Positions 1 to 64,000 of a DNA stretch of 64,000 bases are shown here, piece after piece; position 1 is the stretch's first letter, and the number at the start of each line of letters is the position of its first letter. The notes under the pieces were generated by a model. That model was not told the origin of the DNA. It searched no databases and saw nothing but the letters and a program-made list of their open reading frames with translations. Source of the DNA: Shinella yambaruensis (lineage in GTDB: Bacteria > Pseudomonadota > Alphaproteobacteria > Rhizobiales > Rhizobiaceae); NCBI RefSeq assembly GCF_022899355.1, contig NZ_JALJCK010000002.1, positions 496,001 through 560,000 on the forward strand, read 5' to 3'. Made by a program: the position numbers and the translations under genes.

Positions 1-384
1 GGCTTCCACGATGGTGAGGTTGAGGAAGGCCGCGCGCGCGCTATCCTCTTCCGCGCTGATATCGATCTGGAAGATGCGTTCGAGGGCGTCCGAGAGGCTC
101 AGGCCCGTATAGTCGCCAGGAAGCGCAAGCATGCTGGTGCGGTGCTGCTCGATGATCGCGGCGAGCAGATCGGTCTTGGAGGGGAAGAGTTCGTAGAGCG
201 TGCGCTTGGAGATATGGCAATGGGCGGCAACCTCGCTCATCGTCGTCCTGCCGTAGCCTTCGGCCAGGAACAGCTTGCGCGTCGCCTCGACGATCTTGGC
301 CCTCTGTTCGGCAGGCGTCGCGAGTCTGGGACGGCCGCGTTTCCGGCGCTTGGCCGGGAGAGTTGTGGCGGTTGTTTCGGTCAT
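1..384 (-). CDS. TetR-family repressor of the adjacent RND efflux genes (partial, C-terminus outside window)
   Basis: Seen: translating the minus strand from the ATG at 384 gives 128 residues before the window edge. A basic N-terminus (KRRKRGRPR) is followed by a TetR helix-turn-helix at about residues 27-72, with the typical segments GYGRTTMSEVAAHCHISKRT and LYELFPSKTDLL. The ligand-binding C-terminal half lies beyond position 1. Known: TetR proteins in this position repress divergently transcribed RND pumps and respond to pump substrates. Context: it is divergent from the adaptor gene, with two palindromes (420-431 and 439-448) in the 117-bp gap. The family call is secure. The target is inferred from position. 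Confidence 0.9.
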   Translation of the reverse strand, partial: MTETTATTLPAKRRKRGRPRLATPAEQRAKIVEATRKLFLAEGYGRTTMSEVAAHCHISKRTLYELFPSKTDLLAAIIEQHRTSMLALPGDYTGLSLSDALERIFQIDISAEEDSARAAFLNLTIVEA

Positions 385-407
385 GGAGGTTATCCAGAGG
401 CGGGCCA

Positions 408-435
408 TTGACAATGCCGATATCCGGATATTAAT
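408..435 (+). promoter_or_regulatory. Candidate sigma70-type promoter of the efflux operon
   Basis: A perfect TTGACA lies at 408-413 and ATTAAT at 430-435, with a 16-base spacer, upstream of the adaptor gene at 502. The palindrome at 420-431 falls in the spacer and a second palindrome follows the -10 box. This is the layout expected of a TetR-repressed promoter. It was read by eye only. Confidence 0.5.
420..431. promoter_or_regulatory. Perfect 12-bp palindrome, candidate TetR operator
   Basis: ATATCCGGATAT reads the same on both strands and lies in the spacer of the candidate promoter at 408-435, between the divergent regulator and efflux genes. Confidence 0.4.
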
Positions 436-438
436 GGT

Positions 439-448
439 ACTCATGAGT
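439..448. promoter_or_regulatory. Perfect 10-bp palindrome, candidate TetR operator
   Basis: ACTCATGAGT is self-complementary and lies just downstream of the candidate -10 box of the efflux promoter. Repressors of RND operons often bind here. Which of the two palindromes is the true site cannot be decided from sequence alone. Confidence 0.45.
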
Positions 449-501
449 TTTGTAAATATGGCAAGCGTGCGGCATGATCCGCCACTCCGAAGAAAAGGTG
501 C

Positions 502-1722
502 ATGATGCGCGAGAAAACCCTGCGGATCGGCCTCGTTGCCGCCGGCCTCTTCCTGGCCGCCTGCTCGGACCAGAGCGGTGGAAACGCTCCGCCCGGCGCA
601 GGGGCCTTGCCCGCGGCCGAGGTGGGCTTCGTGGTGCTGAAGGCGCAGTCCGTTCCGCGTTATACCCAGCTCTCCGGCCGCGTGGTGGCGCACGCCACGG
701 CGGAGATCCGCCCGCAGATCGACGGCATCATCGAAAGCATCGATTTTCGCGAGGGCCGGCAGGTGAAGGCCGGTGACATCCTCTTCAAGGTGCGCGATGC
801 GAAGTTCAGCGCGGCCTATGCGGCGGCGGCGGCCACGCTGTCGCGCGCCGAGGCGACGCAGCAGTCGGCGCAGTCGGCTTTCGACCGGAACCAGCGGCTG
901 CAATCGCAGAGCGCCGTGAGCCAGCAGGCGCTGGACGAGGCGACGGCAGCGCTGCTGCAGGCGAAGGCGGATGTGGAATCGGCCAAGGCCAGCCTTGAGA
1001 CGGCGCGCATCGATCTCGACAACACCACGATCAAGGCGCCGATATCGGGCATCATCGGCACGGCCGGCGTCAGCGTCGGCTCGCTGGTCACGCAGAACCA
1101 GACGGATGCGCTGGCGACGATCCGCCAGATCGATCCCGTCAATGTCGACCTCGTCGATACCAGCGCCAACCTTTTGCGGATCCGGCAGGATGTCGAGGCG
1201 GGGCGCCTCGGCCGCGACGGCGCGGGGGCGCCGAGCGTCAGGCTGACGCTCGAGAACGGCGAGGACTACAAGACCATCGGCACGATCTCGCTGGCGACGG
1301 TCAATGTCAGCGAGAGCACGGGCACCTTCACCCTGCGCGCAAGCTTCCCCAATCCGGAGCGCATCCTGCTGCCGGGCATGTTCGTGCGCGCCTCCGTCGA
1401 TCTCGGCACCATGCCGAACGCCTTCCTCGTCCCGCAGCGCGCCGTCCAGCGCAGCGGCACGGGCGATCCCATCGCCTATGTCGTCTCGCCCGACAGCAAG
1501 GTGGAGCAGCGCAAGCTTGCGACCGAGGGCACGAGCGGCAACAACTGGATCGTGACCGACGGCCTGAAGGACGGCGAGCACCTGATCGTCGATGGCTTCC
1601 AGAAGATTTCCGCGGGCGCTGCCGTGACGGCCGTGGAAGCGACGATCGATGAGGACGGCGTGGTCAAGCAGTCCCTCGCCAGCCCCGCCGGTGCGGGCGA
1701 AGCGTCGGAGGCCGCCCAATGA
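502..1722 (+). CDS. RND efflux periplasmic adaptor (membrane fusion protein, AcrA/MexA-like lipoprotein)
   Basis: The 406-residue protein is the usual length for the family. The N-terminus is a lipoprotein signal with lipobox LAAC at residues 18-21, so Cys21 should be acylated. A biotinyl-lipoyl half (residues about 60-95, IRPQIDGIIESIDFREG), an alpha-hairpin rich in Ala/Gln (about 100-170) and a beta-barrel region follow. Known role: it bridges the inner-membrane pump to an outer-membrane channel. Two ATGs stand in tandem at 502 and 505, and either may be used. The stop overlaps the pump start (ATGA), so the two genes are translationally coupled. No outer-membrane factor gene is present nearby. 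Confidence 0.93.
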   Translation: MMREKTLRIGLVAAGLFLAACSDQSGGNAPPGAGALPAAEVGFVVLKAQSVPRYTQLSGRVVAHATAEIRPQIDGIIESIDFREGRQVKAGDILFKVRDAKFSAAYAAAAATLSRAEATQQSAQSAFDRNQRLQSQSAVSQQALDEATAALLQAKADVESAKASLETARIDLDNTTIKAPISGIIGTAGVSVGSLVTQNQTDALATIRQIDPVNVDLVDTSANLLRIRQDVEAGRLGRDGAGAPSVRLTLENGEDYKTIGTISLATVNVSESTGTFTLRASFPNPERILLPGMFVRASVDLGTMPNAFLVPQRAVQRSGTGDPIAYVVSPDSKVEQRKLATEGTSGNNWIVTDGLKDGEHLIVDGFQKISAGAAVTAVEATIDEDGVVKQSLASPAGAGEASEAAQ

Positions 1723-4700
1723 CCGAAGCCTTCCGGCGCAATGCCCTGGCGAGCTTCTTCATCGCCCGCCCCGTCTTTGCCATCGTGCTCGCGATCGCCA
1801 CGCTGCTTTCCGGCGTCATGGGCATCTACTCGCTGTCGATCTCGCAATATCCCGATGTCGCGCCCGTCACGGTCCGTATCGGCGCGACCTATTCCGGTGC
1901 CACGGCGGAAGCGGTCGAGAACTCGGTCACGACGAAGATCGAGGGCGCGATGACCGGCCTCGATGGCCTGCTCTACATGGAATCCACGTCGAACACCGGC
2001 TCGGCCTCCATCTCGCTCACCTTCGCCAGCGGCACGGATCCGGAACTGGCGCAGGTCGAGGTGCAGAACAAGCTGTCGCGCGTCGAATCCCAGCTTCCCG
2101 AGGCCGTGCAGGACGCCGGCGTCACCGTCTCCCGCTCGCCCTCCGGCATCCTGATGATCGGCAACATCATCTCGCGCGACGGCCGCTACACCTCCTCGGA
2201 GCTTTCCGACATCATGTCGAGCAGCATCGAGGAGCGCATCGAACGGCTCGACGGCGTCGGTTCCGTGCAGGCCTTCGGCAGCGGCTATGCCATGCGCATC
2301 TGGCTCGATCCCGATCAGATGCAGAAGTACCAGCTGGTTCCCTCCGACGTCACCGCGGCCATTCAGGCGCAGAATGCCCAGGTCGCCGCCGGCTCCATCG
2401 GCGCGACGCCCGTCGTGCGCGGCCAGCAGCTGAAGGCGAGCATCGTCGCGCAGACGCAGATGACCTCGGCCGACGAGTTCAAGAAGATCATCCTCAAGAC
2501 GGCGACGGACGGTTCCGTCGTGCGCCTGGGCGATGTCGCGCGCGTCGAGATCGGGCTTGAAAGCTACGGCCAGAGCTCGACCTTCAACGGCATGCCGGCC
2601 GCCGGCTTCGGCGTGCAGCTGGCGAGCGGCGCGAATGCCATCACGACGGCCGAGGCCGTGCATGCCGAACTCGACAGCCTCGCCGGTTCGCTGCCCGAGG
2701 GCGTCGAGATCGCCTATTCCTACGAGACGACGCCCTTCGTCGAACTGTCCATCGAGAAGGTCGTGGAGACCCTGATCGAGGCGATCGTGCTGGTCTTCCT
2801 CGTGCTGCTGCTCTTCCTGCAGAACCTGCGCGCGACGATCATCCCGATGATCGCCGTGCCCGTCGTGCTGCTTGGAACGTTCGGCGTGCTTGCGGCGCTC
2901 GGCTATTCCATCAACATGCTGACCATGTTCGCCATGGTGCTCGCCATCGGTCTTCTCGTCGATGATGCGATCGTCGTGGTGGAGAATGTCGAGCGCGTCA
3001 TGTCGGAGGAGGGGCTCTCCGCCCGCGAGGCGACGGAGAAGTCGATGGGCGAGATCACCGGCGCGCTCATCGGCGTCGCGCTCGTCCTCACTGCCGTCTT
3101 CATTCCCATGGCCTTCTTCTCGGGCTCGGTCGGCGTCATCTACCGGCAGTTCTCCGTCACCATCGCCAGCGCCATGCTGCTCTCCGTCCTCGTCGCGGTC
3201 ATCCTGACGCCGGCGCTCTGCGCCATGCTGCTGAAGCCCACGCATGGCGGGCTGGCGGCGCGCATCTTCGGTGGCTTCAACCGCGGTTTCGAGAAGACGA
3301 CGCGCGGTTATGTGAGCACCGTCGGCGGCATGCTTGTGCGGCCGCTGCGCATGCTCGTGCTCTTCGCCGCGCTCCTCGGCGGCGCCTGGTGGGTCTATAC
3401 GCAGCTGCCGACCTCCTTCCTGCCGGAGGAGGACCAGGGCGTGCTGATGACGCAGATCACCCTGCCGGCCGGCGCCAATGCCGCCCGTACGCAGGCCGTC
3501 ATCGACATGGTCGAGAACTATTTCCTCACGGAGGAGAAGGACGCCGTGCAGAGCGTCTTCATGACGCTCGGCTTCGGCTTCGGCGGCAGCGGCGAAAACG
3601 CCGCCATGGCCTTCGTGCGTCTCAAGGATTTCGACGCGCGCACGGATACGTCGCTTTCGGCTTCCGCCATCTCGCAGCGTGCCTCGGCGCATTTCCGCAA
3701 GATCCGCGACGCGGAGGTCTTCGTGCTGGCGCCGCCCGCCATCCAGGGGCTGGGGCAGAGCAACGGCTTTTCCATGTATCTGGAAGACACCGGCAACCGC
3801 GGCCGCGACGCGCTGACGGCGGCCAGCAACCAGCTTGCCGACCTCGCCCAGCAGGACGACACGGTCGGCAATGTACGCGGCAATACCCGCACCTTGGAAA
3901 GCCAGCTGAAGATCGAGATCGACCAGGAGAAGGCAGGTGCGCTCGGCGTCGATCTCAGCGGCATCAACGGGCTGATCTCCACGGCCTTTGCCGGCAGCAA
4001 CGTCAACGACTTCGTCTATAACGGCGAGATCAAGCCCGTCTATGTGCAGGCGGACGCGCCCTTCCGCATGCAGCCGGAGGACGTCAACCGCTGGTACGCG
4101 CGCAATGGCGATGGCGAGATGGTGCCGTTCTCCGCCTTCGCGACGACGACATGGATCCAGGGCTCGCCCTCGCTCGCCCGCTTCAACGGCACGGCGGCCA
4201 TCTCCATGAACGGTGCGGCACAGGCCGGCGCCAGCTCCGGCGATGCAATGGACCGCATGGAGGCGCTCGTCGCCGGTCTCGACGGCGGCTACAGCGCGGC
4301 CTGGTCCGGTCTGTCCTACCAGGAGCGGCTTGCCGGTTCGCAGGAGGCGATGCTCTACGCCGTCTCCCTGCTCGTCGTCTTCCTCTGCCTTGCCGCGCTC
4401 TACGAAAGCTGGTCCATCCCGCTTTCCGTCATCCTTGCCGTGCCGGTCGGCGTGCTTGGCGCGCTCGTCGCCGCCTGGATATTCGGTCAATCGAACGATG
4501 TCTATTTCAAGGTCGGCCTGCTGACGACGATCGGCCTTACCGCCAAGAACGCCATCCTGATCGTCGAATTCGCCAAGGACCTGCGCGATCAGGGCAAAAG
4601 CGTCGTCGACGCCGTGCTGGAGGCTGCCCGCATGCGCCTCAGGCCGATCGTCATGACCTCGCTCGCCTTCATCCTCGGCGTCCTGCCGCTCGCCTTCGCG

Positions 4701-4841
4701 ACGGGGGCAAGCTCGGCCGCGCAGAACGCCATCGGCATCGGCGTGATGGGCGGCATGATCGCAGCGACCGTGCTCGGTGTCTTCTTCGTGCCGCTGCTCT
4801 TCGTGATCGTGGCCGGAAGGGGCAGGCCGAGGGCCGCATAG
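1719..4841 (+). CDS. RND multidrug efflux pump, AcrB/MexB (HAE1) type
   Basis: The 1040-residue protein matches the roughly 1040-1050 residues of AcrB. Seen: the proton-relay Asp pair in TM4 (LLVDDAIVVVENV, Asp415/Asp416) and the TM10 Lys (GLTAKNAILIVEFAKD, Lys943). An N-terminal TM1 (FIARPVFAIVLAIATLLSGV) and the two large periplasmic loops are also in place. It acts in the inner membrane as a proton-driven trimer that exports lipophilic compounds. The start overlaps the adaptor stop. The substrate range cannot be read from sequence. It needs a TolC-like protein encoded elsewhere. Confidence 0.95.
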   Translation: MTEAFRRNALASFFIARPVFAIVLAIATLLSGVMGIYSLSISQYPDVAPVTVRIGATYSGATAEAVENSVTTKIEGAMTGLDGLLYMESTSNTGSASISLTFASGTDPELAQVEVQNKLSRVESQLPEAVQDAGVTVSRSPSGILMIGNIISRDGRYTSSELSDIMSSSIEERIERLDGVGSVQAFGSGYAMRIWLDPDQMQKYQLVPSDVTAAIQAQNAQVAAGSIGATPVVRGQQLKASIVAQTQMTSADEFKKIILKTATDGSVVRLGDVARVEIGLESYGQSSTFNGMPAAGFGVQLASGANAITTAEAVHAELDSLAGSLPEGVEIAYSYETTPFVELSIEKVVETLIEAIVLVFLVLLLFLQNLRATIIPMIAVPVVLLGTFGVLAALGYSINMLTMFAMVLAIGLLVDDAIVVVENVERVMSEEGLSAREATEKSMGEITGALIGVALVLTAVFIPMAFFSGSVGVIYRQFSVTIASAMLLSVLVAVILTPALCAMLLKPTHGGLAARIFGGFNRGFEKTTRGYVSTVGGMLVRPLRMLVLFAALLGGAWWVYTQLPTSFLPEEDQGVLMTQITLPAGANAARTQAVIDMVENYFLTEEKDAVQSVFMTLGFGFGGSGENAAMAFVRLKDFDARTDTSLSASAISQRASAHFRKIRDAEVFVLAPPAIQGLGQSNGFSMYLEDTGNRGRDALTAASNQLADLAQQDDTVGNVRGNTRTLESQLKIEIDQEKAGALGVDLSGINGLISTAFAGSNVNDFVYNGEIKPVYVQADAPFRMQPEDVNRWYARNGDGEMVPFSAFATTTWIQGSPSLARFNGTAAISMNGAAQAGASSGDAMDRMEALVAGLDGGYSAAWSGLSYQERLAGSQEAMLYAVSLLVVFLCLAALYESWSIPLSVILAVPVGVLGALVAAWIFGQSNDVYFKVGLLTTIGLTAKNAILIVEFAKDLRDQGKSVVDAVLEAARMRLRPIVMTSLAFILGVLPLAFATGASSAAQNAIGIGVMGGMIAATVLGVFFVPLLFVIVAGRGRPRAA

Positions 4842-4898
4842 ACGCGTTTGCCGCATCCGTCGAGCGGGATCGCCAGTCCTTGCCCTTCGATGTCAAAA

Positions 4899-5594
4899 TC
4901 ATCTCGCATAATTCTTGATGCGATTGTAGCTCATCGAGAGATGGGCCCGGCGGATGTAGCCGATGGCTTCCCAATCCCCGATCTCGGCGGCGTTCAAGAC
5001 GGCCTGCATTTCGTCGCGGAATGCCCGGTATTCCTCGACAAGCCCGAGCTTGGGCATCATCTTCAGGACGACGCGGACGATCTTGAGATACAGCCGTTCA
5101 TTCACCTCGCGCAGCGCCGCATTGCCGGTGAATGCCGATATCTCCCAGTAGAAGTCCATGTTGAGGCGCAGGAAGGCGCGCTGGGACGGTTCCTGCATCT
5201 CGTCGTCGCAGCGTTTGATGAGCGCGCGGATCCTGTCCAGATCGTCCGGGGTGCGCGGGAGCGGATCGAGCTTGCCGACCAGTTCGGCAAGTTCCAGCCG
5301 GAGACGGTAGATCTGGAAGATCTCGTCGAGATCGGGATCCGTGACGATCGTGCCGACCCCGTGCACGGAGGCGACGAGCCCTTCCGCTTCCAGCCGTGCA
5401 AGGACGCGGCGAACGGGGGTCCGGCTCGTATCGAACTGCTTTGCCAGTTCCTCCTCCGAAAGCCGGGTGCCCGGGGCGTATTCCAGGAGGCAGATCTGGT
5501 CGCGGATCGTGTTGTAGATGCGGTCGAAACGCTCTTTCGCGCCGACGAGAGGGGCGGATTGCTCCTTTGCACCGGAATTGTCGGTCTGTGCCAT
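4899..5594 (-). CDS. GntR-family regulator (FadR/FCD subfamily) of the importer-M24-sox cluster
   Basis: The protein has 231 residues. A winged helix-turn-helix at about residues 22-85 (PGTRLSEEELAKQFDTSRTP) is followed by an all-helical FCD-type effector domain. The ATG at 5594 was chosen because it overlaps the upstream ATPase stop (TGATG) and the HTH starts soon after. A longer open frame to 5708 only reads back into the ATPase gene. It is the last gene of the importer operon. It is the best candidate to bind the two near-identical GATGTA... sites at 8741-8752 and 8825-8836. That assignment is inferred. Confidence 0.88.
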   Translation of the reverse strand: MAQTDNSGAKEQSAPLVGAKERFDRIYNTIRDQICLLEYAPGTRLSEEELAKQFDTSRTPVRRVLARLEAEGLVASVHGVGTIVTDPDLDEIFQIYRLRLELAELVGKLDPLPRTPDDLDRIRALIKRCDDEMQEPSQRAFLRLNMDFYWEISAFTGNAALREVNERLYLKIVRVVLKMMPKLGLVEEYRAFRDEMQAVLNAAEIGDWEAIGYIRRAHLSMSYNRIKNYAR

Positions 5595-6373
5595 CAACCA
5601 GCTTCCAGGACAGCGTTCAGGAATTGCCGCGTCCGCTCGTTCTGCGGGTTGCCGAAGATCTGCGCGGGCGGTCCCTGTTCGCATATTTTCCCCTGATAGA
5701 AAAAGCAAACCCTATCGGAGAATTCCTTGGCGAACCCCATCTGGTGGGTCACCATGAGCATCGTCAGATCGTGCTCGGCGCCGATCCTGCGGATGACCTG
5801 AAGCACCTCGCCCACGAGTTCCGGGTCGAGCGCGGAGGTGACCTCGTCGAAAAGCATGATCTTCGGCCGCATGGCCAGGGCCCGGGCGATCGCCACGCGC
5901 TGCTGCTGGCCTCCGGAAAGCTGGCCCGGATAGTGATCCTTCTTGGCCGACAGGCCGACCATGTCGAGCAGCTCGGCGGCGCGCTCCTCCGCTTCCTTCC
6001 TTCCCATTCCAAGGACGGTGATCGGCGCCTCTATGCAGTTGCCGAGGGCGGTCATGTGCGGGAAGAGGTTGAAGGACTGGAACACCATGCCGATCTTCGC
6101 GCGGATGCGGCGGATATGCCGAGCATCCGCGGGCACCAGCCGTCCGTTCTTCGACATGTGGGTCATCGGCTCGCCATCGACCCACAGCGTGCCGCCGTTG
6201 ATGCTTTCCAGCGTCATCAGCATGCGCAGCACGGTCGTCTTGCCGGATCCGGACGGGCCGATGATCGAGACCTTCTCGCCGCGCGCGACGTCGAGGTTGA
6301 GATTGTCGAGAACGGTGAAGGCGCCGTAACGCTTGGACACGTTCTCATAGCGGACCATGGGCATTTCGGTCAT
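5594..6373 (-). CDS. Polar amino-acid-type ABC importer, ATPase subunit
   Basis: The protein has 259 residues with all ABC signatures: Walker A GPSGSGKT at residues 39-46, signature LSGGQQQR from 152 and Walker B IMLFDE at 172-177, then a conserved H-loop ([11 protein letters not shown]). It resembles the GlnQ/EhuA class that energises uptake of polar amino acids and compatible solutes. It overlaps the permease stop by four bases (ATGA) and the GntR start by one base, so the five minus-strand genes form one operon. The substrate is unknown. The divergent M24 and sox genes suggest an N-methylated or cyclic amino-acid derivative. Confidence 0.93.
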
Positions 6374-7023
6374 CCGTATCTCCTTGAAAGCCAGCCGTCC
6401 AAGACGCGGACCAGTCCCGCGGACAGGAGGCTCATCACCAGAAAGAAAAGCCCGACGAGCGTCACCGGTTCGGTGTAGCGGAAGGTCTCCGAGCCGATGA
6501 TCTTGGCGCGTTGCATGAGTTCGACGACGGCGATCGCCGAAAGCAGGGGTGTCTCCTTGAACAGCGCTATCAGATAGTTGCCGAGCGCCGGCACCACCGG
6601 CGGCAGCGCCTGCGGCAGGATGATGTCCTTGAAGGTGGTCCAGGGGGAGAGGTTGAGCGCGATCGATGCCTCCCACTGGCCGCGGGGAACGTTCTCGAAG
6701 CCGGCCCTGTAGACCTCCGAGCAATAGGCCGCGTAGTGCAGGCCGATCGCGAGCACGCCCGCCGTGAAGGCATCCAGTACGATGCCGACCTTGGGCAGGA
6801 CGAAGAACAGGAAGAAGATCTGGATGAGGAGCGGCGTGGAGCGGACGAGCTCGACCAGGATCGCGACGACGAGGCCCGCCGCCGGGGAGGAGAGCCGTAT
6901 CGATGCCAGGACAAGGCCGAGGAGTGCGGCAATGACGAAGCCGATCGCCGTTGCCTGGACGGTGATGACCGCGGCCCGCGCCAGCACGGGCAGGATGTCG
7001 ATGGTGAAGGCCCAGTCCCACAT
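6370..7023 (-). CDS. Polar amino-acid-type ABC importer, permease subunit 2
   Basis: The 217-residue integral membrane protein starts MWDWAFTIDILPVLARAA. It has the HisM/GlnP-type coupling motif (EVYRAGFENVPRGQWEAS...LP) and about five hydrophobic segments. It would pair with the permease encoded immediately upstream (7023-7751). The ATG at 7023 shares its first base with the preceding TGA. Assignment to the family is firm. The ligand is unknown. Confidence 0.92.
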   Translation of the reverse strand: MWDWAFTIDILPVLARAAVITVQATAIGFVIAALLGLVLASIRLSSPAAGLVVAILVELVRSTPLLIQIFFLFFVLPKVGIVLDAFTAGVLAIGLHYAAYCSEVYRAGFENVPRGQWEASIALNLSPWTTFKDIILPQALPPVVPALGNYLIALFKETPLLSAIAVVELMQRAKIIGSETFRYTEPVTLVGLFFLVMSLLSAGLVRVLDGWLSRRYG

Positions 7024-7751
7024 CACGAGGCCTTTCCGTGCAGCACGCCCTTGGCCGCCCATCCCTCGGTGAAGCGCATGCAGATCGTGATCGTCAGCGA
7101 GATCGCGAGATAGAGGAGCAGGACGAGGGTGAAGATCGGTACGGTCTGCAGCGTTGCCTGGTTCATCTGCTGTGCCTTGAAGGTGAGATCGGCGAGCGTG
7201 ATCAGGGAGACGAGCGAGGTCGACTTGACGAGCTCGATGAAAAGGTTGCCCCAGGGCGGGATCATCGCCACGAAAGCCTGCGGCAGGATGATGCGCCGGA
7301 GCATTTGCGCCCGCGTCATGTTGAGCGCCGTGGAGGCTTCCCACTGGCCTTTCGGGACGGCCCGGATGGCGCCGCGCACGACCTCGGCACCGTAGGCACC
7401 GATGTTCAGCCCGAGCGCCAGCACGGCGACGGGAAACGCATCCATGAAGATCCCGAACTGCGGCAACACGAAATACAGCCAGAAGAGCTGCACGAGCGCG
7501 GACGTGCCGCGGAATATCTCGATGTAGGCGACCGCCAGCCATCGCAACGGCAGCGGGCCATAGAGCTTGGCGAGCGCTGCCGTCAGCGCCATGACGACGG
7601 CCAGCAAGGCGCCGAGAACGGCGATCTGGACCGTCAGCCAGGCACCCTGGAGCAGGCCGGGCACGAAGACCTTGAAACCGTCCTGGAAGGACAGGATGAC
7701 GATGGCCGTCAGGGTAGCCGCCAGCATGGCGGCGAGCACGCGTATCCACAT
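7023..7751 (-). CDS. Polar amino-acid-type ABC importer, permease subunit 1
   Basis: The 242-residue integral membrane protein begins MWIRVLAAMLAATL. The cytoplasmic coupling loop is seen as EVVRGAIRAVPKGQWEASTAL...LPQA, typical of the HisQM/EhuC-D group. It is the first permease after the binding-protein gene and is separated from it by a 63-bp gap that holds a strong stem-loop (7778-7806). The other permease follows with a one-base overlap. Confidence 0.92.
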   Translation of the reverse strand: MWIRVLAAMLAATLTAIVILSFQDGFKVFVPGLLQGAWLTVQIAVLGALLAVVMALTAALAKLYGPLPLRWLAVAYIEIFRGTSALVQLFWLYFVLPQFGIFMDAFPVAVLALGLNIGAYGAEVVRGAIRAVPKGQWEASTALNMTRAQMLRRIILPQAFVAMIPPWGNLFIELVKSTSLVSLITLADLTFKAQQMNQATLQTVPIFTLVLLLYLAISLTITICMRFTEGWAAKGVLHGKAS

Positions 7752-7777
7752 CGGAAATCCCCCGTCATAGACGAAGA

Positions 7778-7806
7778 CGCGGACGGCCTTGGCATCGCCG
7801 CCCGCG
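7778..7806 (-). other. Intra-operon stem-loop after the binding-protein gene
   Basis: On the minus strand, CGCGGGCGGC and GCCGTCCGCG pair over ten positions (one G-U) around a 9-base loop. The structure lies eight bases past the binding-protein stop and before the first permease. No U-run follows, so mRNA 3'-end protection or partial attenuation is more likely than full termination. Confidence 0.6.
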
Positions 7807-7814
7807 CGAAAAGC

Positions 7815-8678
7815 TTATTCGCCTTGGCAGAGTTCGGCGGTCGTCTTGTTCGGAAGGTAATCCTTGCCGAAACCGAGGGGCTCGACAAGGGCGAGATGCT
7901 CCGGCGAGCCGAGGAAGGCAGCCAGTTCCTTGTTGAAGGCCTCCTGCAGGTCCGTGTCTTCCTTGCGGAAGCCGAACCCGCCGTGACCCTTGACCGACTT
8001 GCCGGCGACTTCGCCGAAGGGCGTGGTCGATTCCACGCCTTCCGCCTTCTTCGCCATGTCCGCGATGGAAAGGGCGGTCAGCGCCGCGCCGTCGGCGCGG
8101 CCCGACTGGACGGCGGCAACGAGGCTCGACTGGTCCGGCAAGGTCACGATCTGCTCCTCGGCAACGCCGGCCTCCCTCGCATAGCCCGCCTCGACGGCGC
8201 CGGCCATCACGGCGAGCTTGAGATCCTTGTTGTCGGCGAAGCTGGAATAATCGGCGATCTTCTTGGCATTGCCGGCCGGCACCAGCATGGCCTGGCCGAT
8301 GCCGTATGACGGCTCCGAGAAGCCGATCTCGGCGCAGCGCTTCGGGTTGATGAACATGCCGGCGGCGATGATGTCGAAACGTCCGGCCTTGAGGCCGGGG
8401 ATCAGCGAGCCGAATTCGGTCAGCACGCCGTCGACCTCCGGAATGCCCATTTTCGCGAGCACCGCCTTGGCGACCTCGGGCGCTTCGCCCGTCAGCTTGC
8501 CGTCGGGCGTGGCGAAACCGAAGGGGGCTTCGTTGGCGAAGCCGATGCGGATGTAGCCGGCGGCCTTCGCCTTTTCGAGGGTGGTCTCGGCGAGGGAAGG
8601 GCCTGCGACCGAGAAGGCGGCAAATGCCAGCGCGGCGGTTTTCATGGCATTTCGGCGAGAGAAGAGAAATCGAGACAT
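7815..8678 (-). CDS. ABC importer periplasmic solute-binding protein, family 3 (polar amino acid type)
   Basis: The protein has 287 residues. The N-terminus carries an SRRNAMK segment before a hydrophobic stretch and an AxA site (PSLAE), which looks like a twin-arginine rather than a plain Sec signal. The mature part has the family-3 pattern (KAKAAGYIRIGFANEAPFGF, FDIIAAGMFINPKRC). The ATG at 8678 is preceded by AAGGGGAACCC. It is the first gene of the minus-strand operon, under the promoter at 8743-8771. It may resemble ectoine-binding EhuB proteins, but the ligand cannot be fixed from sequence. Confidence 0.9.
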   Translation of the reverse strand: MSRFLFSRRNAMKTAALAFAAFSVAGPSLAETTLEKAKAAGYIRIGFANEAPFGFATPDGKLTGEAPEVAKAVLAKMGIPEVDGVLTEFGSLIPGLKAGRFDIIAAGMFINPKRCAEIGFSEPSYGIGQAMLVPAGNAKKIADYSSFADNKDLKLAVMAGAVEAGYAREAGVAEEQIVTLPDQSSLVAAVQSGRADGAALTALSIADMAKKAEGVESTTPFGEVAGKSVKGHGGFGFRKEDTDLQEAFNKELAAFLGSPEHLALVEPLGFGKDYLPNKTTAELCQGE

Positions 8679-8740
8679 GGGTTCCCCTTGTGTTTTTGTC
8701 AGGAGTCTCAAAGAGCGGCGCCCGTGGCCGAGCACCTAAA

Positions 8741-8752
8741 GATGTATACGTC
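8741..8752. promoter_or_regulatory. Candidate GntR operator, site 1 (over the importer -10 box)
   Basis: GATGTATACGTC is a 12-bp imperfect palindrome with one mismatched pair. It is followed by TTGT, as is site 2. It covers the -10 hexamer of the importer promoter. The core GTATAC is common in FadR/VanR-type GntR sites. Site 2 starts exactly 84 bp away. Confidence 0.55.
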
Positions 8753-8771
8753 TTGTTGATAAAATTTGCAA
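8743..8771 (-). promoter_or_regulatory. Candidate promoter of the importer operon
   Basis: Read on the minus strand, TTGCAA (8771-8766), a 17-base spacer and TATACA (8748-8743) form a good promoter. The -10 box lies inside operator-like site 1. The binding-protein start is 65 bases downstream. Confidence 0.55.
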
Positions 8772-8806
8772 GGTTTCGGATAAATAAAAAGTTTTCAGGC
8801 GATATA

Positions 8807-8834
8807 TTGCACGGACTGAGAATTGATGTACACA
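8807..8834 (+). promoter_or_regulatory. Candidate promoter of the M24/sox operon
   Basis: TTGCAC at 8807-8812 and TACACA at 8829-8834 are spaced by 16 bases. The -10 box lies inside operator-like site 2, mirroring the arrangement of the divergent importer promoter. The M24 gene starts 35 bases after the -10. Confidence 0.5.
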
Positions 8835-8836
8835 TC
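8825..8836. promoter_or_regulatory. Candidate GntR operator, site 2 (over the M24 -10 box)
   Basis: GATGTACACATC is an inverted repeat GATGT-N2-ACATC, also followed by TTGT. It shares 10 of 12 bases with site 1 in the same orientation and overlaps the -10 box of the M24/sox promoter. Confidence 0.55.
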
Positions 8837-8868
8837 TTGTCATCGGTGGTTCAGTGTTGGAGGGCGGG

Positions 8869-10050
8869 ATGTCGCGACAGCAGATCTTCACGGGCGAGGA
8901 ATATTCGCGCCGGCTGCGGGAGGTGAAGCACCGTATGGCCGCCGCCGGGCTGGACCTCGTCGTCTGCCAGGATCCGGCCAACATGAACTGGCTGACCGGC
9001 TATGACGGCTGGTCGTTCTACGTGCCGCAATGCGTGCTCGTGCATTTGGACGAGGATCTGCCGATCTGGTTCGGCCGTGCCCAGGATCGCAAGAGCGCGC
9101 TCATGACGACCGGCTTGCCGGAGGCAAACGTCGTCGCCTTTTCCGAACATCTCGTTCAGAACCCGGACGGGCACCCCTATGACGAACTGGCCGATCTCAT
9201 CCGCTCGCGCGGATGGGCGGGCGCCCGCATCGGGGTCGAGATGGACGCGCACTACTATACGGCGCGCTGCCACGCACACCTCGTCGCCGGCCTGCCGGAC
9301 GCGGCTTTCTCCAACAATCGCGACCTCGTGAACTGGGCCAGGCTCGTGAAGTCCGAGCCGGAGCTCACGCTGATGCGCCAGGCGGGCCGGATCTGCACGC
9401 ATGCCATGAGCCGCGCCGTCGAGCGCATGCGACCCGGCGTGCCGCAGAACGCGGTGATCGCGGAACTGTATCACGCCCAGATCATGGGGGTGGACGGCAT
9501 GGGCGGCGATTACGCGGCCATCTGCCCGCTGATGCCGGTCGGGGAGGGGACGGCGACGCCCCACCTGACGTGGAACGACGACCCGCTGCCGGACAGCGGA
9601 CTTGCGATCCTCGAGATTGCCGGTGTCCGCTCCCGCTACCATGTCGCGCTGACGCGGACCGTCCATTTCGGCAAGCCGCTGCAACGGTATCAGGACATTG
9701 CCAGGGTGATCGTGGATGCCGTCGATGCCGGGCTCGAAAAGGCGCGGTCCGGCAATGTGGCGGAGGAGGTGGAGGCGGCATGGCAGGCGGAGTTGCGCCG
9801 CAACGGCCTGAAGAAGGAAAGCCGCGTCGGATATCCCATCGGGCTTGCCTATCCGCCGGATTGGGGCGAGCGCACCGCCAGCCTGCGCCCCGGCGACAGG
9901 ACCGAACTGGAGCCCGGCATGTGCTTCCACATGATGGCCGGCGTCTGGCTTGAGGACTTCGGCCTGGCGATATCCGAATCCTTCGTCGTGACCGACACGG
10001 GCGGCGAGAAGCTCTGCGCCGCGCCCCGGCAGCTCATCGTCGTCGACTGA
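8869..10050 (+). CDS. M24-family hydrolase, creatinase / ectoine-hydrolase (EutD/DoeA)-like
   Basis: The protein has 393 residues. It has an N-terminal creatinase domain (about 1-150; ANMNWLTGYDGWSFYVPQ) and a C-terminal pita-bread domain. The segment GYPIGLAYPPDWGERTASLRP is like that of ectoine hydrolases. The second metal-ligand Asp of M24 peptidases is replaced (RYHVALTRT), as in metal-free creatinases. The ATG at 8869 follows GGAGG by five bases; a GTG at 8854 is less likely. It is the first gene of the sox operon. The likely reaction is hydrolysis of an amidine or lactam-like C-N bond in a small amino-acid derivative. The substrate is unknown. Confidence 0.82.
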   Translation: MSRQQIFTGEEYSRRLREVKHRMAAAGLDLVVCQDPANMNWLTGYDGWSFYVPQCVLVHLDEDLPIWFGRAQDRKSALMTTGLPEANVVAFSEHLVQNPDGHPYDELADLIRSRGWAGARIGVEMDAHYYTARCHAHLVAGLPDAAFSNNRDLVNWARLVKSEPELTLMRQAGRICTHAMSRAVERMRPGVPQNAVIAELYHAQIMGVDGMGGDYAAICPLMPVGEGTATPHLTWNDDPLPDSGLAILEIAGVRSRYHVALTRTVHFGKPLQRYQDIARVIVDAVDAGLEKARSGNVAEEVEAAWQAELRRNGLKKESRVGYPIGLAYPPDWGERTASLRPGDRTELEPGMCFHMMAGVWLEDFGLAISESFVVTDTGGEKLCAAPRQLIVVD

Positions 10051-10082
10051 CAGAAACCCCCGAAATTCACGAGGCATGAACT

Positions 10083-11231
10083 ATGGATGGCAATCCCTTC
10101 AGCGCAGAGGAGATCGCGCGGCGGCTCGATATCGTGCGGCATGAGATCGCCGTTTGCGGGCTCGACGCCGCCGTCTTCGCGTCGCCGGAAAACGTCTTCT
10201 ATCTGACGGGCCTCGATCACTGGGGCTATTTCGCGCCGCATCTGCTGATCGTGCCCGTCGAAGGCCGGCCGGTGCTCGTCACACGGGCCATGGAGCGCGT
10301 GACGATCGAGAATCATGTCCGCTCCGCCGAGTTCCGTGGTCATTCCGACAGCGAAACCGCTGCCGATCTCGCCGCGCGCATCCTTGCCGAGCGAGGGCTT
10401 TCGTCACGGCGGCTCGGGCTGGAATTCTGGACCGCGGGCCTCAGCCACGGCCTTGCCCGGCGGCTGGAGGCGCTGGTGGAGGCCGAATGGACGGACGTCT
10501 CCAACCTCGTCGACCGGCTGCGGCTGGTGAAGAGCCTCGAAGAACAGGCGCTCATGCGCAAGGCGGCCGCGATCACCAACATCGCCGCGCAGGCCGCGAT
10601 CGACGCCGTCCATGACGGTGCGGCGGAGCGTGACGTCGCGGCCGAATGCCTCGCGGCGATGACGCGCGCCGGCGGCCATGTCCCCGGCTTCGGCCCCTTC
10701 ATCCGGCCGTTCTCGCGGCTGGGCGAGGAGCACACGACGTGGGGCTCGGCACGGTATCGCAAGGGCGAGCCGGTGTTCATCGAGCTGTCCGGCTGCGTTT
10801 CGCGCTATCACGCCCCGCTCGGCAGGCTGGTGCGCCTTGGCGGGATCAGCGATGCGGATGCGCGCATGGCGGAGATTGCCGCCGAGGCCTTCCGCGCGGT
10901 GGTCGATGCGCTGAGGCCCGGCGCGCGTGCCCGTGACGTCTATGCCGCCTGGCAGAACGTCGCCGACGAACGGGGGCTTTCGCACTATCGCCGGCATCAT
11001 TGCGGCTATTGCGTCGGCATCGGCCAACCCCCGTCCTGGACCGGCGGGAATTCCGTCACCGGCCTTCGACACGATTCCGATCTCGCGATCCGCACCGGCA
11101 TGAGCTTCCACATCCTCTCCTGGCTGATGGGCACCGGCCGGGGCGACGATTTCATTTCCAACACCGTGTTGCTGACGGACGACGGTCCGGAAGTCCTGAC
11201 ACGCACACCAATGGGGCCGATCCTTCGGTGA
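10083..11231 (+). CDS. Second M24-family creatinase/EutD-like hydrolase
   Basis: The 382-residue paralogue of the preceding gene has the same fold: creatinase domain (ENVFYLTGLDHWGYFAPH) then pita-bread domain ending GYCVGIGQPPSW. The Asp pair that binds metals in true peptidases is missing (FIELSGCVSRYHAPLGR). A GAGG box precedes the ATG at 10083. The two tandem genes may act on successive intermediates or form a heterodimer, since creatinases are dimers; this is inference. It is followed, seven bases later, by soxB, which links it to sarcosine formation or use. Confidence 0.8.
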   Translation: MDGNPFSAEEIARRLDIVRHEIAVCGLDAAVFASPENVFYLTGLDHWGYFAPHLLIVPVEGRPVLVTRAMERVTIENHVRSAEFRGHSDSETAADLAARILAERGLSSRRLGLEFWTAGLSHGLARRLEALVEAEWTDVSNLVDRLRLVKSLEEQALMRKAAAITNIAAQAAIDAVHDGAAERDVAAECLAAMTRAGGHVPGFGPFIRPFSRLGEEHTTWGSARYRKGEPVFIELSGCVSRYHAPLGRLVRLGGISDADARMAEIAAEAFRAVVDALRPGARARDVYAAWQNVADERGLSHYRRHHCGYCVGIGQPPSWTGGNSVTGLRHDSDLAIRTGMSFHILSWLMGTGRGDDFISNTVLLTDDGPEVLTRTPMGPILR

Positions 11232-11238
11232 ATTCGTG

Positions 11239-12495
11239 ATGGGCAGCTTTTCCGCATTCTCCCTCCTCCGGCATGCCATCGGCGGAAACCGTCACTGGCA
11301 GCGTCATTGGCGCGCCGCTTCGCCGAAGCCCTCCTACGATGTCATTGTCGTCGGCGGCGGCGGCCACGGGCTGGCCACGGCGTTCTACCTTGCGGAGAAC
11401 CACGGTATCCGCAATGTCGCGGTGATCGAGAAGGGCTATATCGGTGGCGGCAATGTGGGGCGCAACACCACGGTCATCCGGTCCAACTACCTGCTCGACG
11501 GCAACACCCAGTTCTACGAATTCTCGATGAAGCTCTGGGAAGGCCTGTCGGCCGCGCTGAACTTCAACGTCATGTTCTCCCAGCGCGGGCAGATCGTCAC
11601 GGCGCATTCGGCGGACCAGATGGACGCCTTCAGCCATCGCGCCAACATCATGCGCCTCAACGGCATCGATGCCGAGATCCTCGGCCGGGACGAGGTGCGC
11701 CGGCTGGTGCCCTATCTCGATTTCTCCGATACGGCCCGCTTTCCCATTCACGGCGCCATCCTGCAGGGGCGCGCCGGCACGGCCCGGCATGATGCGGTCG
11801 CGTGGGGTTATGCGCGGGCAGCGAGCGGCCATGGCGTCGACATCATCGAGAATTGCGAGGTGATCGATTTCCTGCGCAAGGGCGACAGGATCGTTGGCGT
11901 GGAGACGACGCGTGGGCGCATAGGCGCGGAGCGGGTCGGGCTTGCGGTCGCCGGGCATACGTCCGTTCTCAGCCGGAAGGCCGGGCTGGAGCTGCCGATC
12001 GAAAGCCATGTCCTGCAAGCCTTCGTGACCGAGCCGGTGAAACCGCTGGTCGACCATGTCGTCGCCTATGGTGCGGACCATTTCTATGTCAGCCAGTCCG
12101 ACAAGGGCGGCCTCGTCTTCGGCGGGAATCTCGACGGCTACAATTCCTATGCCCAGCGCGGCAATGCCGGCGTGCTGCAGGAGGTCTGCGAGGCCGCCGT
12201 CGCCCTGATGCCGAACATTTCCCGGCTGAGGCTCCTGCGCCATTGGGGCGGCATCATGGACATGACCCCGGATGCAAGCCCGATCATTTCGCTCACGCCC
12301 GTCCCGGGCCTCTATCTCAACGGGGGCTGGTGCTACGGCGGCTTCAAGGCGACGCCCGCATCGGGCTGGTGCTTCGCGCACATGCTGGCGACGGGCGAGG
12401 TTCACCCGCTGACGCGCGGCTACGGGCTCGACCGTTTCCGCACCGGTCACACTCTCGACGAGGCGGGGGCCGGTCCCTTTGCCTGGCTGCAATAG
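11239..12495 (+). CDS. soxB: Sarcosine oxidase beta subunit
   Basis: The 418-residue protein matches the usual length of SoxB. Near the N-terminus is the family-typical FSLLRHAIGGNRHW, then the FAD motif VVGGGGHGLATAF (GGGGHG at residues 39-44) and GGGNVGRNTTVIRSNY. The C-terminus has GGWCYGGFKATPASGW. Known role: it holds the FAD and covalent FMN site where sarcosine is oxidatively demethylated to glycine. The ATG at 11239 is preferred over the adjacent GTG at 11236. It is the first of the standard soxB-D-A-G order. A related N-methyl amino acid could be the true substrate. Confidence 0.95.
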   Translation: MGSFSAFSLLRHAIGGNRHWQRHWRAASPKPSYDVIVVGGGGHGLATAFYLAENHGIRNVAVIEKGYIGGGNVGRNTTVIRSNYLLDGNTQFYEFSMKLWEGLSAALNFNVMFSQRGQIVTAHSADQMDAFSHRANIMRLNGIDAEILGRDEVRRLVPYLDFSDTARFPIHGAILQGRAGTARHDAVAWGYARAASGHGVDIIENCEVIDFLRKGDRIVGVETTRGRIGAERVGLAVAGHTSVLSRKAGLELPIESHVLQAFVTEPVKPLVDHVVAYGADHFYVSQSDKGGLVFGGNLDGYNSYAQRGNAGVLQEVCEAAVALMPNISRLRLLRHWGGIMDMTPDASPIISLTPVPGLYLNGGWCYGGFKATPASGWCFAHMLATGEVHPLTRGYGLDRFRTGHTLDEAGAGPFAWLQ

Positions 12496-12505
12496 GAGGC
12501 GGAAC

Positions 12506-12772
12506 ATGCTGCGTATCCATTGCCCCTGCTGCGGCCCGCGCGATCATGACGAGTTCCGCTATGCCGGCGATGCGTCGGTCGTCCGTCCGGCGCATGACGA
12601 TCCGGATTTCGAGGCCTGGTATCGCTACGTCTATGTGCGCGCCAACCCCAAGGGGCTGCATCGCGAATATTGGCAACACGTCCACGGCTGCCGGCAATGG
12701 CTGGTGGTGGAACGCGACACGGCCACGCACACCATTCATTCGGTCCATTTTGCAGGGCAGCAGGCATCATGA
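12506..12772 (+). CDS. soxD: Sarcosine oxidase delta subunit
   Basis: The small protein (88 residues) has zinc-ligand-type cysteines near the N-terminus (IHCPCCGPRDHDEF) and a His/Cys pair later (HVHGCRQW), plus the family segment YVRANPKGLHREYW. It is part of the heterotetrameric oxidase. AGGAGGCGG lies just before the ATG at 12506. The stop overlaps soxA by four bases (ATGA). Confidence 0.95.
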   Translation: MLRIHCPCCGPRDHDEFRYAGDASVVRPAHDDPDFEAWYRYVYVRANPKGLHREYWQHVHGCRQWLVVERDTATHTIHSVHFAGQQAS

Positions 12773-15693
12773 CAGACAACCGCCTTCCCTCCGGCGGCCG
12801 CATAGACCGGTCGCTGCCGGTGGACTTCCGCTTCGACGGTCGCAGCTATGCCGGCTTCAAGGGCGATACGCTCGCCTCGGCGCTCCTGGCGAACGGCGTG
12901 ACGCTCGTTGGCCGCAGCTTCAAGTATCACCGGCCGCGCGGCATTATCTCTGCCGGCATCGAGGAGCCCAATGCCCTGGTAACGCTCGGCGCCGGCGGCC
13001 GGCGCGAGCCCAATGTTCCGGCGACGATGGTCGAACTCTCGCCGGGCCTTACGGCCGAGAGCCAGAACCGCTGGCCGTCGCTCGGCTTCGACCTGCAGGG
13101 CATCAACGGGCTGTTCGCGCCGCTGCTCGCCTCCGGCTTCTACTACAAGACCTTCATGGGGCCGGGCCGCAGGGCATGGATGGTCTACGAGCATTTCATC
13201 CGCAAGGCCGCCGGTCTCGGCATGGCTGCGATGGAGGCGGATCCGGACCGCTATGAGACGCGGCACGACTTTGCCGATGTCGTCGTGGTCGGCGCCGGGC
13301 CGGCGGGGCTTGCAGCGGCGCGGGCTGCCGCGCAGGCGGGTGCGCGCGTTCTGCTGGTCGAGCAGGATTTCGAGCTGGGCGGCCAGATGCTGGCCGAGCC
13401 GCGGGGACAGGACTGGCTTGCCGGCATGCTGGCCGAGCTCGGCTCTATGCCCGGGTTGCGGTTGATGCGGCGCACGACCGCTTTCGGCCTCTATGACGGT
13501 AACACACTGGGGCTGCTCAGCCATGCCGATCCCGGCGCGAAGGCGGCGGCACGCCAGGTCTTCACCCTGCTTCGGGCCGGCGGCATCGTGTTCGCCACCG
13601 GCGCCGTCGAGCGGCCGATGGTCTTTTCGAACAACGACCGGCCGGGCGTCATGCTCGCATCGGCGATCCGCACCTATCTCAATCGCTTCGCGGTGCTGCC
13701 GGGGCGCAAGGTCGTGATCGGCGCAGCGGCGGACAGCGCCTACCGCACGGCCTTCGACCTTGCGGCGAACGGCGCAGAGGTCGTGCTGGCCGACAGCCGT
13801 GCCGAGATCGACCCGCAGCTTCTCGGACAGGCGGTCCGGAGCGGCGTCGAGGTGCATGCCGGGACGCTGATCGTAAAGGCCACAGGCGCGCGCGGCGTGC
13901 GCGCCGTCGAGCTGGAAGGCCGGTCCGGACCTTTCCGGCGTCAATGCGATCTCGTCGGCATGGCCGGCGGCTGGACGCCCGTCCTGCATCTCACCTCGCA
14001 TCTCGGCGTCAAGCCGCAGTACCGGCAGGATATCGACGCTTTCATCCCGGGCGGTCTGCCAACCGGCCAGTTTGCGGCCGGAGCGGTGACCGGTGCGGCA
14101 ACGGCTGCCGAGGCTGTGCGGCAGGGGCATCGGGCCGGCTCTGCCGCAGCCGCCGCCGCGGGATACGATCGGAAGGTGGACGCCGCCGTGCTGCCCGCCT
14201 TCGAGGAATCCGGCCTGCCTCATGCCGTGCAGGCGCTTCCCTTCGGCCGGAAGAAGGCGTTCGTCGATTTCCAGATGGACGTGAGCCTCGACGATATCGC
14301 GCTTGCGCAGCGCGAGGGCTATGAATCCGTCGAGCACCTCAAGCGTTATACGACGCTCGGCATGGGCACCGACCAGGGCAAGACGAGCAACGTCAACGCC
14401 GTCCGCGCCATGGCGGCGCTGCGGGGCACGCCGATGGAGGCGGCCGGCACCACGACGTTTCGCCCGCCCTATGCGCCCGTCGCCGTCGGCGCCATTGCAG
14501 GCCGGGCGAAGGGGCACCACTTCCGCCCCTTCCGGCGGACGCCGATGCACGACTGGCATGTCGCCAACGGCGCGGACATGCTGGAGGTCGGGCTTTGGAT
14601 GCGGCCGTGGTACTTCCGGTCCTTCGGCGCGGATGTCGACGAAGCCTATGTCGCCGAGATGCGGCATGTCCGCTCGGCCGCCGGCCTCATGGACATTTCC
14701 ACGCTGGGCAAGATCGCCGTCGAAGGACCGGATGCCGCGACCTTCCTCGACCGCGTCTATGCGAACGGCTTTGCCAGCCTGAAGGTCGGTCGCGCGCGCT
14801 ACGGCGTCATGCTGCGCGACGACGGGATCGTGCTGGACGACGGCACGACGACACGGATCGCCGAGAACAGCTATTTCATGACCACGTCGACGGCCAAGGC
14901 GGCTGATGTGATGTCCTGGCTGGAGTTCCTGCTCGATGTCGCCTGGCCGGAGCTGCGCGTATCCGTGACGTCTGTAACCGACGAATGGGCGGGCATGTCG
15001 GTCGCGGGGCCGAAGAGCCGCGCCGTGCTGGCCGCGGCTTTCCCGGCAATCGACGTCTCGAACGAGGCGCTGCCGCATATGGGCCTCGTCGAGGGAACCT
15101 TCCGGGGCAGCCGGCTGCGGATCGTCCGCCTCAGCTATTCCGGCGAACGGGCCTACGAAATCTATGTCGGCGCCTCTCAGGGACTTGCCGCCTGGGAACA
15201 CCTGCTGGCGATGGGCAAGGATTCCGATCTGCGGCCCTATGGCGTCGAGGCGCTGGGCGCGCTGCGTATCGAGAAGGGCCATGTCGCCGGGCCGGAGATC
15301 GATGGCCGCACCACGCTCGCCGATCTCGGCATGGCGCGCATGGTGGCGAAACGCTCCGGCTATATCGGCGCGGTCCTCGGGCAGCGGCCGGCATTCCTCG
15401 CGCCTGACCGCCAGCGGGTGGTGGGGCTCGAATGCGCGGAGAGCGGCAAGCGGCTGCGGGGCGGTGCGATCCTCTTCGCGCCCGACGAGGCATGGCAGGG
15501 ACACGGCCGCGGCCGCGTCACGTCCACCACCTTCAGCCCCGATATCGGCAAGTCCATCGGGCTCGGGCTGCTGGCCGCCGACTTTGCCGGCGACGAGGTC
15601 GTGGCCGTCTATCCGATGAAGAACGAGGTGGTCCGCGCGCGGGTCGTTTCGCCGGTCTTCCTCGATCCCATGGGAGAACGCATGCATGGCTGA
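12769..15693 (+). CDS. soxA: Sarcosine oxidase alpha subunit
   Basis: The 974-residue protein is close to the usual 965-1000. In order: an N-terminal 2Fe-2S-type fold (RSFKYHRPRGIISAGIEEPN), a dinucleotide-binding domain (VVVGAGPAGLAAARAAA, about residue 170), and the segment CDLVGMAGGWTPVLHLTSHLG. The Sox-specific YTTLGMGTDQGKTSNVNA and a C-terminal GcvT-like folate-binding half (from about residue 590) follow. The folate domain passes the released methyl as 5,10-methylene-tetrahydrofolate. The start overlaps soxD. An open frame extending upstream to 12670 reads back into soxD and was not used. Confidence 0.95.
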   Translation: MTDNRLPSGGRIDRSLPVDFRFDGRSYAGFKGDTLASALLANGVTLVGRSFKYHRPRGIISAGIEEPNALVTLGAGGRREPNVPATMVELSPGLTAESQNRWPSLGFDLQGINGLFAPLLASGFYYKTFMGPGRRAWMVYEHFIRKAAGLGMAAMEADPDRYETRHDFADVVVVGAGPAGLAAARAAAQAGARVLLVEQDFELGGQMLAEPRGQDWLAGMLAELGSMPGLRLMRRTTAFGLYDGNTLGLLSHADPGAKAAARQVFTLLRAGGIVFATGAVERPMVFSNNDRPGVMLASAIRTYLNRFAVLPGRKVVIGAAADSAYRTAFDLAANGAEVVLADSRAEIDPQLLGQAVRSGVEVHAGTLIVKATGARGVRAVELEGRSGPFRRQCDLVGMAGGWTPVLHLTSHLGVKPQYRQDIDAFIPGGLPTGQFAAGAVTGAATAAEAVRQGHRAGSAAAAAAGYDRKVDAAVLPAFEESGLPHAVQALPFGRKKAFVDFQMDVSLDDIALAQREGYESVEHLKRYTTLGMGTDQGKTSNVNAVRAMAALRGTPMEAAGTTTFRPPYAPVAVGAIAGRAKGHHFRPFRRTPMHDWHVANGADMLEVGLWMRPWYFRSFGADVDEAYVAEMRHVRSAAGLMDISTLGKIAVEGPDAATFLDRVYANGFASLKVGRARYGVMLRDDGIVLDDGTTTRIAENSYFMTTSTAKAADVMSWLEFLLDVAWPELRVSVTSVTDEWAGMSVAGPKSRAVLAAAFPAIDVSNEALPHMGLVEGTFRGSRLRIVRLSYSGERAYEIYVGASQGLAAWEHLLAMGKDSDLRPYGVEALGALRIEKGHVAGPEIDGRTTLADLGMARMVAKRSGYIGAVLGQRPAFLAPDRQRVVGLECAESGKRLRGGAILFAPDEAWQGHGRGRVTSTTFSPDIGKSIGLGLLAADFAGDEVVAVYPMKNEVVRARVVSPVFLDPMGERMHG

Positions 15694-16177
15694 TCCGACA
15701 GCAATCCAAGGGATCACGATCACGCGGTCCCGCTGCCCGCTGGTTCAATGGCAGGCGTGGGGCGATGACGACGATGGTTTTGCCCGTTTCGCCGCGGGAC
15801 GCCTGGGGGCCTCCTTGCCGGCAGAGGTGGGACAGATCGTCAAATCGGATGGTGTGACGGCCGTGAAGATCGCGCCCCGCCGCTTCTGGCTGCTGGCGAG
15901 CGATCCTGACACAGTGCCGCGCGGCCTTCCGGGGACTCTCGGCGCCGAACTGGATCTTGGCGAAGGCCGGGAGCGCATCGACATACGGACACCCGCATTG
16001 CGCGACGTGCTGGCCCGATGCCTCGCCGTCGACTGGGACCGAACGCAGGACCGAGCGGTGTTTGCGCCGCTGCATCGCGTTCCGGTGATGTTTACCCGCG
16101 GATCGACGGAGCACGGGACACTCGTCGTGCCTCGTACTTTCGCACAGAGCATTGCCGATTGGCTGGAAGACTGCTGA
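15686..16177 (+). CDS. soxG: Sarcosine oxidase gamma subunit
   Basis: The protein has 163 residues and overlaps the soxA end by eight bases. SoxG proteins are poorly conserved. The call rests on position (last of soxBDAG), length and family-like segments (VKIAPRRFWLLA, LDLGEGRERIDIRTPALRDVLARCLAVDWD). It completes the heterotetramer. No folate-cycle gene follows here, unlike some sox operons. Confidence 0.88.
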   Translation: MADPTAIQGITITRSRCPLVQWQAWGDDDDGFARFAAGRLGASLPAEVGQIVKSDGVTAVKIAPRRFWLLASDPDTVPRGLPGTLGAELDLGEGRERIDIRTPALRDVLARCLAVDWDRTQDRAVFAPLHRVPVMFTRGSTEHGTLVVPRTFAQSIADWLEDC

Positions 16178-16318
16178 CGATTGGGCTTGATGACATCATG
16201 GCCGTGTCCGCGCCGCCTTCGTCGCGTAAGTGGTGTCGGATGGGCTTGCGGTGGTCTCTGGACAGCCGTCGTTTGAAGGATTTATGATTGCGGTCTCGAT
16301 CAATGCGATACTCATATC

Positions 16319-16939
16319 ATGAACATGCTCAAGCCGCCTTCGCCGTCTGACAGCAGCCGGGAGGACAGGATCCACTCGAATCCGGTGCGGCTCGGCGCAC
16401 GCCTGAAGCTTGCCCGCCAGACACGCGGGTTGACCCTGAAGGCGCTGGCGCAGGCGGCGGAATGTTCCGAAAGCCTGCTTTCCAAGATCGAGAACGGCAA
16501 GGCCTCGCCCTCGCTGCCCATGCTGCATCGGCTGGTGCGGGCGCTCGATTCCAATATCGGCTGGATGTTCGAGGAGACCGACGGCGAGGAAGGCGTGGTG
16601 TTCCGCGCCGGAACCCGTCCGCTCATCACGCTCGATCCTCTCCGGCGAGGCGAGGGCATCTCGCTCGAACGCGTCATTCCCTATTCGGCAGGCCACCTTC
16701 TCCAGTGCAACATCCACCACATCGATGCCGGCGGCCAGAGCGCCGGGCCGATCCAGCATGTCGGCGAAGAGGTGGGCTATGTGCTGGTCGGGGAGATCGA
16801 GCTGATGATCGACGACAAGACCTTCCGGCTTTCGGCCGGCGACACTTTCGTGTTCAATTCCGAGCTTGCACACTGGTATCGCAATGTCGGGACCGAGCGC
16901 GCCTCCATCTTCTGGGTGAATACGCCGCCAACCTTCTGA
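16319..16939 (+). CDS. XRE-cupin transcriptional regulator
   Basis: The protein has 206 residues. An XRE helix-turn-helix at about 25-80 (TLKALAQAAECSESLLSKIENGKASPS) is joined to a cupin fold at about 130-200 (GEEVGYVLVGEIELMIDDKTFRLSAGDTFVFNS). Such proteins usually regulate neighbouring amine or amino-acid catabolism with a small ligand in the cupin. A 141-bp gap precedes it, holding a short palindrome TGATG-A-CATCA (16188-16198) and nothing else clear. It lies between the sox operon and the next importer. The tandem operator-like sites at 16985-17020 make the importer its likely target. Confidence 0.88.
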   Translation: MNMLKPPSPSDSSREDRIHSNPVRLGARLKLARQTRGLTLKALAQAAECSESLLSKIENGKASPSLPMLHRLVRALDSNIGWMFEETDGEEGVVFRAGTRPLITLDPLRRGEGISLERVIPYSAGHLLQCNIHHIDAGGQSAGPIQHVGEEVGYVLVGEIELMIDDKTFRLSAGDTFVFNSELAHWYRNVGTERASIFWVNTPPTF

Positions 16940-16984
16940 CATCTTTCTTGAAAAGCCTTCCCAGCGGATTCGGCGGACGCGCCA

Positions 16985-16998
16985 TTCAAGTATCTTGA
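16985..16998. promoter_or_regulatory. Operator-like inverted repeat, site 1
   Basis: TTCAAG-TAT-CTTGA is an almost complete copy of site 2, 20 bp upstream of it (about two helical turns). Its right arm overlaps the -35 box of the importer promoter. Confidence 0.6.
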
Positions 16999-17023
16999 CA
17001 AGAATTCAAGCTACTTGAATAAT
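16995..17023 (+). promoter_or_regulatory. Promoter of the ribose-type importer / PHP-PfkB-BtpA operon
   Basis: TTGACA at 16995-17000, a 17-base spacer and AATAAT at 17018-17023 make a near-consensus sigma70 promoter, the best in the window. It is covered by the two TTCAAG-N3-CTTGA repeats, so repression by a dimeric regulator is expected. The binding-protein gene starts at 17078. Confidence 0.7.
17004..17020. promoter_or_regulatory. Operator-like inverted repeat, site 2 (perfect arms)
   Basis: ATTCAAG-CTA-CTTGAAT has perfect 7-bp arms and fills the spacer of the promoter at 16995-17023. The XRE-cupin gene just upstream is the candidate regulator. Confidence 0.65.
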
Positions 17024-17077
17024 GCCTTCCGTAAATTCCGGTTGCCGCCAACGGCATCAAACAAGGGGAACATCAAA

Positions 17078-18019
17078 ATGGGTCGGACCAAATATCTCCT
17101 CGGCTGCGCAGCAGCCGTTGCCATGACGCTGTCCATGGGCGCCGCAAACGCCTTTGCCGATACGTTCGCGCTCGTCACCATCAACCAACAGGCGCTCTTC
17201 TTCAACCAGATCAATGACGGCGCCAACGCGGCGGCCAAGGAGGCCGGCGCCGAGCTCGTCATCTTCAACGCCAACAACGTGCCCTCTGCCCAGAACGACG
17301 CGATCGAGACCTACATCACCCAGAAGGTCGACGGCATCATTCTGGTCGCCATCGATGTCAACGGCGTGAAGCCCGCCATCACCGCCGCCAAGAATGCCGG
17401 CATTCCCGTCATCGCCATCGACGCGCAGATCCCGGACGGCGACAACATCGCCTTCGTCGGCGTCGACAACACGGCGGCGGGCGGCGAGATCGGCAAGTTC
17501 TTCTCCGACTATGTGAAGAGCGACATGGGCGGCACCGCCAAGGTCGGCGTCGTCGGCGCGCTCAACTCCTTCATCCAGAACCAGCGCCTCGACGGCTTCA
17601 AGGCGGCGGTTGCCGAGGGCGGCCAGAACGTCGAATTCCTCAACACCGTCGACGGCCAGAACGTGCAGGACGTCGCGCTTGCCGCGGCGGAAAACCTGAT
17701 GACCGCCAATCCGGACATGACGGCGCTCTACGCCACCGGCGAACCGGCACTGCTCGGCGCGGTCTCGGCCGTCGCCAGCCAGGGTCGCGGCGACAGCATC
17801 AAGGTCTTTGGCTGGGACCTGACGAAATCCGCCATAGACGGCATCGACCAGGGTTTTGTCACCGCCGTCATCCAGCAGGACCCGGCCGGTGAAGGCAAGG
17901 CCGCCGTCGAGGCGCTCGTCAAGGTGAAGAAGGGCGAGACGATCGAGCCGATCATCAACGTGCCGGTGACGATCGTCACCAAGGAGAACGTCGACCAGTA
18001 TCGCGACATGTTCAAGTAA
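17078..18019 (+). CDS. Ribose-type (RbsB-like) ABC solute-binding protein
   Basis: The protein has 313 residues. A Sec signal ends near NAFA-D (residues 24-28). The mature protein shows the type I periplasmic-binding pattern of sugar binders: TKYLLGC leader, INQQALFFNQINDGANAAAKEAGAEL, KVDGIILVAIDVNG, IPVIAIDAQI and VFGWDL. The ATG at 17078 follows CAAGGGGAACATCAAA. It is the first gene of an operon running to 24800. A perfect 8-bp stem-loop follows before the ATPase. The ligand is unknown. The downstream PfkB kinase and hydrolases suggest a sugar or nucleoside-like compound. Confidence 0.9.
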   Translation: MGRTKYLLGCAAAVAMTLSMGAANAFADTFALVTINQQALFFNQINDGANAAAKEAGAELVIFNANNVPSAQNDAIETYITQKVDGIILVAIDVNGVKPAITAAKNAGIPVIAIDAQIPDGDNIAFVGVDNTAAGGEIGKFFSDYVKSDMGGTAKVGVVGALNSFIQNQRLDGFKAAVAEGGQNVEFLNTVDGQNVQDVALAAAENLMTANPDMTALYATGEPALLGAVSAVASQGRGDSIKVFGWDLTKSAIDGIDQGFVTAVIQQDPAGEGKAAVEALVKVKKGETIEPIINVPVTIVTKENVDQYRDMFK

Positions 18020-18030
18020 GCCGAACCGCC

Positions 18031-18062
18031 GCTGCCCGGTCCACGCAAGCGGGTCGGGCAGC
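18031..18062 (+). other. Intra-operon stem-loop after the binding-protein gene
   Basis: GCTGCCCG (18031-18038) pairs perfectly with CGGGCAGC (18055-18062) around a 16-base loop, in the 70-bp gap between binding protein and ATPase. No U-run follows. It probably stabilises the upstream mRNA. Confidence 0.55.
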
Positions 18063-18089
18063 CGGAACCTCCTCCAGGGGCCATCGAAC

Positions 18090-18890
18090 ATGACCGACAC
18101 TGACGTCAGCCGCGTCCGGATGACCGGCATATCCAAGCGCTATGGCGCTCTGCAATCGCTCGACAACGCCTCGCTCAACCTCATGCCGGGCGAAGTGCTC
18201 GGGCTGGTGGGCGACAACGGCGCGGGAAAATCCACCATCAGCAAGGTGCTCTCGGGCGCCGTCATCCCCGACGCCGGCACGATCGAGATCGACGGCCGGC
18301 CGGTGTCCTTCACTTCGCCCGCCGAGGCGCGCGCCGCGCGCATCGAGATGGTCTACCAGGACCTCGCCCTCTGCGACACGATCGACGTCGCCGGCAACCT
18401 CTTCCTCGGCCGCGAGCCGAAGCGGCGCATCGCCGGCGTGCCGATGCTCGACAAGAAGACGATGCACGAGCGGGCGCGCGACATGCTCTCCAATCTCGGC
18501 ATCGTCATTCCCGATACGCGCATGAAGGTGGAGAACCTTTCCGGCGGCCAGCGCCAGTCGATCGCGATCGGCCGCGCCGCGTCCTTCAATCCCTCCGTTC
18601 TGATCATGGACGAGCCGACGGCCGCCCTTGCGGTCGCCGAGGTAGAGGCCGTGCTCGAACTCATCCGCACTGTCTCGAAGCGCGGGGTCTCCGTCATCCT
18701 CATCACGCACCGGCTGCAGGACCTCTTCCTCGTCTGCGATCGCATCCAGGTGATGTACGAGGGCCGCAACGTCGCCGAGCGGCGCATCGAGGACACCAAT
18801 ATCGAGGACGTCGTCAATCTCATCGTCGGGCGGAAATTCACCGCCCGTTCCGCCGGCCACAACCATCAGGAACGAGGCGCACCCGCATGA
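18090..18890 (+). CDS. Ribose-type ABC importer ATPase, single-domain form
   Basis: The protein has 266 residues. Walker A GDNGAGKST is at residues 41-49, the signature is LSGGQRQSIAIGRA and Walker B is VLIMDEPTAA. It belongs to the sugar importer ATPases, but RbsA-type proteins usually carry two ATPase domains in about 500 residues. This one has only one, so two copies must work together. The stop overlaps the permease start (ATGA). A double-domain counterpart occurs at 48689-50209. Confidence 0.92.
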   Translation: MTDTDVSRVRMTGISKRYGALQSLDNASLNLMPGEVLGLVGDNGAGKSTISKVLSGAVIPDAGTIEIDGRPVSFTSPAEARAARIEMVYQDLALCDTIDVAGNLFLGREPKRRIAGVPMLDKKTMHERARDMLSNLGIVIPDTRMKVENLSGGQRQSIAIGRAASFNPSVLIMDEPTAALAVAEVEAVLELIRTVSKRGVSVILITHRLQDLFLVCDRIQVMYEGRNVAERRIEDTNIEDVVNLIVGRKFTARSAGHNHQERGAPA

Positions 18891-19897
18891 GCTCCGAGCC
18901 CAACGCCTATTCCAGCCATCCGCCGCGCCTGCGGGATGCGACCATCCTCGACAAGGTCGTCGCCAATGGCGGCGTCATGTCGATCGCGCTGTTCTTCATC
19001 GTCTGCTGCCTGTTTTTCGCGGTGACGACGGATGCCTTCCTCACGGCGCCGAACCTCCTGAACATCATCCGCCAGTCCGCGCCGCTCTTGATCGTCGCGG
19101 CCGCCATGACCTTCGTCATCACGACGGGCGGCATCGACCTTTCCGTCGGCTCCGTCCTGGCGCTGACCGCGACGCTCTCCGCAGCCGCCCTGCAGGCCGG
19201 TGTTCCCTGGCCGCTCGCCATCCTGCTGATGCTCGCGCTCGGCGGCGTGGTGGGACTGGTCCAGGGCTATTTCATCGCCTATGAGCGCATTCCCGCCTTC
19301 ATCGTCACGCTGGCCGGCCTTTCCGTCATCCGCGGCTTCGCGCTTCTGATAACCGGCGGCTATTCGATCCCGATCGAGCCGACGAGCCCGTTCGTCACGA
19401 TCGGCCGGGCCTGGGTCCTCGGCATTCCGGCCCCGGCGCTCATCGCCATCGTCGTGCTGATCGTCGCCTACATCGCCTTCAACGAGACCCATTTCGGCCG
19501 CTACGTCACCGGCGTCGGCGCCAATGCGGAGGCCACGCGCCGGGCAGGCGTCAACACGCGGCGCATCATCCTGTGGGTCTACATCCTTTCGGGCACGGCC
19601 TCGGCGGCGGCCGGCGTCATCCTGTCCGCCCGCCTCGGTTCCGGCTCCTCGAATGCGGGGCAGGGGTTCGAGCTCGACGTCATCGCGGCCGTGGTGCTCG
19701 GCGGCACCAGTCTCTTCGGCGGGCGCGGCTCGCTCGTCGGCACGATCCTCGGGGCGCTGACGGTCGCGGTGCTGGCGAACGGCCTCATCCTGTCGCATCT
19801 CTCGCCCTTCTTCACGCCCATCGTCACCGGGTTCATCATCCTGGTCGCGATCTGGCTCAACTTCCGCCTCTTCAAGGACGGGGCGAGGGGGCGCTGA
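18887..19897 (+). CDS. Ribose-type ABC importer permease
   Basis: The 336-residue membrane protein is of the RbsC family: FVITTGGIDLSVGSVLALTA, YVTGVGANAEATRRAGVN, AVVLGGTSLFGGRGSLVGTILGAL. Eight or more hydrophobic segments are visible. It has a four-base overlap with the ATPase and is followed one base later by the PHP gene. It moves the ligand of the binding protein at 17078 across the inner membrane. Confidence 0.93.
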   Translation: MSSEPNAYSSHPPRLRDATILDKVVANGGVMSIALFFIVCCLFFAVTTDAFLTAPNLLNIIRQSAPLLIVAAAMTFVITTGGIDLSVGSVLALTATLSAAALQAGVPWPLAILLMLALGGVVGLVQGYFIAYERIPAFIVTLAGLSVIRGFALLITGGYSIPIEPTSPFVTIGRAWVLGIPAPALIAIVVLIVAYIAFNETHFGRYVTGVGANAEATRRAGVNTRRIILWVYILSGTASAAAGVILSARLGSGSSNAGQGFELDVIAAVVLGGTSLFGGRGSLVGTILGALTVAVLANGLILSHLSPFFTPIVTGFIILVAIWLNFRLFKDGARGR

Positions 19898-19898
19898 C

Positions 19899-20990
19899 AT
19901 GCTCGACCACCTCTTTGCCGAGGAGCCGCGGAAACGCCATCCGATCGGCGTGACGTCCGGCACCGCGATGACCGTGACGGGACCGGTCCCGGTCGAAGAC
20001 CTCGGCGTGACGCTGATGCACGAGCACATCTTCCTCGATGGTGCGCGCAGCTGGATCTGCCCCTGCCATCCCGACGAGAAGGCGATCGCCGAGCAGAAGG
20101 TCAATATCGAGATCGTCGGCGAGCTGCGGATGAACCCCTACATGAACCGGGACAACGTCTCGCTCGACGATGGGGACTTGGCGCTCAGCGAGTTGAAGCG
20201 CTTCCAGGCGCTGGGCGGCTGCACCGTGGTGGAGACGACGAATTTCGGCATCGGCCGCGATGCGGCCGGCCTTGCCCGCATCGCCCGCATGTCGGGGCTC
20301 CGGATCATCATGGGCACGGGCTTCTATCTTGAACATACCCATCCCGACTGGCTGAAGGCGATGGATGTGGAAGAGGTGACGCAGTTCATCGTCGAGGATG
20401 TCGGCGGCGGCGAGAGCCAGCCGGAGATCATGGCGGGTATCATCGGCGAGGTCGGCGTCAGCCGCAACTTCACCACTGAAGAGGAAAAGTCGCTGCGCGC
20501 TTCGGCGCGGGCGGCGCGCATCACCGGCCTGCCGCTCTCCATCCATCTGCCGGGCTGGGAACGCCTCGCCCACCGCGTGCTCGACGTGGTGGAGGAGGAG
20601 GGCGCCGATCCGGCGCACACTGTGCTCTGCCACATGAACCCGAGCCACAGCGATCCCGACTACCAGATGGCGCTCGCAAGGCGCGGCGCCTTCCTGGAGT
20701 ACGACATGATCGGCATGGACTATTACTATGCCGACCAGGACGCCCAGTCGCCGTCCGACGAGGAGAACGCCCGCGCCATCGCGGCCCTTGTCGACAAGGG
20801 TTTCGTCGATCGGCTGCTGCTGTCGCAGGACGTGTTCCTCAAGATCATGCTCACCCGCTATGGCGGCTTCGGCTACGGCTACATCCTCAAGCATTTCCTG
20901 CCGCGCCTGAAGCGGCACGGCGTCGAGCAGGCGGCCATCGACCGCATGCTGATCGACAATCCGAAATCCGTCTTCTCCGCCGCGCACTGA
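19899..20990 (+). CDS. Phosphotriesterase-homology protein (PHP-type amidohydrolase/lactonase)
   Basis: The 363-residue protein is a TIM-barrel metal hydrolase of the PTE family. Binuclear-site residues are visible: HEH at 41/43, Glu184 in IIGEVGVS, His216 in SIHLPG, His245 in CHMNPSH and Asp311 in LSQDVF. The metal bridge is Glu rather than the carboxylated Lys of true phosphotriesterases, as in bacterial PHP. The likely activity is on a lactone or phosphoester of a sugar-like molecule. It is embedded between the permease and the PfkB kinase genes, so it should act on the imported compound. The substrate is unknown. Confidence 0.85.
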   Translation: MLDHLFAEEPRKRHPIGVTSGTAMTVTGPVPVEDLGVTLMHEHIFLDGARSWICPCHPDEKAIAEQKVNIEIVGELRMNPYMNRDNVSLDDGDLALSELKRFQALGGCTVVETTNFGIGRDAAGLARIARMSGLRIIMGTGFYLEHTHPDWLKAMDVEEVTQFIVEDVGGGESQPEIMAGIIGEVGVSRNFTTEEEKSLRASARAARITGLPLSIHLPGWERLAHRVLDVVEEEGADPAHTVLCHMNPSHSDPDYQMALARRGAFLEYDMIGMDYYYADQDAQSPSDEENARAIAALVDKGFVDRLLLSQDVFLKIMLTRYGGFGYGYILKHFLPRLKRHGVEQAAIDRMLIDNPKSVFSAAH

Positions 20991-21018
20991 GCGCCGGCCA
21001 ACCGTTCAAGGAGTTACC

Positions 21019-21783
21019 ATGACCAAGAAGAAAGTGCTGCTGGCCGGCGAATCCTGGGTTTCGACCGCGACCCACATCAAGGGTTTCGACCAGTTCCCGA
21101 CCGTCACCTACCACACCGGCGCTGACGAACTCCTGAAGGCGCTGAAGGACAGCCCCTTCGACGTCACCTTCATGCCGGCGCACGAGGCGCAGAAGGAGTT
21201 TCCGAACACGCTGGAAGGCCTCCAGGCCTATGACGCCATCGTGCTCTCGGATATCGGCGCCAACACGCTGCTGCTGCATCCCGACACCTGGATCCACTCC
21301 CGCCGCACGCCGAACCGCCTGAAGCTGCTGCGCGACTATGTCGCCAAGGGCGGCGCGCTCCTGATGTTCGGCGGCTACTACTCCTTCCAGGGCATCAACG
21401 GCGGCGCGCGTTTCCGCAACACGGCCGTGGAAGAGGTCCTGCCCGTCGCCTGCCTCTCGGTCGACGACCGCGTGGAAGTGCCGGAAGGCTTTACGCCTGT
21501 CGTCTCGGGCGACGCGTCGCACCCGATCCTGTCGGGTATTTCCGGCGAATTCCCCTACCTGCTCGGCTTCAACGAGGTGACGCTGAAGGACGGCGCCAAC
21601 CAGCTGATGACGGTCTCCTCCGAATATGGCTCGCTGCCGCTGCTCGTCACCGGCACCTATGGCGAAGGCCGCACGGTGGTCTGGACGTCGGATGTCGGCC
21701 CGCACTGGCTGCCGCCGGAATTCATCGCCTGGCCCGGCTACAAGACGCTGTTCGAGCAGATGCTCGCCTGGGCGACGGACTGA
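21019..21783 (+). CDS. Glutamine-amidotransferase-like (COG5426-type) protein lacking the catalytic Cys
   Basis: The protein has 254 residues and a flavodoxin-like class I amidotransferase fold, as described for a family of ThuA/COG5426-like proteins. The nucleophile elbow reads LLMFGGYYSFQGINGG, with no Cys where glutaminases have one, so ordinary glutamine hydrolysis is unlikely. Other segments: VLLAGESWVSTATHIKGFDQF and GEGRTVVWTSDVGPHW. AAGGAG precedes the ATG at 21019. It lies inside the catabolic operon and may bind or modify the sugar-like substrate. No defined function. Confidence 0.7.
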   Translation: MTKKKVLLAGESWVSTATHIKGFDQFPTVTYHTGADELLKALKDSPFDVTFMPAHEAQKEFPNTLEGLQAYDAIVLSDIGANTLLLHPDTWIHSRRTPNRLKLLRDYVAKGGALLMFGGYYSFQGINGGARFRNTAVEEVLPVACLSVDDRVEVPEGFTPVVSGDASHPILSGISGEFPYLLGFNEVTLKDGANQLMTVSSEYGSLPLLVTGTYGEGRTVVWTSDVGPHWLPPEFIAWPGYKTLFEQMLAWATD

Positions 21784-21808
21784 GCCGGAGGTTCCAGGAA
21801 ACAGCCCC

Positions 21809-22720
21809 ATGACCATCCATGTCGTCGGCAATGTCTGCGTCGATACGAGCTTTCGCCTGGAGCGGCTGCCGCTGCCCGGTGAAACGCTGAATGCGGCCGC
21901 TGCCGGCGACGGTCCGGGCGGAAAGGGCGCCAACCAGGCGGTGGCCGCGGCCCGTACGAGGGCGGCCGTGGCGCTCTGGGCGCCGGTCGGCCGGGATGCG
22001 GCGAGCGACTGGGTTGAGGGGGCGATCGCCGCCGAGATCCCGGATCTCCGCCTCGTGCATCTCGACCTGCCCTGCGACCGTTCGGTGATCATGATCGACC
22101 GCTCCGGCGAGAATGTCATCATCACCGCCGCGGCCTGCGCGGAGGCCTTCGACCCGCTCGCCATGACCGCCCTCGGCGACACGTGGGCCGCCGGCGACAT
22201 GCTGCTGATGCAGGGGAACCTCCCGACGGCCGCGACGATGGCCTGCCTGACGGCGGCGCGCGCGGCGGGCCTCGTCACGGTGCTCAATCCGAGCCCGCTC
22301 TCCGCCGATCCGCTCGACCTTGCGGCCGTGTCGCTCATCGTCGTCAACCGGCCGGAGGCGGAGGCCCTGACCGGCGAGGCCGATGCCGAGCGCGCAGCGC
22401 GCCGCCTGCTGGCGATGGGTGCAGATAGCGCCATCGTCACGCTCGGCAGCGCGGGTGCCCTGCTTCTTGAGGCAGGGGCTTCGTCCGTCCTTCGTCTCCC
22501 ACCCTCGGATGTGGAGGCCGTCGATGCCAGCGGTGCGGGCGATTGTTTTGCCGGCACGCTTGCCGGCCTGCTGGCGCAGGGGGCACCGCTCCGGGATGCC
22601 GCGCGGCTGGCAACCCGGGCGGCTGCCATCGCCGTCGGCCGTCCCGGCACGCTCGCCTCCTTCCCCACGCCGGCGGAAATCGCCGCCCTCACCAAGACAC
22701 TGAAACTGGAAAACGTGTGA
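21809..22720 (+). CDS. PfkB-family carbohydrate kinase (ribokinase-like)
   Basis: The protein has 303 residues. N-terminal ribokinase pattern: GNVCVDTSFRLERLPLPGE, then GPGGKGANQAV. The C-terminal signature DASGAGDCFAGTLAG holds the catalytic base Asp245. It would phosphorylate the imported sugar, or a sugar released by the neighbouring hydrolases, using ATP in the cytoplasm. The ATG at 21809 was chosen because the kinase fold begins at once; the frame open further upstream overlaps the preceding gene. The exact sugar is not predictable. Confidence 0.9.
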   Translation: MTIHVVGNVCVDTSFRLERLPLPGETLNAAAAGDGPGGKGANQAVAAARTRAAVALWAPVGRDAASDWVEGAIAAEIPDLRLVHLDLPCDRSVIMIDRSGENVIITAAACAEAFDPLAMTALGDTWAAGDMLLMQGNLPTAATMACLTAARAAGLVTVLNPSPLSADPLDLAAVSLIVVNRPEAEALTGEADAERAARRLLAMGADSAIVTLGSAGALLLEAGASSVLRLPPSDVEAVDASGAGDCFAGTLAGLLAQGAPLRDAARLATRAAAIAVGRPGTLASFPTPAEIAALTKTLKLENV

Positions 22721-22725
22721 TCGCC

Positions 22726-23559
22726 ATGAGCAACCCCATCGGACGGCAGGACAAGGATACGCTGAAGACGCTTTTCGGGCGTGACAAGCCGGTGATCGGC
22801 GTGGTGCACCTGCTCCCGCTGCCGGGCGCGCCGCGTTATGACGACGAGGGCGTGGAGGCGATCTACGAGCGCGGCCTTTCGGATGCGCGCGCCTATCTTT
22901 CCGGCGGCTGCGATGCGCTGATCGTCGAGAACCACGGCGACGTGCCGTTCTCGAAGCCGGACCAGATCGGCCACGAGACCTCCGCCCACATGGCCGTCAT
23001 CGCCGACCGCATCCGCCGCGAGCTCGGCCGCCCGATCGGCATCAACGTGCTCGCCAATGCGGCGATCCCGGCGCTGGCCATCGCCTCGGCCTCCTCGGCC
23101 TCGTTCATCCGCGTCAACCAGTGGGCCAATGCCTATGTCGCCAACGAGGGCTTCGTAGAGGGCGAATCCGCCCGCGCCATGCGCTACCGGGCGCAGCTGC
23201 GTGCCAGGGGCATCCGCATCTTCGCCGACGCCCATGTCAAGCACGGCGCGCATGCCATCGTCGCCGACCGGCCGGTCGAGGAGCAGGTCAAGGACCTCGT
23301 CTTCTTCGACGCCGACGTCGTCATCGCTACCGGCCAGCGCACCGGCCATACGGCCGATCTCGGCTATATCCGCATGATCAAGCAGGCCGCCTCGCTGCCG
23401 ACGCTGGTCGGCAGCGGCGTCACCCATGACAATGCCAACGACATCCTTGCCGTCGCCGACGGCGTGATCATCGCCAGTGCCCTCAAATATGACGGCGTCT
23501 GGTGGAACGCGGTCGATCCGGACCGGGTGAAGCGCTTCATCGCAGGCCTCGGCCGATGA
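22726..23559 (+). CDS. BtpA/SgcQ-family TIM-barrel protein
   Basis: The protein has 277 residues. Family features: VIGVVHLLPLPGAPRY near the start, GGCDALIVENHGDVPF, GINVLANAAIPALAIA and TGHTADLGYIRMIKQA with VGSGVTHDNA near the end. The family takes its name from a protein needed for photosystem I in cyanobacteria, but in heterotrophs it clusters with sugar kinases and transporters (SgcQ), which fits here. The reaction is not established. The stop overlaps the next gene (ATGA). The ribosome-binding site is weak. Confidence 0.87.
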   Translation: MSNPIGRQDKDTLKTLFGRDKPVIGVVHLLPLPGAPRYDDEGVEAIYERGLSDARAYLSGGCDALIVENHGDVPFSKPDQIGHETSAHMAVIADRIRRELGRPIGINVLANAAIPALAIASASSASFIRVNQWANAYVANEGFVEGESARAMRYRAQLRARGIRIFADAHVKHGAHAIVADRPVEEQVKDLVFFDADVVIATGQRTGHTADLGYIRMIKQAASLPTLVGSGVTHDNANDILAVADGVIIASALKYDGVWWNAVDPDRVKRFIAGLGR

Positions 23560-24800
23560 GCAGAATGCCGGAGGTCAATCCCGCGCGCCTCCTTACATCC
23601 CTCGCCGATTTCGCGGCCATCGGCGCGACGCCCGCCGGCGGCGTCAACCGGCAGGCCCTGAGTGTCGAAGACCGTGCCGCCCGCCGCTTGCTGGCCGAGC
23701 GCGCGCTCGCCCGCGGCTTCACCGTCTTCCAGGACGAGGCGGCCAATCTTTTCCTCCGCCGCGACGGCCGGGATGCGACGCTGCCGCCGCTCCTCATCGG
23801 CAGCCATCTCGACAGCCAGCCGACCGGAGGCCGCTTCGACGGCGCGCTCGGCACGCTCAGCGCCTTCGAGGTGCTGGAAGCGCTCGCCGATGCGGGCGTC
23901 GAGACCGGCCGCGCCATCGAGGTCGTCGCCTTCACCAACGAGGAGGGAAGCCGCTTCTCGCCGGGCTGCATGGGCTCCATGGCCTTTGCCGGCGCGGGCA
24001 ACCTGTCGGATTGGCGTCGGGCACGGGCGACGGACGGCGCGTTGCTTGCCGACGAACTGGCGGCGACGCTGCAAGCGCTGCCGGAAGCCCGCATGCGGCC
24101 CATCGGGCACGCCGTCTCCGCCTTCGTCGAGCTGCATATCGAGCAAGGTCCCGTCCTCGAACGCGAGGACGTGCCGATCGGCGTGGTCACCGCCGTTCAG
24201 GGCACGAAATGGCTGGAGATCGCCTTTTCCGGCGAGGCGGCCCATGCCGGCACCACGCCGCTGGAGTTCCGCAAGGACCCGATGGGCGCGGCGGCCGCCG
24301 CCATCGCGTGCATCCAGGGCGATATCATGCCGGCCGATCCCGCAGCGCGGCTGACGGTCGGCCGCATCGCCGCCGAGCCGGGCTCCATCAACGTCATCCC
24401 GAGCCGCGTCTCCTTCACCGTCGACATCCGCCATCCGGACGCGGTCGCGCTCGCCGCCATGGAACGGCGTGTGCACGAGGAATGCGAGGCCGCGGGCGCG
24501 CGATGGGACTGCGGAACGGTCATAGAACTGCGCGTCGACATGGCCCCCGGCCGCTTCGACCCTCAGGTGACGGCGGCGATCGAGGAAACGTGCCGGGCGC
24601 TCGCCATCCGCTGCCGGCCGATGGTGTCGGGTGCCTTTCACGATGCGCTCTTCGTGGGCCGGGTCGCCCCGGCGGCGATGATCTTCGTGCCCTGCCGCAA
24701 CGGCATCAGCCACAACGAGGCGGAGTTCGTTTCCGACGCGCATATCATCGCCGGCGCGCAAACCCTGCTGGGCGTCGCGCTTCGTCTTTCGGCCGCCTGA
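23556..24800 (+). CDS. M20-family Zn hydrolase, carbamoyl-amino-acid / allantoate amidohydrolase type
   Basis: The protein has 414 residues. Metal ligands are visible: His84 and Asp86 in GSHLDSQPTGGRFDGALG, Glu-Glu in FTNEEGSRF, His in ELHIEQGP and a C-terminal His in RNGISHNEAEF. This pattern marks the hydantoinase/carbamoylase group (N-carbamoyl-L-amino acid hydrolase, beta-ureidopropionase, allantoate amidohydrolase), not peptidases. It is the last gene of the importer operon. Its stop is three bases from the end of the convergent aminotransferase gene. It suggests that a ureido or carbamoyl group is removed in this pathway. Confidence 0.87.
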   Translation: MSRMPEVNPARLLTSLADFAAIGATPAGGVNRQALSVEDRAARRLLAERALARGFTVFQDEAANLFLRRDGRDATLPPLLIGSHLDSQPTGGRFDGALGTLSAFEVLEALADAGVETGRAIEVVAFTNEEGSRFSPGCMGSMAFAGAGNLSDWRRARATDGALLADELAATLQALPEARMRPIGHAVSAFVELHIEQGPVLEREDVPIGVVTAVQGTKWLEIAFSGEAAHAGTTPLEFRKDPMGAAAAAIACIQGDIMPADPAARLTVGRIAAEPGSINVIPSRVSFTVDIRHPDAVALAAMERRVHEECEAAGARWDCGTVIELRVDMAPGRFDPQVTAAIEETCRALAIRCRPMVSGAFHDALFVGRVAPAAMIFVPCRNGISHNEAEFVSDAHIIAGAQTLLGVALRLSAA

Positions 24801-24803
24801 AAC

Positions 24804-26108
24804 CTACCAGCCGGCGAAATCCGCGAGCAGTGCTTCATCGACCCGGCCCGCCGCGACATCGGCGAGCGCCTGGTCGAGGATCGCGACGCCCTCCTGGGCT
24901 TCCGCCTTCGTCAAGGTCAGCGGCGGCGTGAATTCCAGCACGTTGGAGTTGACGCCGACATAGTAGAGCACGAGGCCGAGCTGGAAAGCGCGGTAGACCG
25001 TCAGCGCCGTCTGCCGCGCGGCCGGTGCGCCATCCGCCACAAGCTCGACGCCGAGGGCGAGGCCCCGGCCGCGCACGTCGCCGATCAGAGGATGGCGGGC
25101 GGCGAGGCGGTCGAGCGCCTCGCGCAGCATGCGTCCTGTCCGTCCCGCATTGGCGACGAGATGGTCACGCTCGATGGTCTGCAGCACGGCGAGCGCCGCG
25201 GCGGCGCAGACCGGATTGCCGTGCACGGTCTGCAGCGAGAAGGCGACGGCGTGGTTCAGGATCGCCTCCGGGCCGACCACCGCCGAGACCGGCAGCCCGC
25301 CGCCGAGGCCCTTGCCGAAGACGACGATGTCGGGCTCGATGTCGCAATGCTCGAAGGCGTTGAAGCGACCGCTGCGGCCGAGGCCGACCTTCACCTCGTC
25401 GGAGACGATGAGGATGCCGTGTGTGCGGCAGAGCGCTTCCACGTGCTTGAAAAACCCGTCCGGCGGCACCAGCATGCCGCCGTCCGACTGGATCGGCTCT
25501 ATGAAGAAGGCGGCGACCTCTTGCGGCGGGATCTCGGTGGCGAAAAGGGTTTCGAGATGGGCGAGGGCGGCGTCCTTCGCGGCTTCGGGGCTGCCGGCGG
25601 CGTAGCTGTTGGGGTAGGGCACGAGCGTCAGGCCCTTCGCCCGCGCGCCCTGCTGGGCGGGATGGCCGGAGACGGCCATGGAGCCGACGGTGCCGCCGTG
25701 ATAGGCGCCGTTGAAGGCGAGGATGCGCGGCCGGCCGGTGGCGGCGACGACCATGCGGGCGACCGTCTCGTTGGCGTCCGAGCCGGAATGGCCGAACCAG
25801 ACGCGGCCGCGGGCGCGTTCCGGCACGAGGGAGAGCAGCTTTTCGGCGAGCAGCACCGAGGGCTCGTTGGCGGTGGAGAGATAGCTTGCACCCGCCTGGT
25901 CGGAAAGCGCGCGGTTCACCGCCTCGCGGAGGGCGGGATGCGAATGGCCGAGGCTCGCCGCGCCCCAGGAGGCGGCGAAATCGAGGAGTTTGCGGCCGTC
26001 GTCGCCGGTGAGGTACGCGCCGCTTCCGCCGACCACCGCCTGCGGAAAGAACCGCAGATGCGCCATCGTCGAGACCGATCGGCTTTCGCGGGCGTAGAGG
26101 CCGGACAT
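24804..26108 (-). CDS. Class III PLP-dependent aminotransferase
   Basis: The 434-residue protein has the fold-type I pattern of omega-amino acid and GABA transaminases: RVWFGHSGSDANETVARM, AYHGGTVGSMAVSG, FIEPIQSDGGM, ILIVSDEVKVGLGRSG and PLP Lys266 in VVFGKGLGGG. It transfers the amino group of an omega- or beta-amino acid to an oxoacid. It is the last gene of the minus-strand Liv operon, 13 bases after an isochorismatase-fold amidase. It may transaminate the amino acid freed by that amidase. Confidence 0.9.
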   Translation of the reverse strand: MSGLYARESRSVSTMAHLRFFPQAVVGGSGAYLTGDDGRKLLDFAASWGAASLGHSHPALREAVNRALSDQAGASYLSTANEPSVLLAEKLLSLVPERARGRVWFGHSGSDANETVARMVVAATGRPRILAFNGAYHGGTVGSMAVSGHPAQQGARAKGLTLVPYPNSYAAGSPEAAKDAALAHLETLFATEIPPQEVAAFFIEPIQSDGGMLVPPDGFFKHVEALCRTHGILIVSDEVKVGLGRSGRFNAFEHCDIEPDIVVFGKGLGGGLPVSAVVGPEAILNHAVAFSLQTVHGNPVCAAAALAVLQTIERDHLVANAGRTGRMLREALDRLAARHPLIGDVRGRGLALGVELVADGAPAARQTALTVYRAFQLGLVLYYVGVNSNVLEFTPPLTLTKAEAQEGVAILDQALADVAAGRVDEALLADFAGW

Positions 26109-26121
26109 GTCGCTCTCCTCG

Positions 26122-26790
26122 TTACTTGAAGAAGGTCAGGACCTCGTCGAGCTGGACGACGTGGCAATAGATCATGTTGATGATCTCCAGCTCCCGCCGG
26201 TGCAGCTCGTCCGTCGCCGCCGCGCCGCAATCGTCGACGACGACCACGCCGAAGCTCTCATCCGCGAGGCTGCGCACGGTGGAGGAGACGCACTGGTCGG
26301 TGAAGATGCCGCAGCAGATGACGTCCTTGATGCCCATATTGTGCAGGATCAGGCGGAGGTTCGTGCCGGTCAGCGCGCTGTCGGTCGTCTTGGTGATGAC
26401 GATCTCGTCGGGACGCGGTTCGAGCTCCGGCACGACCTGGCCTTCGGGCAGGTCCTTCGGCAGAAGCAGGTAGTTGAAGCCGGGTTTCTTCTGGCTGAGC
26501 GAGCGGTCGCGGCCGTCCGGTTTCAGGCAGGCGATGCGGGCGAAGATGACCTCCACCTTGCGCTTGCGGCACTCTTCGATGAGGCGTGCGGTGTTCGGGA
26601 TCACCGTTTTGCGCATACGATCGTAGAAGGGCTGCCAGCGGGCGGTCTCTTCCGGCGTGTCCTTCGGGTCGAGATAGGTGTTCTGGATGTCGATGACGAG
26701 CAGCGCGGTCGTCTGCGGATCGAGCATGATGTCGTCCGGCGCCTCGGCATTGGCGTAGTAGAAGGAACGGTAGGCGGTCTTCCAGCTCAT
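26122..26790 (-). CDS. Isochorismatase-fold cysteine amidase, copy 1
   Basis: The 222-residue protein carries the amidase triad: Asp in LLVIDIQN, Lys in VITKTTDSAL and nucleophile Cys167 in GIFTDQCVSSTVR. Relatives include ureidoacrylate amidohydrolase (RutB), N-carbamoylsarcosine amidase and nicotinamidase. Its start overlaps the permease stop (ATGA). A second member of the fold is encoded upstream in the same operon (31505-32155). Probably it hydrolyses an amide or ureide derived from the importer's cargo. The substrate is unknown. Confidence 0.88.
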   Translation of the reverse strand: MSWKTAYRSFYYANAEAPDDIMLDPQTTALLVIDIQNTYLDPKDTPEETARWQPFYDRMRKTVIPNTARLIEECRKRKVEVIFARIACLKPDGRDRSLSQKKPGFNYLLLPKDLPEGQVVPELEPRPDEIVITKTTDSALTGTNLRLILHNMGIKDVICCGIFTDQCVSSTVRSLADESFGVVVVDDCGAAATDELHRRELEIINMIYCHVVQLDEVLTFFK

Positions 26791-27815
26791 GCAACTGTCT
26801 CCTTCTTGCGGCGGGCGCGGGTGAGGATGTGGCCGATCTCGCGGTTCGGGAAGAGGCCGCCGGGCTTGACGATCATCACGGCGATCATGGCGAGCGCCAG
26901 CACGATCTCGGTGAGGCCGACGACCTGGCCCGCGCCGATGGCGGTGGCGTTCAGCGCGCCCTCGGTGCCGCGCAGGCCCTCATAGGCAAACGTGATGAGG
27001 ATGGTGCCGGCGACGGCACCGGTCACCGTGTTCGCCCCGCCGATCACCAGCATGGTGATGATGAGGAAGGTCTCCTTCAGGTAGAAGGCCTTCGGCGCGA
27101 ACGACGTGATGAAGTGGCCCCAGAGCGCGCCGCCGATGCCGGCGATGAAGGCGGCGAGGATGAAGGCCCGCCAGCGCAGGTGCGGGATATTCGCGCCGAG
27201 CGCGGCGGCGGCGACCTCGTCCTCTCGGGAGGCGCGGAGCAGCTTGCCGGTGCGCGATTCCTTGAAGAGCAGCGCGACGACCACCACGACGGCCGCGACG
27301 ATGGCGGCGATCGGCAGGTCCGTCGTCTTCGGCAGGCCGAAGAGCGTGCGCGGGCCGTTGGTGAAGGCGCTCCAGTTGTTCATGACGGTGTAGAGCACCA
27401 CGAGCAGCGCGAAGGAGGTGATGACGGAGGCCGCATCCGAAAGCCGCATCAGCGGATAGGCGACGACGGCCGCCACGACCGCGGCGAGCACGCCCGCAGC
27501 CAGCATGGCCAGCAGCGGCGAGATCTCCACCACCTTCATGAAGTCGTAGAGGTCCGGCAGCGCCATGCCCTTCATCTGGGCAGGTATGGTCAGAACGGCG
27601 GAGGTGTAGGCGCCGAGGCCCATGAAGCCGATATGGGCGAAGGAGAGCAGGCCCGAATTGCCCATGAAGGTCTGCAGGCCGACGACGAGGACCAGCGAGA
27701 TCAGGAGGTTGGTGGCGATCCGGTCGTAGAGGCGGATGCCGATGAGCTGGCTGCCGATGGCGATGGCGGCGATGACGGCGATGAGGACGAGGGCGGTGAG
27801 ATAGGAATGTTTCAT
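26787..27815 (-). CDS. Branched-chain amino-acid-type ABC permease (LivM-like)
   Basis: The 342-residue membrane protein shows LivM features: GNSGLLSFAHIGFMGLGAYTSA, a RASREDEVAAAALGAN coupling segment and FYLKETFLIITMLVIGGANTVTGAVAGTILI. About ten hydrophobic segments are visible. It pairs with the LivH-like subunit encoded just upstream. Liv-type systems import hydrophobic amino acids but also urea, amides and aromatic compounds; the gene neighbours favour an amide or ureide. Confidence 0.92.
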   Translation of the reverse strand: MKHSYLTALVLIAVIAAIAIGSQLIGIRLYDRIATNLLISLVLVVGLQTFMGNSGLLSFAHIGFMGLGAYTSAVLTIPAQMKGMALPDLYDFMKVVEISPLLAMLAAGVLAAVVAAVVAYPLMRLSDAASVITSFALLVVLYTVMNNWSAFTNGPRTLFGLPKTTDLPIAAIVAAVVVVVALLFKESRTGKLLRASREDEVAAAALGANIPHLRWRAFILAAFIAGIGGALWGHFITSFAPKAFYLKETFLIITMLVIGGANTVTGAVAGTILITFAYEGLRGTEGALNATAIGAGQVVGLTEIVLALAMIAVMIVKPGGLFPNREIGHILTRARRKKETVA

Positions 27816-27827
27816 GGTCTCCGCTCC

Positions 27828-28718
27828 TCAGGTTCGCTGTCCGCTCGCCGGGCCCTTGATGAGGCCCTGCGGGCGCCAGAGCAGGATCAGGATGACGAGG
27901 CTGAAGGTGAAGGCGTCGCGGAACTTCAGGAGATCCTGCGACAGGGTGTAGTTGAGCGTCGTATCGATCAGCGCCAGGAGGAAGCCGCCGACGACGGCGC
28001 CCGGAAGGCTGCGCATGCCGCCGATCACGGTGGCGATGAAGGCGACGAGCAGCGGTTCGAGGCCGACGCCCGGCACGACCGTGCCGATGCGTCCGATCCA
28101 CAGGATGCCGACGACGCCGGCAAGGAAGCCGGAGAGGGCGAAGGCCGAGGAAATGATGAGGTTCGCCGGTACGCCGAGCATGCGGGCCATGGTGAAGTTG
28201 GTGGCGGCCGCGCGCATGGCGATGCCGAGCGTCGTCCTGCGCATCAGGAAGGCGACGGCGGCGAGCAGCACGATGGAGGCGGCGATGGTGATGAGGTTGC
28301 GCACCGGCGTGATCGCGCCGCCGATCGAGACGGTCTGGGAGAAGATGTCCGGCAGGGGCACGTTGCGCGGGCGCGGCGAGATGAAGAGGAGGGCGGCGTT
28401 CTGCAATAGGTTGGAGAAGGCGAAGGAGGTGATCAGCACCGCCGTCACCGATTTGGCGCGCACCGGGCGGAAGGCGGCATAGTCGGTGAGGATGCCGAAG
28501 AGCACCGCCATGGCGACGGCGAGCGCCGCCATGACGAGCCAGGGCAGGCCCGAGCCGCTGGAAAGATACATGGTGTAGCCGGCGACCATGATGAGTTCGC
28601 CATAGGCGAAGTTCACCAGCCGCAGGATGCCGTAGATGATGACGAGGCCGAGCGCCATGAGGGCATAGGCCCCGCCGAGGCTGAGGACGTCGATGACGAA
28701 CTGGATCGTGAAAGCCAT
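27828..28718 (-). CDS. Branched-chain amino-acid-type ABC permease (LivH-like)
   Basis: The 296-residue membrane protein begins MAFTIQFVIDVLSLGGAYALMALGL. It holds the LivH-type pattern GILRLVNFAYGELIMVAGY, RAAATNFTMARMLGVPAN and IGGMRSLPGAVVGGFLLAL. The ATG at 28718 follows the LivF-like stop by five bases. A longer frame extending to 29297 is the shadow of the ATPase gene and was rejected. Confidence 0.92.
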   Translation of the reverse strand: MAFTIQFVIDVLSLGGAYALMALGLVIIYGILRLVNFAYGELIMVAGYTMYLSSGSGLPWLVMAALAVAMAVLFGILTDYAAFRPVRAKSVTAVLITSFAFSNLLQNAALLFISPRPRNVPLPDIFSQTVSIGGAITPVRNLITIAASIVLLAAVAFLMRRTTLGIAMRAAATNFTMARMLGVPANLIISSAFALSGFLAGVVGILWIGRIGTVVPGVGLEPLLVAFIATVIGGMRSLPGAVVGGFLLALIDTTLNYTLSQDLLKFRDAFTFSLVILILLWRPQGLIKGPASGQRT

Positions 28719-28723
28719 CGCAA

Positions 28724-29431
28724 TCAGCCTCCCAGATAATGTGCGCTGAGATCGCTGCCCGAGCGGATCTCCTCGGCAGTGCCGGAGGCGACGATGGCGC
28801 CGAGCCGCATGACATAGGCGCGGTCGGCGATGGAGAGCGCCTGGTTCACGTTCTGCTCCACGAGAAGGATGGTGAGGCCGGATTTCTTCAGCGTCTCGAT
28901 CATCTCGAAGATGCGCTCGACGATGGCGGGCGCAAGACCCAGCGAGGGCTCGTCGAGGAGGAGGACGCGCGGCCGGGCCATCAGCGCGCGGGCGATGACG
29001 AGCATCTGCTGCTCGCCGCCCGAAAGCGTCCCGGCCGGCTGGTTCGACCGCTCCGCGAGGCGCGGGAAGAGCGTGTGCAGCCTTTCGAGGTTCTGCCGGT
29101 TGCCGGCCTGGTCGCGGCGGTGGATATAGGCGCCGAGCATGAGGTTTTCGGCGACCGTCAGGTCCGGGAAGACGTCGCGGGTTTCCGGCACGGTGGCAAG
29201 GCCGGCGCGGATGACCTGTTCGGGATTGGCGGCGGTGATGTCCCGGCCTTCGAGCGTGATCGTACCGCCCGCCGCCTTCAGCGCACCGGCGATGCATTTG
29301 ATGGTCGAGGATTTGCCCGCGCCGTTCGCGCCGAGCAGGCTGACCAGCTCGCCCCTGGCGACGGTGAGGCTGATGCCGCGCACCGCGCGGATCGTGCCGT
29401 AATTGACGGAGAGGCCGGTGATCTCAAGCAT
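28724..29431 (-). CDS. Branched-chain amino-acid-type ABC ATPase (LivF-like)
   Basis: The protein has 235 residues. Walker A is GANGAGKSS, the signature is LSGGEQQMLVIARAL and Walker B is VLLLDEPSLGLAP. It begins MLEITGLSVNYGTIRAVRG, as LivF proteins do. The ATG at 29431 overlaps the end of the LivG-like gene by eight bases. The two ATPases form the heterodimer that drives the Liv-type importer. Confidence 0.93.
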   Translation of the reverse strand: MLEITGLSVNYGTIRAVRGISLTVARGELVSLLGANGAGKSSTIKCIAGALKAAGGTITLEGRDITAANPEQVIRAGLATVPETRDVFPDLTVAENLMLGAYIHRRDQAGNRQNLERLHTLFPRLAERSNQPAGTLSGGEQQMLVIARALMARPRVLLLDEPSLGLAPAIVERIFEMIETLKKSGLTILLVEQNVNQALSIADRAYVMRLGAIVASGTAEEIRSGSDLSAHYLGG

Positions 29432-30158
29432 GGGCCGCCCCCTTGCCGAGATAGGCCTCGATGACGGCCGGATGGCTGCGGACATGGGCGGCGTCCCCTT
29501 CCGCGATGGTGCGGCCGGAGGCGAGCACGTGCAGCCGGTGGCAGAGGCGCATGATCAGGCCCATGTCGTGATCGATGATGAGAAGGCCGAGGCCGCGTTT
29601 CTTCGGCAGTTCGGAGAGGGTATGCAGCAGGGTTTCCGTCTCCGCGTCGTTCATGCCGGCGGCGGGCTCGTCGAGCAGCAGGAAGCGCGGCTCGGCGGCG
29701 AGCGCCCGTGCGATCTCGACGCGGCGCTTGTCGCCGTAGCTGAGGCTTTCGCCCAGCTCGTCCGCCTTCGCCGATAGGCCGAGTTCGTCGAGAAGGTTTT
29801 TCGCGCGCTCGGTGGCGACGGCGCGGGAGGCGCCCTTCGCCAGTGCTGCGGCCTCGACATTCTCCAGCACCGTCATCGTGTTGAAAAGGCGCACGATCTG
29901 GAAGGAGCGGCTGACGCCGGCAAGGGCGATCTGGCGCGGCGAGAGGCCGGAAAGGGTCGTGTCGCCGGCGGTGATCGTGCCGCCCGCCAGCTTCACCTGG
30001 CCGGTGATGGCATTGATGAGCGTCGTCTTGCCCGAGCCGTTCGGACCGATCAGGCCGACGACCTCGCCGGTGAGGACGGAGAGCGACACATGGTCGAGGG
30101 CGCGGAGGCCGGTGAATTCCACCGACACGTCGTTTACCGCGAGGCGCGTTTCAGACAT
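29424..30158 (-). CDS. Branched-chain amino-acid-type ABC ATPase (LivG-like)
   Basis: The protein has 244 residues. Walker A is GPNGSGKTT, the signature is LSYGDKRRVEIARAL (the LivG variant) and Walker B is FLLLDEPAAGMN. The ATG at 30158 (MSETRLAVNDVSVEFTG) starts the ABC fold directly. A strong stem-loop (30177-30199) separates it from the binding-protein gene. Confidence 0.93.
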   Translation of the reverse strand: MSETRLAVNDVSVEFTGLRALDHVSLSVLTGEVVGLIGPNGSGKTTLINAITGQVKLAGGTITAGDTTLSGLSPRQIALAGVSRSFQIVRLFNTMTVLENVEAAALAKGASRAVATERAKNLLDELGLSAKADELGESLSYGDKRRVEIARALAAEPRFLLLDEPAAGMNDAETETLLHTLSELPKKRGLGLLIIDHDMGLIMRLCHRLHVLASGRTIAEGDAAHVRSHPAVIEAYLGKGAAHA

Positions 30159-30176
30159 GGCTTTTCCGAAGGTGAT

Positions 30177-30199
30177 GGGCCGGCTTTGGCAGCCGGCCC
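30177..30199 (-). other. Intra-operon stem-loop after the Liv binding-protein gene
   Basis: GGGCCGGCT and AGCCGGCCC form a perfect 9-bp stem with a 5-base loop, in the 52-bp gap between the binding-protein stop (30211) and the LivG-like start (30158). No U-run follows on the minus strand. Confidence 0.65.
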
Positions 30200-30210
30200 G
30201 TAAAGTACGA

Positions 30211-31383
30211 TCAGGGCTTCGGCAGGGATTCCGGCTTGCGCCAGCCCACAAAGGTCGGCTTGCCGCCCTTCAGCTCGATGAGCGCCGCCGCCTTGTTCGG
30301 AACGTGGCCCTCTTCGGCCGTGCCGTAGTCGAGGTCGCCGGTCAGGAGCTTGAACTGGCCGTCCTCCAGCGCCTTGGCGAGCGCGGCGCCTTCCGTCGTG
30401 CCGGCGGCCTTGATCGCCTCGGCGATCATCATGATCGTGTCCCAGCCCGTCGAGACGAAGGACGTGTCCGGGTCCTTGCCGAACATCTCCTTGTAGAGCC
30501 CGATGAACTTCTCCATTTCCGGATCGGCTCCCGTTCCCATCCAGGTATGGGTGACGAAGTAGACGTCGTTGCCGAACTTTTCGCCGAGCGCCTCGTGCAT
30601 GGCCGGGTCGTCATAGGCGTCGCCGCCGAGGATCGGCGCGTCATAGCCGACTTCGCGCAGCGCGCGGATGATCACGCCGATATCCGTGCCGTAGGACGAG
30701 ACGAAGATCACGTCCGGCTTCTTGCCGAGCGCCTGGAGACGCGCGAGCTGGGCGGAAAAGTTGTTGTCGCCGTTCGTGTAGGTGTCTTCGAGGATGATCT
30801 CGCCGCCATCGGCCTTGAACTGCTCGACGAAATACTTCGACAGCGACTTGGTGTAGGCGATGAACTGGTCGGTGACGACATAGGCCGTCTTCCAGCCCTT
30901 CTCCTTGAAGGCGAAATCGGCTGCCGTCGCGCCCATCGTGGTGTTCCACATGGAGAGCGTGAACTGCTTGTCGCCGAGCGACCAGGAAGAGTAGAGCGGA
31001 TCGGAGGCGCAGGTCGAGATGCCGACGAGGCCGGCCGACTGCGCCTCGCGGCTCGCCGGCGAACCGAAGTCGAAATCGCAGGGCGCGACGATGACCTGGG
31101 CGCCCTTGTCGATCAGCTCGACGGCGACGTTGCCGACTGTCACCGGATCGGATTTGCCGTCGATGTTGATGAACTCGACCTGCTTGCCGAGCACGCCGCC
31201 ATTGTCGTTGAGATATTTCACCGCGACCTGCGCGCCGTTGTAGCCGGGCGTGTCGAGCGGCGCCTGGATGCCCGTCATCGAGAGCGCGCCGCCGATGACG
31301 ATCTTGTCGTCCTCGGCAAAGGCCGCGGAGGCGGCGAGCGCAAGGCTTGCGGCCGCCAGAAGCAGTTTGGAAGTCTTCATCAT
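30211..31383 (-). CDS. Branched-chain amino-acid-type ABC solute-binding protein (LivJ-like)
   Basis: The protein has 390 residues. A Sec signal (MMKTSKLLLAAASLALAASAAFA) is followed by the type I fold: IVIGGALSMTGIQAPLDTPGYNGAQVAVKYLNDNGGVLG, GKSDPVTVGNVAVELIDKGAQVIVAPCD and later FVSTGWDTIMMIAEAIKAAG. AAAGGGGAACGACC precedes the ATG pair at 31383/31380. It delivers the cargo to the Liv-type permeases. The ligand is unknown. It is followed by a stem-loop, like the other binding-protein genes of the window. Confidence 0.92.
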   Translation of the reverse strand: MMKTSKLLLAAASLALAASAAFAEDDKIVIGGALSMTGIQAPLDTPGYNGAQVAVKYLNDNGGVLGKQVEFINIDGKSDPVTVGNVAVELIDKGAQVIVAPCDFDFGSPASREAQSAGLVGISTCASDPLYSSWSLGDKQFTLSMWNTTMGATAADFAFKEKGWKTAYVVTDQFIAYTKSLSKYFVEQFKADGGEIILEDTYTNGDNNFSAQLARLQALGKKPDVIFVSSYGTDIGVIIRALREVGYDAPILGGDAYDDPAMHEALGEKFGNDVYFVTHTWMGTGADPEMEKFIGLYKEMFGKDPDTSFVSTGWDTIMMIAEAIKAAGTTEGAALAKALEDGQFKLLTGDLDYGTAEEGHVPNKAAALIELKGGKPTFVGWRKPESLPKP

Positions 31384-31504
31384 GGTCGTTCCCCTTTTTG
31401 ATGCCTTTCGGCAGTGAAGTGTCGCGCGGCCCGGTCTTTTGTTGTGTTCTGCGGCCCGCTTTCGGATGCTCCTCGTTTCCGTCCCGTCGGTTCGTCTGTG
31501 GGCC

Positions 31505-32155
31505 CTACTGCCCGATCTCCTTCAGCAACGCATCGGTAGAGACCTGCCGGCAATAGCCCTTGATGGCGCTCAGCGAGGTGTCGTGGCGCTCCTGCGAATA
31601 GGTGCCGCAGGCATCGGGCACCAGCGTCACGAGATAGTTGAGGTCGCAGGCATCGCGCACGGCCGATTCCACGCACTGGTCGGTCAGAAGTCCACACAGC
31701 ACGAGTTGTTTTACGCCGAGGTTGCGCAGTATGTAGTCGATATGGGTGGAGACGAAGACGCTGGACGAGCTCTTCGGGAAGACGATCTCGTCCTCCAGCG
31801 GCTCCAGCTCGTCGATGACCTTGCCGTCCCACGAGCCCTTCGGCACGTTGAAGCCGGTGATCTTGTAGTCGAGGCTGCGGTCGCGGCCATCCCTGGTGAG
31901 GCTTTCGATCGTGGTGTGCAGCACCTCGATGCCGGCCTTGCGGAAGCCTCCCAGCAGGCGCTGCATGTTCGGGATCGCGACCTCGTGGATGCGCTTGAAA
32001 TAATAGCCGTATTTTCCCGCGATATCGGCCTCGGACACGTCCTTGAACTCGCCGCCCTCGCGGCGCACGGAAAAGTTCTGCACGTCGATGAAGAGGATGG
32101 CGGAGGCGGCCGGATCGAGCGGCACGTCGCGGGTGGTCAGATGGTCAGCGGCCAT
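31505..32155 (-). CDS. Isochorismatase-fold cysteine amidase, copy 2
   Basis: The protein has 216 residues. The triad is Asp in AILFIDVQN, Lys in IVFPKSSSSVF and nucleophile Cys161 in GLLTDQCVESAVRDA. It is related to copy 1 at 26122, including the shared DGRDRSL segment and the ELEP-DEIV motif, so the two probably arose by duplication and act on related amides. The start at 32155 shares one base with the preceding stop. A 121-bp gap to the binding-protein gene holds no clear promoter. Confidence 0.88.
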   Translation of the reverse strand: MAADHLTTRDVPLDPAASAILFIDVQNFSVRREGGEFKDVSEADIAGKYGYYFKRIHEVAIPNMQRLLGGFRKAGIEVLHTTIESLTRDGRDRSLDYKITGFNVPKGSWDGKVIDELEPLEDEIVFPKSSSSVFVSTHIDYILRNLGVKQLVLCGLLTDQCVESAVRDACDLNYLVTLVPDACGTYSQERHDTSLSAIKGYCRQVSTDALLKEIGQ

Positions 32156-32961
32156 CAGGCGTTTCCTTCGAGGCTGTCTGCCGCAAGGCGGAGGGGGCCG
32201 GCGAGGCGGCCTGCCCATTCCTCCTGCCCGCGGGCATCGTTGATGAGGTCGTTGCGCACTTCCAGAAGCACATGCGCTATGCCGCGCCGCTCGCCGTGCA
32301 CCGGGATCGTGTAGTCGGAGATGTCGTCGACGTGATAAGGTGCGTTGAGCTTGACGGTGACGTCCGGATTGGCGGCGCGGAACGTCTGCGCAAGCCGCTC
32401 GGCAAGGCGGGCATCGCGGTTGTAGAGCAGGCCGAGTTCGAAGTCCCGCGTCGCGCCCGTCGCGCGCATGATCGGCGTGAAACTGTGCACCGAGACGAGG
32501 ACGAGCGGCTTTCCCGTCGCCTGCCGCTGGTCGAGCGCCACGGCGATCGCCTCGTGCAGCGGCTGGTGGATTTCCACATAGCGGCGGCGGCGGTCGAGAT
32601 CCGTGACATCGGCGTTCGCCGGCACCGGTGTGCCGTCGCTCTCCCCGACGACGCAATCCTTCGCCTCGAAGGGACGGTTGCAGTCGATGACGAGACGGCT
32701 GTAGCGCTGCAGGATGAGCGCGGCGTCGAGGCGATCGACAAGGCCGCGGGCGACGCCCTCCGCGCCGACGTCATAGGCGATGTGGCGGTCCATCTCCGCG
32801 GGAGGAATGCCAAGGTCGCCGAGGGTAGCCGGAATGACGCGGCCGGCATGTTCGCAGGTCAGGAAGATCGACGAGGCGCCGGCGGAATTGATCCACTCCA
32901 CGGGTTCCGGGTCGCCCGCCTGCAGCAATCTGGTCGTATCGCGGTCTGCGAACCTGAGCAT
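32155..32961 (-). CDS. N-formylglutamate amidohydrolase-like protein (HutG2 family)
   Basis: The protein has 268 residues. Family markers: ASSIFLTCEHAGRVIPATLG, HIAYDVGAEGVARGL, RYSRLVIDCNRP, LVSVHSFTPIM and VLLEVRNDLI. Members are zinc enzymes that release formate from N-formyl amino acids, or act on similar N-acyl compounds. The ATG at 32961 is used. An in-frame ATG at 33015 would add 18 residues and lacks a ribosome-binding site. It is the first gene of the minus-strand operon, divergent from the RpiR regulator. Confidence 0.87.
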   Translation of the reverse strand: MLRFADRDTTRLLQAGDPEPVEWINSAGASSIFLTCEHAGRVIPATLGDLGIPPAEMDRHIAYDVGAEGVARGLVDRLDAALILQRYSRLVIDCNRPFEAKDCVVGESDGTPVPANADVTDLDRRRRYVEIHQPLHEAIAVALDQRQATGKPLVLVSVHSFTPIMRATGATRDFELGLLYNRDARLAERLAQTFRAANPDVTVKLNAPYHVDDISDYTIPVHGERRGIAHVLLEVRNDLINDARGQEEWAGRLAGPLRLAADSLEGNA

Positions 32962-33031
32962 GAGATGGGATCCGCCATGCGCCCGCCGATGCGGGCTTCC
33001 ATGTTGGGCAGTCAAGGAAATTTTTAGATCA

Positions 33032-33059
33032 TAGTCAATCTAGTTTTTCCATTTGACTA
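33032..33059. promoter_or_regulatory. Inverted repeat in the RpiR / amidohydrolase divergent promoter region
   Basis: TAGTCAA (33032-33038) and TTGACTA (33053-33059) form perfect 7-bp arms around 14 bases in an AT-rich island. Each arm also supplies a TTGACT that could be the -35 box of one of the two divergent genes, so it may be an operator, a pair of -35 boxes, or both. The plus-strand arm is followed by AATATT at 33077-33082 (18-base spacer). Confidence 0.45.
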
Positions 33060-33108
33060 ATTTTTTTCATGGCGCGAATATTCGGGCCAACCAGGGGAAC
33101 GAACGCCA

Positions 33109-34005
33109 ATGAGCGATGGGAAGTCGTCGACGACGATCCGCACGAGGATCCGCGATGCGGCAGCGCAGCTGACCGCCAGCGAGCGCAAGATCGCCAATGC
33201 CATTCTTGCCGATTATCCCTTCACGGGCCTCGAAAGCATCCAGGAGCTGGCGGCCAAGACCGGTGTCAGCGCGCCCTCGATCACCCGCTTCGTCAGCAAG
33301 ATCGGCTGCGGCGGCTTCCAGGACCTGCAGCGCCAGCTGATCACCGAGCTGAAGGAAGGGCAGCGCTCGCCGCTCGACCTGAAATCGAGCCAGAAGCCGG
33401 TCGGCCATTCGGAATTCCTGTCGGAATATGTGGCGCGCGTCTCGGCGGTCATGCAGGAGATGACGGCGACGGTGTCGCAGGCGCAGTTCGACATTCTCGC
33501 CGACCTGCTCGCCGATCCGGCGCGCAACATCTTCCTGCTCGGCGGGCGCGTCAGCGACAATGTCGCGGCGTTCCTGTCGATCCACCTGCGCCAGATCCGC
33601 AGCGGCATCTATCACATGTCCGACAATCCGGAAATGTGGCCGGAGCACGTCTTGCGCATGCGCCGGAAGGACGTCGTGCTGCTGTTCGATTTCCGGCGCT
33701 ACCAGCTCAGCCTCGCGCGCCTTGCCGAGACGATCGCCAAGAAGCGTGGCGCGACCATCGTCGTCGTCACCGACAAGTGGATGTCGCCGGCCGCGCGCAG
33801 CGCCGACCATATCGTCGCGCTGCCGATCGATGCCGGCACGGCCTGGGATACGGTGGCCGCCGCCATGGCGCTCGTCGAGGCGCTGATCGTGCGCGTCTCG
33901 GAGGCCGACTGGGAGGCGACGCAAAAACGCATCAAGGATTGGGACGGCATCCGCTTTTCGATGCCGGGTTATGACCAGATCAACGGGGACGCCGATGAAA
34001 CGTGA
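33109..34005 (+). CDS. RpiR/MurR-family transcriptional regulator
   Basis: The protein has 298 residues. An N-terminal RpiR helix-turn-helix (about 15-90; IQELAAKTGVSAPSITRFVSKIGCGGFQDLQ) is followed by a SIS domain (about 125-265; NIFLLGGRVSDNVAAFLSIHLRQI). SIS domains usually bind phosphosugars, but many rhizobial members control amino-acid catabolic genes. It overlaps the glutamine-synthetase-like gene by 11 bases, so the two are co-transcribed, and it is divergent from the Liv/isochorismatase operon, its probable target. Confidence 0.9.
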   Translation: MSDGKSSTTIRTRIRDAAAQLTASERKIANAILADYPFTGLESIQELAAKTGVSAPSITRFVSKIGCGGFQDLQRQLITELKEGQRSPLDLKSSQKPVGHSEFLSEYVARVSAVMQEMTATVSQAQFDILADLLADPARNIFLLGGRVSDNVAAFLSIHLRQIRSGIYHMSDNPEMWPEHVLRMRRKDVVLLFDFRRYQLSLARLAETIAKKRGATIVVVTDKWMSPAARSADHIVALPIDAGTAWDTVAAAMALVEALIVRVSEADWEATQKRIKDWDGIRFSMPGYDQINGDADET

Positions 34006-35308
34006 GGAAATGATGGTCGCCTGCTGCGGCGACCTTTCGGGCAAGGTGCGCGGCAAGGCCTTTCCGCTGGCGCAGATGGACAAACGCCTGAAGCGCGGCG
34101 TCGGCTGGACGCCGACCAACGTGCAGATCACCTGCTTCGACAACATCGCCGAAAGCCCGTTCGGCTCGCTCGGCGACCTCGTGCTCATTCCCGATCCCGC
34201 GACGCGCGTCAGCATCGAGAGCGAGGAGGGGGCGCCGAACGAGAATTTCGTCATCGGCAACATCCGCTATACCGATGGCCGGCCGTGGGAGTTCTGCACG
34301 CGTTCGATCCTCGAGGCGGCGCTCGATCGTCTGCAAAGGGTGGCGGGCGTCACGCTCTACGGCGCCTTCGAGCACGAGTTCCAGATCAAGCACCTCGTCT
34401 CCGATATCGGCAAGGCCTTCACGCTCGGCGGGTTCCAGGAGGAGCGGCACTTCTGCGAGGCGATCATCGCGGCGATGCGGGAGGCGGGCGTGACGCCCGA
34501 CACCATCCTAAAGGAATTCGGCGCCGGCCAGTTCGAGGTGACGATGGGCCCGCAGAAGGGCGTGACCATCGCCGACCACTCGCTGATCACCCGCGAACTC
34601 GTCGGCCTCGTCGCCCGCGAACTCGGCTACGACCCGACCTTCACGCCGATCCGCGATCCGGCGGGCGTCGGCAACGGCGTGCATGTGCATATGAGCATGC
34701 TGGATGCGGCCGGCAATCCCGTCACCCACGATCCGGCCGGCAAGCACGAGCTCTCCGGCGTCGCCGGAAAATTCGTCGCCGGAATCCTGAAATATCTCGA
34801 TTCGATCGTCGCCATCACCGCGCCGAGCGTCGTCTCGTACCTGCGCCTCACCCCGCATCGCTGGAGCGCCGCCTTCAACAATCTCGGTTTCCGCGATCGC
34901 GAGGCCTCGGTGCGCATCTGCCCGGTTTCCGACATCAGCGACATCGCCCGCGCGGCCCAGTTCAACTTCGAGTTCCGCGCCGCCGACGGTGCGGCCAACC
35001 CGCATCTGGCGCTCGCCGCCATCGTGCATGCCGGCGTACAGGGCATCGAGGAGGGGCTGGCCGTGCCGGAGGCGACGCAGGAGGACCTTTCGCTGCTGGG
35101 CGTCGAGGCGCTGGCCGCGCGCGGTTACGTGCGCCTGCCGCAGACGCTGGAGGCCGCGCTCCAGCGGTTTCGCGGCAATGCGACGGTCTGCGGCTGGTTT
35201 CCGGAAGGGTTTGCCGACGTCTACGTCAAGCACAAGGAAGGCGAGATCGCCTATCTTGCCGGCAAGACGCAGGCCGAGATCTGCGCCGCCTACGAAAGCG
35301 CCTACTAG
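33995..35308 (+). CDS. Glutamine-synthetase-family ligase (type III, PuuA/GlnT/GmaS-like)
   Basis: The protein has 437 residues. Glutamine synthetase catalytic-domain features: EFGAGQFEVTMGPQKG, NGVHVHMSMLDAAGNP and YLRLTPHRWSAAF. It diverges from housekeeping GlnA and lacks the usual adenylylation tail, so it more likely makes a gamma-glutamyl amide from an amine, as gamma-glutamylputrescine or gamma-glutamylmethylamide synthetases do. The ATG at 33995 lies in the regulator's end. It would deal with an amine or ammonia freed by the divergent amidase operon. A terminator follows. Confidence 0.85.
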   Translation: MKREEMMVACCGDLSGKVRGKAFPLAQMDKRLKRGVGWTPTNVQITCFDNIAESPFGSLGDLVLIPDPATRVSIESEEGAPNENFVIGNIRYTDGRPWEFCTRSILEAALDRLQRVAGVTLYGAFEHEFQIKHLVSDIGKAFTLGGFQEERHFCEAIIAAMREAGVTPDTILKEFGAGQFEVTMGPQKGVTIADHSLITRELVGLVARELGYDPTFTPIRDPAGVGNGVHVHMSMLDAAGNPVTHDPAGKHELSGVAGKFVAGILKYLDSIVAITAPSVVSYLRLTPHRWSAAFNNLGFRDREASVRICPVSDISDIARAAQFNFEFRAADGAANPHLALAAIVHAGVQGIEEGLAVPEATQEDLSLLGVEALAARGYVRLPQTLEAALQRFRGNATVCGWFPEGFADVYVKHKEGEIAYLAGKTQAEICAAYESAY

Positions 35309-35324
35309 CCACAAGGCTTTGCGG

Positions 35325-35360
35325 CGCGGGGAACCACGCAAGGCTCCCCGCGTTCCTTTC
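35325..35360 (+). terminator. Rho-independent terminator after the glutamine-synthetase-like gene
   Basis: CGCGGGGA (35325-35332) and TCCCCGCG (35345-35352) form a perfect 8-bp stem with a 12-base loop, followed by TTCCTTTC. It lies 17 bases after the stop. Confidence 0.7.
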
Positions 35361-35390
35361 GGGTGAATTTGACCTGAAAGGAGAATTTCC

Positions 35391-35624
35391 ATGGTCGCTG
35401 CAAGCGAAATTCGTGAACATATGGAAGTCCGCGCCGCCGATGGCCGCCATGTCGGCACCGTCGACCACATGGAAGGCGACAGCCGCATCAAGCTCACCAA
35501 GAGCGATTCGAAGGACGGCCAGCACCACCTGATCCCCCTCGATTGGGTCGACCATGTCGATGCCCATGTGCATCTGAACAAGGACGCACAGGAAGTCGAG
35601 CGCCAGTGGTCGGCGATGAACTGA
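35391..35624 (+). CDS. DUF2171 family small protein
   Basis: The protein has 77 residues: IREHMEVRAADGRHVGTVDHMEGDSRIKLTKSD, then HHLIPLDWVDHVDAHVHLNKDAQE. This matches the DUF2171 (PRC-barrel-like) proteins common in alphaproteobacteria, often stress-linked and with no known function. AAAGGAG precedes the ATG. It is a single-gene unit, with terminators on both sides (35325-35360 and 35649-35685). Confidence 0.85.
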   Translation: MVAASEIREHMEVRAADGRHVGTVDHMEGDSRIKLTKSDSKDGQHHLIPLDWVDHVDAHVHLNKDAQEVERQWSAMN

Positions 35625-35648
35625 TCGTCCCGCCTCTCGGCAGGATCC

Positions 35649-35685
35649 AAAGCGGTTCGGCGAAATATTCGCCGGGCCGCTTTTT
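35649..35685. terminator. Bidirectional terminator between DUF2171 and the DeoR regulator
   Basis: AAAGCGG...CCGCTTT and the inner CGGCGAA...TTCGCCG form a long two-part stem with a U-run on the plus strand (35681-35685) and an A-run for the minus strand. It serves both convergent genes (stops at 35624 and 35688). Confidence 0.8.
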
Positions 35686-35687
35686 CG

Positions 35688-36458
35688 TCAGCGCGCCAGC
35701 GCGACGTTGACGCCGGCCGCCTTCAGGGCGGCGGAGACATCGCGGGGCGGCGCCTTGTCGGTGAAGAGATCGGTCAGCATGCTGAATTCGCAGACGCGCA
35801 CCAGCCCCTGCCGGCCGAATTTCGTATGGTCGGTGACGACGACGGCCCGCTTGCCGCGCGCGACCACGGCACGTGCGAATTCCGCTTCCTCCAGGTCGTA
35901 GTCCATCACGCCGATCGCGGCATCGATCGCGCCCGTGGAAATGACCGCATGGCCGACGGTGAAATGGTTGATGAACTCGATCGCCGAGACGCCGAAGGCC
36001 GCGCCATTGTCGCTGCGCAGCTCGCCGCCCGCCATGTAGACCCGGTTGTCGTTGACCGTCGAAAGCGTGCGCGCGATGTCGGAGGAGTTGGTCACGACCG
36101 TCAGCCGCCGGTGGCCCAGCAGCTCGCGGGCGAGGTAGCTCGTCGTCGTGCCCGTATCGAGCATGATCGAATCACCGTCGCGGATCGTCGCGGCCATGGC
36201 GACGGCGATCGCCTTCTTTGCCTCGCTGTTCTCGCGCATGCGCTTTTCGAAGGGCGCTTCGCCGACCACGGAGGGCAGCGCCACGGCGCCGTGCATCTTC
36301 ACCACGGTGCCGTTCGTCGTCAGCGGTTTGATGTCCCGCCGCACGGTTTCCAGCGAAACGTCGAGTTTCCTGGCGAGGTCGGCGATCGTCACCGTGCCGT
36401 CCTGCTGGAGCAGCCTCAGAATGTCGTTGTGGCGTTTGGAGTGGTTCATCGTCGTCAT
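35688..36458 (-). CDS. DeoR-family transcriptional regulator
   Basis: The protein has 256 residues. A DeoR helix-turn-helix at the N-terminus (about 6-60; RHNDILRLLQQDGTVTIADLARKLDVSLETVRRD) is followed by the DeoRC effector domain (GDSIMLDTGTTTSYLARELLG, VVVTDHTKFGRQGLVRV). DeoR proteins usually sense a phosphorylated metabolite. It is divergent from the glycine-betaine-type importer, whose operon encodes a choline-kinase-like enzyme that could make such an effector. ATGs at 36458 and 36449 are both possible starts. Confidence 0.9.
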   Translation of the reverse strand: MTTMNHSKRHNDILRLLQQDGTVTIADLARKLDVSLETVRRDIKPLTTNGTVVKMHGAVALPSVVGEAPFEKRMRENSEAKKAIAVAMAATIRDGDSIMLDTGTTTSYLARELLGHRRLTVVTNSSDIARTLSTVNDNRVYMAGGELRSDNGAAFGVSAIEFINHFTVGHAVISTGAIDAAIGVMDYDLEEAEFARAVVARGKRAVVVTDHTKFGRQGLVRVCEFSMLTDLFTDKAPPRDVSAALKAAGVNVALAR

Positions 36459-36555
36459 GTCCGCATGCGTTCTCCTGCTTCATAATCCTAGACGGATCAT
36501 CTGGCAAGAAAGCCGCAGATTCGGTCACAAAGGCAGAAAAAGCCACATTTCAGGA

Positions 36556-36561
36556 TTGACA
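36556..36561 (+). promoter_or_regulatory. Candidate -35 box of the betaine-type importer operon
   Basis: A perfect TTGACA stands in the 222-bp gap between the DeoR gene and the divergent binding-protein gene. No convincing -10 box is found at 16-18 bases, although TACACT lies at 36586-36591. The rest of this gap shows no strong palindrome. Confidence 0.3.
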
Positions 36562-36680
36562 GCCGCTTTCATCCAGCGTGTGATCTACACTATGCGCAGG
36601 CCGACAGATACAAAAGTACGGGGAACGGCATCCGGCGCATCAGAAAGCATCGACTTCAAAGTGCGACCGGGAGATCACGC

Positions 36681-37646
36681 ATGTTTCAACCTATTCGCCT
36701 GCCAGGACTGTTCGCCGCGACGCTTTGCCTGTCCGCGGCCTTCACGATTGCGCCCGCGGCGGCGCAGGAATCCACCGATCCGATCAAGCTGACGCTGCAC
36801 GACTGGACGGGCCAGCTCATCACCACGGAAATCATGGGCGAGGTGCTGAAGAAGGCCGGCTATTCCGTCGAATATGTCCAGGCCGACTATCTCGCGCAGT
36901 TCGCAGGCCTGGAGACCGGCGACCTGCATGTCGCCATGGAGATGTGGGAAACCACCGGCCGCGACGCGATGGACGCCGCGACGGCCACCGGCAAGGTCGA
37001 GAATTTCGGCGAGACCGGCATGCAGGCCAAGGAAGAGTGGTGGTATCCGGCCTATATGAAGGAGAAATGCCCCGGCCTGCCGAACTGGGAGGCGCTGAAG
37101 AGCGAGGCCTGCGCGGAAGCCTTCTCGATCCCCGAGACCGCGCCGAAGGGCCGTTATCTCGGCGGCCCCGTCACCTGGGGCGGTTTCGACGACGAGCGCG
37201 TCGAGGCGCTGGACCTGCCCTTCGAGGTGATCCATGCCGGCACGGACGCCGCGCTCTTCGCAGAGCTGGAAAGCGCTTACCAGCGCCAGGCGCCGATCCT
37301 GCTGTGGATCTACGCGCCGCACTGGGCGCCGGCCAAATACCAGGGCGAGTGGGTCGAGTTCCCGCCCTATTCGAAGGAATGTTACGAGGACCCGGCGGCC
37401 GGCGTGAACCCCGATGCCGCCTATGACTGCGGCAAGCCCTTCGGCCCGATCTGGAAGGTCGGCTGGTCCGGCGTCAAGGACAAGTGGCCGGGCGCCTATG
37501 CCGCCATCAAGGCGTTCAACGTCAACAATGACGAGATGGGGGCGATGATCACCAAGGTGGACCTCGACGGCAAGAAGGTCTCCGAGGTGGTCGCCGAATG
37601 GATGGCGGCGAACGAAGCGCGCTGGTCCGGCTGGATCAAGAAGTAG
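36681..37646 (+). CDS. Glycine-betaine/choline-type ABC solute-binding protein (OpuAC family)
   Basis: The protein has 321 residues with a Sec signal ending in APAAAQE. The OpuAC/ProX-type fold is seen: IKLTLHDWTGQLITTEIMGEVLKKAGYSVEYV, DLHVAMEMWETT and several Trp residues (EEWWYP, LLWIYAPHW) of the kind that cage quaternary amines. GGGAG precedes the ATG. It is the first gene of an operon that ends with a dimethylglycine-dehydrogenase-like gene, so a betaine-like ligand is likely. Two stem-loops follow it. Confidence 0.88.
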   Translation: MFQPIRLPGLFAATLCLSAAFTIAPAAAQESTDPIKLTLHDWTGQLITTEIMGEVLKKAGYSVEYVQADYLAQFAGLETGDLHVAMEMWETTGRDAMDAATATGKVENFGETGMQAKEEWWYPAYMKEKCPGLPNWEALKSEACAEAFSIPETAPKGRYLGGPVTWGGFDDERVEALDLPFEVIHAGTDAALFAELESAYQRQAPILLWIYAPHWAPAKYQGEWVEFPPYSKECYEDPAAGVNPDAAYDCGKPFGPIWKVGWSGVKDKWPGAYAAIKAFNVNNDEMGAMITKVDLDGKKVSEVVAEWMAANEARWSGWIKK

Positions 37647-37654
37647 CGCGCAAG

Positions 37655-37686
37655 GCCCGGCCCTCCGCCAGCAGGGGAGGCCGGGC
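37655..37686 (+). other. Intra-operon stem-loop 1 after the betaine binding-protein gene
   Basis: GCCCGGCC (37655-37662) pairs with GGCCGGGC (37679-37686); the stem extends inward with one bulge. It lies nine bases past the stop and is followed by GCCTTTCG. Confidence 0.6.
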
Positions 37687-37695
37687 GCCTTTCGT

Positions 37696-37714
37696 GCGGT
37701 CCCTTAGGGACCGC
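37696..37714 (+). other. Intra-operon stem-loop 2 after the betaine binding-protein gene
   Basis: GCGGTCCC-TTA-GGGACCGC is a perfect 8-bp stem with a 3-base loop, followed by GTTTCG. Together with stem-loop 1 it forms a tandem pair in the 88-bp gap before the ATPase gene. Confidence 0.65.
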
Positions 37715-37734
37715 GTTTCGATCACGCGACCGGA

Positions 37735-38760
37735 ATGACGATGGCCTCTAGCGAACCGAAACTTGTCTGCCGCGGCGTCTGGAAGATCTTTGGCGCAGGC
37801 GGCAGATCCTTGGCCGGCCCTTCGGCCGCGCGGCTGACGAGCGCGGACCTGCGCGCGGCCGGCGCCGTCGGCGCGGTGCGCGACGTCAATATCGAGGTAC
37901 GCGAGGGCGAGATCTTCGTCATCATGGGCCTATCCGGCTCGGGCAAGTCGACGCTGGTGCGCTGCCTCTCGCGCCTCATCGAGCCGACCTCCGGCGACAT
38001 CCTCTTCAACGGCGAGAACCTGCTTGCGGCAAGCGAGGCGCGGATGATCGAGATCCGCCGCCACCAGATGGGCATGGTCTTCCAGCATTTCGCCCTGCTG
38101 CCGCACCTCACCGTACTGGCGAATGTCGCCTTTCCGCTGGAGATCCAGGGCATCGAGCGGGCAGCGCGCGAGGAGCGGGCGCGGCGCATGATCGACCTCG
38201 TCGGTCTTTCCGGCCGCGAGAACGCCTTCCCGCGCGAGCTGTCCGGCGGCCAGCAGCAGCGCGTCGGCATTGCCCGCTCGCTCGCCGCCGAACCGGAGCT
38301 CTGGTTCCTCGACGAGCCCTTTTCCGCGCTCGACCCGCTGATCCGCCGCGAGATGCAGGACGAGTTCCTGCGCCTGCAATCGGTGCTGAAGAAGACCATC
38401 GTCTTCATCACCCACGATTTCGACGAGGCGATCCGCCTTGCCGACCGCATCGCCATCATGAAGGACGGCGAGATCGTGCAGGCGGGCACGCCCGAGGATC
38501 TCGTGCTGAACCCGGCGACGCCCTATGTGGCGGAGTTCACCCGCAGCGTCGCCCGGGCCAAGGTCGTCAAGGTGGCCGCCCTGATGCGGCCGCTGAACGG
38601 CACGCTGCCGCCGGCCTCGATCCGTGCGAATGCGCCGGTGGCCGAGGCCGCGCCGCTCTTTTCGCGCGGCGCGGAGACGCTTGCCGCGGTCGACGGGGCG
38701 GGAACGCCCGTCGGCCTCATCGACCGTGCGGCGGTCGTCGACGTGATGATGCGGGGCTGA
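37735..38760 (+). CDS. Glycine-betaine/proline-type ABC ATPase (ProV/OpuAA-like)
   Basis: The protein has 341 residues. Walker A is GLSGSGKSTL, the signature is [16 protein letters not shown] and Walker B is LWFLDEPFSALDP. The C-terminal 70 residues look like a single CBS-like regulatory segment, where ProV proteins sense osmotic state. It has an unusual N-terminal insertion rich in Ala/Gly before the first strand (GRSLAGPSAARLTSADLRAAGAVGA). ATGs at 37735 and 37741 both have weak ribosome-binding sites. Confidence 0.92.
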   Translation: MTMASSEPKLVCRGVWKIFGAGGRSLAGPSAARLTSADLRAAGAVGAVRDVNIEVREGEIFVIMGLSGSGKSTLVRCLSRLIEPTSGDILFNGENLLAASEARMIEIRRHQMGMVFQHFALLPHLTVLANVAFPLEIQGIERAAREERARRMIDLVGLSGRENAFPRELSGGQQQRVGIARSLAAEPELWFLDEPFSALDPLIRREMQDEFLRLQSVLKKTIVFITHDFDEAIRLADRIAIMKDGEIVQAGTPEDLVLNPATPYVAEFTRSVARAKVVKVAALMRPLNGTLPPASIRANAPVAEAAPLFSRGAETLAAVDGAGTPVGLIDRAAVVDVMMRG

Positions 38761-38764
38761 CGGC

Positions 38765-40798
38765 ATGGGCGCGTCCTTCCCCGTCCTCCAGCCCGTCTCC
38801 GAGCCGATCCCGGAAAACCCGGCCTCGCGCGGTGCGGCGCGGGCGCGCTGGCTGTGGCCGCTCGCGCTCGCCCTCTTCGTCCTCTTCTGGCAGTTCGGCG
38901 AGGGCTTTGCGAAATGGGCCTTCTCCTATCCGCGCGCCCTCGAGATCCCGGCGGCGCGCTGGATCGGCAGGGCGGCGAAATGGCTGGTGGACGAGGCGAG
39001 CTTCGGCCTCTTCACCTTTACGGACCTTACCCGCTTCCTCGCCGATATCATCGACGTTCCCTACCGGGTGGCGCTCGGCCTCCTGTCGAGCGGCCTCCTG
39101 TCGGGGCAGGGCTCGAGCGCCGTGCAGCACCTGCCGCCGCTCTCCTGGCTTGCGGTGCTCGCCATCGTCGCGCTGATCGGCCACCATGCCGGCGGTGCGC
39201 GGCTCGCCGCGCTCGTCACGGCCTGCTTCGGCTTCCTTGTCATCTTCGGCCAGTGGACGAGCGCCATGGTGACGCTCGCCTCCATCGTCGTCGCCGTGCC
39301 GATCGGCGTGCTGGCCGGCCTCCTGCTCGGCCTTGCCGCCTGGCGCTGGCCGTTCTTCGAGCGGATGCTGGTTCCCGTTCTCGACCTCATGCAGACGATC
39401 CCGGTCTTCGCCTATCTCGTGCCCGTGCTCGTCTTCTTCGGCTTCGGCCCGACGGCGGCGATCGTCGCGACGCTGATCTATGCCCTGCCGCCGATGGCGC
39501 GCGTCACCATCCTCGCCATGCGCTCCGTGCCGGCGGAGATCCGCGACCTCGGCAACATGGTCGGCTGCAGCCGGCGGCAGATGACCTGGAAGGTCATGGT
39601 GCCGTCTGCCAAGGACAGCCTGATGGTCGGCGTCAACCAGGTCATCATGCTTTCGCTGAACATGGTCATCATCGCCTCGATGATCGGCGCCGGCGGCCTC
39701 GGCTTCGACGTGCTCGCCGCGCTCCGCCGCCTCGATATCGGCGCAGGCCTCGAAGCGGGGCTGGCGATCGTCGCGCTCGCCGTGGCGCTCGACCGGTTGA
39801 GCCAGGCCTATGCGGAAAAGGCCGGCCGGCCGGCAGCCGGCATCGCGGCGGGCGGCGGCTTCGTCTCCCGCCACCCCTATCTCGTCGCCGCACTGACGAT
39901 CGTCGTCGCGACCTTCCTCGCCGGGCTTGCCATGCCGGCACTGCAGAGCTTCCCGGAACGCTGGCAGGTCTCCACCGGCACCTTCTGGTCCGAAGTGGTG
40001 CGCTGGATCAACGTCAATTTCTTCGACGCGCTGGAGGCGATCCGCAACGTCATCCTCCTGAACATCCTCGTGCCGCTGAAGCGGCTGCTCGGCGACCTTC
40101 CCTGGGCCGGTGTCGTCGCGCTGCTGGCATTGGCGGGCTACCGGCTGGGCGGCCTGCGCCTTGCCGCGCTGGTCGGCGTGCTTTCCTTCCTGATCGCCGC
40201 GACCGGGCAATGGGAGAAGGCGATGATCACCGTCTATCTGTGCGGCATCTCCGTCGTCTTCGCCTGCCTCATCGGCGTGCCGCTCGGCATCCTGGCGGCC
40301 GAGCGCGAACGGCTGTGGCGCTGGCTCCAGCTCGTCATCGACACGCTGCAGACGCTGCCGTCCTTCGTCTATCTCATGCCCGTCGTCATGCTCTTCCGCG
40401 TCGGCGATTTCACCGCGATGATCGCTGTCGTCGCCTATGCCGTCGTGCCGGCGATCCGCTACACGGTGCTGGGTCTCCAGCGCGTCGATCCGCGCGTGGT
40501 GGAGGCGGGCCGCGCCATGGGCTGCACGTCCGGGCAGATCCTCGCCAAGATCAAGCTGAAGCTGGCGCTGCCGGAAATCCTGCTCGGCCTCAACCAGACG
40601 ATCATGTTCGCCCTCTCCATGCTGGTCATCACCGCACTGGTTGGCACGCGCGATCTCGGGCAGGAGGTCTATATCGCGCTCACCAAGGCCGATACGGGCC
40701 GCGGTATCGTCGCCGGCCTCTCGATCGCCTTCATCGCCATCATCGCCGACCGGCTGATCTCCGCCGGCGCGAACCGCATCCGCGAGAGGATGAGCTGA
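38765..40798 (+). CDS. Glycine-betaine-type ABC permease with two fused ProW-like domains
   Basis: The protein has 677 residues, about twice a ProW subunit. The first permease domain (about 155-335) has the coupling loop EIRDLGNMVGCSRRQMTWKVMVP and the second (about 465-670) has RVVEAGRAMGCTSGQILAKIKLKLALPE. One polypeptide therefore supplies both transmembrane halves. It follows the ATPase by four bases, and its TGA shares a base with the kinase ATG. No frameshift or stop separates the halves. Confidence 0.92.
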   Translation: MGASFPVLQPVSEPIPENPASRGAARARWLWPLALALFVLFWQFGEGFAKWAFSYPRALEIPAARWIGRAAKWLVDEASFGLFTFTDLTRFLADIIDVPYRVALGLLSSGLLSGQGSSAVQHLPPLSWLAVLAIVALIGHHAGGARLAALVTACFGFLVIFGQWTSAMVTLASIVVAVPIGVLAGLLLGLAAWRWPFFERMLVPVLDLMQTIPVFAYLVPVLVFFGFGPTAAIVATLIYALPPMARVTILAMRSVPAEIRDLGNMVGCSRRQMTWKVMVPSAKDSLMVGVNQVIMLSLNMVIIASMIGAGGLGFDVLAALRRLDIGAGLEAGLAIVALAVALDRLSQAYAEKAGRPAAGIAAGGGFVSRHPYLVAALTIVVATFLAGLAMPALQSFPERWQVSTGTFWSEVVRWINVNFFDALEAIRNVILLNILVPLKRLLGDLPWAGVVALLALAGYRLGGLRLAALVGVLSFLIAATGQWEKAMITVYLCGISVVFACLIGVPLGILAAERERLWRWLQLVIDTLQTLPSFVYLMPVVMLFRVGDFTAMIAVVAYAVVPAIRYTVLGLQRVDPRVVEAGRAMGCTSGQILAKIKLKLALPEILLGLNQTIMFALSMLVITALVGTRDLGQEVYIALTKADTGRGIVAGLSIAFIAIIADRLISAGANRIRERMS

Positions 40799-41709
40799 TG
40801 GAGGGCCATGTCGAGCTCAGCCGCGCCGTCGAGGACCGCGTCCGCGCTCTGCCCTGCTGGGCGGGCCGCATCGAGATCGCGCCCTTGAAGGGCGGCATCA
40901 GCAACGAGAGCTATCTCGTCAGCGATGCGGCGGGGCGTCATGTCGTGCGCTTCGGCCGGGATTACCCTTTCCACCATGTCTTCCGTGAGCGGGAGCTGAT
41001 GACGGCGCGGGCGGCCCATGCGGCCGGCTTCGGCCCGGAGGTGCGCTACGCCGAGCCCGGCGTCATGGTCTCGGCCTTCCTCGGCGCGAAGACATTCGGC
41101 GCCGCGGATGTCGCCGCCGAGCGGCGGCGCGTGGCGGACCTGCTGCGCCGGTTCCACGACGAGATGCCGCAGGAGGTGAGCGGCGCCGCCTTCCTCTTCT
41201 GGCCCTTCCATGTGGTGCGCGACTATGCCCGCACGCTGCGGGAGGGCGGCAGCCGCATGAAGCCGCACCTTCCGGGCTATCTGGCGCTTGCCGAGGAACT
41301 GGAGGCGGCACAGGCGCCGCTGCCCATCGTCTTCGCGCACAACGACCTCTTGCCGGCCAATATTCTCGACGACGGCGCGCGGCTCTGGCTGATCGACTTC
41401 GAATATGCCGGCTTCTCCACCGCCATGTTCGACCTTGCCGGCGCCACCTCCAATGCCGGGCTTTCGCCCGACGAGGCGGAGGATTTCCTCGCCGCCTATT
41501 TCGCCGGCGCCCCCGACCCGGCGATCCTTCGCTCGCATGCCGCCATGCAATGCGCCTCGCTGCTGCGCGAGGCGATGTGGAGCATGGTCTCCGAACTCCA
41601 CCTGACAGCCCCCGGCGCCGACTATGTCGGCTACACCGCCGAAAATCTCGATCGTCTCGATAGGGCGCTCGACCATTACAGAACAAAATACGGGAAACAC
41701 GCCAAATGA
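40798..41709 (+). CDS. Choline/ethanolamine kinase-like phosphotransferase, copy 1
   Basis: The protein has 303 residues. APH/choline-kinase features: the nucleotide loop GGISNESYLV, the Brenner motif FAHNDLLPANILD with catalytic Asp and Asn, and the metal-binding WLIDFEYAG. It lies between the fused permease and a dimethylglycine-dehydrogenase-like gene and overlaps both (TGATG and ATGA), so it belongs to the transport operon. It probably phosphorylates a small amino alcohol such as choline or a related compound. Its product could be the DeoR effector (inference). Confidence 0.86.
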   Translation: MEGHVELSRAVEDRVRALPCWAGRIEIAPLKGGISNESYLVSDAAGRHVVRFGRDYPFHHVFRERELMTARAAHAAGFGPEVRYAEPGVMVSAFLGAKTFGAADVAAERRRVADLLRRFHDEMPQEVSGAAFLFWPFHVVRDYARTLREGGSRMKPHLPGYLALAEELEAAQAPLPIVFAHNDLLPANILDDGARLWLIDFEYAGFSTAMFDLAGATSNAGLSPDEAEDFLAAYFAGAPDPAILRSHAAMQCASLLREAMWSMVSELHLTAPGADYVGYTAENLDRLDRALDHYRTKYGKHAK

Positions 41710-44147
41710 CCCTGCCATCCCATGCTGAGATCGTTGTCATCGGCGGCGGCATCATCGGCTGCTCGACGGCCTATCATCTCGCCCGCGACCACAAGGCGAA
41801 CGTGATCCTCCTGGAGCAGGGCACGCTGACCTCGGGTTCGACCTGGCATGCGGCCGGCCTCGTCGGCCAGCTCCGCTCCTCGGCGTCGATCACCCGGGTG
41901 CTGAAATATTCCGTCGATCTCTACAAGGGCCTCGAAGCCGAGACGGGCCTTGCGACCGGCTGGAAGATGACGGGATGCCTGCGGCTTGCCACCAACCAGG
42001 ACCGCTGGACGGAGTTCCGCCGCCTCGCCACCACGGCCAAGAGCTTCGGCATGGAAATGCACCTCCTGACGCCGCAGGAGGTCAAGGCCATGTGGCCGCT
42101 GATGGAGGTCGGCGACCTCGTCGGCGCAAGCTGGCTGCCGACGGACGGCCAGGCGAGCCCTTCGGACATCACCCAGTCGCTCGCAAGGGGCGCGCGCATG
42201 CACGGCGCGAAGATTGTCGAGAACGTGCGCGTCACGGGCTTCGACATCGAGGACGGGCGCATTCGCCGCGTGCGCACGACGCGCGGCGACATCGCCTGCG
42301 AAAAGGTGGTCAACTGCGCCGGCCAGTGGGCGCGGCAAGTGGGCGCGATGGCCGGCATCAACGTGCCGCTGCAGCCGGTCAAGCACCAGTATATCATCAC
42401 GGAAACCGTGCCGGGGCTCGCCACCGACGCGCCGACGATCCGCGATCCCGATCGCCGTACCTATTTCAAGGAGGAGGTCGGCGGGCTCGTCATGGGCGGC
42501 TACGAGCCGAACCCGCAGCCCTGGACGACCGGCGACGTGCCGGACGAGTGGGCCTACCGGCTCTTCGACGACGATTTCGACCATTTCGAGCAGCATATGG
42601 TGGAGGCGATCGCCCGCGTGCCGGCGCTGGAGAAGGTCGGCGTCAAGCAGATGATCAACGGGCCGGAGAGCTTTACGCCCGACGGCAACTTCATCCTCGG
42701 CGTGGCGCCGGAATGCAGCAACATGTTCGTCGGCGCGGGCTTCAACGCCTTCGGCATCGCCTCGGGTGGCGGGGCGGGCTGGGTTCTGGCGCAATGGGTG
42801 ATCGACGGCGAGGCGCCGCTCGATCTCTGGGTGGTCGATATCCGCCGCTTTGCCGGCATGCATCGCGACCGGCAATGGGTGCTCGACCGCACGCTGGAAG
42901 CCTACGGCAAGCACTACACGATTGGCTTTCCGCACGAGGAATATGAGAGCGGCCGCCCGCGCGTTGTCTCGCCGCTCTACGAGCGGCTGAAGGCGCATGG
43001 CGCGGTGTTCGGCTCCAAGCTTGGCTGGGAGCGGCCGAACTGGTTCGCGCCGAAGGGCATGGAGGCGCGGGACGTCTATTCGATGGGAAGGCAGAACTGG
43101 TTCTCGACGGTCGGCGACGAGCACCGCCATGTGCGCGAGGCCGTCGGTATCTTCGACCAGTCCTCCTTCGCCAAATACGAGATGACGGGGCCGGACGCGC
43201 TGAAGGCGCTCGACTGGATCTGCGCCAACGATGTCGGCAAGCCGGTGGGGCGGCTGACCTATACGCAGCTTCTCAACAGCCGCGGCGGCATCGAGGCGGA
43301 CCTGACGGTGGCGCGGCTCGCCGAGGAGAAATTCTACATCGTGACCGGCACGGGCTTCCGAACCCATGACCTCGGCTGGATCACGGATCATCTTCCCGGT
43401 GGCCTCGACGTGACGCTCCGCGATGTAACCGAGGATTTCGGCACGCTGTCGCTGATGGGGCCGAAGGCGCGCGACGTTCTGGCCGCGCTTGCCGATGCCG
43501 ATGTCTCCAATGCCGGCTTCCCCTTCGGCCATGTGCGGGAAATCGTGCTTGCCGGCCATGTCGTGCGGGCGCTGCGCGTTACCTATGTCGGCGAGCTCGG
43601 CTGGGAGCTGCATGTGCCGATCGAGGCCATCGGCACGGTCTTCGATGCGCTGATGACGGCCGGTGCCCCGTTCGGTATCCGCCCGGTCGGTTATCGCGCG
43701 CTGGAATCGCTGCGCCTCGAAAAGGGTTATCGCGCCTGGGGTTCGGACATCACGCCGAACGACACGCCCTTCGATGCCGGCCTCGGCTGGGCGGTGAAGC
43801 TGCGCAAGAACACCGATTTCCTCGGCCGCCGGGCGCTGGAGGCCCTGCAGGGCGAAAAGCGCAAGAAGGCGCTGGCCGGTTTCACGGTCGACAATCCGGA
43901 CATCGTGCTCGTCGGCCGCGAGACGATCCTGCGCAACGGTGAGCCCGTCGGCTACCTCACCAGCGGCGGCTACGGCTATACGCTCGGCAAGAATGTCGGC
44001 TACGGCTATGTGCGCCGCGCCGAGGGTGTGGACGACGATTTCCTGACGGGCGGCGACTACGAGCTCGTCGTCGCCATGGAACGCACGCCGGCGAAGATCC
44101 ACCTCGAACCGCTCTACGACCCGGCCGGTGCGCGCGTGAAAGCCTGA
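41706..44147 (+). CDS. FAD-dependent dimethylglycine/sarcosine dehydrogenase family oxidoreductase
   Basis: The 813-residue protein is the usual length of dimethylglycine dehydrogenases. The N-terminal DAO domain has EIVVIGGGIIGCSTAYHLA (about 8-26) and GSTWHAAGLVGQLR. The C-terminal half (from about 430) is a GcvT-like folate-binding domain (LGWELHVPIEAIG, ESLRLEKGYRAWGSDI). It would demethylate a secondary or tertiary amine, transferring the carbon to tetrahydrofolate. The start overlaps the kinase stop. With the betaine-type importer this suggests betaine or dimethylglycine catabolism; the trimethylglycine demethylase step is not in the window. Confidence 0.9.
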   Translation: MTLPSHAEIVVIGGGIIGCSTAYHLARDHKANVILLEQGTLTSGSTWHAAGLVGQLRSSASITRVLKYSVDLYKGLEAETGLATGWKMTGCLRLATNQDRWTEFRRLATTAKSFGMEMHLLTPQEVKAMWPLMEVGDLVGASWLPTDGQASPSDITQSLARGARMHGAKIVENVRVTGFDIEDGRIRRVRTTRGDIACEKVVNCAGQWARQVGAMAGINVPLQPVKHQYIITETVPGLATDAPTIRDPDRRTYFKEEVGGLVMGGYEPNPQPWTTGDVPDEWAYRLFDDDFDHFEQHMVEAIARVPALEKVGVKQMINGPESFTPDGNFILGVAPECSNMFVGAGFNAFGIASGGGAGWVLAQWVIDGEAPLDLWVVDIRRFAGMHRDRQWVLDRTLEAYGKHYTIGFPHEEYESGRPRVVSPLYERLKAHGAVFGSKLGWERPNWFAPKGMEARDVYSMGRQNWFSTVGDEHRHVREAVGIFDQSSFAKYEMTGPDALKALDWICANDVGKPVGRLTYTQLLNSRGGIEADLTVARLAEEKFYIVTGTGFRTHDLGWITDHLPGGLDVTLRDVTEDFGTLSLMGPKARDVLAALADADVSNAGFPFGHVREIVLAGHVVRALRVTYVGELGWELHVPIEAIGTVFDALMTAGAPFGIRPVGYRALESLRLEKGYRAWGSDITPNDTPFDAGLGWAVKLRKNTDFLGRRALEALQGEKRKKALAGFTVDNPDIVLVGRETILRNGEPVGYLTSGGYGYTLGKNVGYGYVRRAEGVDDDFLTGGDYELVVAMERTPAKIHLEPLYDPAGARVKA

Positions 44148-44158
44148 TCCTGCGGCAG

Positions 44159-44179
44159 GGAAGGCCTCCGGGCCTTTCC
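44159..44179 (+). terminator. Weak stem-loop after the dimethylglycine-dehydrogenase-like gene
   Basis: GGAAGGCC and GGCCTTTCC pair with one bulged base around a short loop, 12 bases after the stop. No U-run follows, so its efficiency is uncertain. Confidence 0.4.
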
Positions 44180-44188
44180 GGATCGGAG

Positions 44189-44220
44189 AATCCATAGTAT
44201 ACCCCCCTATATTATGGATT
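44189..44220. promoter_or_regulatory. DmeR (RcnR/CsoR-type) operator
   Basis: Two 13-bp arms, AATCCATAGTATA and TATATTATGGATT (one mismatch), flank a run of six C (44202-44207). AT-rich inverted repeats around a C/G run are the known binding site of RcnR/CsoR-type repressors. A very similar site is described for rhizobial dmeRF. It lies 16 bases before the repressor ATG. Confidence 0.88.
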
Positions 44221-44236
44221 CGAAAGGCGATCCCGC

Positions 44237-44509
44237 ATGAGCCACACCATCCAGCAGAAGGACAAGCTGATCGCCCGGGTGCGCCGCATCCGCGGCCAGA
44301 TCGAGGGCATCGAACGCGCGCTGGAAGGCGAGGCGGGCTGTGCCGAGATCATGCGCCAGCTCGCCTCCGTGCGCGGCGCGCTCGGCGGCCTGACGGCGGA
44401 AGTGATGGAGGACCATCTGCGCCATCACGTGATGGAAGCCGAGACGAAGGCGGACTGTCTTCAGGGCGGCGAGGAGCTGATCGGGGTCATCCGGACCTAC
44501 ATGAAATAG
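44237..44509 (+). CDS. dmeR: Ni/Co-responsive RcnR/CsoR-family repressor
   Basis: The protein has 90 residues and is all-helical. The RcnR metal fingerprint is complete: His3, Cys35, His60 and His64, which fits Ni(II)/Co(II) rather than copper. It precedes a CDF exporter with a His-rich loop, as in the rhizobial dmeRF operon, and the operator at 44189-44220 overlaps its promoter. The metal-free protein should repress both genes. A formaldehyde-sensing FrmR-type role is an alternative but lacks the context. Confidence 0.9.
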   Translation: MSHTIQQKDKLIARVRRIRGQIEGIERALEGEAGCAEIMRQLASVRGALGGLTAEVMEDHLRHHVMEAETKADCLQGGEELIGVIRTYMK

Positions 44510-44596
44510 CGCAGGTCCCGCAGCAGGGCGAAGCAGCCTTGCCGTGGGCGCTGCCGGGGGTATTCGGCCCCGCCTGCCGCAACGAAAGGGAGTCCA

Positions 44597-45592
44597 ATGG
44601 CAAACGATACGACGGCAAGGCCAACCCACGACCACGTCTTCCTCGGCGCCGACCACAGCCGCAACGAGCGCAGGGTCTGGCTCGTCATCGCGCTGACCGC
44701 CGGCATGATGGTGGCGGAAATCGTCGCGGGCACGATCTACGGCTCGATGGCGCTGGTGGCGGACGGCTGGCACATGTCCACCCATGCCGGCGCCATGCTG
44801 ATCGCGGCGCTCGCCTATTCCTATGCGCGGCGCCATGCGCGCGATCCGCGCTTCACCTTCGGCACCGGCAAGCTCGGCGATCTCGCGGGCTTTGCCAGCG
44901 CCATCGTCCTCGCCTTCATCGCCCTGCTCATCGGCTGGGAAAGCGTCCTGCGCCTTGCCGATCCGGTCGAGATCCATTTCGGCCAGGCGATCGCCGTGGC
45001 CGTCGCCGGCCTTGCGGTCAACCTTGCCAGCGCCTGGCTGCTGCGGGACGACCACGCACATCACCACCACGGCCATCACGGTCACGGCCATGGCGGCCAT
45101 CATCATGACCACCATGACGATCATCACCACGACCACGATCACCACCATGCGCACGACCACCCGCATTCGGCGCGCGACAACAATCTTCGCGCCGCCTACC
45201 TGCATGTGCTGGCGGATGCGCTGACCTCCATCCTTGCCATCGTCGCACTGCTGCTCGGCCGGAGCTACGGCTGGCTCTGGGCCGATCCGGTGATGGGCGT
45301 CGTCGGGGCACTGGTCATCGTCCGCTGGTCGTGGAGCCTCATCCGCGAGGCGGGCGGCGTGCTGATCGACGCGGTGCCGGAGGGCGGGGCGCTGGCGGAG
45401 GATATCCGCACGGTGCTGGAACGCGGCGACGAGCACATCACCGACCTGCATGTCTGGCAGGTCGGCCCCGGCCATCACGCGGCCATCGTCTCGCTCTCGT
45501 CCCCGCACCCGCAGGCGCCGTCCGACTACAAGGCGCGGCTTGCCCATCTCGGCGGGCTGTCGCATGTGACGGTCGAGGTGCAGCCGGCCTGA
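44597..45592 (+). CDS. dmeF: Cation diffusion facilitator, Co/Ni exporter DmeF
   Basis: The 331-residue membrane protein has CDF metal-site segments (MALVADGWHMSTHAG, HVLADALTS) and a very His-rich cytoplasmic loop at about residues 152-191. It exports divalent metal, in known cases cobalt and nickel, in exchange for protons. AAAGGGAG precedes the ATG. The 87-bp gap after the repressor gene holds no further promoter-like sequence. Confidence 0.93.
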   Translation: MANDTTARPTHDHVFLGADHSRNERRVWLVIALTAGMMVAEIVAGTIYGSMALVADGWHMSTHAGAMLIAALAYSYARRHARDPRFTFGTGKLGDLAGFASAIVLAFIALLIGWESVLRLADPVEIHFGQAIAVAVAGLAVNLASAWLLRDDHAHHHHGHHGHGHGGHHHDHHDDHHHDHDHHHAHDHPHSARDNNLRAAYLHVLADALTSILAIVALLLGRSYGWLWADPVMGVVGALVIVRWSWSLIREAGGVLIDAVPEGGALAEDIRTVLERGDEHITDLHVWQVGPGHHAAIVSLSSPHPQAPSDYKARLAHLGGLSHVTVEVQPA

Positions 45593-45605
45593 CCGGGGCC
45601 CTGCC

Positions 45606-46247
45606 TCAGGCGTGGCGCAGCACCTTCAGCACCACGCCGCGGCTCGGCACGGTGCCCGTCTCGCCGGGCATCGAGACATAGGGCGCGGTCTCCTCTGTCC
45701 GCGCGAGGATGCCCTCGCGCTCCAGGGCCGCCAGCCGGTCGGAAAAACCGTCGTTCCACAGCGTGTTCTTCACCGTCAGGACGAGGACGCCGCCCGGCCG
45801 CGTGATGCGGATGAGTTCCGGCAGGCCCTCGACGCCGACATGGCCCGACGTGAACACGCCGGCCGAGACGATGCCGGCGAAGTGCCCGTCGGGGAAGGGC
45901 AGGGGATTGCCGAGGGCGGCGCGGTGCAGGGCGGCATAGACGGCCTTCGCCGCCGCCCGCTGGAGCATGCCGTCGGAAATGTCGAGGCCCTCGACATGGG
46001 CATAGCCGAGGATCGCCAGCCATTCGCCGATGAGACCGGTGCCGGCGCCCGCATCGAGCAGGGGCGCGGCGCCGCGCGGCAGGTGGCGCGCGAGGAGCGC
46101 GAGGCAGATCGATGGATGGCGGTAGCCGGCGCTCGCCATGTCGGCGTCGTAGGTCTCCGCCCAGCCGTCGTAGAGGGCCGCGACCTCCTCCGTGCCGCTT
46201 GCATTGTAGACCGCGCCGAGTGCACCCTCATGATGTCCGTTTGCCAT
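45606..46247 (-). CDS. SAM-dependent class I methyltransferase
   Basis: The protein has 213 residues. The SAM-binding motif I is LLDAGAGTGLIGEWLA; motif II/post-I elements are VEGLDISDGMLQRA and LPFPDGHFAGIVSAGVF. The substrate is unknown. It is convergent with dmeF (13 bases between stops) and divergent from the kinase-like gene at 46328, with an 80-bp gap that shows no clear operator. Nothing links it to a particular pathway. Confidence 0.85.
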   Translation of the reverse strand: MANGHHEGALGAVYNASGTEEVAALYDGWAETYDADMASAGYRHPSICLALLARHLPRGAAPLLDAGAGTGLIGEWLAILGYAHVEGLDISDGMLQRAAAKAVYAALHRAALGNPLPFPDGHFAGIVSAGVFTSGHVGVEGLPELIRITRPGGVLVLTVKNTLWNDGFSDRLAALEREGILARTEETAPYVSMPGETGTVPSRGVVLKVLRHA

Positions 46248-46327
46248 GGCCTTCCCTCATGTTTTGATGATGATAGCGAAAGGCTGAAATCTGTGAAACC
46301 GTCGCGGACGGCCAAAAGGAGGTGTTC

Positions 46328-47233
46328 ATGAGCGAAGAGCGGCAGGCCTTGGATGCAATCGCGAAAATTCCCCTTCTGGAAGGCTATGACGGCCCGGTGG
46401 AACGGCTCGGCGGCCTCACCAATCTCGTCTTCCGCGTCCGCGACTGGTGCCTGCGCGTGCCCGGCAGAGGCACGGAGGAATATATCGACCGCGGTAACGA
46501 GGCCGTTGCGGCGCGGGAAGCGGCGCGCGTCGGCGTGGGGCCGGAGGTCTTTCACGCGGATGCGGCGACCGGATTGATGGTCACCCGTTTCATTCCCGGC
46601 GCGACGACGATGACGCCGGAGGGCTTCAAGGCCGTTTCCGGCGCGCCGGCGCGGGCGGGCGAGGCCTTCCGGCGCCTGCACGACAGCGGCGCGATCTTCC
46701 CTGCGCGCTTCGAGCTCTTCGCCATGATCGACGAGTACCTTGCCGTGCTCTCCACCAAGGATGTCGCCCTGCCGGAAGGCTATCACGAGGGGCTGCGCGA
46801 GGCGGAAACGGTGCACGCCGCGCTCGCCGCCCACCCGCTGCCCGTCGTCGCCTGCCATTGCGATCCGCTCTGCGAGAACTTCCTCGATACGGGGGATCGC
46901 ATGTGGATCGTCGACTGGGAATATTCCGGCATGAACGACCCGATGTGGGACCTCGGCGATCTCTCTGTCGAGGCGGAGTTCGACCGGCAGCAGGAGGAGG
47001 CGATGATCCGCGCCTATTTCGGCGGCGAGCCGAAACCGGCCGAGCGTGGCCGGATCGTCATCTACAAGGCGATGTGCGATCTGCTCTGGACGCTCTGGGG
47101 GCTGATCCAGCTTGCGAACGGCAACCCGGCCGCCGATTTCCGGGCCTATGCGGACGGGCGCTTTGCCCGCTGCCGGACGTTGATGGCCGATCCGGTCTTT
47201 GCCGCGTCGGTGGCGGCCGTCGCGAAGGGATGA
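46328..47233 (+). CDS. Choline kinase-like phosphotransferase, copy 2
   Basis: The protein has 301 residues. GGLTNLVFRVRDWCLRVPG forms the nucleotide loop, ACHCDPLCENFLD is the catalytic Asp/Asn loop and MWIVDWEYSG the metal site. It is a distant paralogue of copy 1 at 40798. The ATG at 46328 follows AGGAGGTG. It may belong with the following importer operon or stand alone; its stop codon is the first three bases of an operator-like palindrome at 47231-47244. The substrate is probably an amino alcohol. Confidence 0.84.
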   Translation: MSEERQALDAIAKIPLLEGYDGPVERLGGLTNLVFRVRDWCLRVPGRGTEEYIDRGNEAVAAREAARVGVGPEVFHADAATGLMVTRFIPGATTMTPEGFKAVSGAPARAGEAFRRLHDSGAIFPARFELFAMIDEYLAVLSTKDVALPEGYHEGLREAETVHAALAAHPLPVVACHCDPLCENFLDTGDRMWIVDWEYSGMNDPMWDLGDLSVEAEFDRQQEEAMIRAYFGGEPKPAERGRIVIYKAMCDLLWTLWGLIQLANGNPAADFRAYADGRFARCRTLMADPVFAASVAAVAKG

Positions 47234-47244
47234 AAGATATTTCA
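47231..47244. promoter_or_regulatory. Operator-like palindrome, site 1, upstream of the second ribose-type importer
   Basis: TGAAAGATATTTCA is a 14-bp palindrome with one mismatched pair. It starts in the stop codon of the preceding gene and is 44 bp from the perfect copy at 47275-47288. Confidence 0.5.
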
Positions 47245-47274
47245 GCCGTCGGGCTTGATTTCATGATTTAGGCA

Positions 47275-47288
47275 TGAAATATATTTCA
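47275..47288. promoter_or_regulatory. Operator-like palindrome, site 2 (perfect)
   Basis: TGAAATATATTTCA is a perfect 14-bp palindrome, 15 bases before a TTGACA at 47303-47308. The SorC regulator of the operon (51223-52230) is the best candidate to bind both sites. Confidence 0.6.
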
Positions 47289-47302
47289 TCGTCTGAATTA
47301 TA

Positions 47303-47308
47303 TTGACA
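47303..47308 (+). promoter_or_regulatory. Candidate -35 box of the second ribose-type importer operon
   Basis: A perfect TTGACA lies in the AT-rich part of the gap. The -10 region near 47325-47331 is weak. A leader of about 100 bases follows; it includes an ACCGGA...TCCGGT inverted repeat near 47339-47364 and a GGGGC-TTTC-GCCCC hairpin just before the ribosome-binding site. Confidence 0.4.
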
Positions 47309-47423
47309 CTTCCTTTGCTTTGCGATTAGCTGCCCATACCGGACTTCGAGGAGGAATTCCGGTCTTCACGAGATAGCGGCGTCGGAACGACGCCCACGGG
47401 CTTTTGGGAGGGGCTTTCGCCCC

Positions 47424-47432
47424 GGAGGAGGA
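47424..47432 (+). promoter_or_regulatory. Strong ribosome-binding site that fixes a TTG start
   Basis: GGAGGAGGA ends three bases before the TTG at 47436. No ATG in frame lies near, and the signal peptide begins at this TTG (LRTFLTTTALAVL), so the rare start codon is well supported. Confidence 0.7.
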
Positions 47433-47435
47433 TAC

Positions 47436-48464
47436 TTGCGCACTTTTCTGACGACGACCGCGTTGGCGGTCCTTGCGACGACGCTTTTTGCCGGTTCCGC
47501 GGCGGCTGAGACGGAGAACCCGTTCCGCTGCAAGCCGGGCGAGAAATACGTCATGAATGTCATGGTCTCGGGCGTCGAATACTGGTTCCCGGTCTATGAG
47601 ATGTTCAAGCAGGCCGGCCAGCAGCTCGGCTGCGAGACGGAATATACCGGCACGCCGGAATATGACGTCAACAAGCAGATCGCCACCTTCGACCAGGCGC
47701 TGGCACAGAACCCGGCCGGCATTCTCGTCCACCCGATGAACTCCGACCCGTTCATCGAGCCGATCAACCGCGCCATCGACCAGGGCACGGCGGTCGTGAC
47801 CTTCGCCGCCGACTCGCCGCTTTCCAAGCGCGTGTCCTTCATCACCTCCGACAACACCCGCGAAGGCACCTATGCGGCCGACGCGATCGCCGAGAAGATG
47901 GGCGGCAAGGGCGAATATGCGGTCCTAGAGAACCCGGGCCAGGACAACCACGACAAGCGCATCGCCGCCTTCATCGCCCGGATGGAGGAGAAGTGGCCGG
48001 ACATGAAGCTGGTCGGCCGCGCCGCCTCCAACCAGGATCCGACCAAGGCCTATCAGGGTCTTTCCAGCATCATCCAGGCCAATCCGAATCTCGGCGCGGT
48101 CTTCATGCCGGAAGCCAATTCCGCCATCGGCGCGGCGCAGGCCAACAAGGAAGCCGGCGGCAAGGTTCTCGTCATGTGCGCGGACGTCAACGCCAACATC
48201 CTCGACATGATCAAGGCCGGCGAGGTGTTCGGCTCGATCAACCCGAACCAGGGCATGCAGGGCTATATGGGCTTCATGCTGCTGTGGCTCGCCAAGCATC
48301 CGGAACTGATCGACCCGATGAACGACGCCAAGCGCTCGGGCTTCAACCCGATGAGCATCCCGGTCGTCGACAACGGCCTGTCCATCGTGACGGCGGAAAA
48401 CGCCGACGATTTCTATTGGGACAAGTACCTGAAGCGTCGCGGCACCAAGGGCATCGAGGAGTAG
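47436..48464 (+). CDS. Ribose-type ABC solute-binding protein with TTG start
   Basis: The protein has 342 residues. A Sec signal ends in GSAAAE. The mature part is a sugar-type periplasmic binder: MNVMVSGVEYWFPVYEMFKQAGQQLGCETEY, PAGILVHPMNSDPFIEPINRAIDQG and VSFITSDNTREGTYAADAIAEKMGG. It is the first gene of a polyol/sugar operon running to 58979. It is followed by the 155-bp inverted-repeat element. The ligand is probably a sugar or sugar alcohol. Confidence 0.9.
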   Translation: MRTFLTTTALAVLATTLFAGSAAAETENPFRCKPGEKYVMNVMVSGVEYWFPVYEMFKQAGQQLGCETEYTGTPEYDVNKQIATFDQALAQNPAGILVHPMNSDPFIEPINRAIDQGTAVVTFAADSPLSKRVSFITSDNTREGTYAADAIAEKMGGKGEYAVLENPGQDNHDKRIAAFIARMEEKWPDMKLVGRAASNQDPTKAYQGLSSIIQANPNLGAVFMPEANSAIGAAQANKEAGGKVLVMCADVNANILDMIKAGEVFGSINPNQGMQGYMGFMLLWLAKHPELIDPMNDAKRSGFNPMSIPVVDNGLSIVTAENADDFYWDKYLKRRGTKGIEE

Positions 48465-48501
48465 TATCGGCGGCTCATGCCTTTGGCCGCTTCCACCGTG
48501 G

Positions 48502-48546
48502 CCCCCCTCTGCCCTGCCGGGCATCTCCCCCTCAAGGGGGGAGATC
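48502..48546 (+). repeat. RIME-like intergenic repeat, left arm
   Basis: This 45-base arm is repeated perfectly in inverse orientation at 48612-48656, with 65 bases between. Each arm holds internal hairpins such as CTCCCCC-TCAA-GGGGGGAG. The composition resembles the RIME elements of rhizobia. It lies between the binding-protein and ATPase genes of one operon, so the transcript can form a 45-bp stem. Confidence 0.85.
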
Positions 48547-48611
48547 GGCAAGACGGAGGGCGGTGCCCATATCGAAACGGCCGACGATGGGCGAAGTGCT
48601 TCCCCCCATCT

Positions 48612-48656
48612 GATCTCCCCCCTTGAGGGGGAGATGCCCGGCAGGGCAGAGGGGGG
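48612..48656 (-). repeat. RIME-like intergenic repeat, right arm
   Basis: This is the exact reverse complement of the 45 bases at 48502-48546. The G-rich end (AGGGGGGAAG) sits just before the possible ATG at 48662 and could serve as its ribosome-binding site. Confidence 0.85.
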
Positions 48657-48688
48657 AAGCTATGGACGACGATCTGGAAGGAAAGACG

Positions 48689-50209
48689 ATGGCGGAGCCG
48701 GTGCTCACCATTCATGGCGTGACCAAGCATTTCGGGGCGGTGAAGGCGTTGACCGAGGTCGACTTCACGCTGGAACGCGGCGAGGTCCATGCGCTCTGCG
48801 GCGAGAACGGTGCCGGCAAGTCGACGCTGATGAACATCATCGCCGGCGTCCTGCAGCCGACCGAGGGCGAGATCCGCGTCGACGGCAAGGCCGTGCGCAT
48901 CGCATCCCCTGCCGCCGCCCAGGCGCTCGGCATCGGCCTCGTCCACCAGGAAATCGCGCTCTGCCCGGATGCGAGCGTGGCGGAAAACATGTTCATGGCC
49001 GCCACCAACCGTCGTCGCTCGCCCTTCATGAATTACCGCGCCCTGGAGCGCGACGCGCAGGCCGTGATGAACCGCCTTGCCGCCATCGACGTCCGCCGCA
49101 AGGTGGCGGACCTGCCGATTTCCAGCCAGCAGCTCGTCGAGATCGCCAAGGCGCTGACGCTCGACTGCCGCGTGCTGATCCTCGACGAGCCCACTGCCGC
49201 GCTCACCGAAACCGAGGCGCAGCAGCTCTTCTCCATCATCCGCGACCTCAAGGCGAACGGTATCTCGATCATCTATATCAGCCACCGCATGGCCGAGATT
49301 TTCTCGCTCTGCGACCGCGTGACCGTTTTCCGCGACGGGCGCTATGTCTGTACCGACCGCATCGCCGACATCACGCCGGATGACGTCGTGCGCCGCATGG
49401 TGGGACGCGAGATCACCCAGCTCTATCCGGACAAGCTCGATACGGAGCCGGGCGCGACCATCCTCGAAGTCGATGACCTCGGTGACGGCGACCGTTTCCA
49501 CGCCGTCGGTTTCACCCTGCGCAAGGGCGAGATCCTCGGCATCGGCGGCCTCATCGGCTCCGGCCGTACGGAGATCGCCGAGGGTATCTGCGGGCTGCGG
49601 CCGCACACCGCCGGCACGGTGCGCCTGCATGGCGCGGCGCAGGCGATCCGCGCCTATGCGGATGCGGTGAAGGCCGGCATCGTTTACCTCTCCGAGGACC
49701 GCAAGGGATCGGGCGTTTTCCTCGACCTTTCCATCGCGCAGAACATCTCCGTCCTGGACCTGAAATCGCTGACGGGTCCGCTCGGCCTGCTCGACCGCCG
49801 CGCCGAGGCGGCGCTGGCGGAGGACTTTGCGAAGCGCCTCGCCGTGCGCATGGGCGGCATCGACGCGCCGGTAAAATCGCTCTCCGGCGGCAACCAGCAG
49901 AAGGTGGCCATCGCCAAGCAGCTCGCGGTCAAGCCGAAGGTCATCCTGATGGACGAGCCGACGCGCGGCATCGATGTCGGCGCGAAGACCGAAATTCACC
50001 GCCTGCTGCGCGAGCTTGCGCGCGCGGGCATCGGCATCGTCGTCATATCCTCGGAAATGCCGGAGCTGCTCGGGCTCTGCGACCGCGTGCTCGTCGTCCG
50101 GGAGGGACGCATCGCGGGGGAACTCGGCGCAAAGGAGATGACGGAGGAGGCCGTGATCCGGCTCGCTTCGGGCCTGGGCACGGCAAGGGCGGCAAACCAT
50201 GCCGCGTGA
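48689..50209 (+). CDS. Ribose-type ABC importer ATPase, two-domain (RbsA-like)
   Basis: The protein has 506 residues with two ABC domains. The first has Walker [10 protein letters not shown] and an [13 protein letters not shown] signature; the second has the degenerate Walker [10 protein letters not shown] and signature [16 protein letters not shown], as usual for RbsA/MglA. The ATG at 48689 follows GGAAGGAAAGACG. An in-frame ATG at 48662, right after the repeat element, would add nine residues. It pairs with the permease at 50232. Confidence 0.92.
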
Positions 50210-50231
50210 GAAGAAACTGGGAGAGACGGGA

Positions 50232-51221
50232 ATGGCAATCGACACGATGGCGGCGGGCACGCCGAAGACATCGTCCTTCAGGCGCATCGGCACCATGCGC
50301 GAGGCCGGGCTGATCGCGATCATCCTCGCGCTCTGCGTGATCATGAGCTTCGCCTCGCCGCACTTCCTGACGCTCGGCAATTTCCGCGCCATGCTGATGA
50401 GCTTCTCGGTGGAAGGCATCGTCGTCGTCGGCATGACGATCCTCCTGATCGTCGGCGGCATCGACCTTGCGGTCGGCTCCGTCGTCTGCTTCGCGATGGT
50501 GCTGTCCGGCTCGCTGTTCCTGGCCGGGCTCGATCCGTGGACGGCCTCGCTGGTCGGCATCCTCGCCTCGAGCGCCATCGGCGCCGCCATGGGCTTTTTC
50601 GTGACGGTCGTCGGCCTCAACCACTTCATCACGTCGCTGGCAGCCATGGTGATCGTGCGCGGCCTCTGCCTCATCATCACCAAGGGCACGCCGCTCTCGC
50701 TCTTCACGCTGCCGGCCGGCTTCAAGGCGGTGGGGCAGGGCACCTTTTACGGCGTGCCCTATGTCATCCTGATCTTCGTCGCCGTCGTCATCCTGTTCGA
50801 TTTCCTGCTGCGCCGGGCGACCGCCTTCCGCAAGGTCTTCTACACCGGCAGCAACGAGAAGGCCGCGCTCTATTCCGGTATCAAGACCAACCAGGTGAAG
50901 TTCTGGGTGACGGTGCTGTGCTCGACGCTCGCCGGTGTCGCAGGCGTCATCTACATGTCCCGCTTTGGCGCGGCGACCCCCACCTTCGGCGTCGGCATGG
51001 AGCTCAACATCATCGCGGCAGCGGTGATCGGCGGGGCCTCGCTCAATGGCGGTTCGGGCACCATCCTCGGCGCCATCCTCGGCATCGCGCTGCTCTCGGT
51101 CGTCACCTCTTCGCTGATCCTGCTCAATGTCTCGGTCTACTGGCAGGACATGATCAAGGGCTGCATCCTGCTCGCCGCCGTCTCGATCGATCATTTCCTG
51201 CACAAGCGGAAGGCCGCCTGA
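50232..51221 (+). CDS. Ribose-type ABC importer permease
   Basis: The 329-residue RbsC-type membrane protein shows VGMTILLIVGGIDLAVGSVVCFAM, FYTGSNEKAALYSGIKTNQVKF and NIIAAAVIGGASLNGGSGTILGAILGI. The ATG at 50232 follows GGGAGAGACGGGA; an earlier in-frame ATG at 50199 overlaps the ATPase end and has a weaker site. Its stop is followed one base later by the SorC regulator gene. Confidence 0.92.
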   Translation: MAIDTMAAGTPKTSSFRRIGTMREAGLIAIILALCVIMSFASPHFLTLGNFRAMLMSFSVEGIVVVGMTILLIVGGIDLAVGSVVCFAMVLSGSLFLAGLDPWTASLVGILASSAIGAAMGFFVTVVGLNHFITSLAAMVIVRGLCLIITKGTPLSLFTLPAGFKAVGQGTFYGVPYVILIFVAVVILFDFLLRRATAFRKVFYTGSNEKAALYSGIKTNQVKFWVTVLCSTLAGVAGVIYMSRFGAATPTFGVGMELNIIAAAVIGGASLNGGSGTILGAILGIALLSVVTSSLILLNVSVYWQDMIKGCILLAAVSIDHFLHKRKAA

Positions 51222-51222
51222 C

Positions 51223-52230
51223 ATGCCGATCGCCAAGTTGAAACCCAAGACCACGGCGCCGCGCGAAGAGATCGTCATCGCCCGCCAGATGCACCAGGCG
51301 CTCGTGCTGCACTTCCTGGAAGGCCTGACGCAGGCGCAGATAGCCGACCGGCTCGGCCTGTCGCACGCCACCGTCAACCGCCTCATCAAGCGCGGCCGCC
51401 AGCTCGGCCTCGTCGAGATCAAGATCAAGTCGCCGGTCGAGCCGCTGGTCGACATGGAGGAGCGGCTTCTGGCGCTCGGCGGCATCAGCCGCGCCGTCGT
51501 GGTGCCGACCGTCTCCGACAATCCGCAGACCGCCTTGCAGGCGGTGGGGGAGGCCGCCGCCCGCCTGCTGCTCGAAGAGATTGCCGACGGGGACACGATC
51601 TGCATCACCGGCGGCAAGGGGGTCAGCGCCGTCGTCGCCGGCCTGCAGGCGCCGCGCCGCTTTGATGTCGAGGTCATCCCCGCGACGGGCTGCGTGCAGG
51701 GAAAACACTATACGGACGTCAACCATGTCTCGACGCTGATGGCCGAACGGCTCGGCGGACGCTCCTACCAGATCCACGCGCCGCTCTTCGCCGACGATGC
51801 CGAGCAGCGGGAGATGCTGATGAACATGCGTTCCGTCGCCGACGTCTTCCAGAGGGCGCGCGAGGCGAAGGTGGCCGTCGTCGGCATCGGCTCGATCCTC
51901 AGCCCGGACTCGACCTATTACGACCTGCACCCCTCGTCGAGCGAGGACCGCAAGGCCATCGAGCGTTCCGGCGCGAGTTCGGAGCTTCTCGCCCATCTTC
52001 TGGATGGCGAAGGCAGGCTCTGCGACTACAGCCTCAACCGTGCGCTGGTCTCGCTGACGCTTCCGGAATTCGCCTCGATCCCGACGAAGATCGGCGTCGC
52101 GAGCGGCTTCAACAAGGCCGGCTCCATCCTCAGCGTCCTGCGCGGCGATCATCTCGACACGCTCGTCACCGACGAGGCGACCGGCGCGCGCATTCTTGAA
52201 CTGGCATCCGAAGAAGGGATTTCCGCATGA
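51223..52230 (+). CDS. SorC/DeoR-type sugar-binding transcriptional regulator
   Basis: The protein has 335 residues. A short helix-turn-helix (about 35-65; LTQAQIADRLGLSHATVNRLIKRGRQLG) is followed by a SorC sugar-binding domain (about 75-330). Such regulators sense a phosphorylated sugar or polyol; EryD of erythritol catabolism is a known example. It is encoded within the operon it probably controls and would act at the TGAAA-type palindromes at 47231-47288. The stop overlaps the aldo/keto reductase start (ATGA). Confidence 0.9.
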   Translation: MPIAKLKPKTTAPREEIVIARQMHQALVLHFLEGLTQAQIADRLGLSHATVNRLIKRGRQLGLVEIKIKSPVEPLVDMEERLLALGGISRAVVVPTVSDNPQTALQAVGEAAARLLLEEIADGDTICITGGKGVSAVVAGLQAPRRFDVEVIPATGCVQGKHYTDVNHVSTLMAERLGGRSYQIHAPLFADDAEQREMLMNMRSVADVFQRAREAKVAVVGIGSILSPDSTYYDLHPSSSEDRKAIERSGASSELLAHLLDGEGRLCDYSLNRALVSLTLPEFASIPTKIGVASGFNKAGSILSVLRGDHLDTLVTDEATGARILELASEEGISA

Positions 52231-53222
52231 GCGGCGAACAATTGATCCGCGACGTCGGGCGCTCCGGCGTCAAGGCCGCGGCCGTCGGCCTCGGCACCTG
52301 GGCGATCGGCGGCTGGATGTGGGGCGGCACGGACGAGGCGCAATCCATCGCCGCCATAGAGGCCTCGCTCGACGCCGGCGTGACACTCATCGACACGGCG
52401 CCCGCCTATGGCCTCGGCCGCGCGGAGGAGATCGTCGGCAAGGCCATCGCCGGGCGCCGCGACAAGGCCATCATCGCCACGAAATGCGGCCTCGTCTGGC
52501 ACACGCAGAAGGGCAGCCACTTCTTCGACCAGGACGGCAGGCCGGTCCATCGCTATCTCGGCCGGGACGCGATCGTCCACGAGGTGGAGGAGAGCCTGCG
52601 CCGGCTCGGCACGGACTATATCGACCTCTACATCACCCACTGGCCAGACGCGACGACGCCGATCGCCGAGACGGTCGCGGCGCTGGAAGAGCTGAAGACG
52701 GCCGGCAAGATCCGCGCCATCGGCGCGAGCAATGTCAACCGGTCGGAGCTCGAACAGTACATTGAGACCGGATCGCTCGACGCGATCCAGGAGCGGTTCA
52801 GCATGATCGATCGCAAGATCGAGGCGGACCTGCTGCCGCTCACCGTTCGAAACGGCGTGGCGACGCTCAGCTATTCCTCGCTGGCGCTCGGCCTGCTCTC
52901 CGGCACGATCGGCCCGGATCGCGTGTTCTCCGGCGACGACCAGCGCAAGGACAATCCGCGCTTCTCCGTCGCCAACCGGCAGAAGGCGAAGGCCTTTTCC
53001 GACGCGATCCGCCCCGTCGCCGAGCGCCATGGCGCGAGCATCGCCCAGGTCGTGATCGCCTGGACGCTGGCGCAGGAAGGCGTGACCTTCGCGCTCTGCG
53101 GCGCGAGGAACCCGGCGCAGGCGCTCGACAATGCGCGGGCCGGCACGCTGCGGCTTGCGACGGACGATCTGGCGGCCATCGACACCGCCATTACGGCGCA
53201 CCTCGTCTCCATGGACGGATAA
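52227..53222 (+). CDS. Aldo/keto reductase
   Basis: The protein has 331 residues. The catalytic tetrad is visible: Asp and Tyr in LIDTAPAYGLGRAEEIVG, Lys in IIATKCGLVW and His in YIDLYITHWPD. NAD(P)H-binding C-terminal elements (VVIAWTLAQEGVTFALCGARNPAQ) follow. It interconverts a carbonyl and an alcohol in the sugar/polyol pathway of this operon, possibly an aldehyde released by the aldolase. Its direction and substrate are unknown. Confidence 0.9.
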   Translation: MSGEQLIRDVGRSGVKAAAVGLGTWAIGGWMWGGTDEAQSIAAIEASLDAGVTLIDTAPAYGLGRAEEIVGKAIAGRRDKAIIATKCGLVWHTQKGSHFFDQDGRPVHRYLGRDAIVHEVEESLRRLGTDYIDLYITHWPDATTPIAETVAALEELKTAGKIRAIGASNVNRSELEQYIETGSLDAIQERFSMIDRKIEADLLPLTVRNGVATLSYSSLALGLLSGTIGPDRVFSGDDQRKDNPRFSVANRQKAKAFSDAIRPVAERHGASIAQVVIAWTLAQEGVTFALCGARNPAQALDNARAGTLRLATDDLAAIDTAITAHLVSMDG

Positions 53223-53234
53223 CGGACTGCCATC

Positions 53235-54983
53235 ATGAACCGGAAACAGACATTGGACGGGCTGCGCCGGAGCCCGAAGGTGGACGTATGCGTCCTCGGC
53301 GGCGGCATCAACGGGCTCAGCGTCTTCCGCGAGCTGGCGCTGCAGGGCGTCGACGTGCTCCTCGTCGAGAAGGCCGACTATTGTTCCGGTGCGAGCGCCG
53401 CCCTTTCGCGCATGGTGCACGGGGGTCTGCGCTATCTCGAAAACGGCGAGTTCAGCCTCGTCAGGGAATCCCTCGTCGAACGCGACCGTCTCTTGCGCAA
53501 TGCGCCGCACTATGTCGCGCCGCTGCCGACCGCGGTGCCGATCTTCGACATCTTCTCCGGCCTTGCCAACGGCGTCGTCCGCTTCCTCGGCCTCACCCGC
53601 CGCCCCAGCCGCCGCGGCGCGATCGCCATCAAGGCGGGGCTCGGCATCTATGATTTCCTGACGCGCAAGCGAGCGCTGATGCCGAAGCACCATTTCCGCA
53701 GCCGTAGCGCGACACTCGAAAAATGGCCGGCGCTCAACCCGGCGATCCGCAATTCGGCGACCTATTACGACGCCTGGGTCAGCCATCCCGAGCGCCTCGG
53801 CATCGAGGTGCTGCGTGACGGCCTTTCCGGCGGAAAGCAGGCCCGGGCGCTCAACTATGCGACGATCGAGGCGGCCGGCGGCGGGCGCTACAGGCTGCAC
53901 GACGGCCTCACCGGCGAGGCGCTCGCTCTTCAGCCGCGGCTCATCGTCAACGCGACCGGCGGCTGGGTCGACATCGCCAATGCCAGCCTCTTTCCTGCGG
54001 ACAGCAGGCCCGAACCGCTGATGGGCGGCACCAAGGGCTCGCATCTCATCATCGACAATCCCGCGCTGCGCGACATGCTCGACGGCCACATGATCTATTA
54101 CGAGAACGAGGACGGGCGCATCTGCATCCTCTTCCCCTATCTCGGCAAGGTGCTGGTCGGCTCGACGGATATCCGCGTCGACGATCCCGGCACGGTGCGC
54201 TGCGAGGCGGACGAGCGGGACTACATCCTGCAATCGCTCGCCTTTGTGCTGCCCGGCATCCGCATCCGCCCGGAGGAGATCGTCTTCCAGTTTTCCGGCG
54301 TGCGGCCGTTGCCGGCGAGCAAGGACAGTTTTACCGGCCGCATTCCGCGCGACCATTTCTGCACTGTTCTCGAAGGGCGCGACGGCGGGCCGCCGGTGCT
54401 GTGCATGATCGGCGGCAAATGGACGACGTTCCGCTCCTTCGGCGAACTGTCCGCCGACATGGCGCTCGACCGGCTCGGCCTGCCGCGTCGCATCGACACG
54501 GCGGACCGCCCGCTCGGCGGCGGGCGGGACTATCCGGAGGACGGCGACGGCTGGGCACGGGCGCTCTCGGCCTCGACGGGCCTTTCCCTGGAACGGGCCG
54601 CGACGCTGTTTGCCCGCTACGGCACGGATGCGCGCGACATCGCCCTTTTCATCGCCGCCGGGCCGGATCACGCCATGCCCCATCCGGCCTACAGCGCCCG
54701 CGAACTTCTCTGCCTTATCCGCTGCGAAGCGGTCGAGCATCTGGACGATTTGCTCCTGCGCCGCACCGCGCTTGCCATTACCGGCGAGCTCTCGCTCGCC
54801 ATGATGGAGGCCGCACTCGACGTGCTGGCTGCCGAAAAAGGCTGGCCCGCGGCGCGCAGGGCCGAGGAGCGATGCCGTTTTCTGACCCTCCTGCGCGAGC
54901 GCCACGGCGTCGCGGAGGAAACCCTTTCCGCACGGAACGAACAAAGGAGTGATGTATGCGAGACAACCGCAAGGTCCGGATGA
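53235..54983 (+). CDS. GlpD-like FAD-dependent glycerol-3-phosphate/polyol-phosphate dehydrogenase
   Basis: The protein has 582 residues. The FAD motif CVLGGGINGLSVFRELALQG is near the N-terminus, followed by GlpD-type SRMVHGGLRYLENGEFSLVRESL, KGSHLIIDNPALRD, VLVGSTDIRVDDPG and GGKWTTFRSFGE. The family includes EryB, which oxidises erythritol 4-phosphate. The FGGY kinase encoded downstream would make its phosphorylated substrate. Electrons should go to the quinone pool at the inner membrane. The end overlaps the aldolase gene by 28 bases. Confidence 0.87.
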   Translation: MNRKQTLDGLRRSPKVDVCVLGGGINGLSVFRELALQGVDVLLVEKADYCSGASAALSRMVHGGLRYLENGEFSLVRESLVERDRLLRNAPHYVAPLPTAVPIFDIFSGLANGVVRFLGLTRRPSRRGAIAIKAGLGIYDFLTRKRALMPKHHFRSRSATLEKWPALNPAIRNSATYYDAWVSHPERLGIEVLRDGLSGGKQARALNYATIEAAGGGRYRLHDGLTGEALALQPRLIVNATGGWVDIANASLFPADSRPEPLMGGTKGSHLIIDNPALRDMLDGHMIYYENEDGRICILFPYLGKVLVGSTDIRVDDPGTVRCEADERDYILQSLAFVLPGIRIRPEEIVFQFSGVRPLPASKDSFTGRIPRDHFCTVLEGRDGGPPVLCMIGGKWTTFRSFGELSADMALDRLGLPRRIDTADRPLGGGRDYPEDGDGWARALSASTGLSLERAATLFARYGTDARDIALFIAAGPDHAMPHPAYSARELLCLIRCEAVEHLDDLLLRRTALAITGELSLAMMEAALDVLAAEKGWPAARRAEERCRFLTLLRERHGVAEETLSARNEQRSDVCETTARSG

Positions 54984-55798
54984 ACCGGCTGTTCGGCAAC
55001 GGTCGTTGCCTGGACGTGGCGATCGATCACGGCGTATGCAATGAGCCGTCCTTCCTCGACGGGCTGGAGGACATGCCGGCCGTGGTGAAGGCGCTGGTCG
55101 AGGCGAGGCCCGACGCGATCCAGATGAACTACGGTCAGGCCGACCTGTTGCAGGGGCTTCCCGGCAAGGACAAGCCCGCCCTCGTCATGCGCATCGACAT
55201 GGGCAATCCCTATAACCGCATCCGCCATCGCGACATGTGGGCCGTGCTGCAGAATGAGGCGGAACCGCTCATCGGCGCGCTGGAGATGGATGCGGCCTGC
55301 GTGGTGGTGAACCTCTTCATGCTGCCGGACGAGCCCGACCTCTTCCGCCAGTGCGTGCAGAACATCGCGCGCGTCCGGGCGGATTGCGAGAAATACGGCA
55401 TGCCGCTGATGATCGAGCCGCTCGTCATGCAGCCCGTCACGGAGCGCGGCGGCTACATGGTCGATGGCGATGCGGAGAAGATCGTCACCCTGACGCGGCT
55501 TGCCCGCGAGATGGGCGCCGATATCGTCAAGGCGGACCCGACCACCAATGCGGAGGATTTCCACCGCGTCGTCGAGGCGGCGCGCTGCCCGGTCCTCGTG
55601 CGCGGCGGCGGCAAGGAGGACCTTCGCGCGGTCTTCGACAAGTCCGCGGCCTTGATGCGGCAGGGTGCCGTGGGCATGGTCTATGGACGCAACATCTACC
55701 AGCACGCCAATCCGAGCGCCGTGGTGCGGGGCCTGATGGCGATCATCCATGCGGATGCGAGCGGCGAAGAGGCTTTCGCGCTCTACCGGCAGGGATAG
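54956..55798 (+). CDS. Class I aldolase of the DeoC/FbaB (DhnA) type
   Basis: The protein has 280 residues. The TIM-barrel segments DVAIDHGVCNEPSF and MGADIVKADPTTNAEDF carry the Schiff-base Lys192; VLVRGGGKED and GAVGMVYGRNIYQH form the phosphate-binding end. It should cleave the ketose (di)phosphate produced by the GlpD-like enzyme. AAAGGAGTGATGT precedes the ATG at 54956, inside the end of the dehydrogenase gene. Confidence 0.85.
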   Translation: MRDNRKVRMNRLFGNGRCLDVAIDHGVCNEPSFLDGLEDMPAVVKALVEARPDAIQMNYGQADLLQGLPGKDKPALVMRIDMGNPYNRIRHRDMWAVLQNEAEPLIGALEMDAACVVVNLFMLPDEPDLFRQCVQNIARVRADCEKYGMPLMIEPLVMQPVTERGGYMVDGDAEKIVTLTRLAREMGADIVKADPTTNAEDFHRVVEAARCPVLVRGGGKEDLRAVFDKSAALMRQGAVGMVYGRNIYQHANPSAVVRGLMAIIHADASGEEAFALYRQG

Positions 55799-55827
55799 GG
55801 TGAAACGAACCTTGGGAGGGGTTCAGC

Positions 55828-57357
55828 ATGACGGATTATCTGTTGGGGCTCGATGCCGGAAACACCGTGATCAAGGCGGTGATCTTCGACCGGACGGGCC
55901 GGGAGCTGGCGCATGCGGGCGAGGAGGGCCATAGCCGCATGCCGAGCCCCGGCCATGTCGAGCGCGATCTCGGCGAACTCTGGGCCAATGCGCGGCACGT
56001 CATCCGCACCTGCCTCGACAAGGCGGGCATTGCGGCCGGCGACATCGCCGCCATCGGCTGCGCCGGCCACGGCAACGGGCTCTATGCGCTCGACCGGGCG
56101 GGCGAGCCGCTCATCGGCATCCAGTCGCTCGACACGCGGGCGACCGGCCTCGTCGAGGCGTGGCTGGCCGAGGGCGTCGGCGAACGGACCTATCCGATCG
56201 CCCGCCAGCGCCCCTGGCCGTCGCAGACGCCGACCCTGCTCGCCTGGCTGAAGCGTTACAGGCCGGAGCTCTTCCAGCGCATCGGCACGGTGTTCTTCTC
56301 CAAGGATTTCGTCGTCAACCGCCTGACGGGCCAGCGCGTCAGCGAGGTCTCCGACATGTCCGGCGCCGGCCTCATCGACCTTGCGGCCCGCCGCTACGAC
56401 CGGGCGCTGATGGAGGCCTATGGCCTCGGCGACTGCATGGATCTCCTGCCGCCGCTCATCGAAAGCGCCGACATTGCCGGGCGGGTGACGGCGGCGGTGG
56501 CGGAGGAGACCGGCCTTGCCGCCGGCACGCCCGTCATCGGCGGGCTCTTCGACGTCGTCGCCTCGGCGCTCGGTTCGGGCGTCTCGCGCACCGGCAGCGC
56601 CTCGATCATCGCCGGCACCTGGAGCATCAACCAGGTCGTCATCGAAGGCCCGGATCTCGACGGTCCCGTCTTCATGTCCTCGACCTTCGACCGGACCCGC
56701 TACATGGCGATGGAAAACAGCGCCACCTCGGCGGCCAATCTCGAATGGCTGGTGCGGGAGTTCTTCGAGGGTGACCACGCGGCGGACATCTCGCCCTTCG
56801 ACGCGTGCTGCGCGCATGCCGCGGCGGTGGAGCCCGCGGCGGACGATCCGCTCTACCACCCCTATCTCTACGGCGCCCAGCAGGACGGCCATGCGCGGGC
56901 GGGCTTCTACGGCATTGCCGGCTGGCACACCAGGGGGCATCTGGTCCGCGCGCTGCTCGAAGGCGTCGCCTTCGGCCACCGCCAGCATGTCGAGGCGATC
57001 CGCAAGGCCGGCGCGACCTTCGAGGAGGCGGTCCTTTCCGGCGGCGGCGCGCGCAGCAGGTTCTGGCCGCAGATCTTCGCCGACGTGCTCGGCGTGCCAG
57101 TCTCCGTCGCCGTCTCGCACGAGACGGGCGCGCTCGGCGCGGCGATCGCGGCAGGCACCGGGGTCGGCCTCTTTTCCGATTTCACGGACGGCGCCAATGC
57201 CATGGTGCGGACCGACCGGCACTACAGGCCGAACGGCGCGCTGTCGGCCCATTACGACCGGCGCTACGCCCTCTACAGGGACATCGGCGAGGCCATGACG
57301 CCGCTGTGGCGGCGGCTCACGGCGTCCCGGGACATGGCAGCAGGAGTTGCAACGTGA
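55828..57357 (+). CDS. FGGY-family carbohydrate/polyol kinase
   Basis: The protein has 509 residues. The N-terminal actin-like ATPase phosphate-1 motif is LGLDAGNTVIKAVIFD. The second half holds PVIGGLFDVVASALGSGV and LSGGGARSRFWPQIFADVLGVPV. FGGY kinases phosphorylate glycerol, xylulose, ribulose, erythritol and others. With the GlpD-like dehydrogenase and SorC regulator the set resembles erythritol-type pathways (EryA/EryB/EryD), but the actual polyol is not determined. GGGAGGGG precedes the ATG. Confidence 0.9.
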   Translation: MTDYLLGLDAGNTVIKAVIFDRTGRELAHAGEEGHSRMPSPGHVERDLGELWANARHVIRTCLDKAGIAAGDIAAIGCAGHGNGLYALDRAGEPLIGIQSLDTRATGLVEAWLAEGVGERTYPIARQRPWPSQTPTLLAWLKRYRPELFQRIGTVFFSKDFVVNRLTGQRVSEVSDMSGAGLIDLAARRYDRALMEAYGLGDCMDLLPPLIESADIAGRVTAAVAEETGLAAGTPVIGGLFDVVASALGSGVSRTGSASIIAGTWSINQVVIEGPDLDGPVFMSSTFDRTRYMAMENSATSAANLEWLVREFFEGDHAADISPFDACCAHAAAVEPAADDPLYHPYLYGAQQDGHARAGFYGIAGWHTRGHLVRALLEGVAFGHRQHVEAIRKAGATFEEAVLSGGGARSRFWPQIFADVLGVPVSVAVSHETGALGAAIAAGTGVGLFSDFTDGANAMVRTDRHYRPNGALSAHYDRRYALYRDIGEAMTPLWRRLTASRDMAAGVAT

Positions 57358-58979
57358 CCATCCATGGAGAGGAAATGCCGGTGGACGAGGGCAGCTACGA
57401 CTTCATCGTCGTCGGCGCCGGCTCGGCCGGCTGCGTTCTGGCGAACCGGCTTTCGGCTGATCCGAAGAACCGGGTGCTGCTCATCGAGGCCGGCGGCTCG
57501 GACCGCTACCATTGGGTCCATGTGCCGATCGGCTACCTCTATTGCATGGGCAATCCGCGCACGGACTGGATGATGAAGACGGCCGCGGAGGCCGGCCTCA
57601 ATGGCCGTATGCTCAACTACCCGCGCGGAAAGGTGCTCGGCGGCTGCTCGTCGATCAACGGCATGATCTACATGCGCGGCCAGGCCGCCGACTATGACGG
57701 CTGGCGGCAGGCGGGCAATGCCGGCTGGGGCTGGGACGACGTGCTGCCCTATTTCCTGAAGTCGGAGGACAACTACCGTGGAAAATCCGCCCTGCACGGG
57801 GCCGGCGGCGAATGGCGCGTCGAACGCCAGCGGCTCTCCTGGCCGATCCTCGACGCCTTCCGCGATGCGGCCGAGGAACTCGGCATTCCGAAGACCGACG
57901 ATTTCAACGACGGCGACAACGAGGGCTCCGGCTATTTCGAGGTCAACCAGCGCGGCGGCCTGCGCTGGAACACCACGAAGGCCTTCCTGCGGCCGGCGAT
58001 GAAACGGCCGAACCTGCGTGTCCTGACCGGGGCGGAGACCGAGCGGGTGGAATTCGACGGCAGGACGGCGACCGGCGTGCGCTTTCGCCTGCGGGGCCGC
58101 ATCTGCCTTGCCCGCGCCACGCGCGAGGTGGTGCTGTCGGCCGGCGCGATCAATTCGCCGAAAATCCTGGAACTGTCGGGCATCGGCCGGCCGGGCCTGC
58201 TTTCCGCCCTCGGCATTCCCGTGCGCCATGAACTGAACGGCGTCGGCGAGAACCTGCAGGACCACCTGCAGATCCGCACGGTCTTCCGGATCGAGGGCGC
58301 GCGCACGCTGAACCAGCTCTACCACAACCTCTTCAGCCGTGCCGGCATGGGGCTGCAATATGCGTTTTCCCGTTCCGGCCCGCTCTCCATGGCGCCGAGC
58401 CAGCTCGGCATCTTCGCCAGGAGCGATCCCGCCGTCGCGACGCCCGACCTCGAATATCACGTCCAGCCGCTCAGCACCGACCGGCTCGGCGAGCCGCTGC
58501 ACCGCTACCCGGCGGTCACCGTTTCGGTCTGCAACCTCCGGCCGGAAAGCCGCGGCACGGTGCATGTGACGACCCGCGCCCTTGCCGAGGCGCCGGAAAT
58601 CCGCCCGAACTACCTTTCGACGGCCGGCGACCGGCTTCTTGCGGCGAAATCCATCCGCCATGCCCGCAGCCTCATGCAGACCAGGGCCATCGCGCCCTTT
58701 CGCCCGCAGGAAATGCTGCCCGGCCGGGAATACGAGAGCGAGGAGGACCTGATCCGCCGGGCCGGCGACATCGCCACCACCATCTTCCACCCGGTCGGCA
58801 CCTGCAAGATGGGCAGCGACCCGATGGCGGTGGTGGACACGAATCTCGCCGTGCACGGCCTGAACCGGCTGCGCGTCGTCGACGCCTCGATCATGCCGAG
58901 CATCGTCTCCGGCAACACCAATTCGCCGGTGATCATGATCGCGGAAAAGGCGGCGGAAGCGATCCTGGCAACGAGGTGA
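57354..58979 (+). CDS. GMC-family FAD alcohol dehydrogenase (choline-dehydrogenase-like)
   Basis: The protein has 541 residues from GTG 57354 (AGGAG seven bases upstream, GTGA overlap with the kinase), or 534 from ATG 57375, which also has a good site. FAD motif: FIVVGAGSAGCVLANRL; the GMC signature is GKVLGGCSSINGMIYMRG. The C-terminal active-site His and Asn lie in TIFHPVGTCKMG and SGNTNSPVIMIAEKAA. It oxidises a primary or secondary alcohol, probably an entry or side step of the polyol pathway. It is the last gene of the importer operon. Confidence 0.9.
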   Translation: MTIHGEEMPVDEGSYDFIVVGAGSAGCVLANRLSADPKNRVLLIEAGGSDRYHWVHVPIGYLYCMGNPRTDWMMKTAAEAGLNGRMLNYPRGKVLGGCSSINGMIYMRGQAADYDGWRQAGNAGWGWDDVLPYFLKSEDNYRGKSALHGAGGEWRVERQRLSWPILDAFRDAAEELGIPKTDDFNDGDNEGSGYFEVNQRGGLRWNTTKAFLRPAMKRPNLRVLTGAETERVEFDGRTATGVRFRLRGRICLARATREVVLSAGAINSPKILELSGIGRPGLLSALGIPVRHELNGVGENLQDHLQIRTVFRIEGARTLNQLYHNLFSRAGMGLQYAFSRSGPLSMAPSQLGIFARSDPAVATPDLEYHVQPLSTDRLGEPLHRYPAVTVSVCNLRPESRGTVHVTTRALAEAPEIRPNYLSTAGDRLLAAKSIRHARSLMQTRAIAPFRPQEMLPGREYESEEDLIRRAGDIATTIFHPVGTCKMGSDPMAVVDTNLAVHGLNRLRVVDASIMPSIVSGNTNSPVIMIAEKAAEAILATR

Positions 58980-58983
58980 TGGT

Positions 58984-59011
58984 TTGCCATCGCTTGCCAT
59001 CTTGATGGCAA
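58984..59011. promoter_or_regulatory. Toxin-antitoxin operator with three half-sites
   Basis: TTGCCATC-TT-GATGGCAA (58994-59011) is a perfect inverted repeat. An extra TTGCCATC starts ten bases upstream at 58984. Antitoxins of this type autoregulate by binding such repeats. The antitoxin ATG is at 59050. Confidence 0.65.
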
Positions 59012-59049
59012 GGCGGTGCGGCACTATGTTTCCGCCGAAGGAGGCCATC

Positions 59050-59298
59050 ATGGCAGAACCGCAGCTTTCCGTCCGCAGCGCCCGCGCCCGCGACCTCGCC
59101 CACCGCCTCGCGCGGCGGGAAAACCGCACGATCGCCGATATCGTCGAGCGGGCGCTGGAGGCCTATGCGGTGCGGGAGACCGGCAGCGAGCCGGCGGCCC
59201 GCTTCTACCGGCGGCTTGCCGCCGATTTCGGCGCGGAGGTCGATCTGGAAGCCGCGATCCGCGAACATCGCACGCCTCACGAGGGGCTCGACCTGTGA
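59050..59298 (+). CDS. VapB/FitA-type antitoxin (PSK-operon transcription-factor family)
   Basis: The protein has 82 residues. An N-terminal DNA-binding segment LSVRSARARDLAHRLARRENRTIADIVERALEAY is typical of the family, followed by a toxin-binding tail. AAGGAGG lies before the ATG at 59050. The stop overlaps the toxin GTG (GTGA). It neutralises the PIN nuclease and represses the operon through the repeats at 58984-59011. Confidence 0.87.
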   Translation: MAEPQLSVRSARARDLAHRLARRENRTIADIVERALEAYAVRETGSEPAARFYRRLAADFGAEVDLEAAIREHRTPHEGLDL

Positions 59299-59708
59299 TC
59301 TTCCTCGACACGAACGTGGTGTCCGAGACCTTGAAGAAGGCGCCATCGGAAAGCGTGCTCGCCTGGCTCGTGCGTTTCGACGCCGAACTGGCGTTGTCGA
59401 CGGTGACGGTTGCCGAGATCGCCTTCGGCATCCGGAAGATCAGGCCGGACGAGCGGGCAGACCGGCTGGAGCAGGGGCTGGCCGAATGGCGCCGTCGCTT
59501 TGCCGGGCGGATCTTCGGCCTGACGGAGGCGGCGGCCCTTGCCTATGGCGAGATCATGGGACAGGCGGCACGGGAAGGCCGCCCGATGACGGCGCCCGAC
59601 GGCATGATCGCCGCGATCGCCCGCGTCAACGGCGGCCGGCTTGCGACGCGCAACATCCGGGACTTTACCGGCACCGGCGTCGAACTCGTCGATCCCTGGG
59701 CATTCTGA
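59295..59708 (+). CDS. PIN-domain ribonuclease toxin (VapC/FitB family)
   Basis: The protein has 137 residues from a GTG start that overlaps the antitoxin stop. The acidic active-site set is in place: Asp5 (IFLDTNVVSE), Glu41 (TVAEIAFG), Asp102 (TAPDGMIAA) and Asp123 (RNIRDF). Known members cleave RNA, often tRNA, in a magnesium-dependent way. All catalytic residues are kept, so it is probably active. The pair is inserted between two catabolic operons. Confidence 0.9.
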   Translation: MIFLDTNVVSETLKKAPSESVLAWLVRFDAELALSTVTVAEIAFGIRKIRPDERADRLEQGLAEWRRRFAGRIFGLTEAAALAYGEIMGQAAREGRPMTAPDGMIAAIARVNGGRLATRNIRDFTGTGVELVDPWAF

Positions 59709-59764
59709 CGACCGACGTGGATCGCAAGGAAGCGCCGTGCTGTCGTCGCGTGGACCGGATCTCG

Positions 59765-60427
59765 TCAGGCCAGTTCGGAGGCCCGCTCCAGCGCCTTCAG
59801 CATCGTGCGTTCGGCAAGGTTGAGATAGGTCTCCATCTGCGCCGCGGCCTCCTGCGGCCGGTTGGTCTCGACGAGCGTCGTGATGGCGTCGTTCATGTCG
59901 ACGAAGGGGGAGTGCAGGTGCTCCGGGTCGTTGAGCAGCCCGAAGCAGAGGCGTAGTTCCGCCGAGATGCGCTCGTAGAATTCGTTGAGCCGCGCGCTGT
60001 CGGAAAGGTCGATGACGGCGGTATGGAACATCATGTTGGCGCTGCCGACGCCGATCCAGTCGCCTTCGGCACGCCGCTCGCGCGCCATCTCCACCGCCGC
60101 GCGCATCGCCCGGATCGCCGGGTGCTGCTGCCAGGCCTGGCGCAGTGAGCCGCATTCGAGCATGCGCCGCACGCGGTAGATGTCGATGATCGAGGCCATG
60201 GAGGGCACGGCGACGAAGACGCCGCGGTTGGCCTCGTGGCGCAGCAGCCCGTCCTTGGTGAGCAGGCGGAAGGCCTCGCGCAGCGAGTTGCGCGAGACGT
60301 CGAAGCGGTCGCTGAAGGCGGCTTCCGACAGGCGCTGGCCGGGGGAGAGTTCCCCCGAGATCAGCAGCGTGCGAATGCGCCGCGCCAATCGATCCGCCAG
60401 CGGCAGGCCTTCTCCGTCATCCGTCAT
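59765..60427 (-). CDS. GntR-family (FCD) regulator of the 5-oxoprolinase operon
   Basis: The protein has 220 residues. A winged helix-turn-helix at about 10-75 (GQRLSEAAFSDRFDVSRNSLREAFRLLTKDGLL) is followed by an FCD domain with a metal-binding-like His pattern (MMFHTAVIDLS, LHSPFVDMNDAI). The ATG at 60427 follows GGGAGACGACG; a longer frame to 60484 lacks such a site. It is divergent from the NRAMP-like transporter, and the palindrome at 60575-60593 is its likely operator. Confidence 0.9.
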   Translation of the reverse strand: MTDDGEGLPLADRLARRIRTLLISGELSPGQRLSEAAFSDRFDVSRNSLREAFRLLTKDGLLRHEANRGVFVAVPSMASIIDIYRVRRMLECGSLRQAWQQHPAIRAMRAAVEMARERRAEGDWIGVGSANMMFHTAVIDLSDSARLNEFYERISAELRLCFGLLNDPEHLHSPFVDMNDAITTLVETNRPQEAAAQMETYLNLAERTMLKALERASELA

Positions 60428-60574
60428 CGTCGTCTCCCCGGCCCGATTCCGTTTCCTCGGGCGCCCTCTTTCCGAGCTGGCCATAGCACGAATGGGTGAG
60501 CAATGGGGCTGAAAAGTGCGGCGAATCCCGTGCTATGTGATTGGTAAAACGGCAATAATAAGGAACGATATAGA

Positions 60575-60593
60575 AATATTGTTGAACAATATT
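60575..60593. promoter_or_regulatory. Candidate GntR operator (perfect 9-bp arms)
   Basis: AATATTGTT-G-AACAATATT is a perfect inverted repeat with a single central base, in an AT-rich island of the 243-bp gap. It touches a TTGACA at 60592-60597 that is the probable -35 box of the transporter operon. Confidence 0.7.
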
Positions 60594-60597
60594 GACA
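60592..60597 (+). promoter_or_regulatory. Candidate -35 box of the transporter / 5-oxoprolinase operon
   Basis: A perfect TTGACA overlaps the right arm of the palindrome at 60575-60593. The -10 region around 60614-60620 is poor (CATCAT). The transporter ATG is at 60671. Confidence 0.45.
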
Positions 60598-60670
60598 TTT
60601 TTGTGTGACGGTTCATCATTTGACGATGCATCACTCGCGAGGGGCGGGTGTGTGAGAGCGGAGAAATCTC

Positions 60671-61936
60671 ATGGAACAGAATGCAGCTGCGCCTGCCGGC
60701 GCGGGTGTGATCGCGCAGGGCATCCACACCGTCAAGTCCCGTCGTTCGGCGCTGGTCGCCGCGATCTTCCTGATGGCGACCTCCGCCATCGGCCCCGGCT
60801 TCATCACGCAGACGGCGACCTTCACCACCAAGCTCGGCGCCGCCTTCGCCTTCGGCATCCTCGCCTCCATCCTAATCGACTTCGTCGTTCAGCTGAACAT
60901 CTGGCGCATCGTCACGCTGACGCGCATGCGCGCTTCCGATGTCGCCAATGCCGCCATTCCCGGCTCGGGCTATCTTCTGGCCATTCTTGTCATCGTCGGC
61001 GGCCTGTTCTTCAACATCGGCAATATCGGCGGCACCGGCCTCGGCCTCAATGCGGTCTTCGGCCTCGATCCGAAGATCGGCGGGGCGATCAGCGCGGTGT
61101 TCTCGATCGGCATCTTCCTGTCGAAGCGTGCCGGCCTTGCGGTCGACCGCTTCATCGTCTTCGCCGGCATCCTGATGATCGTGCTGACGCTTTACGTCGC
61201 CTTCGTGTCCGGCCCGCCGGTGGGTGACGCGCTGTTCCAGACCGTCCTGCCCGATACGATCGACTTCGCCACGATCACCACCATCGTCGGCGGCACGGTC
61301 GGCGGTTACATCACCTATTCCGGCGCGCACCGCCTGCTCGACCGCGGCATGGTCGGCCAGGAGCACCTGTCGGCCGTCACCCGCGCGGCGCTCACCGGCA
61401 TCGCCGTGACCGGCCTGATGCGCTACGTGCTCTTCCTCGCCATCCTCGGCGTTGTTGCCAGCGGCGTCGTCATCGACACGGCGAGCCAGGCGGCGAACCC
61501 GGCCGCCCAGGCCTTCCAGGCCGCTGCCGGCGATGTCGGTCTGCGCCTCTTCGGCATCATCTTCTGGGCGGCGGCCATCACCAGCGTCATCGGCGCGGCC
61601 TATACCTCGATCTCCTTCATCACCGTCTTCAAACAGGACATCAGCGAACACGCCCGCAACATGGCGACGGTCGTCTTCATCGCCATCTCGCTGGTCTCCT
61701 ACCTGCTGATCACCACGCCGCCCGCCGCCATGCTGGTCTTCGTCGGCGGCCTCAACGGCCTCATCCTGCCGATCGGCCTCAGCATCTTCCTCTTCGCCGC
61801 CTGGAAGCGCGAGGACCTGATGGGTGGCTATCGCTATCCGCGCTGGCTGCTCGCCCTTGGCGTCCTGGTCTGCGCGCTGACATGGTATATGGGCTACAAG
61901 TCGGCGGGCACGATCTTCGGCCTGCTCGGTCTCTAA
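60671..61936 (+). CDS. NRAMP-superfamily transporter of the YcsG type, lacking metal-site motifs
   Basis: The 421-residue protein has about eleven hydrophobic segments. It has the NRAMP fold signature, but TM1 reads IGPGFITQ (residues 40-47) where metal transporters have DPGN, and the TM6 region reads YITYSGAH with no MPH motif. The metal ligands Asp, Asn and Met are therefore absent. It resembles Bacillus YcsG, which is also next to 5-oxoprolinase genes. An organic substrate such as 5-oxoproline is more likely than a metal ion (inference). It is the first gene of the operon. Confidence 0.86.
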   Translation: MEQNAAAPAGAGVIAQGIHTVKSRRSALVAAIFLMATSAIGPGFITQTATFTTKLGAAFAFGILASILIDFVVQLNIWRIVTLTRMRASDVANAAIPGSGYLLAILVIVGGLFFNIGNIGGTGLGLNAVFGLDPKIGGAISAVFSIGIFLSKRAGLAVDRFIVFAGILMIVLTLYVAFVSGPPVGDALFQTVLPDTIDFATITTIVGGTVGGYITYSGAHRLLDRGMVGQEHLSAVTRAALTGIAVTGLMRYVLFLAILGVVASGVVIDTASQAANPAAQAFQAAAGDVGLRLFGIIFWAAAITSVIGAAYTSISFITVFKQDISEHARNMATVVFIAISLVSYLLITTPPAAMLVFVGGLNGLILPIGLSIFLFAAWKREDLMGGYRYPRWLLALGVLVCALTWYMGYKSAGTIFGLLGL

Positions 61937-61954
61937 GGAAAAGGGGAGGGAACA

Positions 61955-62722
61955 ATGGCAGCGATCGATCTCAACAGCGATCTCGGTGAAAGCTACGGCG
62001 CCTGGCGCATGGGCGACGATGCGGCGATGCTCGCCGTCGTCTCCTCCGCCAACATCGCCTGCGGCTTCCATGCGGGCGATCCGGCCGGCATCTACCGCAC
62101 GGTGCAGGCGGCCGCGAAGAACGGCGTCGTCATCGGCGCCCATGTCTCCTATCCGGACCGCGTCGGCTTCGGCCGGCGCGACCTAGACGCGACGTCCGAG
62201 GAGCTGATCGCCGACGTGATCTACCAGATCGGTGCGATCAAGGGCGTCGCCGCCGCGGCGGGAACGACGGTGCGCTATGTCAAGCCGCACGGCGCGCTCT
62301 ACAATCGCATCGCCTATGACGCCAGGCAGGGCCAGGCCGTCATCGACGGCATCAAGGCGGTCGATCCTTCGCTGGTCCTGATGGGCCTTGCCAATGCGCC
62401 GATCCTCGACCTCGCCCGCAAGGCCGGCCTTGCCGTCGTCGCCGAGGCCTTCGCCGACCGCGCCTATACGCCGAAGGGCGAGCTCGTCTCGCGCCGCGAG
62501 CCCGGCGCGGTGCTGCACGACGCGGCGAAGATCGCCGACCGCATGGTGCAGCTCGCCCGCGAGGGGACGCTCGAAGCCATCGACGGCAGCACGATCTGCA
62601 TCGATGCACAGTCGATCTGCGTGCACGGCGACAGTCCCGGCGCGGTCGCCATCGCAGAGGGAATCCGCCGCCGCTTCGAGGCGGAAGGCATCGCCATCCG
62701 CTCCTTCGCCGACAAGTCGTAA
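61955..62722 (+). CDS. pxpA: 5-oxoprolinase subunit A (LamB/YcsF family)
   Basis: The 255-residue protein matches the family. It begins with the hallmark [19 protein letters not shown], then [12 protein letters not shown] and VKPHGALYN. Known role: with PxpB and PxpC it opens 5-oxoproline to glutamate using ATP. AAAGGGGAGGG precedes the ATG at 61955. It lies between the transporter and a YcsI-like gene, the same order as in the Bacillus ycs region. Confidence 0.94.
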
Positions 62723-62731
62723 GGAGCGGCC

Positions 62732-63541
62732 ATGACGATCCCCATCGCCTTCCTGGACCATGCCGACGCCACGGCCGCCCGCAAGGCGCGGGCCGATTAT
62801 CGAGGCGGGCTCGTCGCGCCCACCTCCGGCATCGCGCCGGGCTTCACCCAGGCCAACATGATCGTGCTGCCGCGCGACTGGGCCTTCGATTTCCTGCTCT
62901 ATGCGCAGCGCAACCCGAAGCCCTGCCCGGTGCTCGACGTCTCCGATCCGGGTTCGCCGACGACGCTGCTTGCGCCCGGCGCGGACCTGCGCACCGACCT
63001 GCCGCTCTACCGCATCTGGCGCGATGGCAGGCTCGCGGAGGAGACGCCGGACGCGTCAGCCGCCTGGGCGGAGCGCGACGATCTCGTCGCCTTTCTCATC
63101 GGCTGCTCCTTCACCTTCGAGACGCCGATGGTCGAGGCTGGCATCGAGATCCGCCACATGACGGACAAGACCAATGTGCCGATGTACCTGACCAACAGGG
63201 CCTGCCGGCCCGCCGGCCGGCTCAAGGGCAACATGGTCGTCTCCATGCGGCCGATCCCGGCCTCGCGCGTCGCCGACGCCGCAACCATTTCCGGCCGCTT
63301 TCCGGCCGTGCATGGTGCACCGGTCCATGTCGGGGCGCCCGAGGAAATCGGCATCGCCGACCTTGCGAAGCCTGATTTCGGCGATGCGGTGCGCATCGAG
63401 CCCGGCGAAGTGCCGGTCTTCTGGGCCTGCGGCGTCACCCCGCAGGCGGCCGTGATGGCGTCTGGCGTGCCCTTCGCCATCACCCATGCGCCGGGCCACA
63501 TGTTCATCACGGATATCCCCGATTCCGCCTATCACGCGTGA
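62732..63541 (+). CDS. YcsI-like putative hydro-lyase (DUF1445 / D-glutamate cyclase-like)
   Basis: The 269-residue protein has YcsI features: [54 protein letters not shown] and [21 protein letters not shown]. Some relatives interconvert D-glutamate and 5-oxo-D-proline, which would feed or drain the 5-oxoprolinase route. AAGGAGCGGCC precedes the ATG. The exact activity here is not proven. Confidence 0.87.
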
Positions 63542-63548
63542 GGGTTCG

Positions 63549-64000
63549 ATGCGCTTTCTTCCCGTCAGCCTGACCACCATCCTCGTCGAGCTTGCCGATC
63601 TCGACGAGACGCTCGCCCTCTTCGCCGCGCTCACGGCCGATCTCGTCGACGGCATCGAGGAGATGGTGCCGGCCGCGCGCACGCTGATGATCCGCTTCCA
63701 TCCCGAAAAGGTGACGGCCGCGGATCTTTCGGCCCGGATCAGCACCCGCGACCTTTCGGCGAAGATCGCCCCGTCGGAGCATCTGGTCGAAATTCCCGTG
63801 CGCTATGACGGCGAGGACCTGCGCGATGTCGCCGAGCTGACCCGCCTCAGCGTCGAGGAGGTCGTGCGCCGGCATACGGAAAGCGAATTCACCGTGGCCT
63901 TCTGCGGCTTTGCGCCGGGCTTCGGCTATCTCGTCGGCGGCGATCCGGCCTTGCATGTGCCGCGGCGCAAGAGCCCGCGCACCCGCATTCCGGCCGGCTC
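63549..64000 (+). CDS. pxpB: 5-oxoprolinase subunit B (KipI family), cut by the window end
   Basis: The first 150 codons are present. The sequence starts MRFLPVSLTTILVELADLDE and reaches the conserved AFCGFAPGFGYLVG and VPRRKSPRTRIPAG segments, as in PxpB/KipI. PxpC should follow outside the window. It starts eight bases after the YcsI-like stop. Truncation is due only to the window. Confidence 0.92.
   Translation, partial: MRFLPVSLTTILVELADLDETLALFAALTADLVDGIEEMVPAARTLMIRFHPEKVTAADLSARISTRDLSAKIAPSEHLVEIPVRYDGEDLRDVAELTRLSVEEVVRRHTESEFTVAFCGFAPGFGYLVGGDPALHVPRRKSPRTRIPAG

Follow-up and report, generated by a model that had tools for sequence, protein, structure and literature searches.

A gene set common to soil and plant-associated bacteria that seems to import and degrade a small molecule combining a ribose-like sugar with a nitrogen-rich ureide

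Salmonella carries a locus of unknown function, STM3547-3550 (rikA), whose kinase RikA phosphorylates ribose; in the accessible part of the rikA study, the authors put forward a pathway that would use an unknown carbon source (PMC13432705). Like the window, by which we mean the whole 64,000-nucleotide stretch of Shinella yambaruensis DNA analysed here, this locus has a PfkB kinase, a PF07090 protein (STM3548, 42% identical in a structure match) and a phosphotriesterase-family hydrolase (STM3550); it differs from the window in having a DMT-family transporter where the window has an ABC importer, and neither BtpA nor an M20 amidase is among its four named genes. The sgc operon, as recorded for Salmonella, shares with the window a BtpA-family protein (SgcQ), a sugar importer and a hydrolase of metallopeptidase fold (M42), but its importer is of the PTS type, it includes a ribulose-phosphate epimerase-like gene, and phosphotriesterase-family, PF07090 and PfkB genes are not listed for it. 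The rbs operon shares the RbsB-type binding protein, the RbsC-type permease and the ribokinase-family kinase, whereas the window proteins fall under the ribose-specific NCBIfam cut-offs, the window ATPase has a single domain, and four further enzymes are present. Allantoin and ureide catabolism is a fourth point of comparison: ureide genes follow the operon in some relatives and the window M20 is a member of the amidase family found there, but of the ureide-type enzymes the window operon has only this M20, and we know of no ureide pathway with a pentose kinase or BtpA. Finally, the URC route of uracil catabolism in Lachancea passes through ribosylurea, so an N-ribosyl ureide does occur naturally as a metabolite, as described in the accessible part of that study (PMC7530994), although the URC enzymes are those of a yeast.

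The genes of the locus are listed in Table 1. The close packing of eight genes between 17,078 and 24,800 reported by the initial annotation is borne out: all lie on the same strand, with 4-bp overlaps at ATPase/permease and BtpA/M20 and gaps of 1 to 70 bp elsewhere. Profile searches confirm the families as first named, with two exceptions. The protein called a PHP hydrolase has no PHP (polymerase/histidinol-phosphatase) domain and is instead a member of the phosphotriesterase family (PTE), and the protein called amidotransferase-like is a PF07090 protein (GAT) whose nucleophile elbow lacks Cys. The set had also been presented as undescribed, which is right only in part: the PTE-GAT-PfkB trio, found together in the window, is already in print as STM3547-3550 in the accessible text of the rikA study (PMC13432705), the one account of a related locus that turned up among open-licence papers. 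The combination of a DMT-family transporter with a ribokinase-like pocket is not found in the window operon.

Table 1. Genes of the operon and the regulator gene preceding it (positions within the window)
Feature	Position	Strand	Profile match
HTH-cupin regulator	16319..16939	+	Pfam HTH_31/HTH_3 and Cupin_2
RbsB-type periplasmic binding protein (SBP)	17078..18019	+	PF13407, 9.8e-54
ABC ATPase, single nucleotide-binding domain	18090..18890	+	PF00005
ABC permease, ribose/monosaccharide type	18887..19897	+	PF02653
Phosphotriesterase-family metal hydrolase (PTE)	19899..20990	+	PF02126, 224.1 bits (cut-off 22.4)
GATase1_like protein (GAT)	21019..21783	+	PF07090, 369.5 bits
PfkB-family sugar kinase	21809..22720	+	PF00294
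BtpA/SgcQ-family (beta/alpha)8 barrel	22726..23559	+	PF03437 and TIGR00259
M20 hydantoinase/carbamoylase-family amidase	23556..24800	+	TIGR01879, 404.3 bits (cut-off 204)

Gene content was compared across 110 non-identical loci having both SBP and PTE; GAT is present in 106 of these, PfkB in 105, BtpA in 101, window-type M20 in 62 and any tracked C-N hydrolase in 82. Other genera carry the block in a collinear arrangement, which puts the gene order beyond chance. Since an HTH-cupin gene lies within the fetched stretch of 79 of the 110 relatives, we count it with the operon; it goes with the unit as a ninth gene and is likely the local regulator, its place being taken by a LacI-type gene in some relatives that lack it. 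The initial annotation had staked its reading on both BtpA and M20 belonging to the conserved cluster. BtpA usually does, also among the 27 loci reached via GAT rather than via BtpA (BtpA in 18, PfkB in 22), but window-type M20 does not always, and M20 is an accessory member. TenA and an ArgE-type M20 likewise recur among related loci. Among wider samples, 42 of 397 genomes at the level of the order have BtpA at E 1e-50 or better (20 stretches were taken from this sample), and 385 genomes at the level of the class yielded one further BtpA, a match of that gene alone at 52% identity. When E. coli genomes were searched by blastn with DNA of an enterobacterial cluster (L107), no match was obtained.

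The importer does not qualify as RbsABC by its sequence: the SBP scores 123.2 bits against an RbsB equivalog cut-off of 337, the permease 225.2 against 398 for RbsC, and the match of the 266-residue, one-domain ATPase to the ~500-residue sugar-importer ATPase models is confined to roughly their first half. The best solved relative of the SBP is 5hsg. Of ten positions that we take to be the ribose contacts of the SBP, the alignment keeps six and changes S9, N13, R90 and N190. A published pRL90234 transporter mutant, of doubtful relation to the present locus, gave a transductant whose rhizosphere competitiveness was not significantly reduced.

The kinase gives a similar picture, scoring 209.4 bits against a cut-off of 299.65 for the ribokinase equivalog TIGR02152. 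Five of the presumed ribose contacts of ribokinase (N14, D16, G42, K43, N46, E143 and D255) are kept, and C10 and N137 occupy the sites of N14 and E143, respectively. Among 99 kinase sequences linked to BtpA, a set in which some assemblies appear twice, 96 carry Asn in place of E143. Both N14 and E143 are kept in the Rhodococcus loci L254 and L255, whose fetched stretches are without BtpA, and in the RikA-like L253, which was likened to RikA by gene order and an N-terminal extension and not by comparison with STM3547 itself. In other words, the kinase and the SBP appear from these alignments to retain part of a ribose pocket with specific positions altered.

PTE membership of its family follows from the PF02126 match and from intact metal-ligand residues: H41, H43, E184, H216, H245 and D311, presumably the ligands of the HxH, bridging K/E, H, H, D pattern, are conserved in 108 to 110 of the 110 loci. 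Its nearest solved relative is 3k2g, and it lies far below the phospho-furanose lactonase model NF045706 (86.8 bits vs a cut-off of 630). For GAT, the solved relatives are STM3548 and STM1381 (structures 2gk3 and 3soz). The elbow reads G118-G119-Y120, and GGY recurs in 28 to 29 of 29 aligned PF07090 sequences; judged by these residues, GAT is not a Cys-dependent glutaminase and falls outside the class I glutamine amidotransferases.

BtpA clearly belongs to its family (PF03437, 256 bits, cut-off 30; TIGR00259, 239.4 bits, cut-off 153.4), is 27-28% identical to SgcQ, and falls below the photosystem I biogenesis equivalog NF045918 (210.9 bits, cut-off 400). To our knowledge, no physiological reaction is settled for BtpA, for PF07090 or for this PTE clade. 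The AlphaFold model (pLDDT 78.8) has ribulose-phosphate epimerase, HisF, TrpA and ThiE as its nearest folds, with TM scores of 0.52 to 0.61 that represent similarity at the level of the barrel; BtpA thus models as a barrel of the phosphate-binding type. BtpA also has a sugar-kinase gene next to it in Haloferax and Salipiger; in Halostagnicola, no sugar kinase adjoins it. BtpA is absent locally from 9 of the 27 GAT-anchored loci, and the expectation that genomes whose locus lacks it would carry it elsewhere failed in seven of nine chosen genomes, a BtpA of at least 50% identity being found in only two of them. Because, in addition, the Asn-type kinase persists in four BtpA-less loci (L132, L137, L138 and L142), BtpA cannot be strictly required.

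The M20 protein is a hydantoinase/carbamoylase-family member by TIGR01879 and falls under the cut-offs for allantoate amidohydrolase (NF006769, 434.5 vs 452 bits; TIGR03176, 245.7 vs 597.75 bits). In four relatives (L288, L289, L296 and L298), the operon runs on, downstream of TenA and on the same strand, into genes for a hydantoinase (TIGR02033, 505 bits in L289 and 499 in L288, cut-off 393), a RidA-like protein, a ureidoglycine aminohydrolase (TIGR03214, 309 bits in L289 and 300 in L288, cut-off 200) and an allantoate amidohydrolase (NF006775, 516 bits in L288, cut-off 479), and a Fulvimarina locus (L249) holds remnant pieces of the latter two genes. The extension occurs in only 5 of the 110 loci and, with L289, L296 and L298 sharing one genus, in three lineages. 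At one threshold, ureidoglycine aminohydrolase is found in 6 of 208 loci, namely these five and L320, which was itself fetched for carrying the gene; the comparison is with the other collected loci only. In the four loci with an intact extension, no GAT lies within reach, and therefore the substrate there may differ. The initial guess of a substrate with both a sugar and a ureide part gains partial support from the ureide genes, joined to the operon in four relatives and left as remnants in a fifth, and from the part-kept, altered ribose pocket of kinase and SBP.

We propose, at a probability of roughly 40%, that the operon serves the import and breakdown of a compound in which a ribose-like pentose is N-linked to a moiety resembling a ureide or hydantoin. 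Uptake of the intact compound would fall to the SBP and ABC genes. PfkB would phosphorylate the 5-OH of the pentose with C1 still carrying the nitrogen part; BtpA, whose fold type is phosphosugar-binding, would use this 5-phosphate and yield pentose phosphate for central metabolism; and PTE and GAT might act on the nitrogen ring, opening or trimming it, or on an ester or lactone that it carries. We propose these three steps in no fixed order. Where a variant operon has no local GAT, this role of PTE and GAT may pass to the hydantoinase, ureidoglycine aminohydrolase and allantoate amidohydrolase. M20, or in other lineages TenA or the ArgE-type M20, would cleave the remaining carbamoyl or amide bond to ammonia and CO2. 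It is a more doubtful proposition that the pathway is dedicated to N-ribosylated ureides or hydantoins, e.g. oxidised-purine ribosides or ribosylurea-like compounds, with BtpA as a phosphoribosyl-ureide hydrolase or lyase.

What else might the substrate be? It could be another N-riboside with a pyrimidine or related ring, such as a modified nucleoside (a dihydro- or aminomethyl-pyrimidine riboside), on whose ring TenA would cut a C-N bond, as TenA enzymes do on aminopyrimidines. TenA is present in 17 of the 110 loci and adjoins BtpA in the maps examined, with Glu in the motif that carries Cys in thiaminase II; TIGR02033 classes the added hydantoinase as a dihydropyrimidinase; a nucleoside-hydrolase-family gene adjoins GAT in L149, L151 and L152 (PF01156 tested for L149); and L111 has genes for a TRZ/ATZ-type amidohydrolase and a creatininase-family protein in the vicinity of GAT. 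We nevertheless hold a pyrimidine riboside to be unlikely, as the window operon, like 93 of the 110 loci, has no TenA, profile searches found no nucleosidase or phosphorylase in the window operon, and ureidoglycine aminohydrolase and allantoate amidohydrolase are enzymes of purine-ureide breakdown. Thiamin salvage (TenA, a deformylase-like M20 and a kinase) was considered and dropped, given the ribokinase-like kinase, the sugar-type importer and the lack of TenA in the window operon.

Plain ribose, or a ribose ester or lactone, would make PTE an esterase, PfkB a ribokinase and the amide hydrolases neighbours with unrelated or broad roles. However, BtpA, GAT, PTE, M20 and TenA would be needless for ribose alone, tracked C-N hydrolases are widespread in the 110 loci, and the window-type kinases are altered at the N14 and E143 sites, unlike those of L253, L254 and L255; we thus consider this reading quite improbable, even with several observations in its favor. 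The kinase of L107 matches the solved 3i3y/3ikh at 417.7 bits, and 3i3y, a Klebsiella protein reportedly solved with D-ribose, would argue for plain ribose. In L255, GAT, LacI and PfkB genes adjoin a gene for ribose-phosphate pyrophosphokinase. Additionally, RikA phosphorylates ribose both in vivo and in vitro (PMC13432705), and PTE-family Rsp3690 and Pmi1525 have reported esterase activity (PMC5341072), in the accessible parts of both studies. A deoxyfructosyl-opine reading, drawn from the context of a GAT relative on the Ti plasmid pTiA47a, was demoted to a rival and is now, more broadly, that of an Amadori- or opine-like conjugate of a sugar with an amino acid or lactam, which PfkB would phosphorylate and BtpA split in the manner of fructoselysine kinase and deglycase. 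M20 amidases generally act on N-acyl amino acids, many hosts are plant-associated, and the pTiA47a relative (43% identical) lies near hydantoinase/oxoprolinase, SIS-domain and fructoselysine 6-kinase genes, but it sits apart from these opine-like genes, with a trb gene on one side and a divergently oriented LysR gene on the other. As the operon is also without a SIS deglycase and the fructoselysine 6-kinase model matches the window kinase only weakly (35.5 bits, cut-off 247), such a conjugate is the least likely of the substrates considered.

Returning to the N-linked pentose-ureide, what is new here comprises the ureide-gene extensions, the kinase Asn at the E143 site, the BtpA barrel model and the trio shared with Salmonella STM3547-3550. 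The conserved neighbourhood, the joined ureide genes and the solved relatives (5hsg, 3i3y, 3k2g, 2gk3 and 3soz) restrict the candidate ligands to a range that could be screened directly. If the more doubtful reading, with BtpA as a phosphoribosyl-ureide hydrolase or lyase, is true, it would provide the first chemical reaction for the BtpA/SgcQ family, cyanobacterial and archaeal members included, and would make PF07090 a ring-opening enzyme standing in for hydantoinase. Solving the pathway would allow many genes to be annotated and would explain one rhizobial and enterobacterial route for recycling unusual nucleosides or ureides, and the operon represents a way to learn the function of the uncharacterised BtpA enzyme family.

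The eight genes named in the initial annotation are borne out by ORF listing and by Pfam and NCBIfam scans: an RbsB-type binding protein, an ATPase, a permease, a phosphotriesterase-family hydrolase (PTE), a GATase1_like protein of PF07090 (GAT), a PfkB kinase, a BtpA/SgcQ-family barrel (BtpA) and an M20 protein of the hydantoinase/carbamoylase amidase family (window-type M20), preceded by an HTH-cupin regulator gene. The cluster is real and conserved. By sequence identity the window is from a Shinella, its BtpA and PTE being 100% identical to those of plasmid paSHIWSC3 of Shinella sp. WSC3-e, and in our first sample the complete nine-gene block was found, with order kept, in six relatives, while a seventh has the M20-to-PTE part and then a contig end. 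A BtpA-alignment scan of genome contigs gave at least 571 confirmed stretches; gene calls on the best 80, a BtpA-selected set biased to close relatives, recovered PTE in 79, GAT in 79, PfkB in 78, the ATPase and the permease in 77 each, the binding protein in 75, HTH-cupin in 59 and window-type M20 in 52. Across the stretches analysed, binding protein and PTE occur together in 125 loci, or 110 once identical PTE sequences are dropped, and these 110 carry GAT (106), PfkB (105), BtpA (101), HTH-cupin (79), window-type M20 (62), ArgE-type M20 (8) and TenA (17), with at least one of window-type M20, ArgE-type M20, TenA and hydantoinase in 82. Sixty stretches around GAT matches yielded 27 non-identical loci with binding protein and PTE, among which BtpA is present in 18, PfkB in 22, window-type M20 in 12, ArgE-type M20 in 4 and TenA in 6. 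Because contig ends cut some stretches, gene absences are upper bounds.

Among named examples, the pRL9 locus of Rhizobium johnstonii 3841 reads LacI, binding protein, ATPase, permease, PTE, GAT, BtpA, TenA, ribokinase; Pantoea sp. At-9b has the cluster with M20 and TenA; and the cluster is also found in Klebsiella pneumoniae and Paracoccus aminophilus. At L182 and L235 (L-numbers denote stretches around a cluster gene in relatives) PTE lies in several pieces, through frameshifts or assembly errors. Two genes 3' of the operon that point the other way, for a class-III aminotransferase and an isochorismatase-family protein, are left out of the unit because the pair was seen beside the cluster in Shinella records only (L030, L031, L171; L030 and L031 come from the assemblies that also gave L172 and L174). 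The two isochorismatase-family hydrolases there show weak likeness to biuret hydrolase and RutB, and the genes there may form a further catabolic set for amides or ureides.

Features around the operon and in stretches from relatives
Stretch	Position	Content	Placement
Window	7818-16177	ectoine-type binding protein (EhuB), two DoeA-like ectoine hydrolase relatives, sarcosine oxidase genes	upstream of operon
Window	24804-32961	class-III aminotransferase, two isochorismatase-family hydrolases, branched-chain-type ABC importer	opposite to operon, just 3' of it
L289	2320-9149	separate PfkB, BtpA, ATPase, binding protein, two permeases, ArgE-type M20; 27-51% identical to query proteins	directly upstream of extended operon
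L296	2405-9338	as for L289	directly upstream of extended operon
L252	9001-9744	PF07090 relative, Ti plasmid pTiA47a; oxoprolinase-type, SIS and fructoselysine 6-kinase genes near	between trbI and LysR gene
L161	2843-4476	kinase match split around IS1 transposase gene	K. pneumoniae record labelled plasmid yet 5.37 Mb

What might the sugar part of the substrate be? The window kinase is nearest to ribokinases, and aligned to solved ribokinases it carries Cys in place of N14 and Asn in place of E143, positions that contact ribose in ribokinase. At the E143 site, 96 of 99 BtpA-linked kinase sequences (some assemblies counted twice) have Asn, the exceptions being another kinase type (L113, L153) and one Haloferax protein; of the other positions, D16 has Asp in 96 (gaps in the remaining 3), K43 is Lys in 96, N46 is Asn in 97 and D255 is Asp in all 99. 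Both N14 and E143 are kept in the RikA-like L253 and the Rhodococcus L254 and L255 kinases, whose stretches contain no BtpA, and kinases of other GAT loci (L112, L144, L145) keep E143 and not N14. Since the cluster kinases of L132, L137, L138 and L142, which have no local BtpA, also carry Asn at the E143 site, the change follows the operon of binding protein and PTE, not BtpA alone. Aligned to ribose-binding protein, the binding protein keeps the ribose-contact residues F15, F16, D89, R141, D215 and Q235 and has changes at the contact positions S9, N13, R90 and N190. Kinase and binding protein both suggest that the ligand resembles ribose but differs from it at one end.

The ureide side comes from reading BtpA neighbourhoods. 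In L288, L289, L296 and L298, the strand that carries TenA continues, the genes overlapping or little spaced, with a hydantoinase/dihydropyrimidinase, a RidA-like protein (PF01042), (S)-ureidoglycine aminohydrolase and an M20 of the allantoate-amidohydrolase type. Curated cut-offs were passed by the hydantoinase and the ureidoglycine aminohydrolase on L288 and L289 and by the allantoate amidohydrolase on L288; the L296 and L298 genes were assigned by similarity to those of L288/L289, and in L289 and L296 the stretch ends within the M20 gene. At one threshold, ureidoglycine aminohydrolase is present in 6 of 208 loci, namely these four, Fulvimarina L249 and L320, the last of which was selected for that gene. 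L249 has, after a gene judged by eye to be transposase-like, the tail of a ureidoglycine aminohydrolase and an allantoate amidohydrolase reduced to its first 110 residues. As L289, L296 and L298 belong to one genus and L288 to another family, the extension represents three lineages. An HpxZ gene (oxalurate catabolism) lies in L288 and L298 across the LacI gene, pointing away; an amidase-signature gene is directly 3' of BtpA in L113 and L292; and genes near a Salipiger BtpA are annotated HpxZ, AtzE and allophanate hydrolase. GAT was not found within reach of the four intact extended loci (0/4), and two of these genomes have it elsewhere (L124, L125), adjoining an HTH-cupin gene, an M20 and a nitrilase-family gene. 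The host's own ureidoglycine aminohydrolase is on a different contig from the operon, with no recognised cluster gene beside it except general transporter relatives.

Among the enzymes themselves, PTE has its metal ligands intact, and its closest solved relative is 3k2g, probably Rsp3690 of Rhodobacter. Rsp3690 is called an esterase in PMC5341072. The GAT fold resembles STM3548, STM1381, ThuA-like proteins and GATase-like domains of sugar enzymes, with a nucleophile elbow that lacks Cys. The BtpA model (pLDDT 78.8; weak stretches 73-75 and 173-179) is nearest, at TM 0.52 to 0.61, to ribulose-phosphate epimerase, HisF, tryptophan synthase alpha and thiamin phosphate synthase, which, as modelled, is a general barrel likeness to a group of phosphate-binding enzymes. 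At the motif where thiaminase II has its Cys, TenA of the relatives reads Ala-Ala-Glu or Gly-Ala-Glu.

BtpA also occurs in other settings. A second cluster type (L293, L295, L304, L305, L308, L309, L311, L312, L314, L315; some genes uncalled at some loci), with BtpA about 50% identical, has the order GntR-like regulator, kinase, BtpA, a protein of 220-258 aa (the two examined have no Pfam match), commonly one of ~100 aa, and lastly ABC ATPase, permease and binding protein. A third (L037, L294, L307, L310, L313) combines an ABC importer of sugar type with a kinase-like gene and, directly 5' of BtpA, a ~260-aa putative amidohydrolase (by eye). Given the separate set directly upstream of the extended operon, the L289 and L296 genomes have two BtpA sets side by side.

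The trio of PTE, GAT and PfkB is already published in PMC13432705, with its substrate described as unknown, so what is new is the operon beyond this trio, its link to BtpA, the signature in the kinase and the ureide genes attached to it. The open-licence literature searched has no paper that treats the operon as a whole. Ribosylurea is an intermediate of uracil breakdown in yeast, according to PMC7530994, and so N-ribosyl ureides occur naturally. A substrate with both a sugar part and a carbamoyl or ureide part, as the initial annotation had proposed, is the best available, though tentative, reading of this operon.
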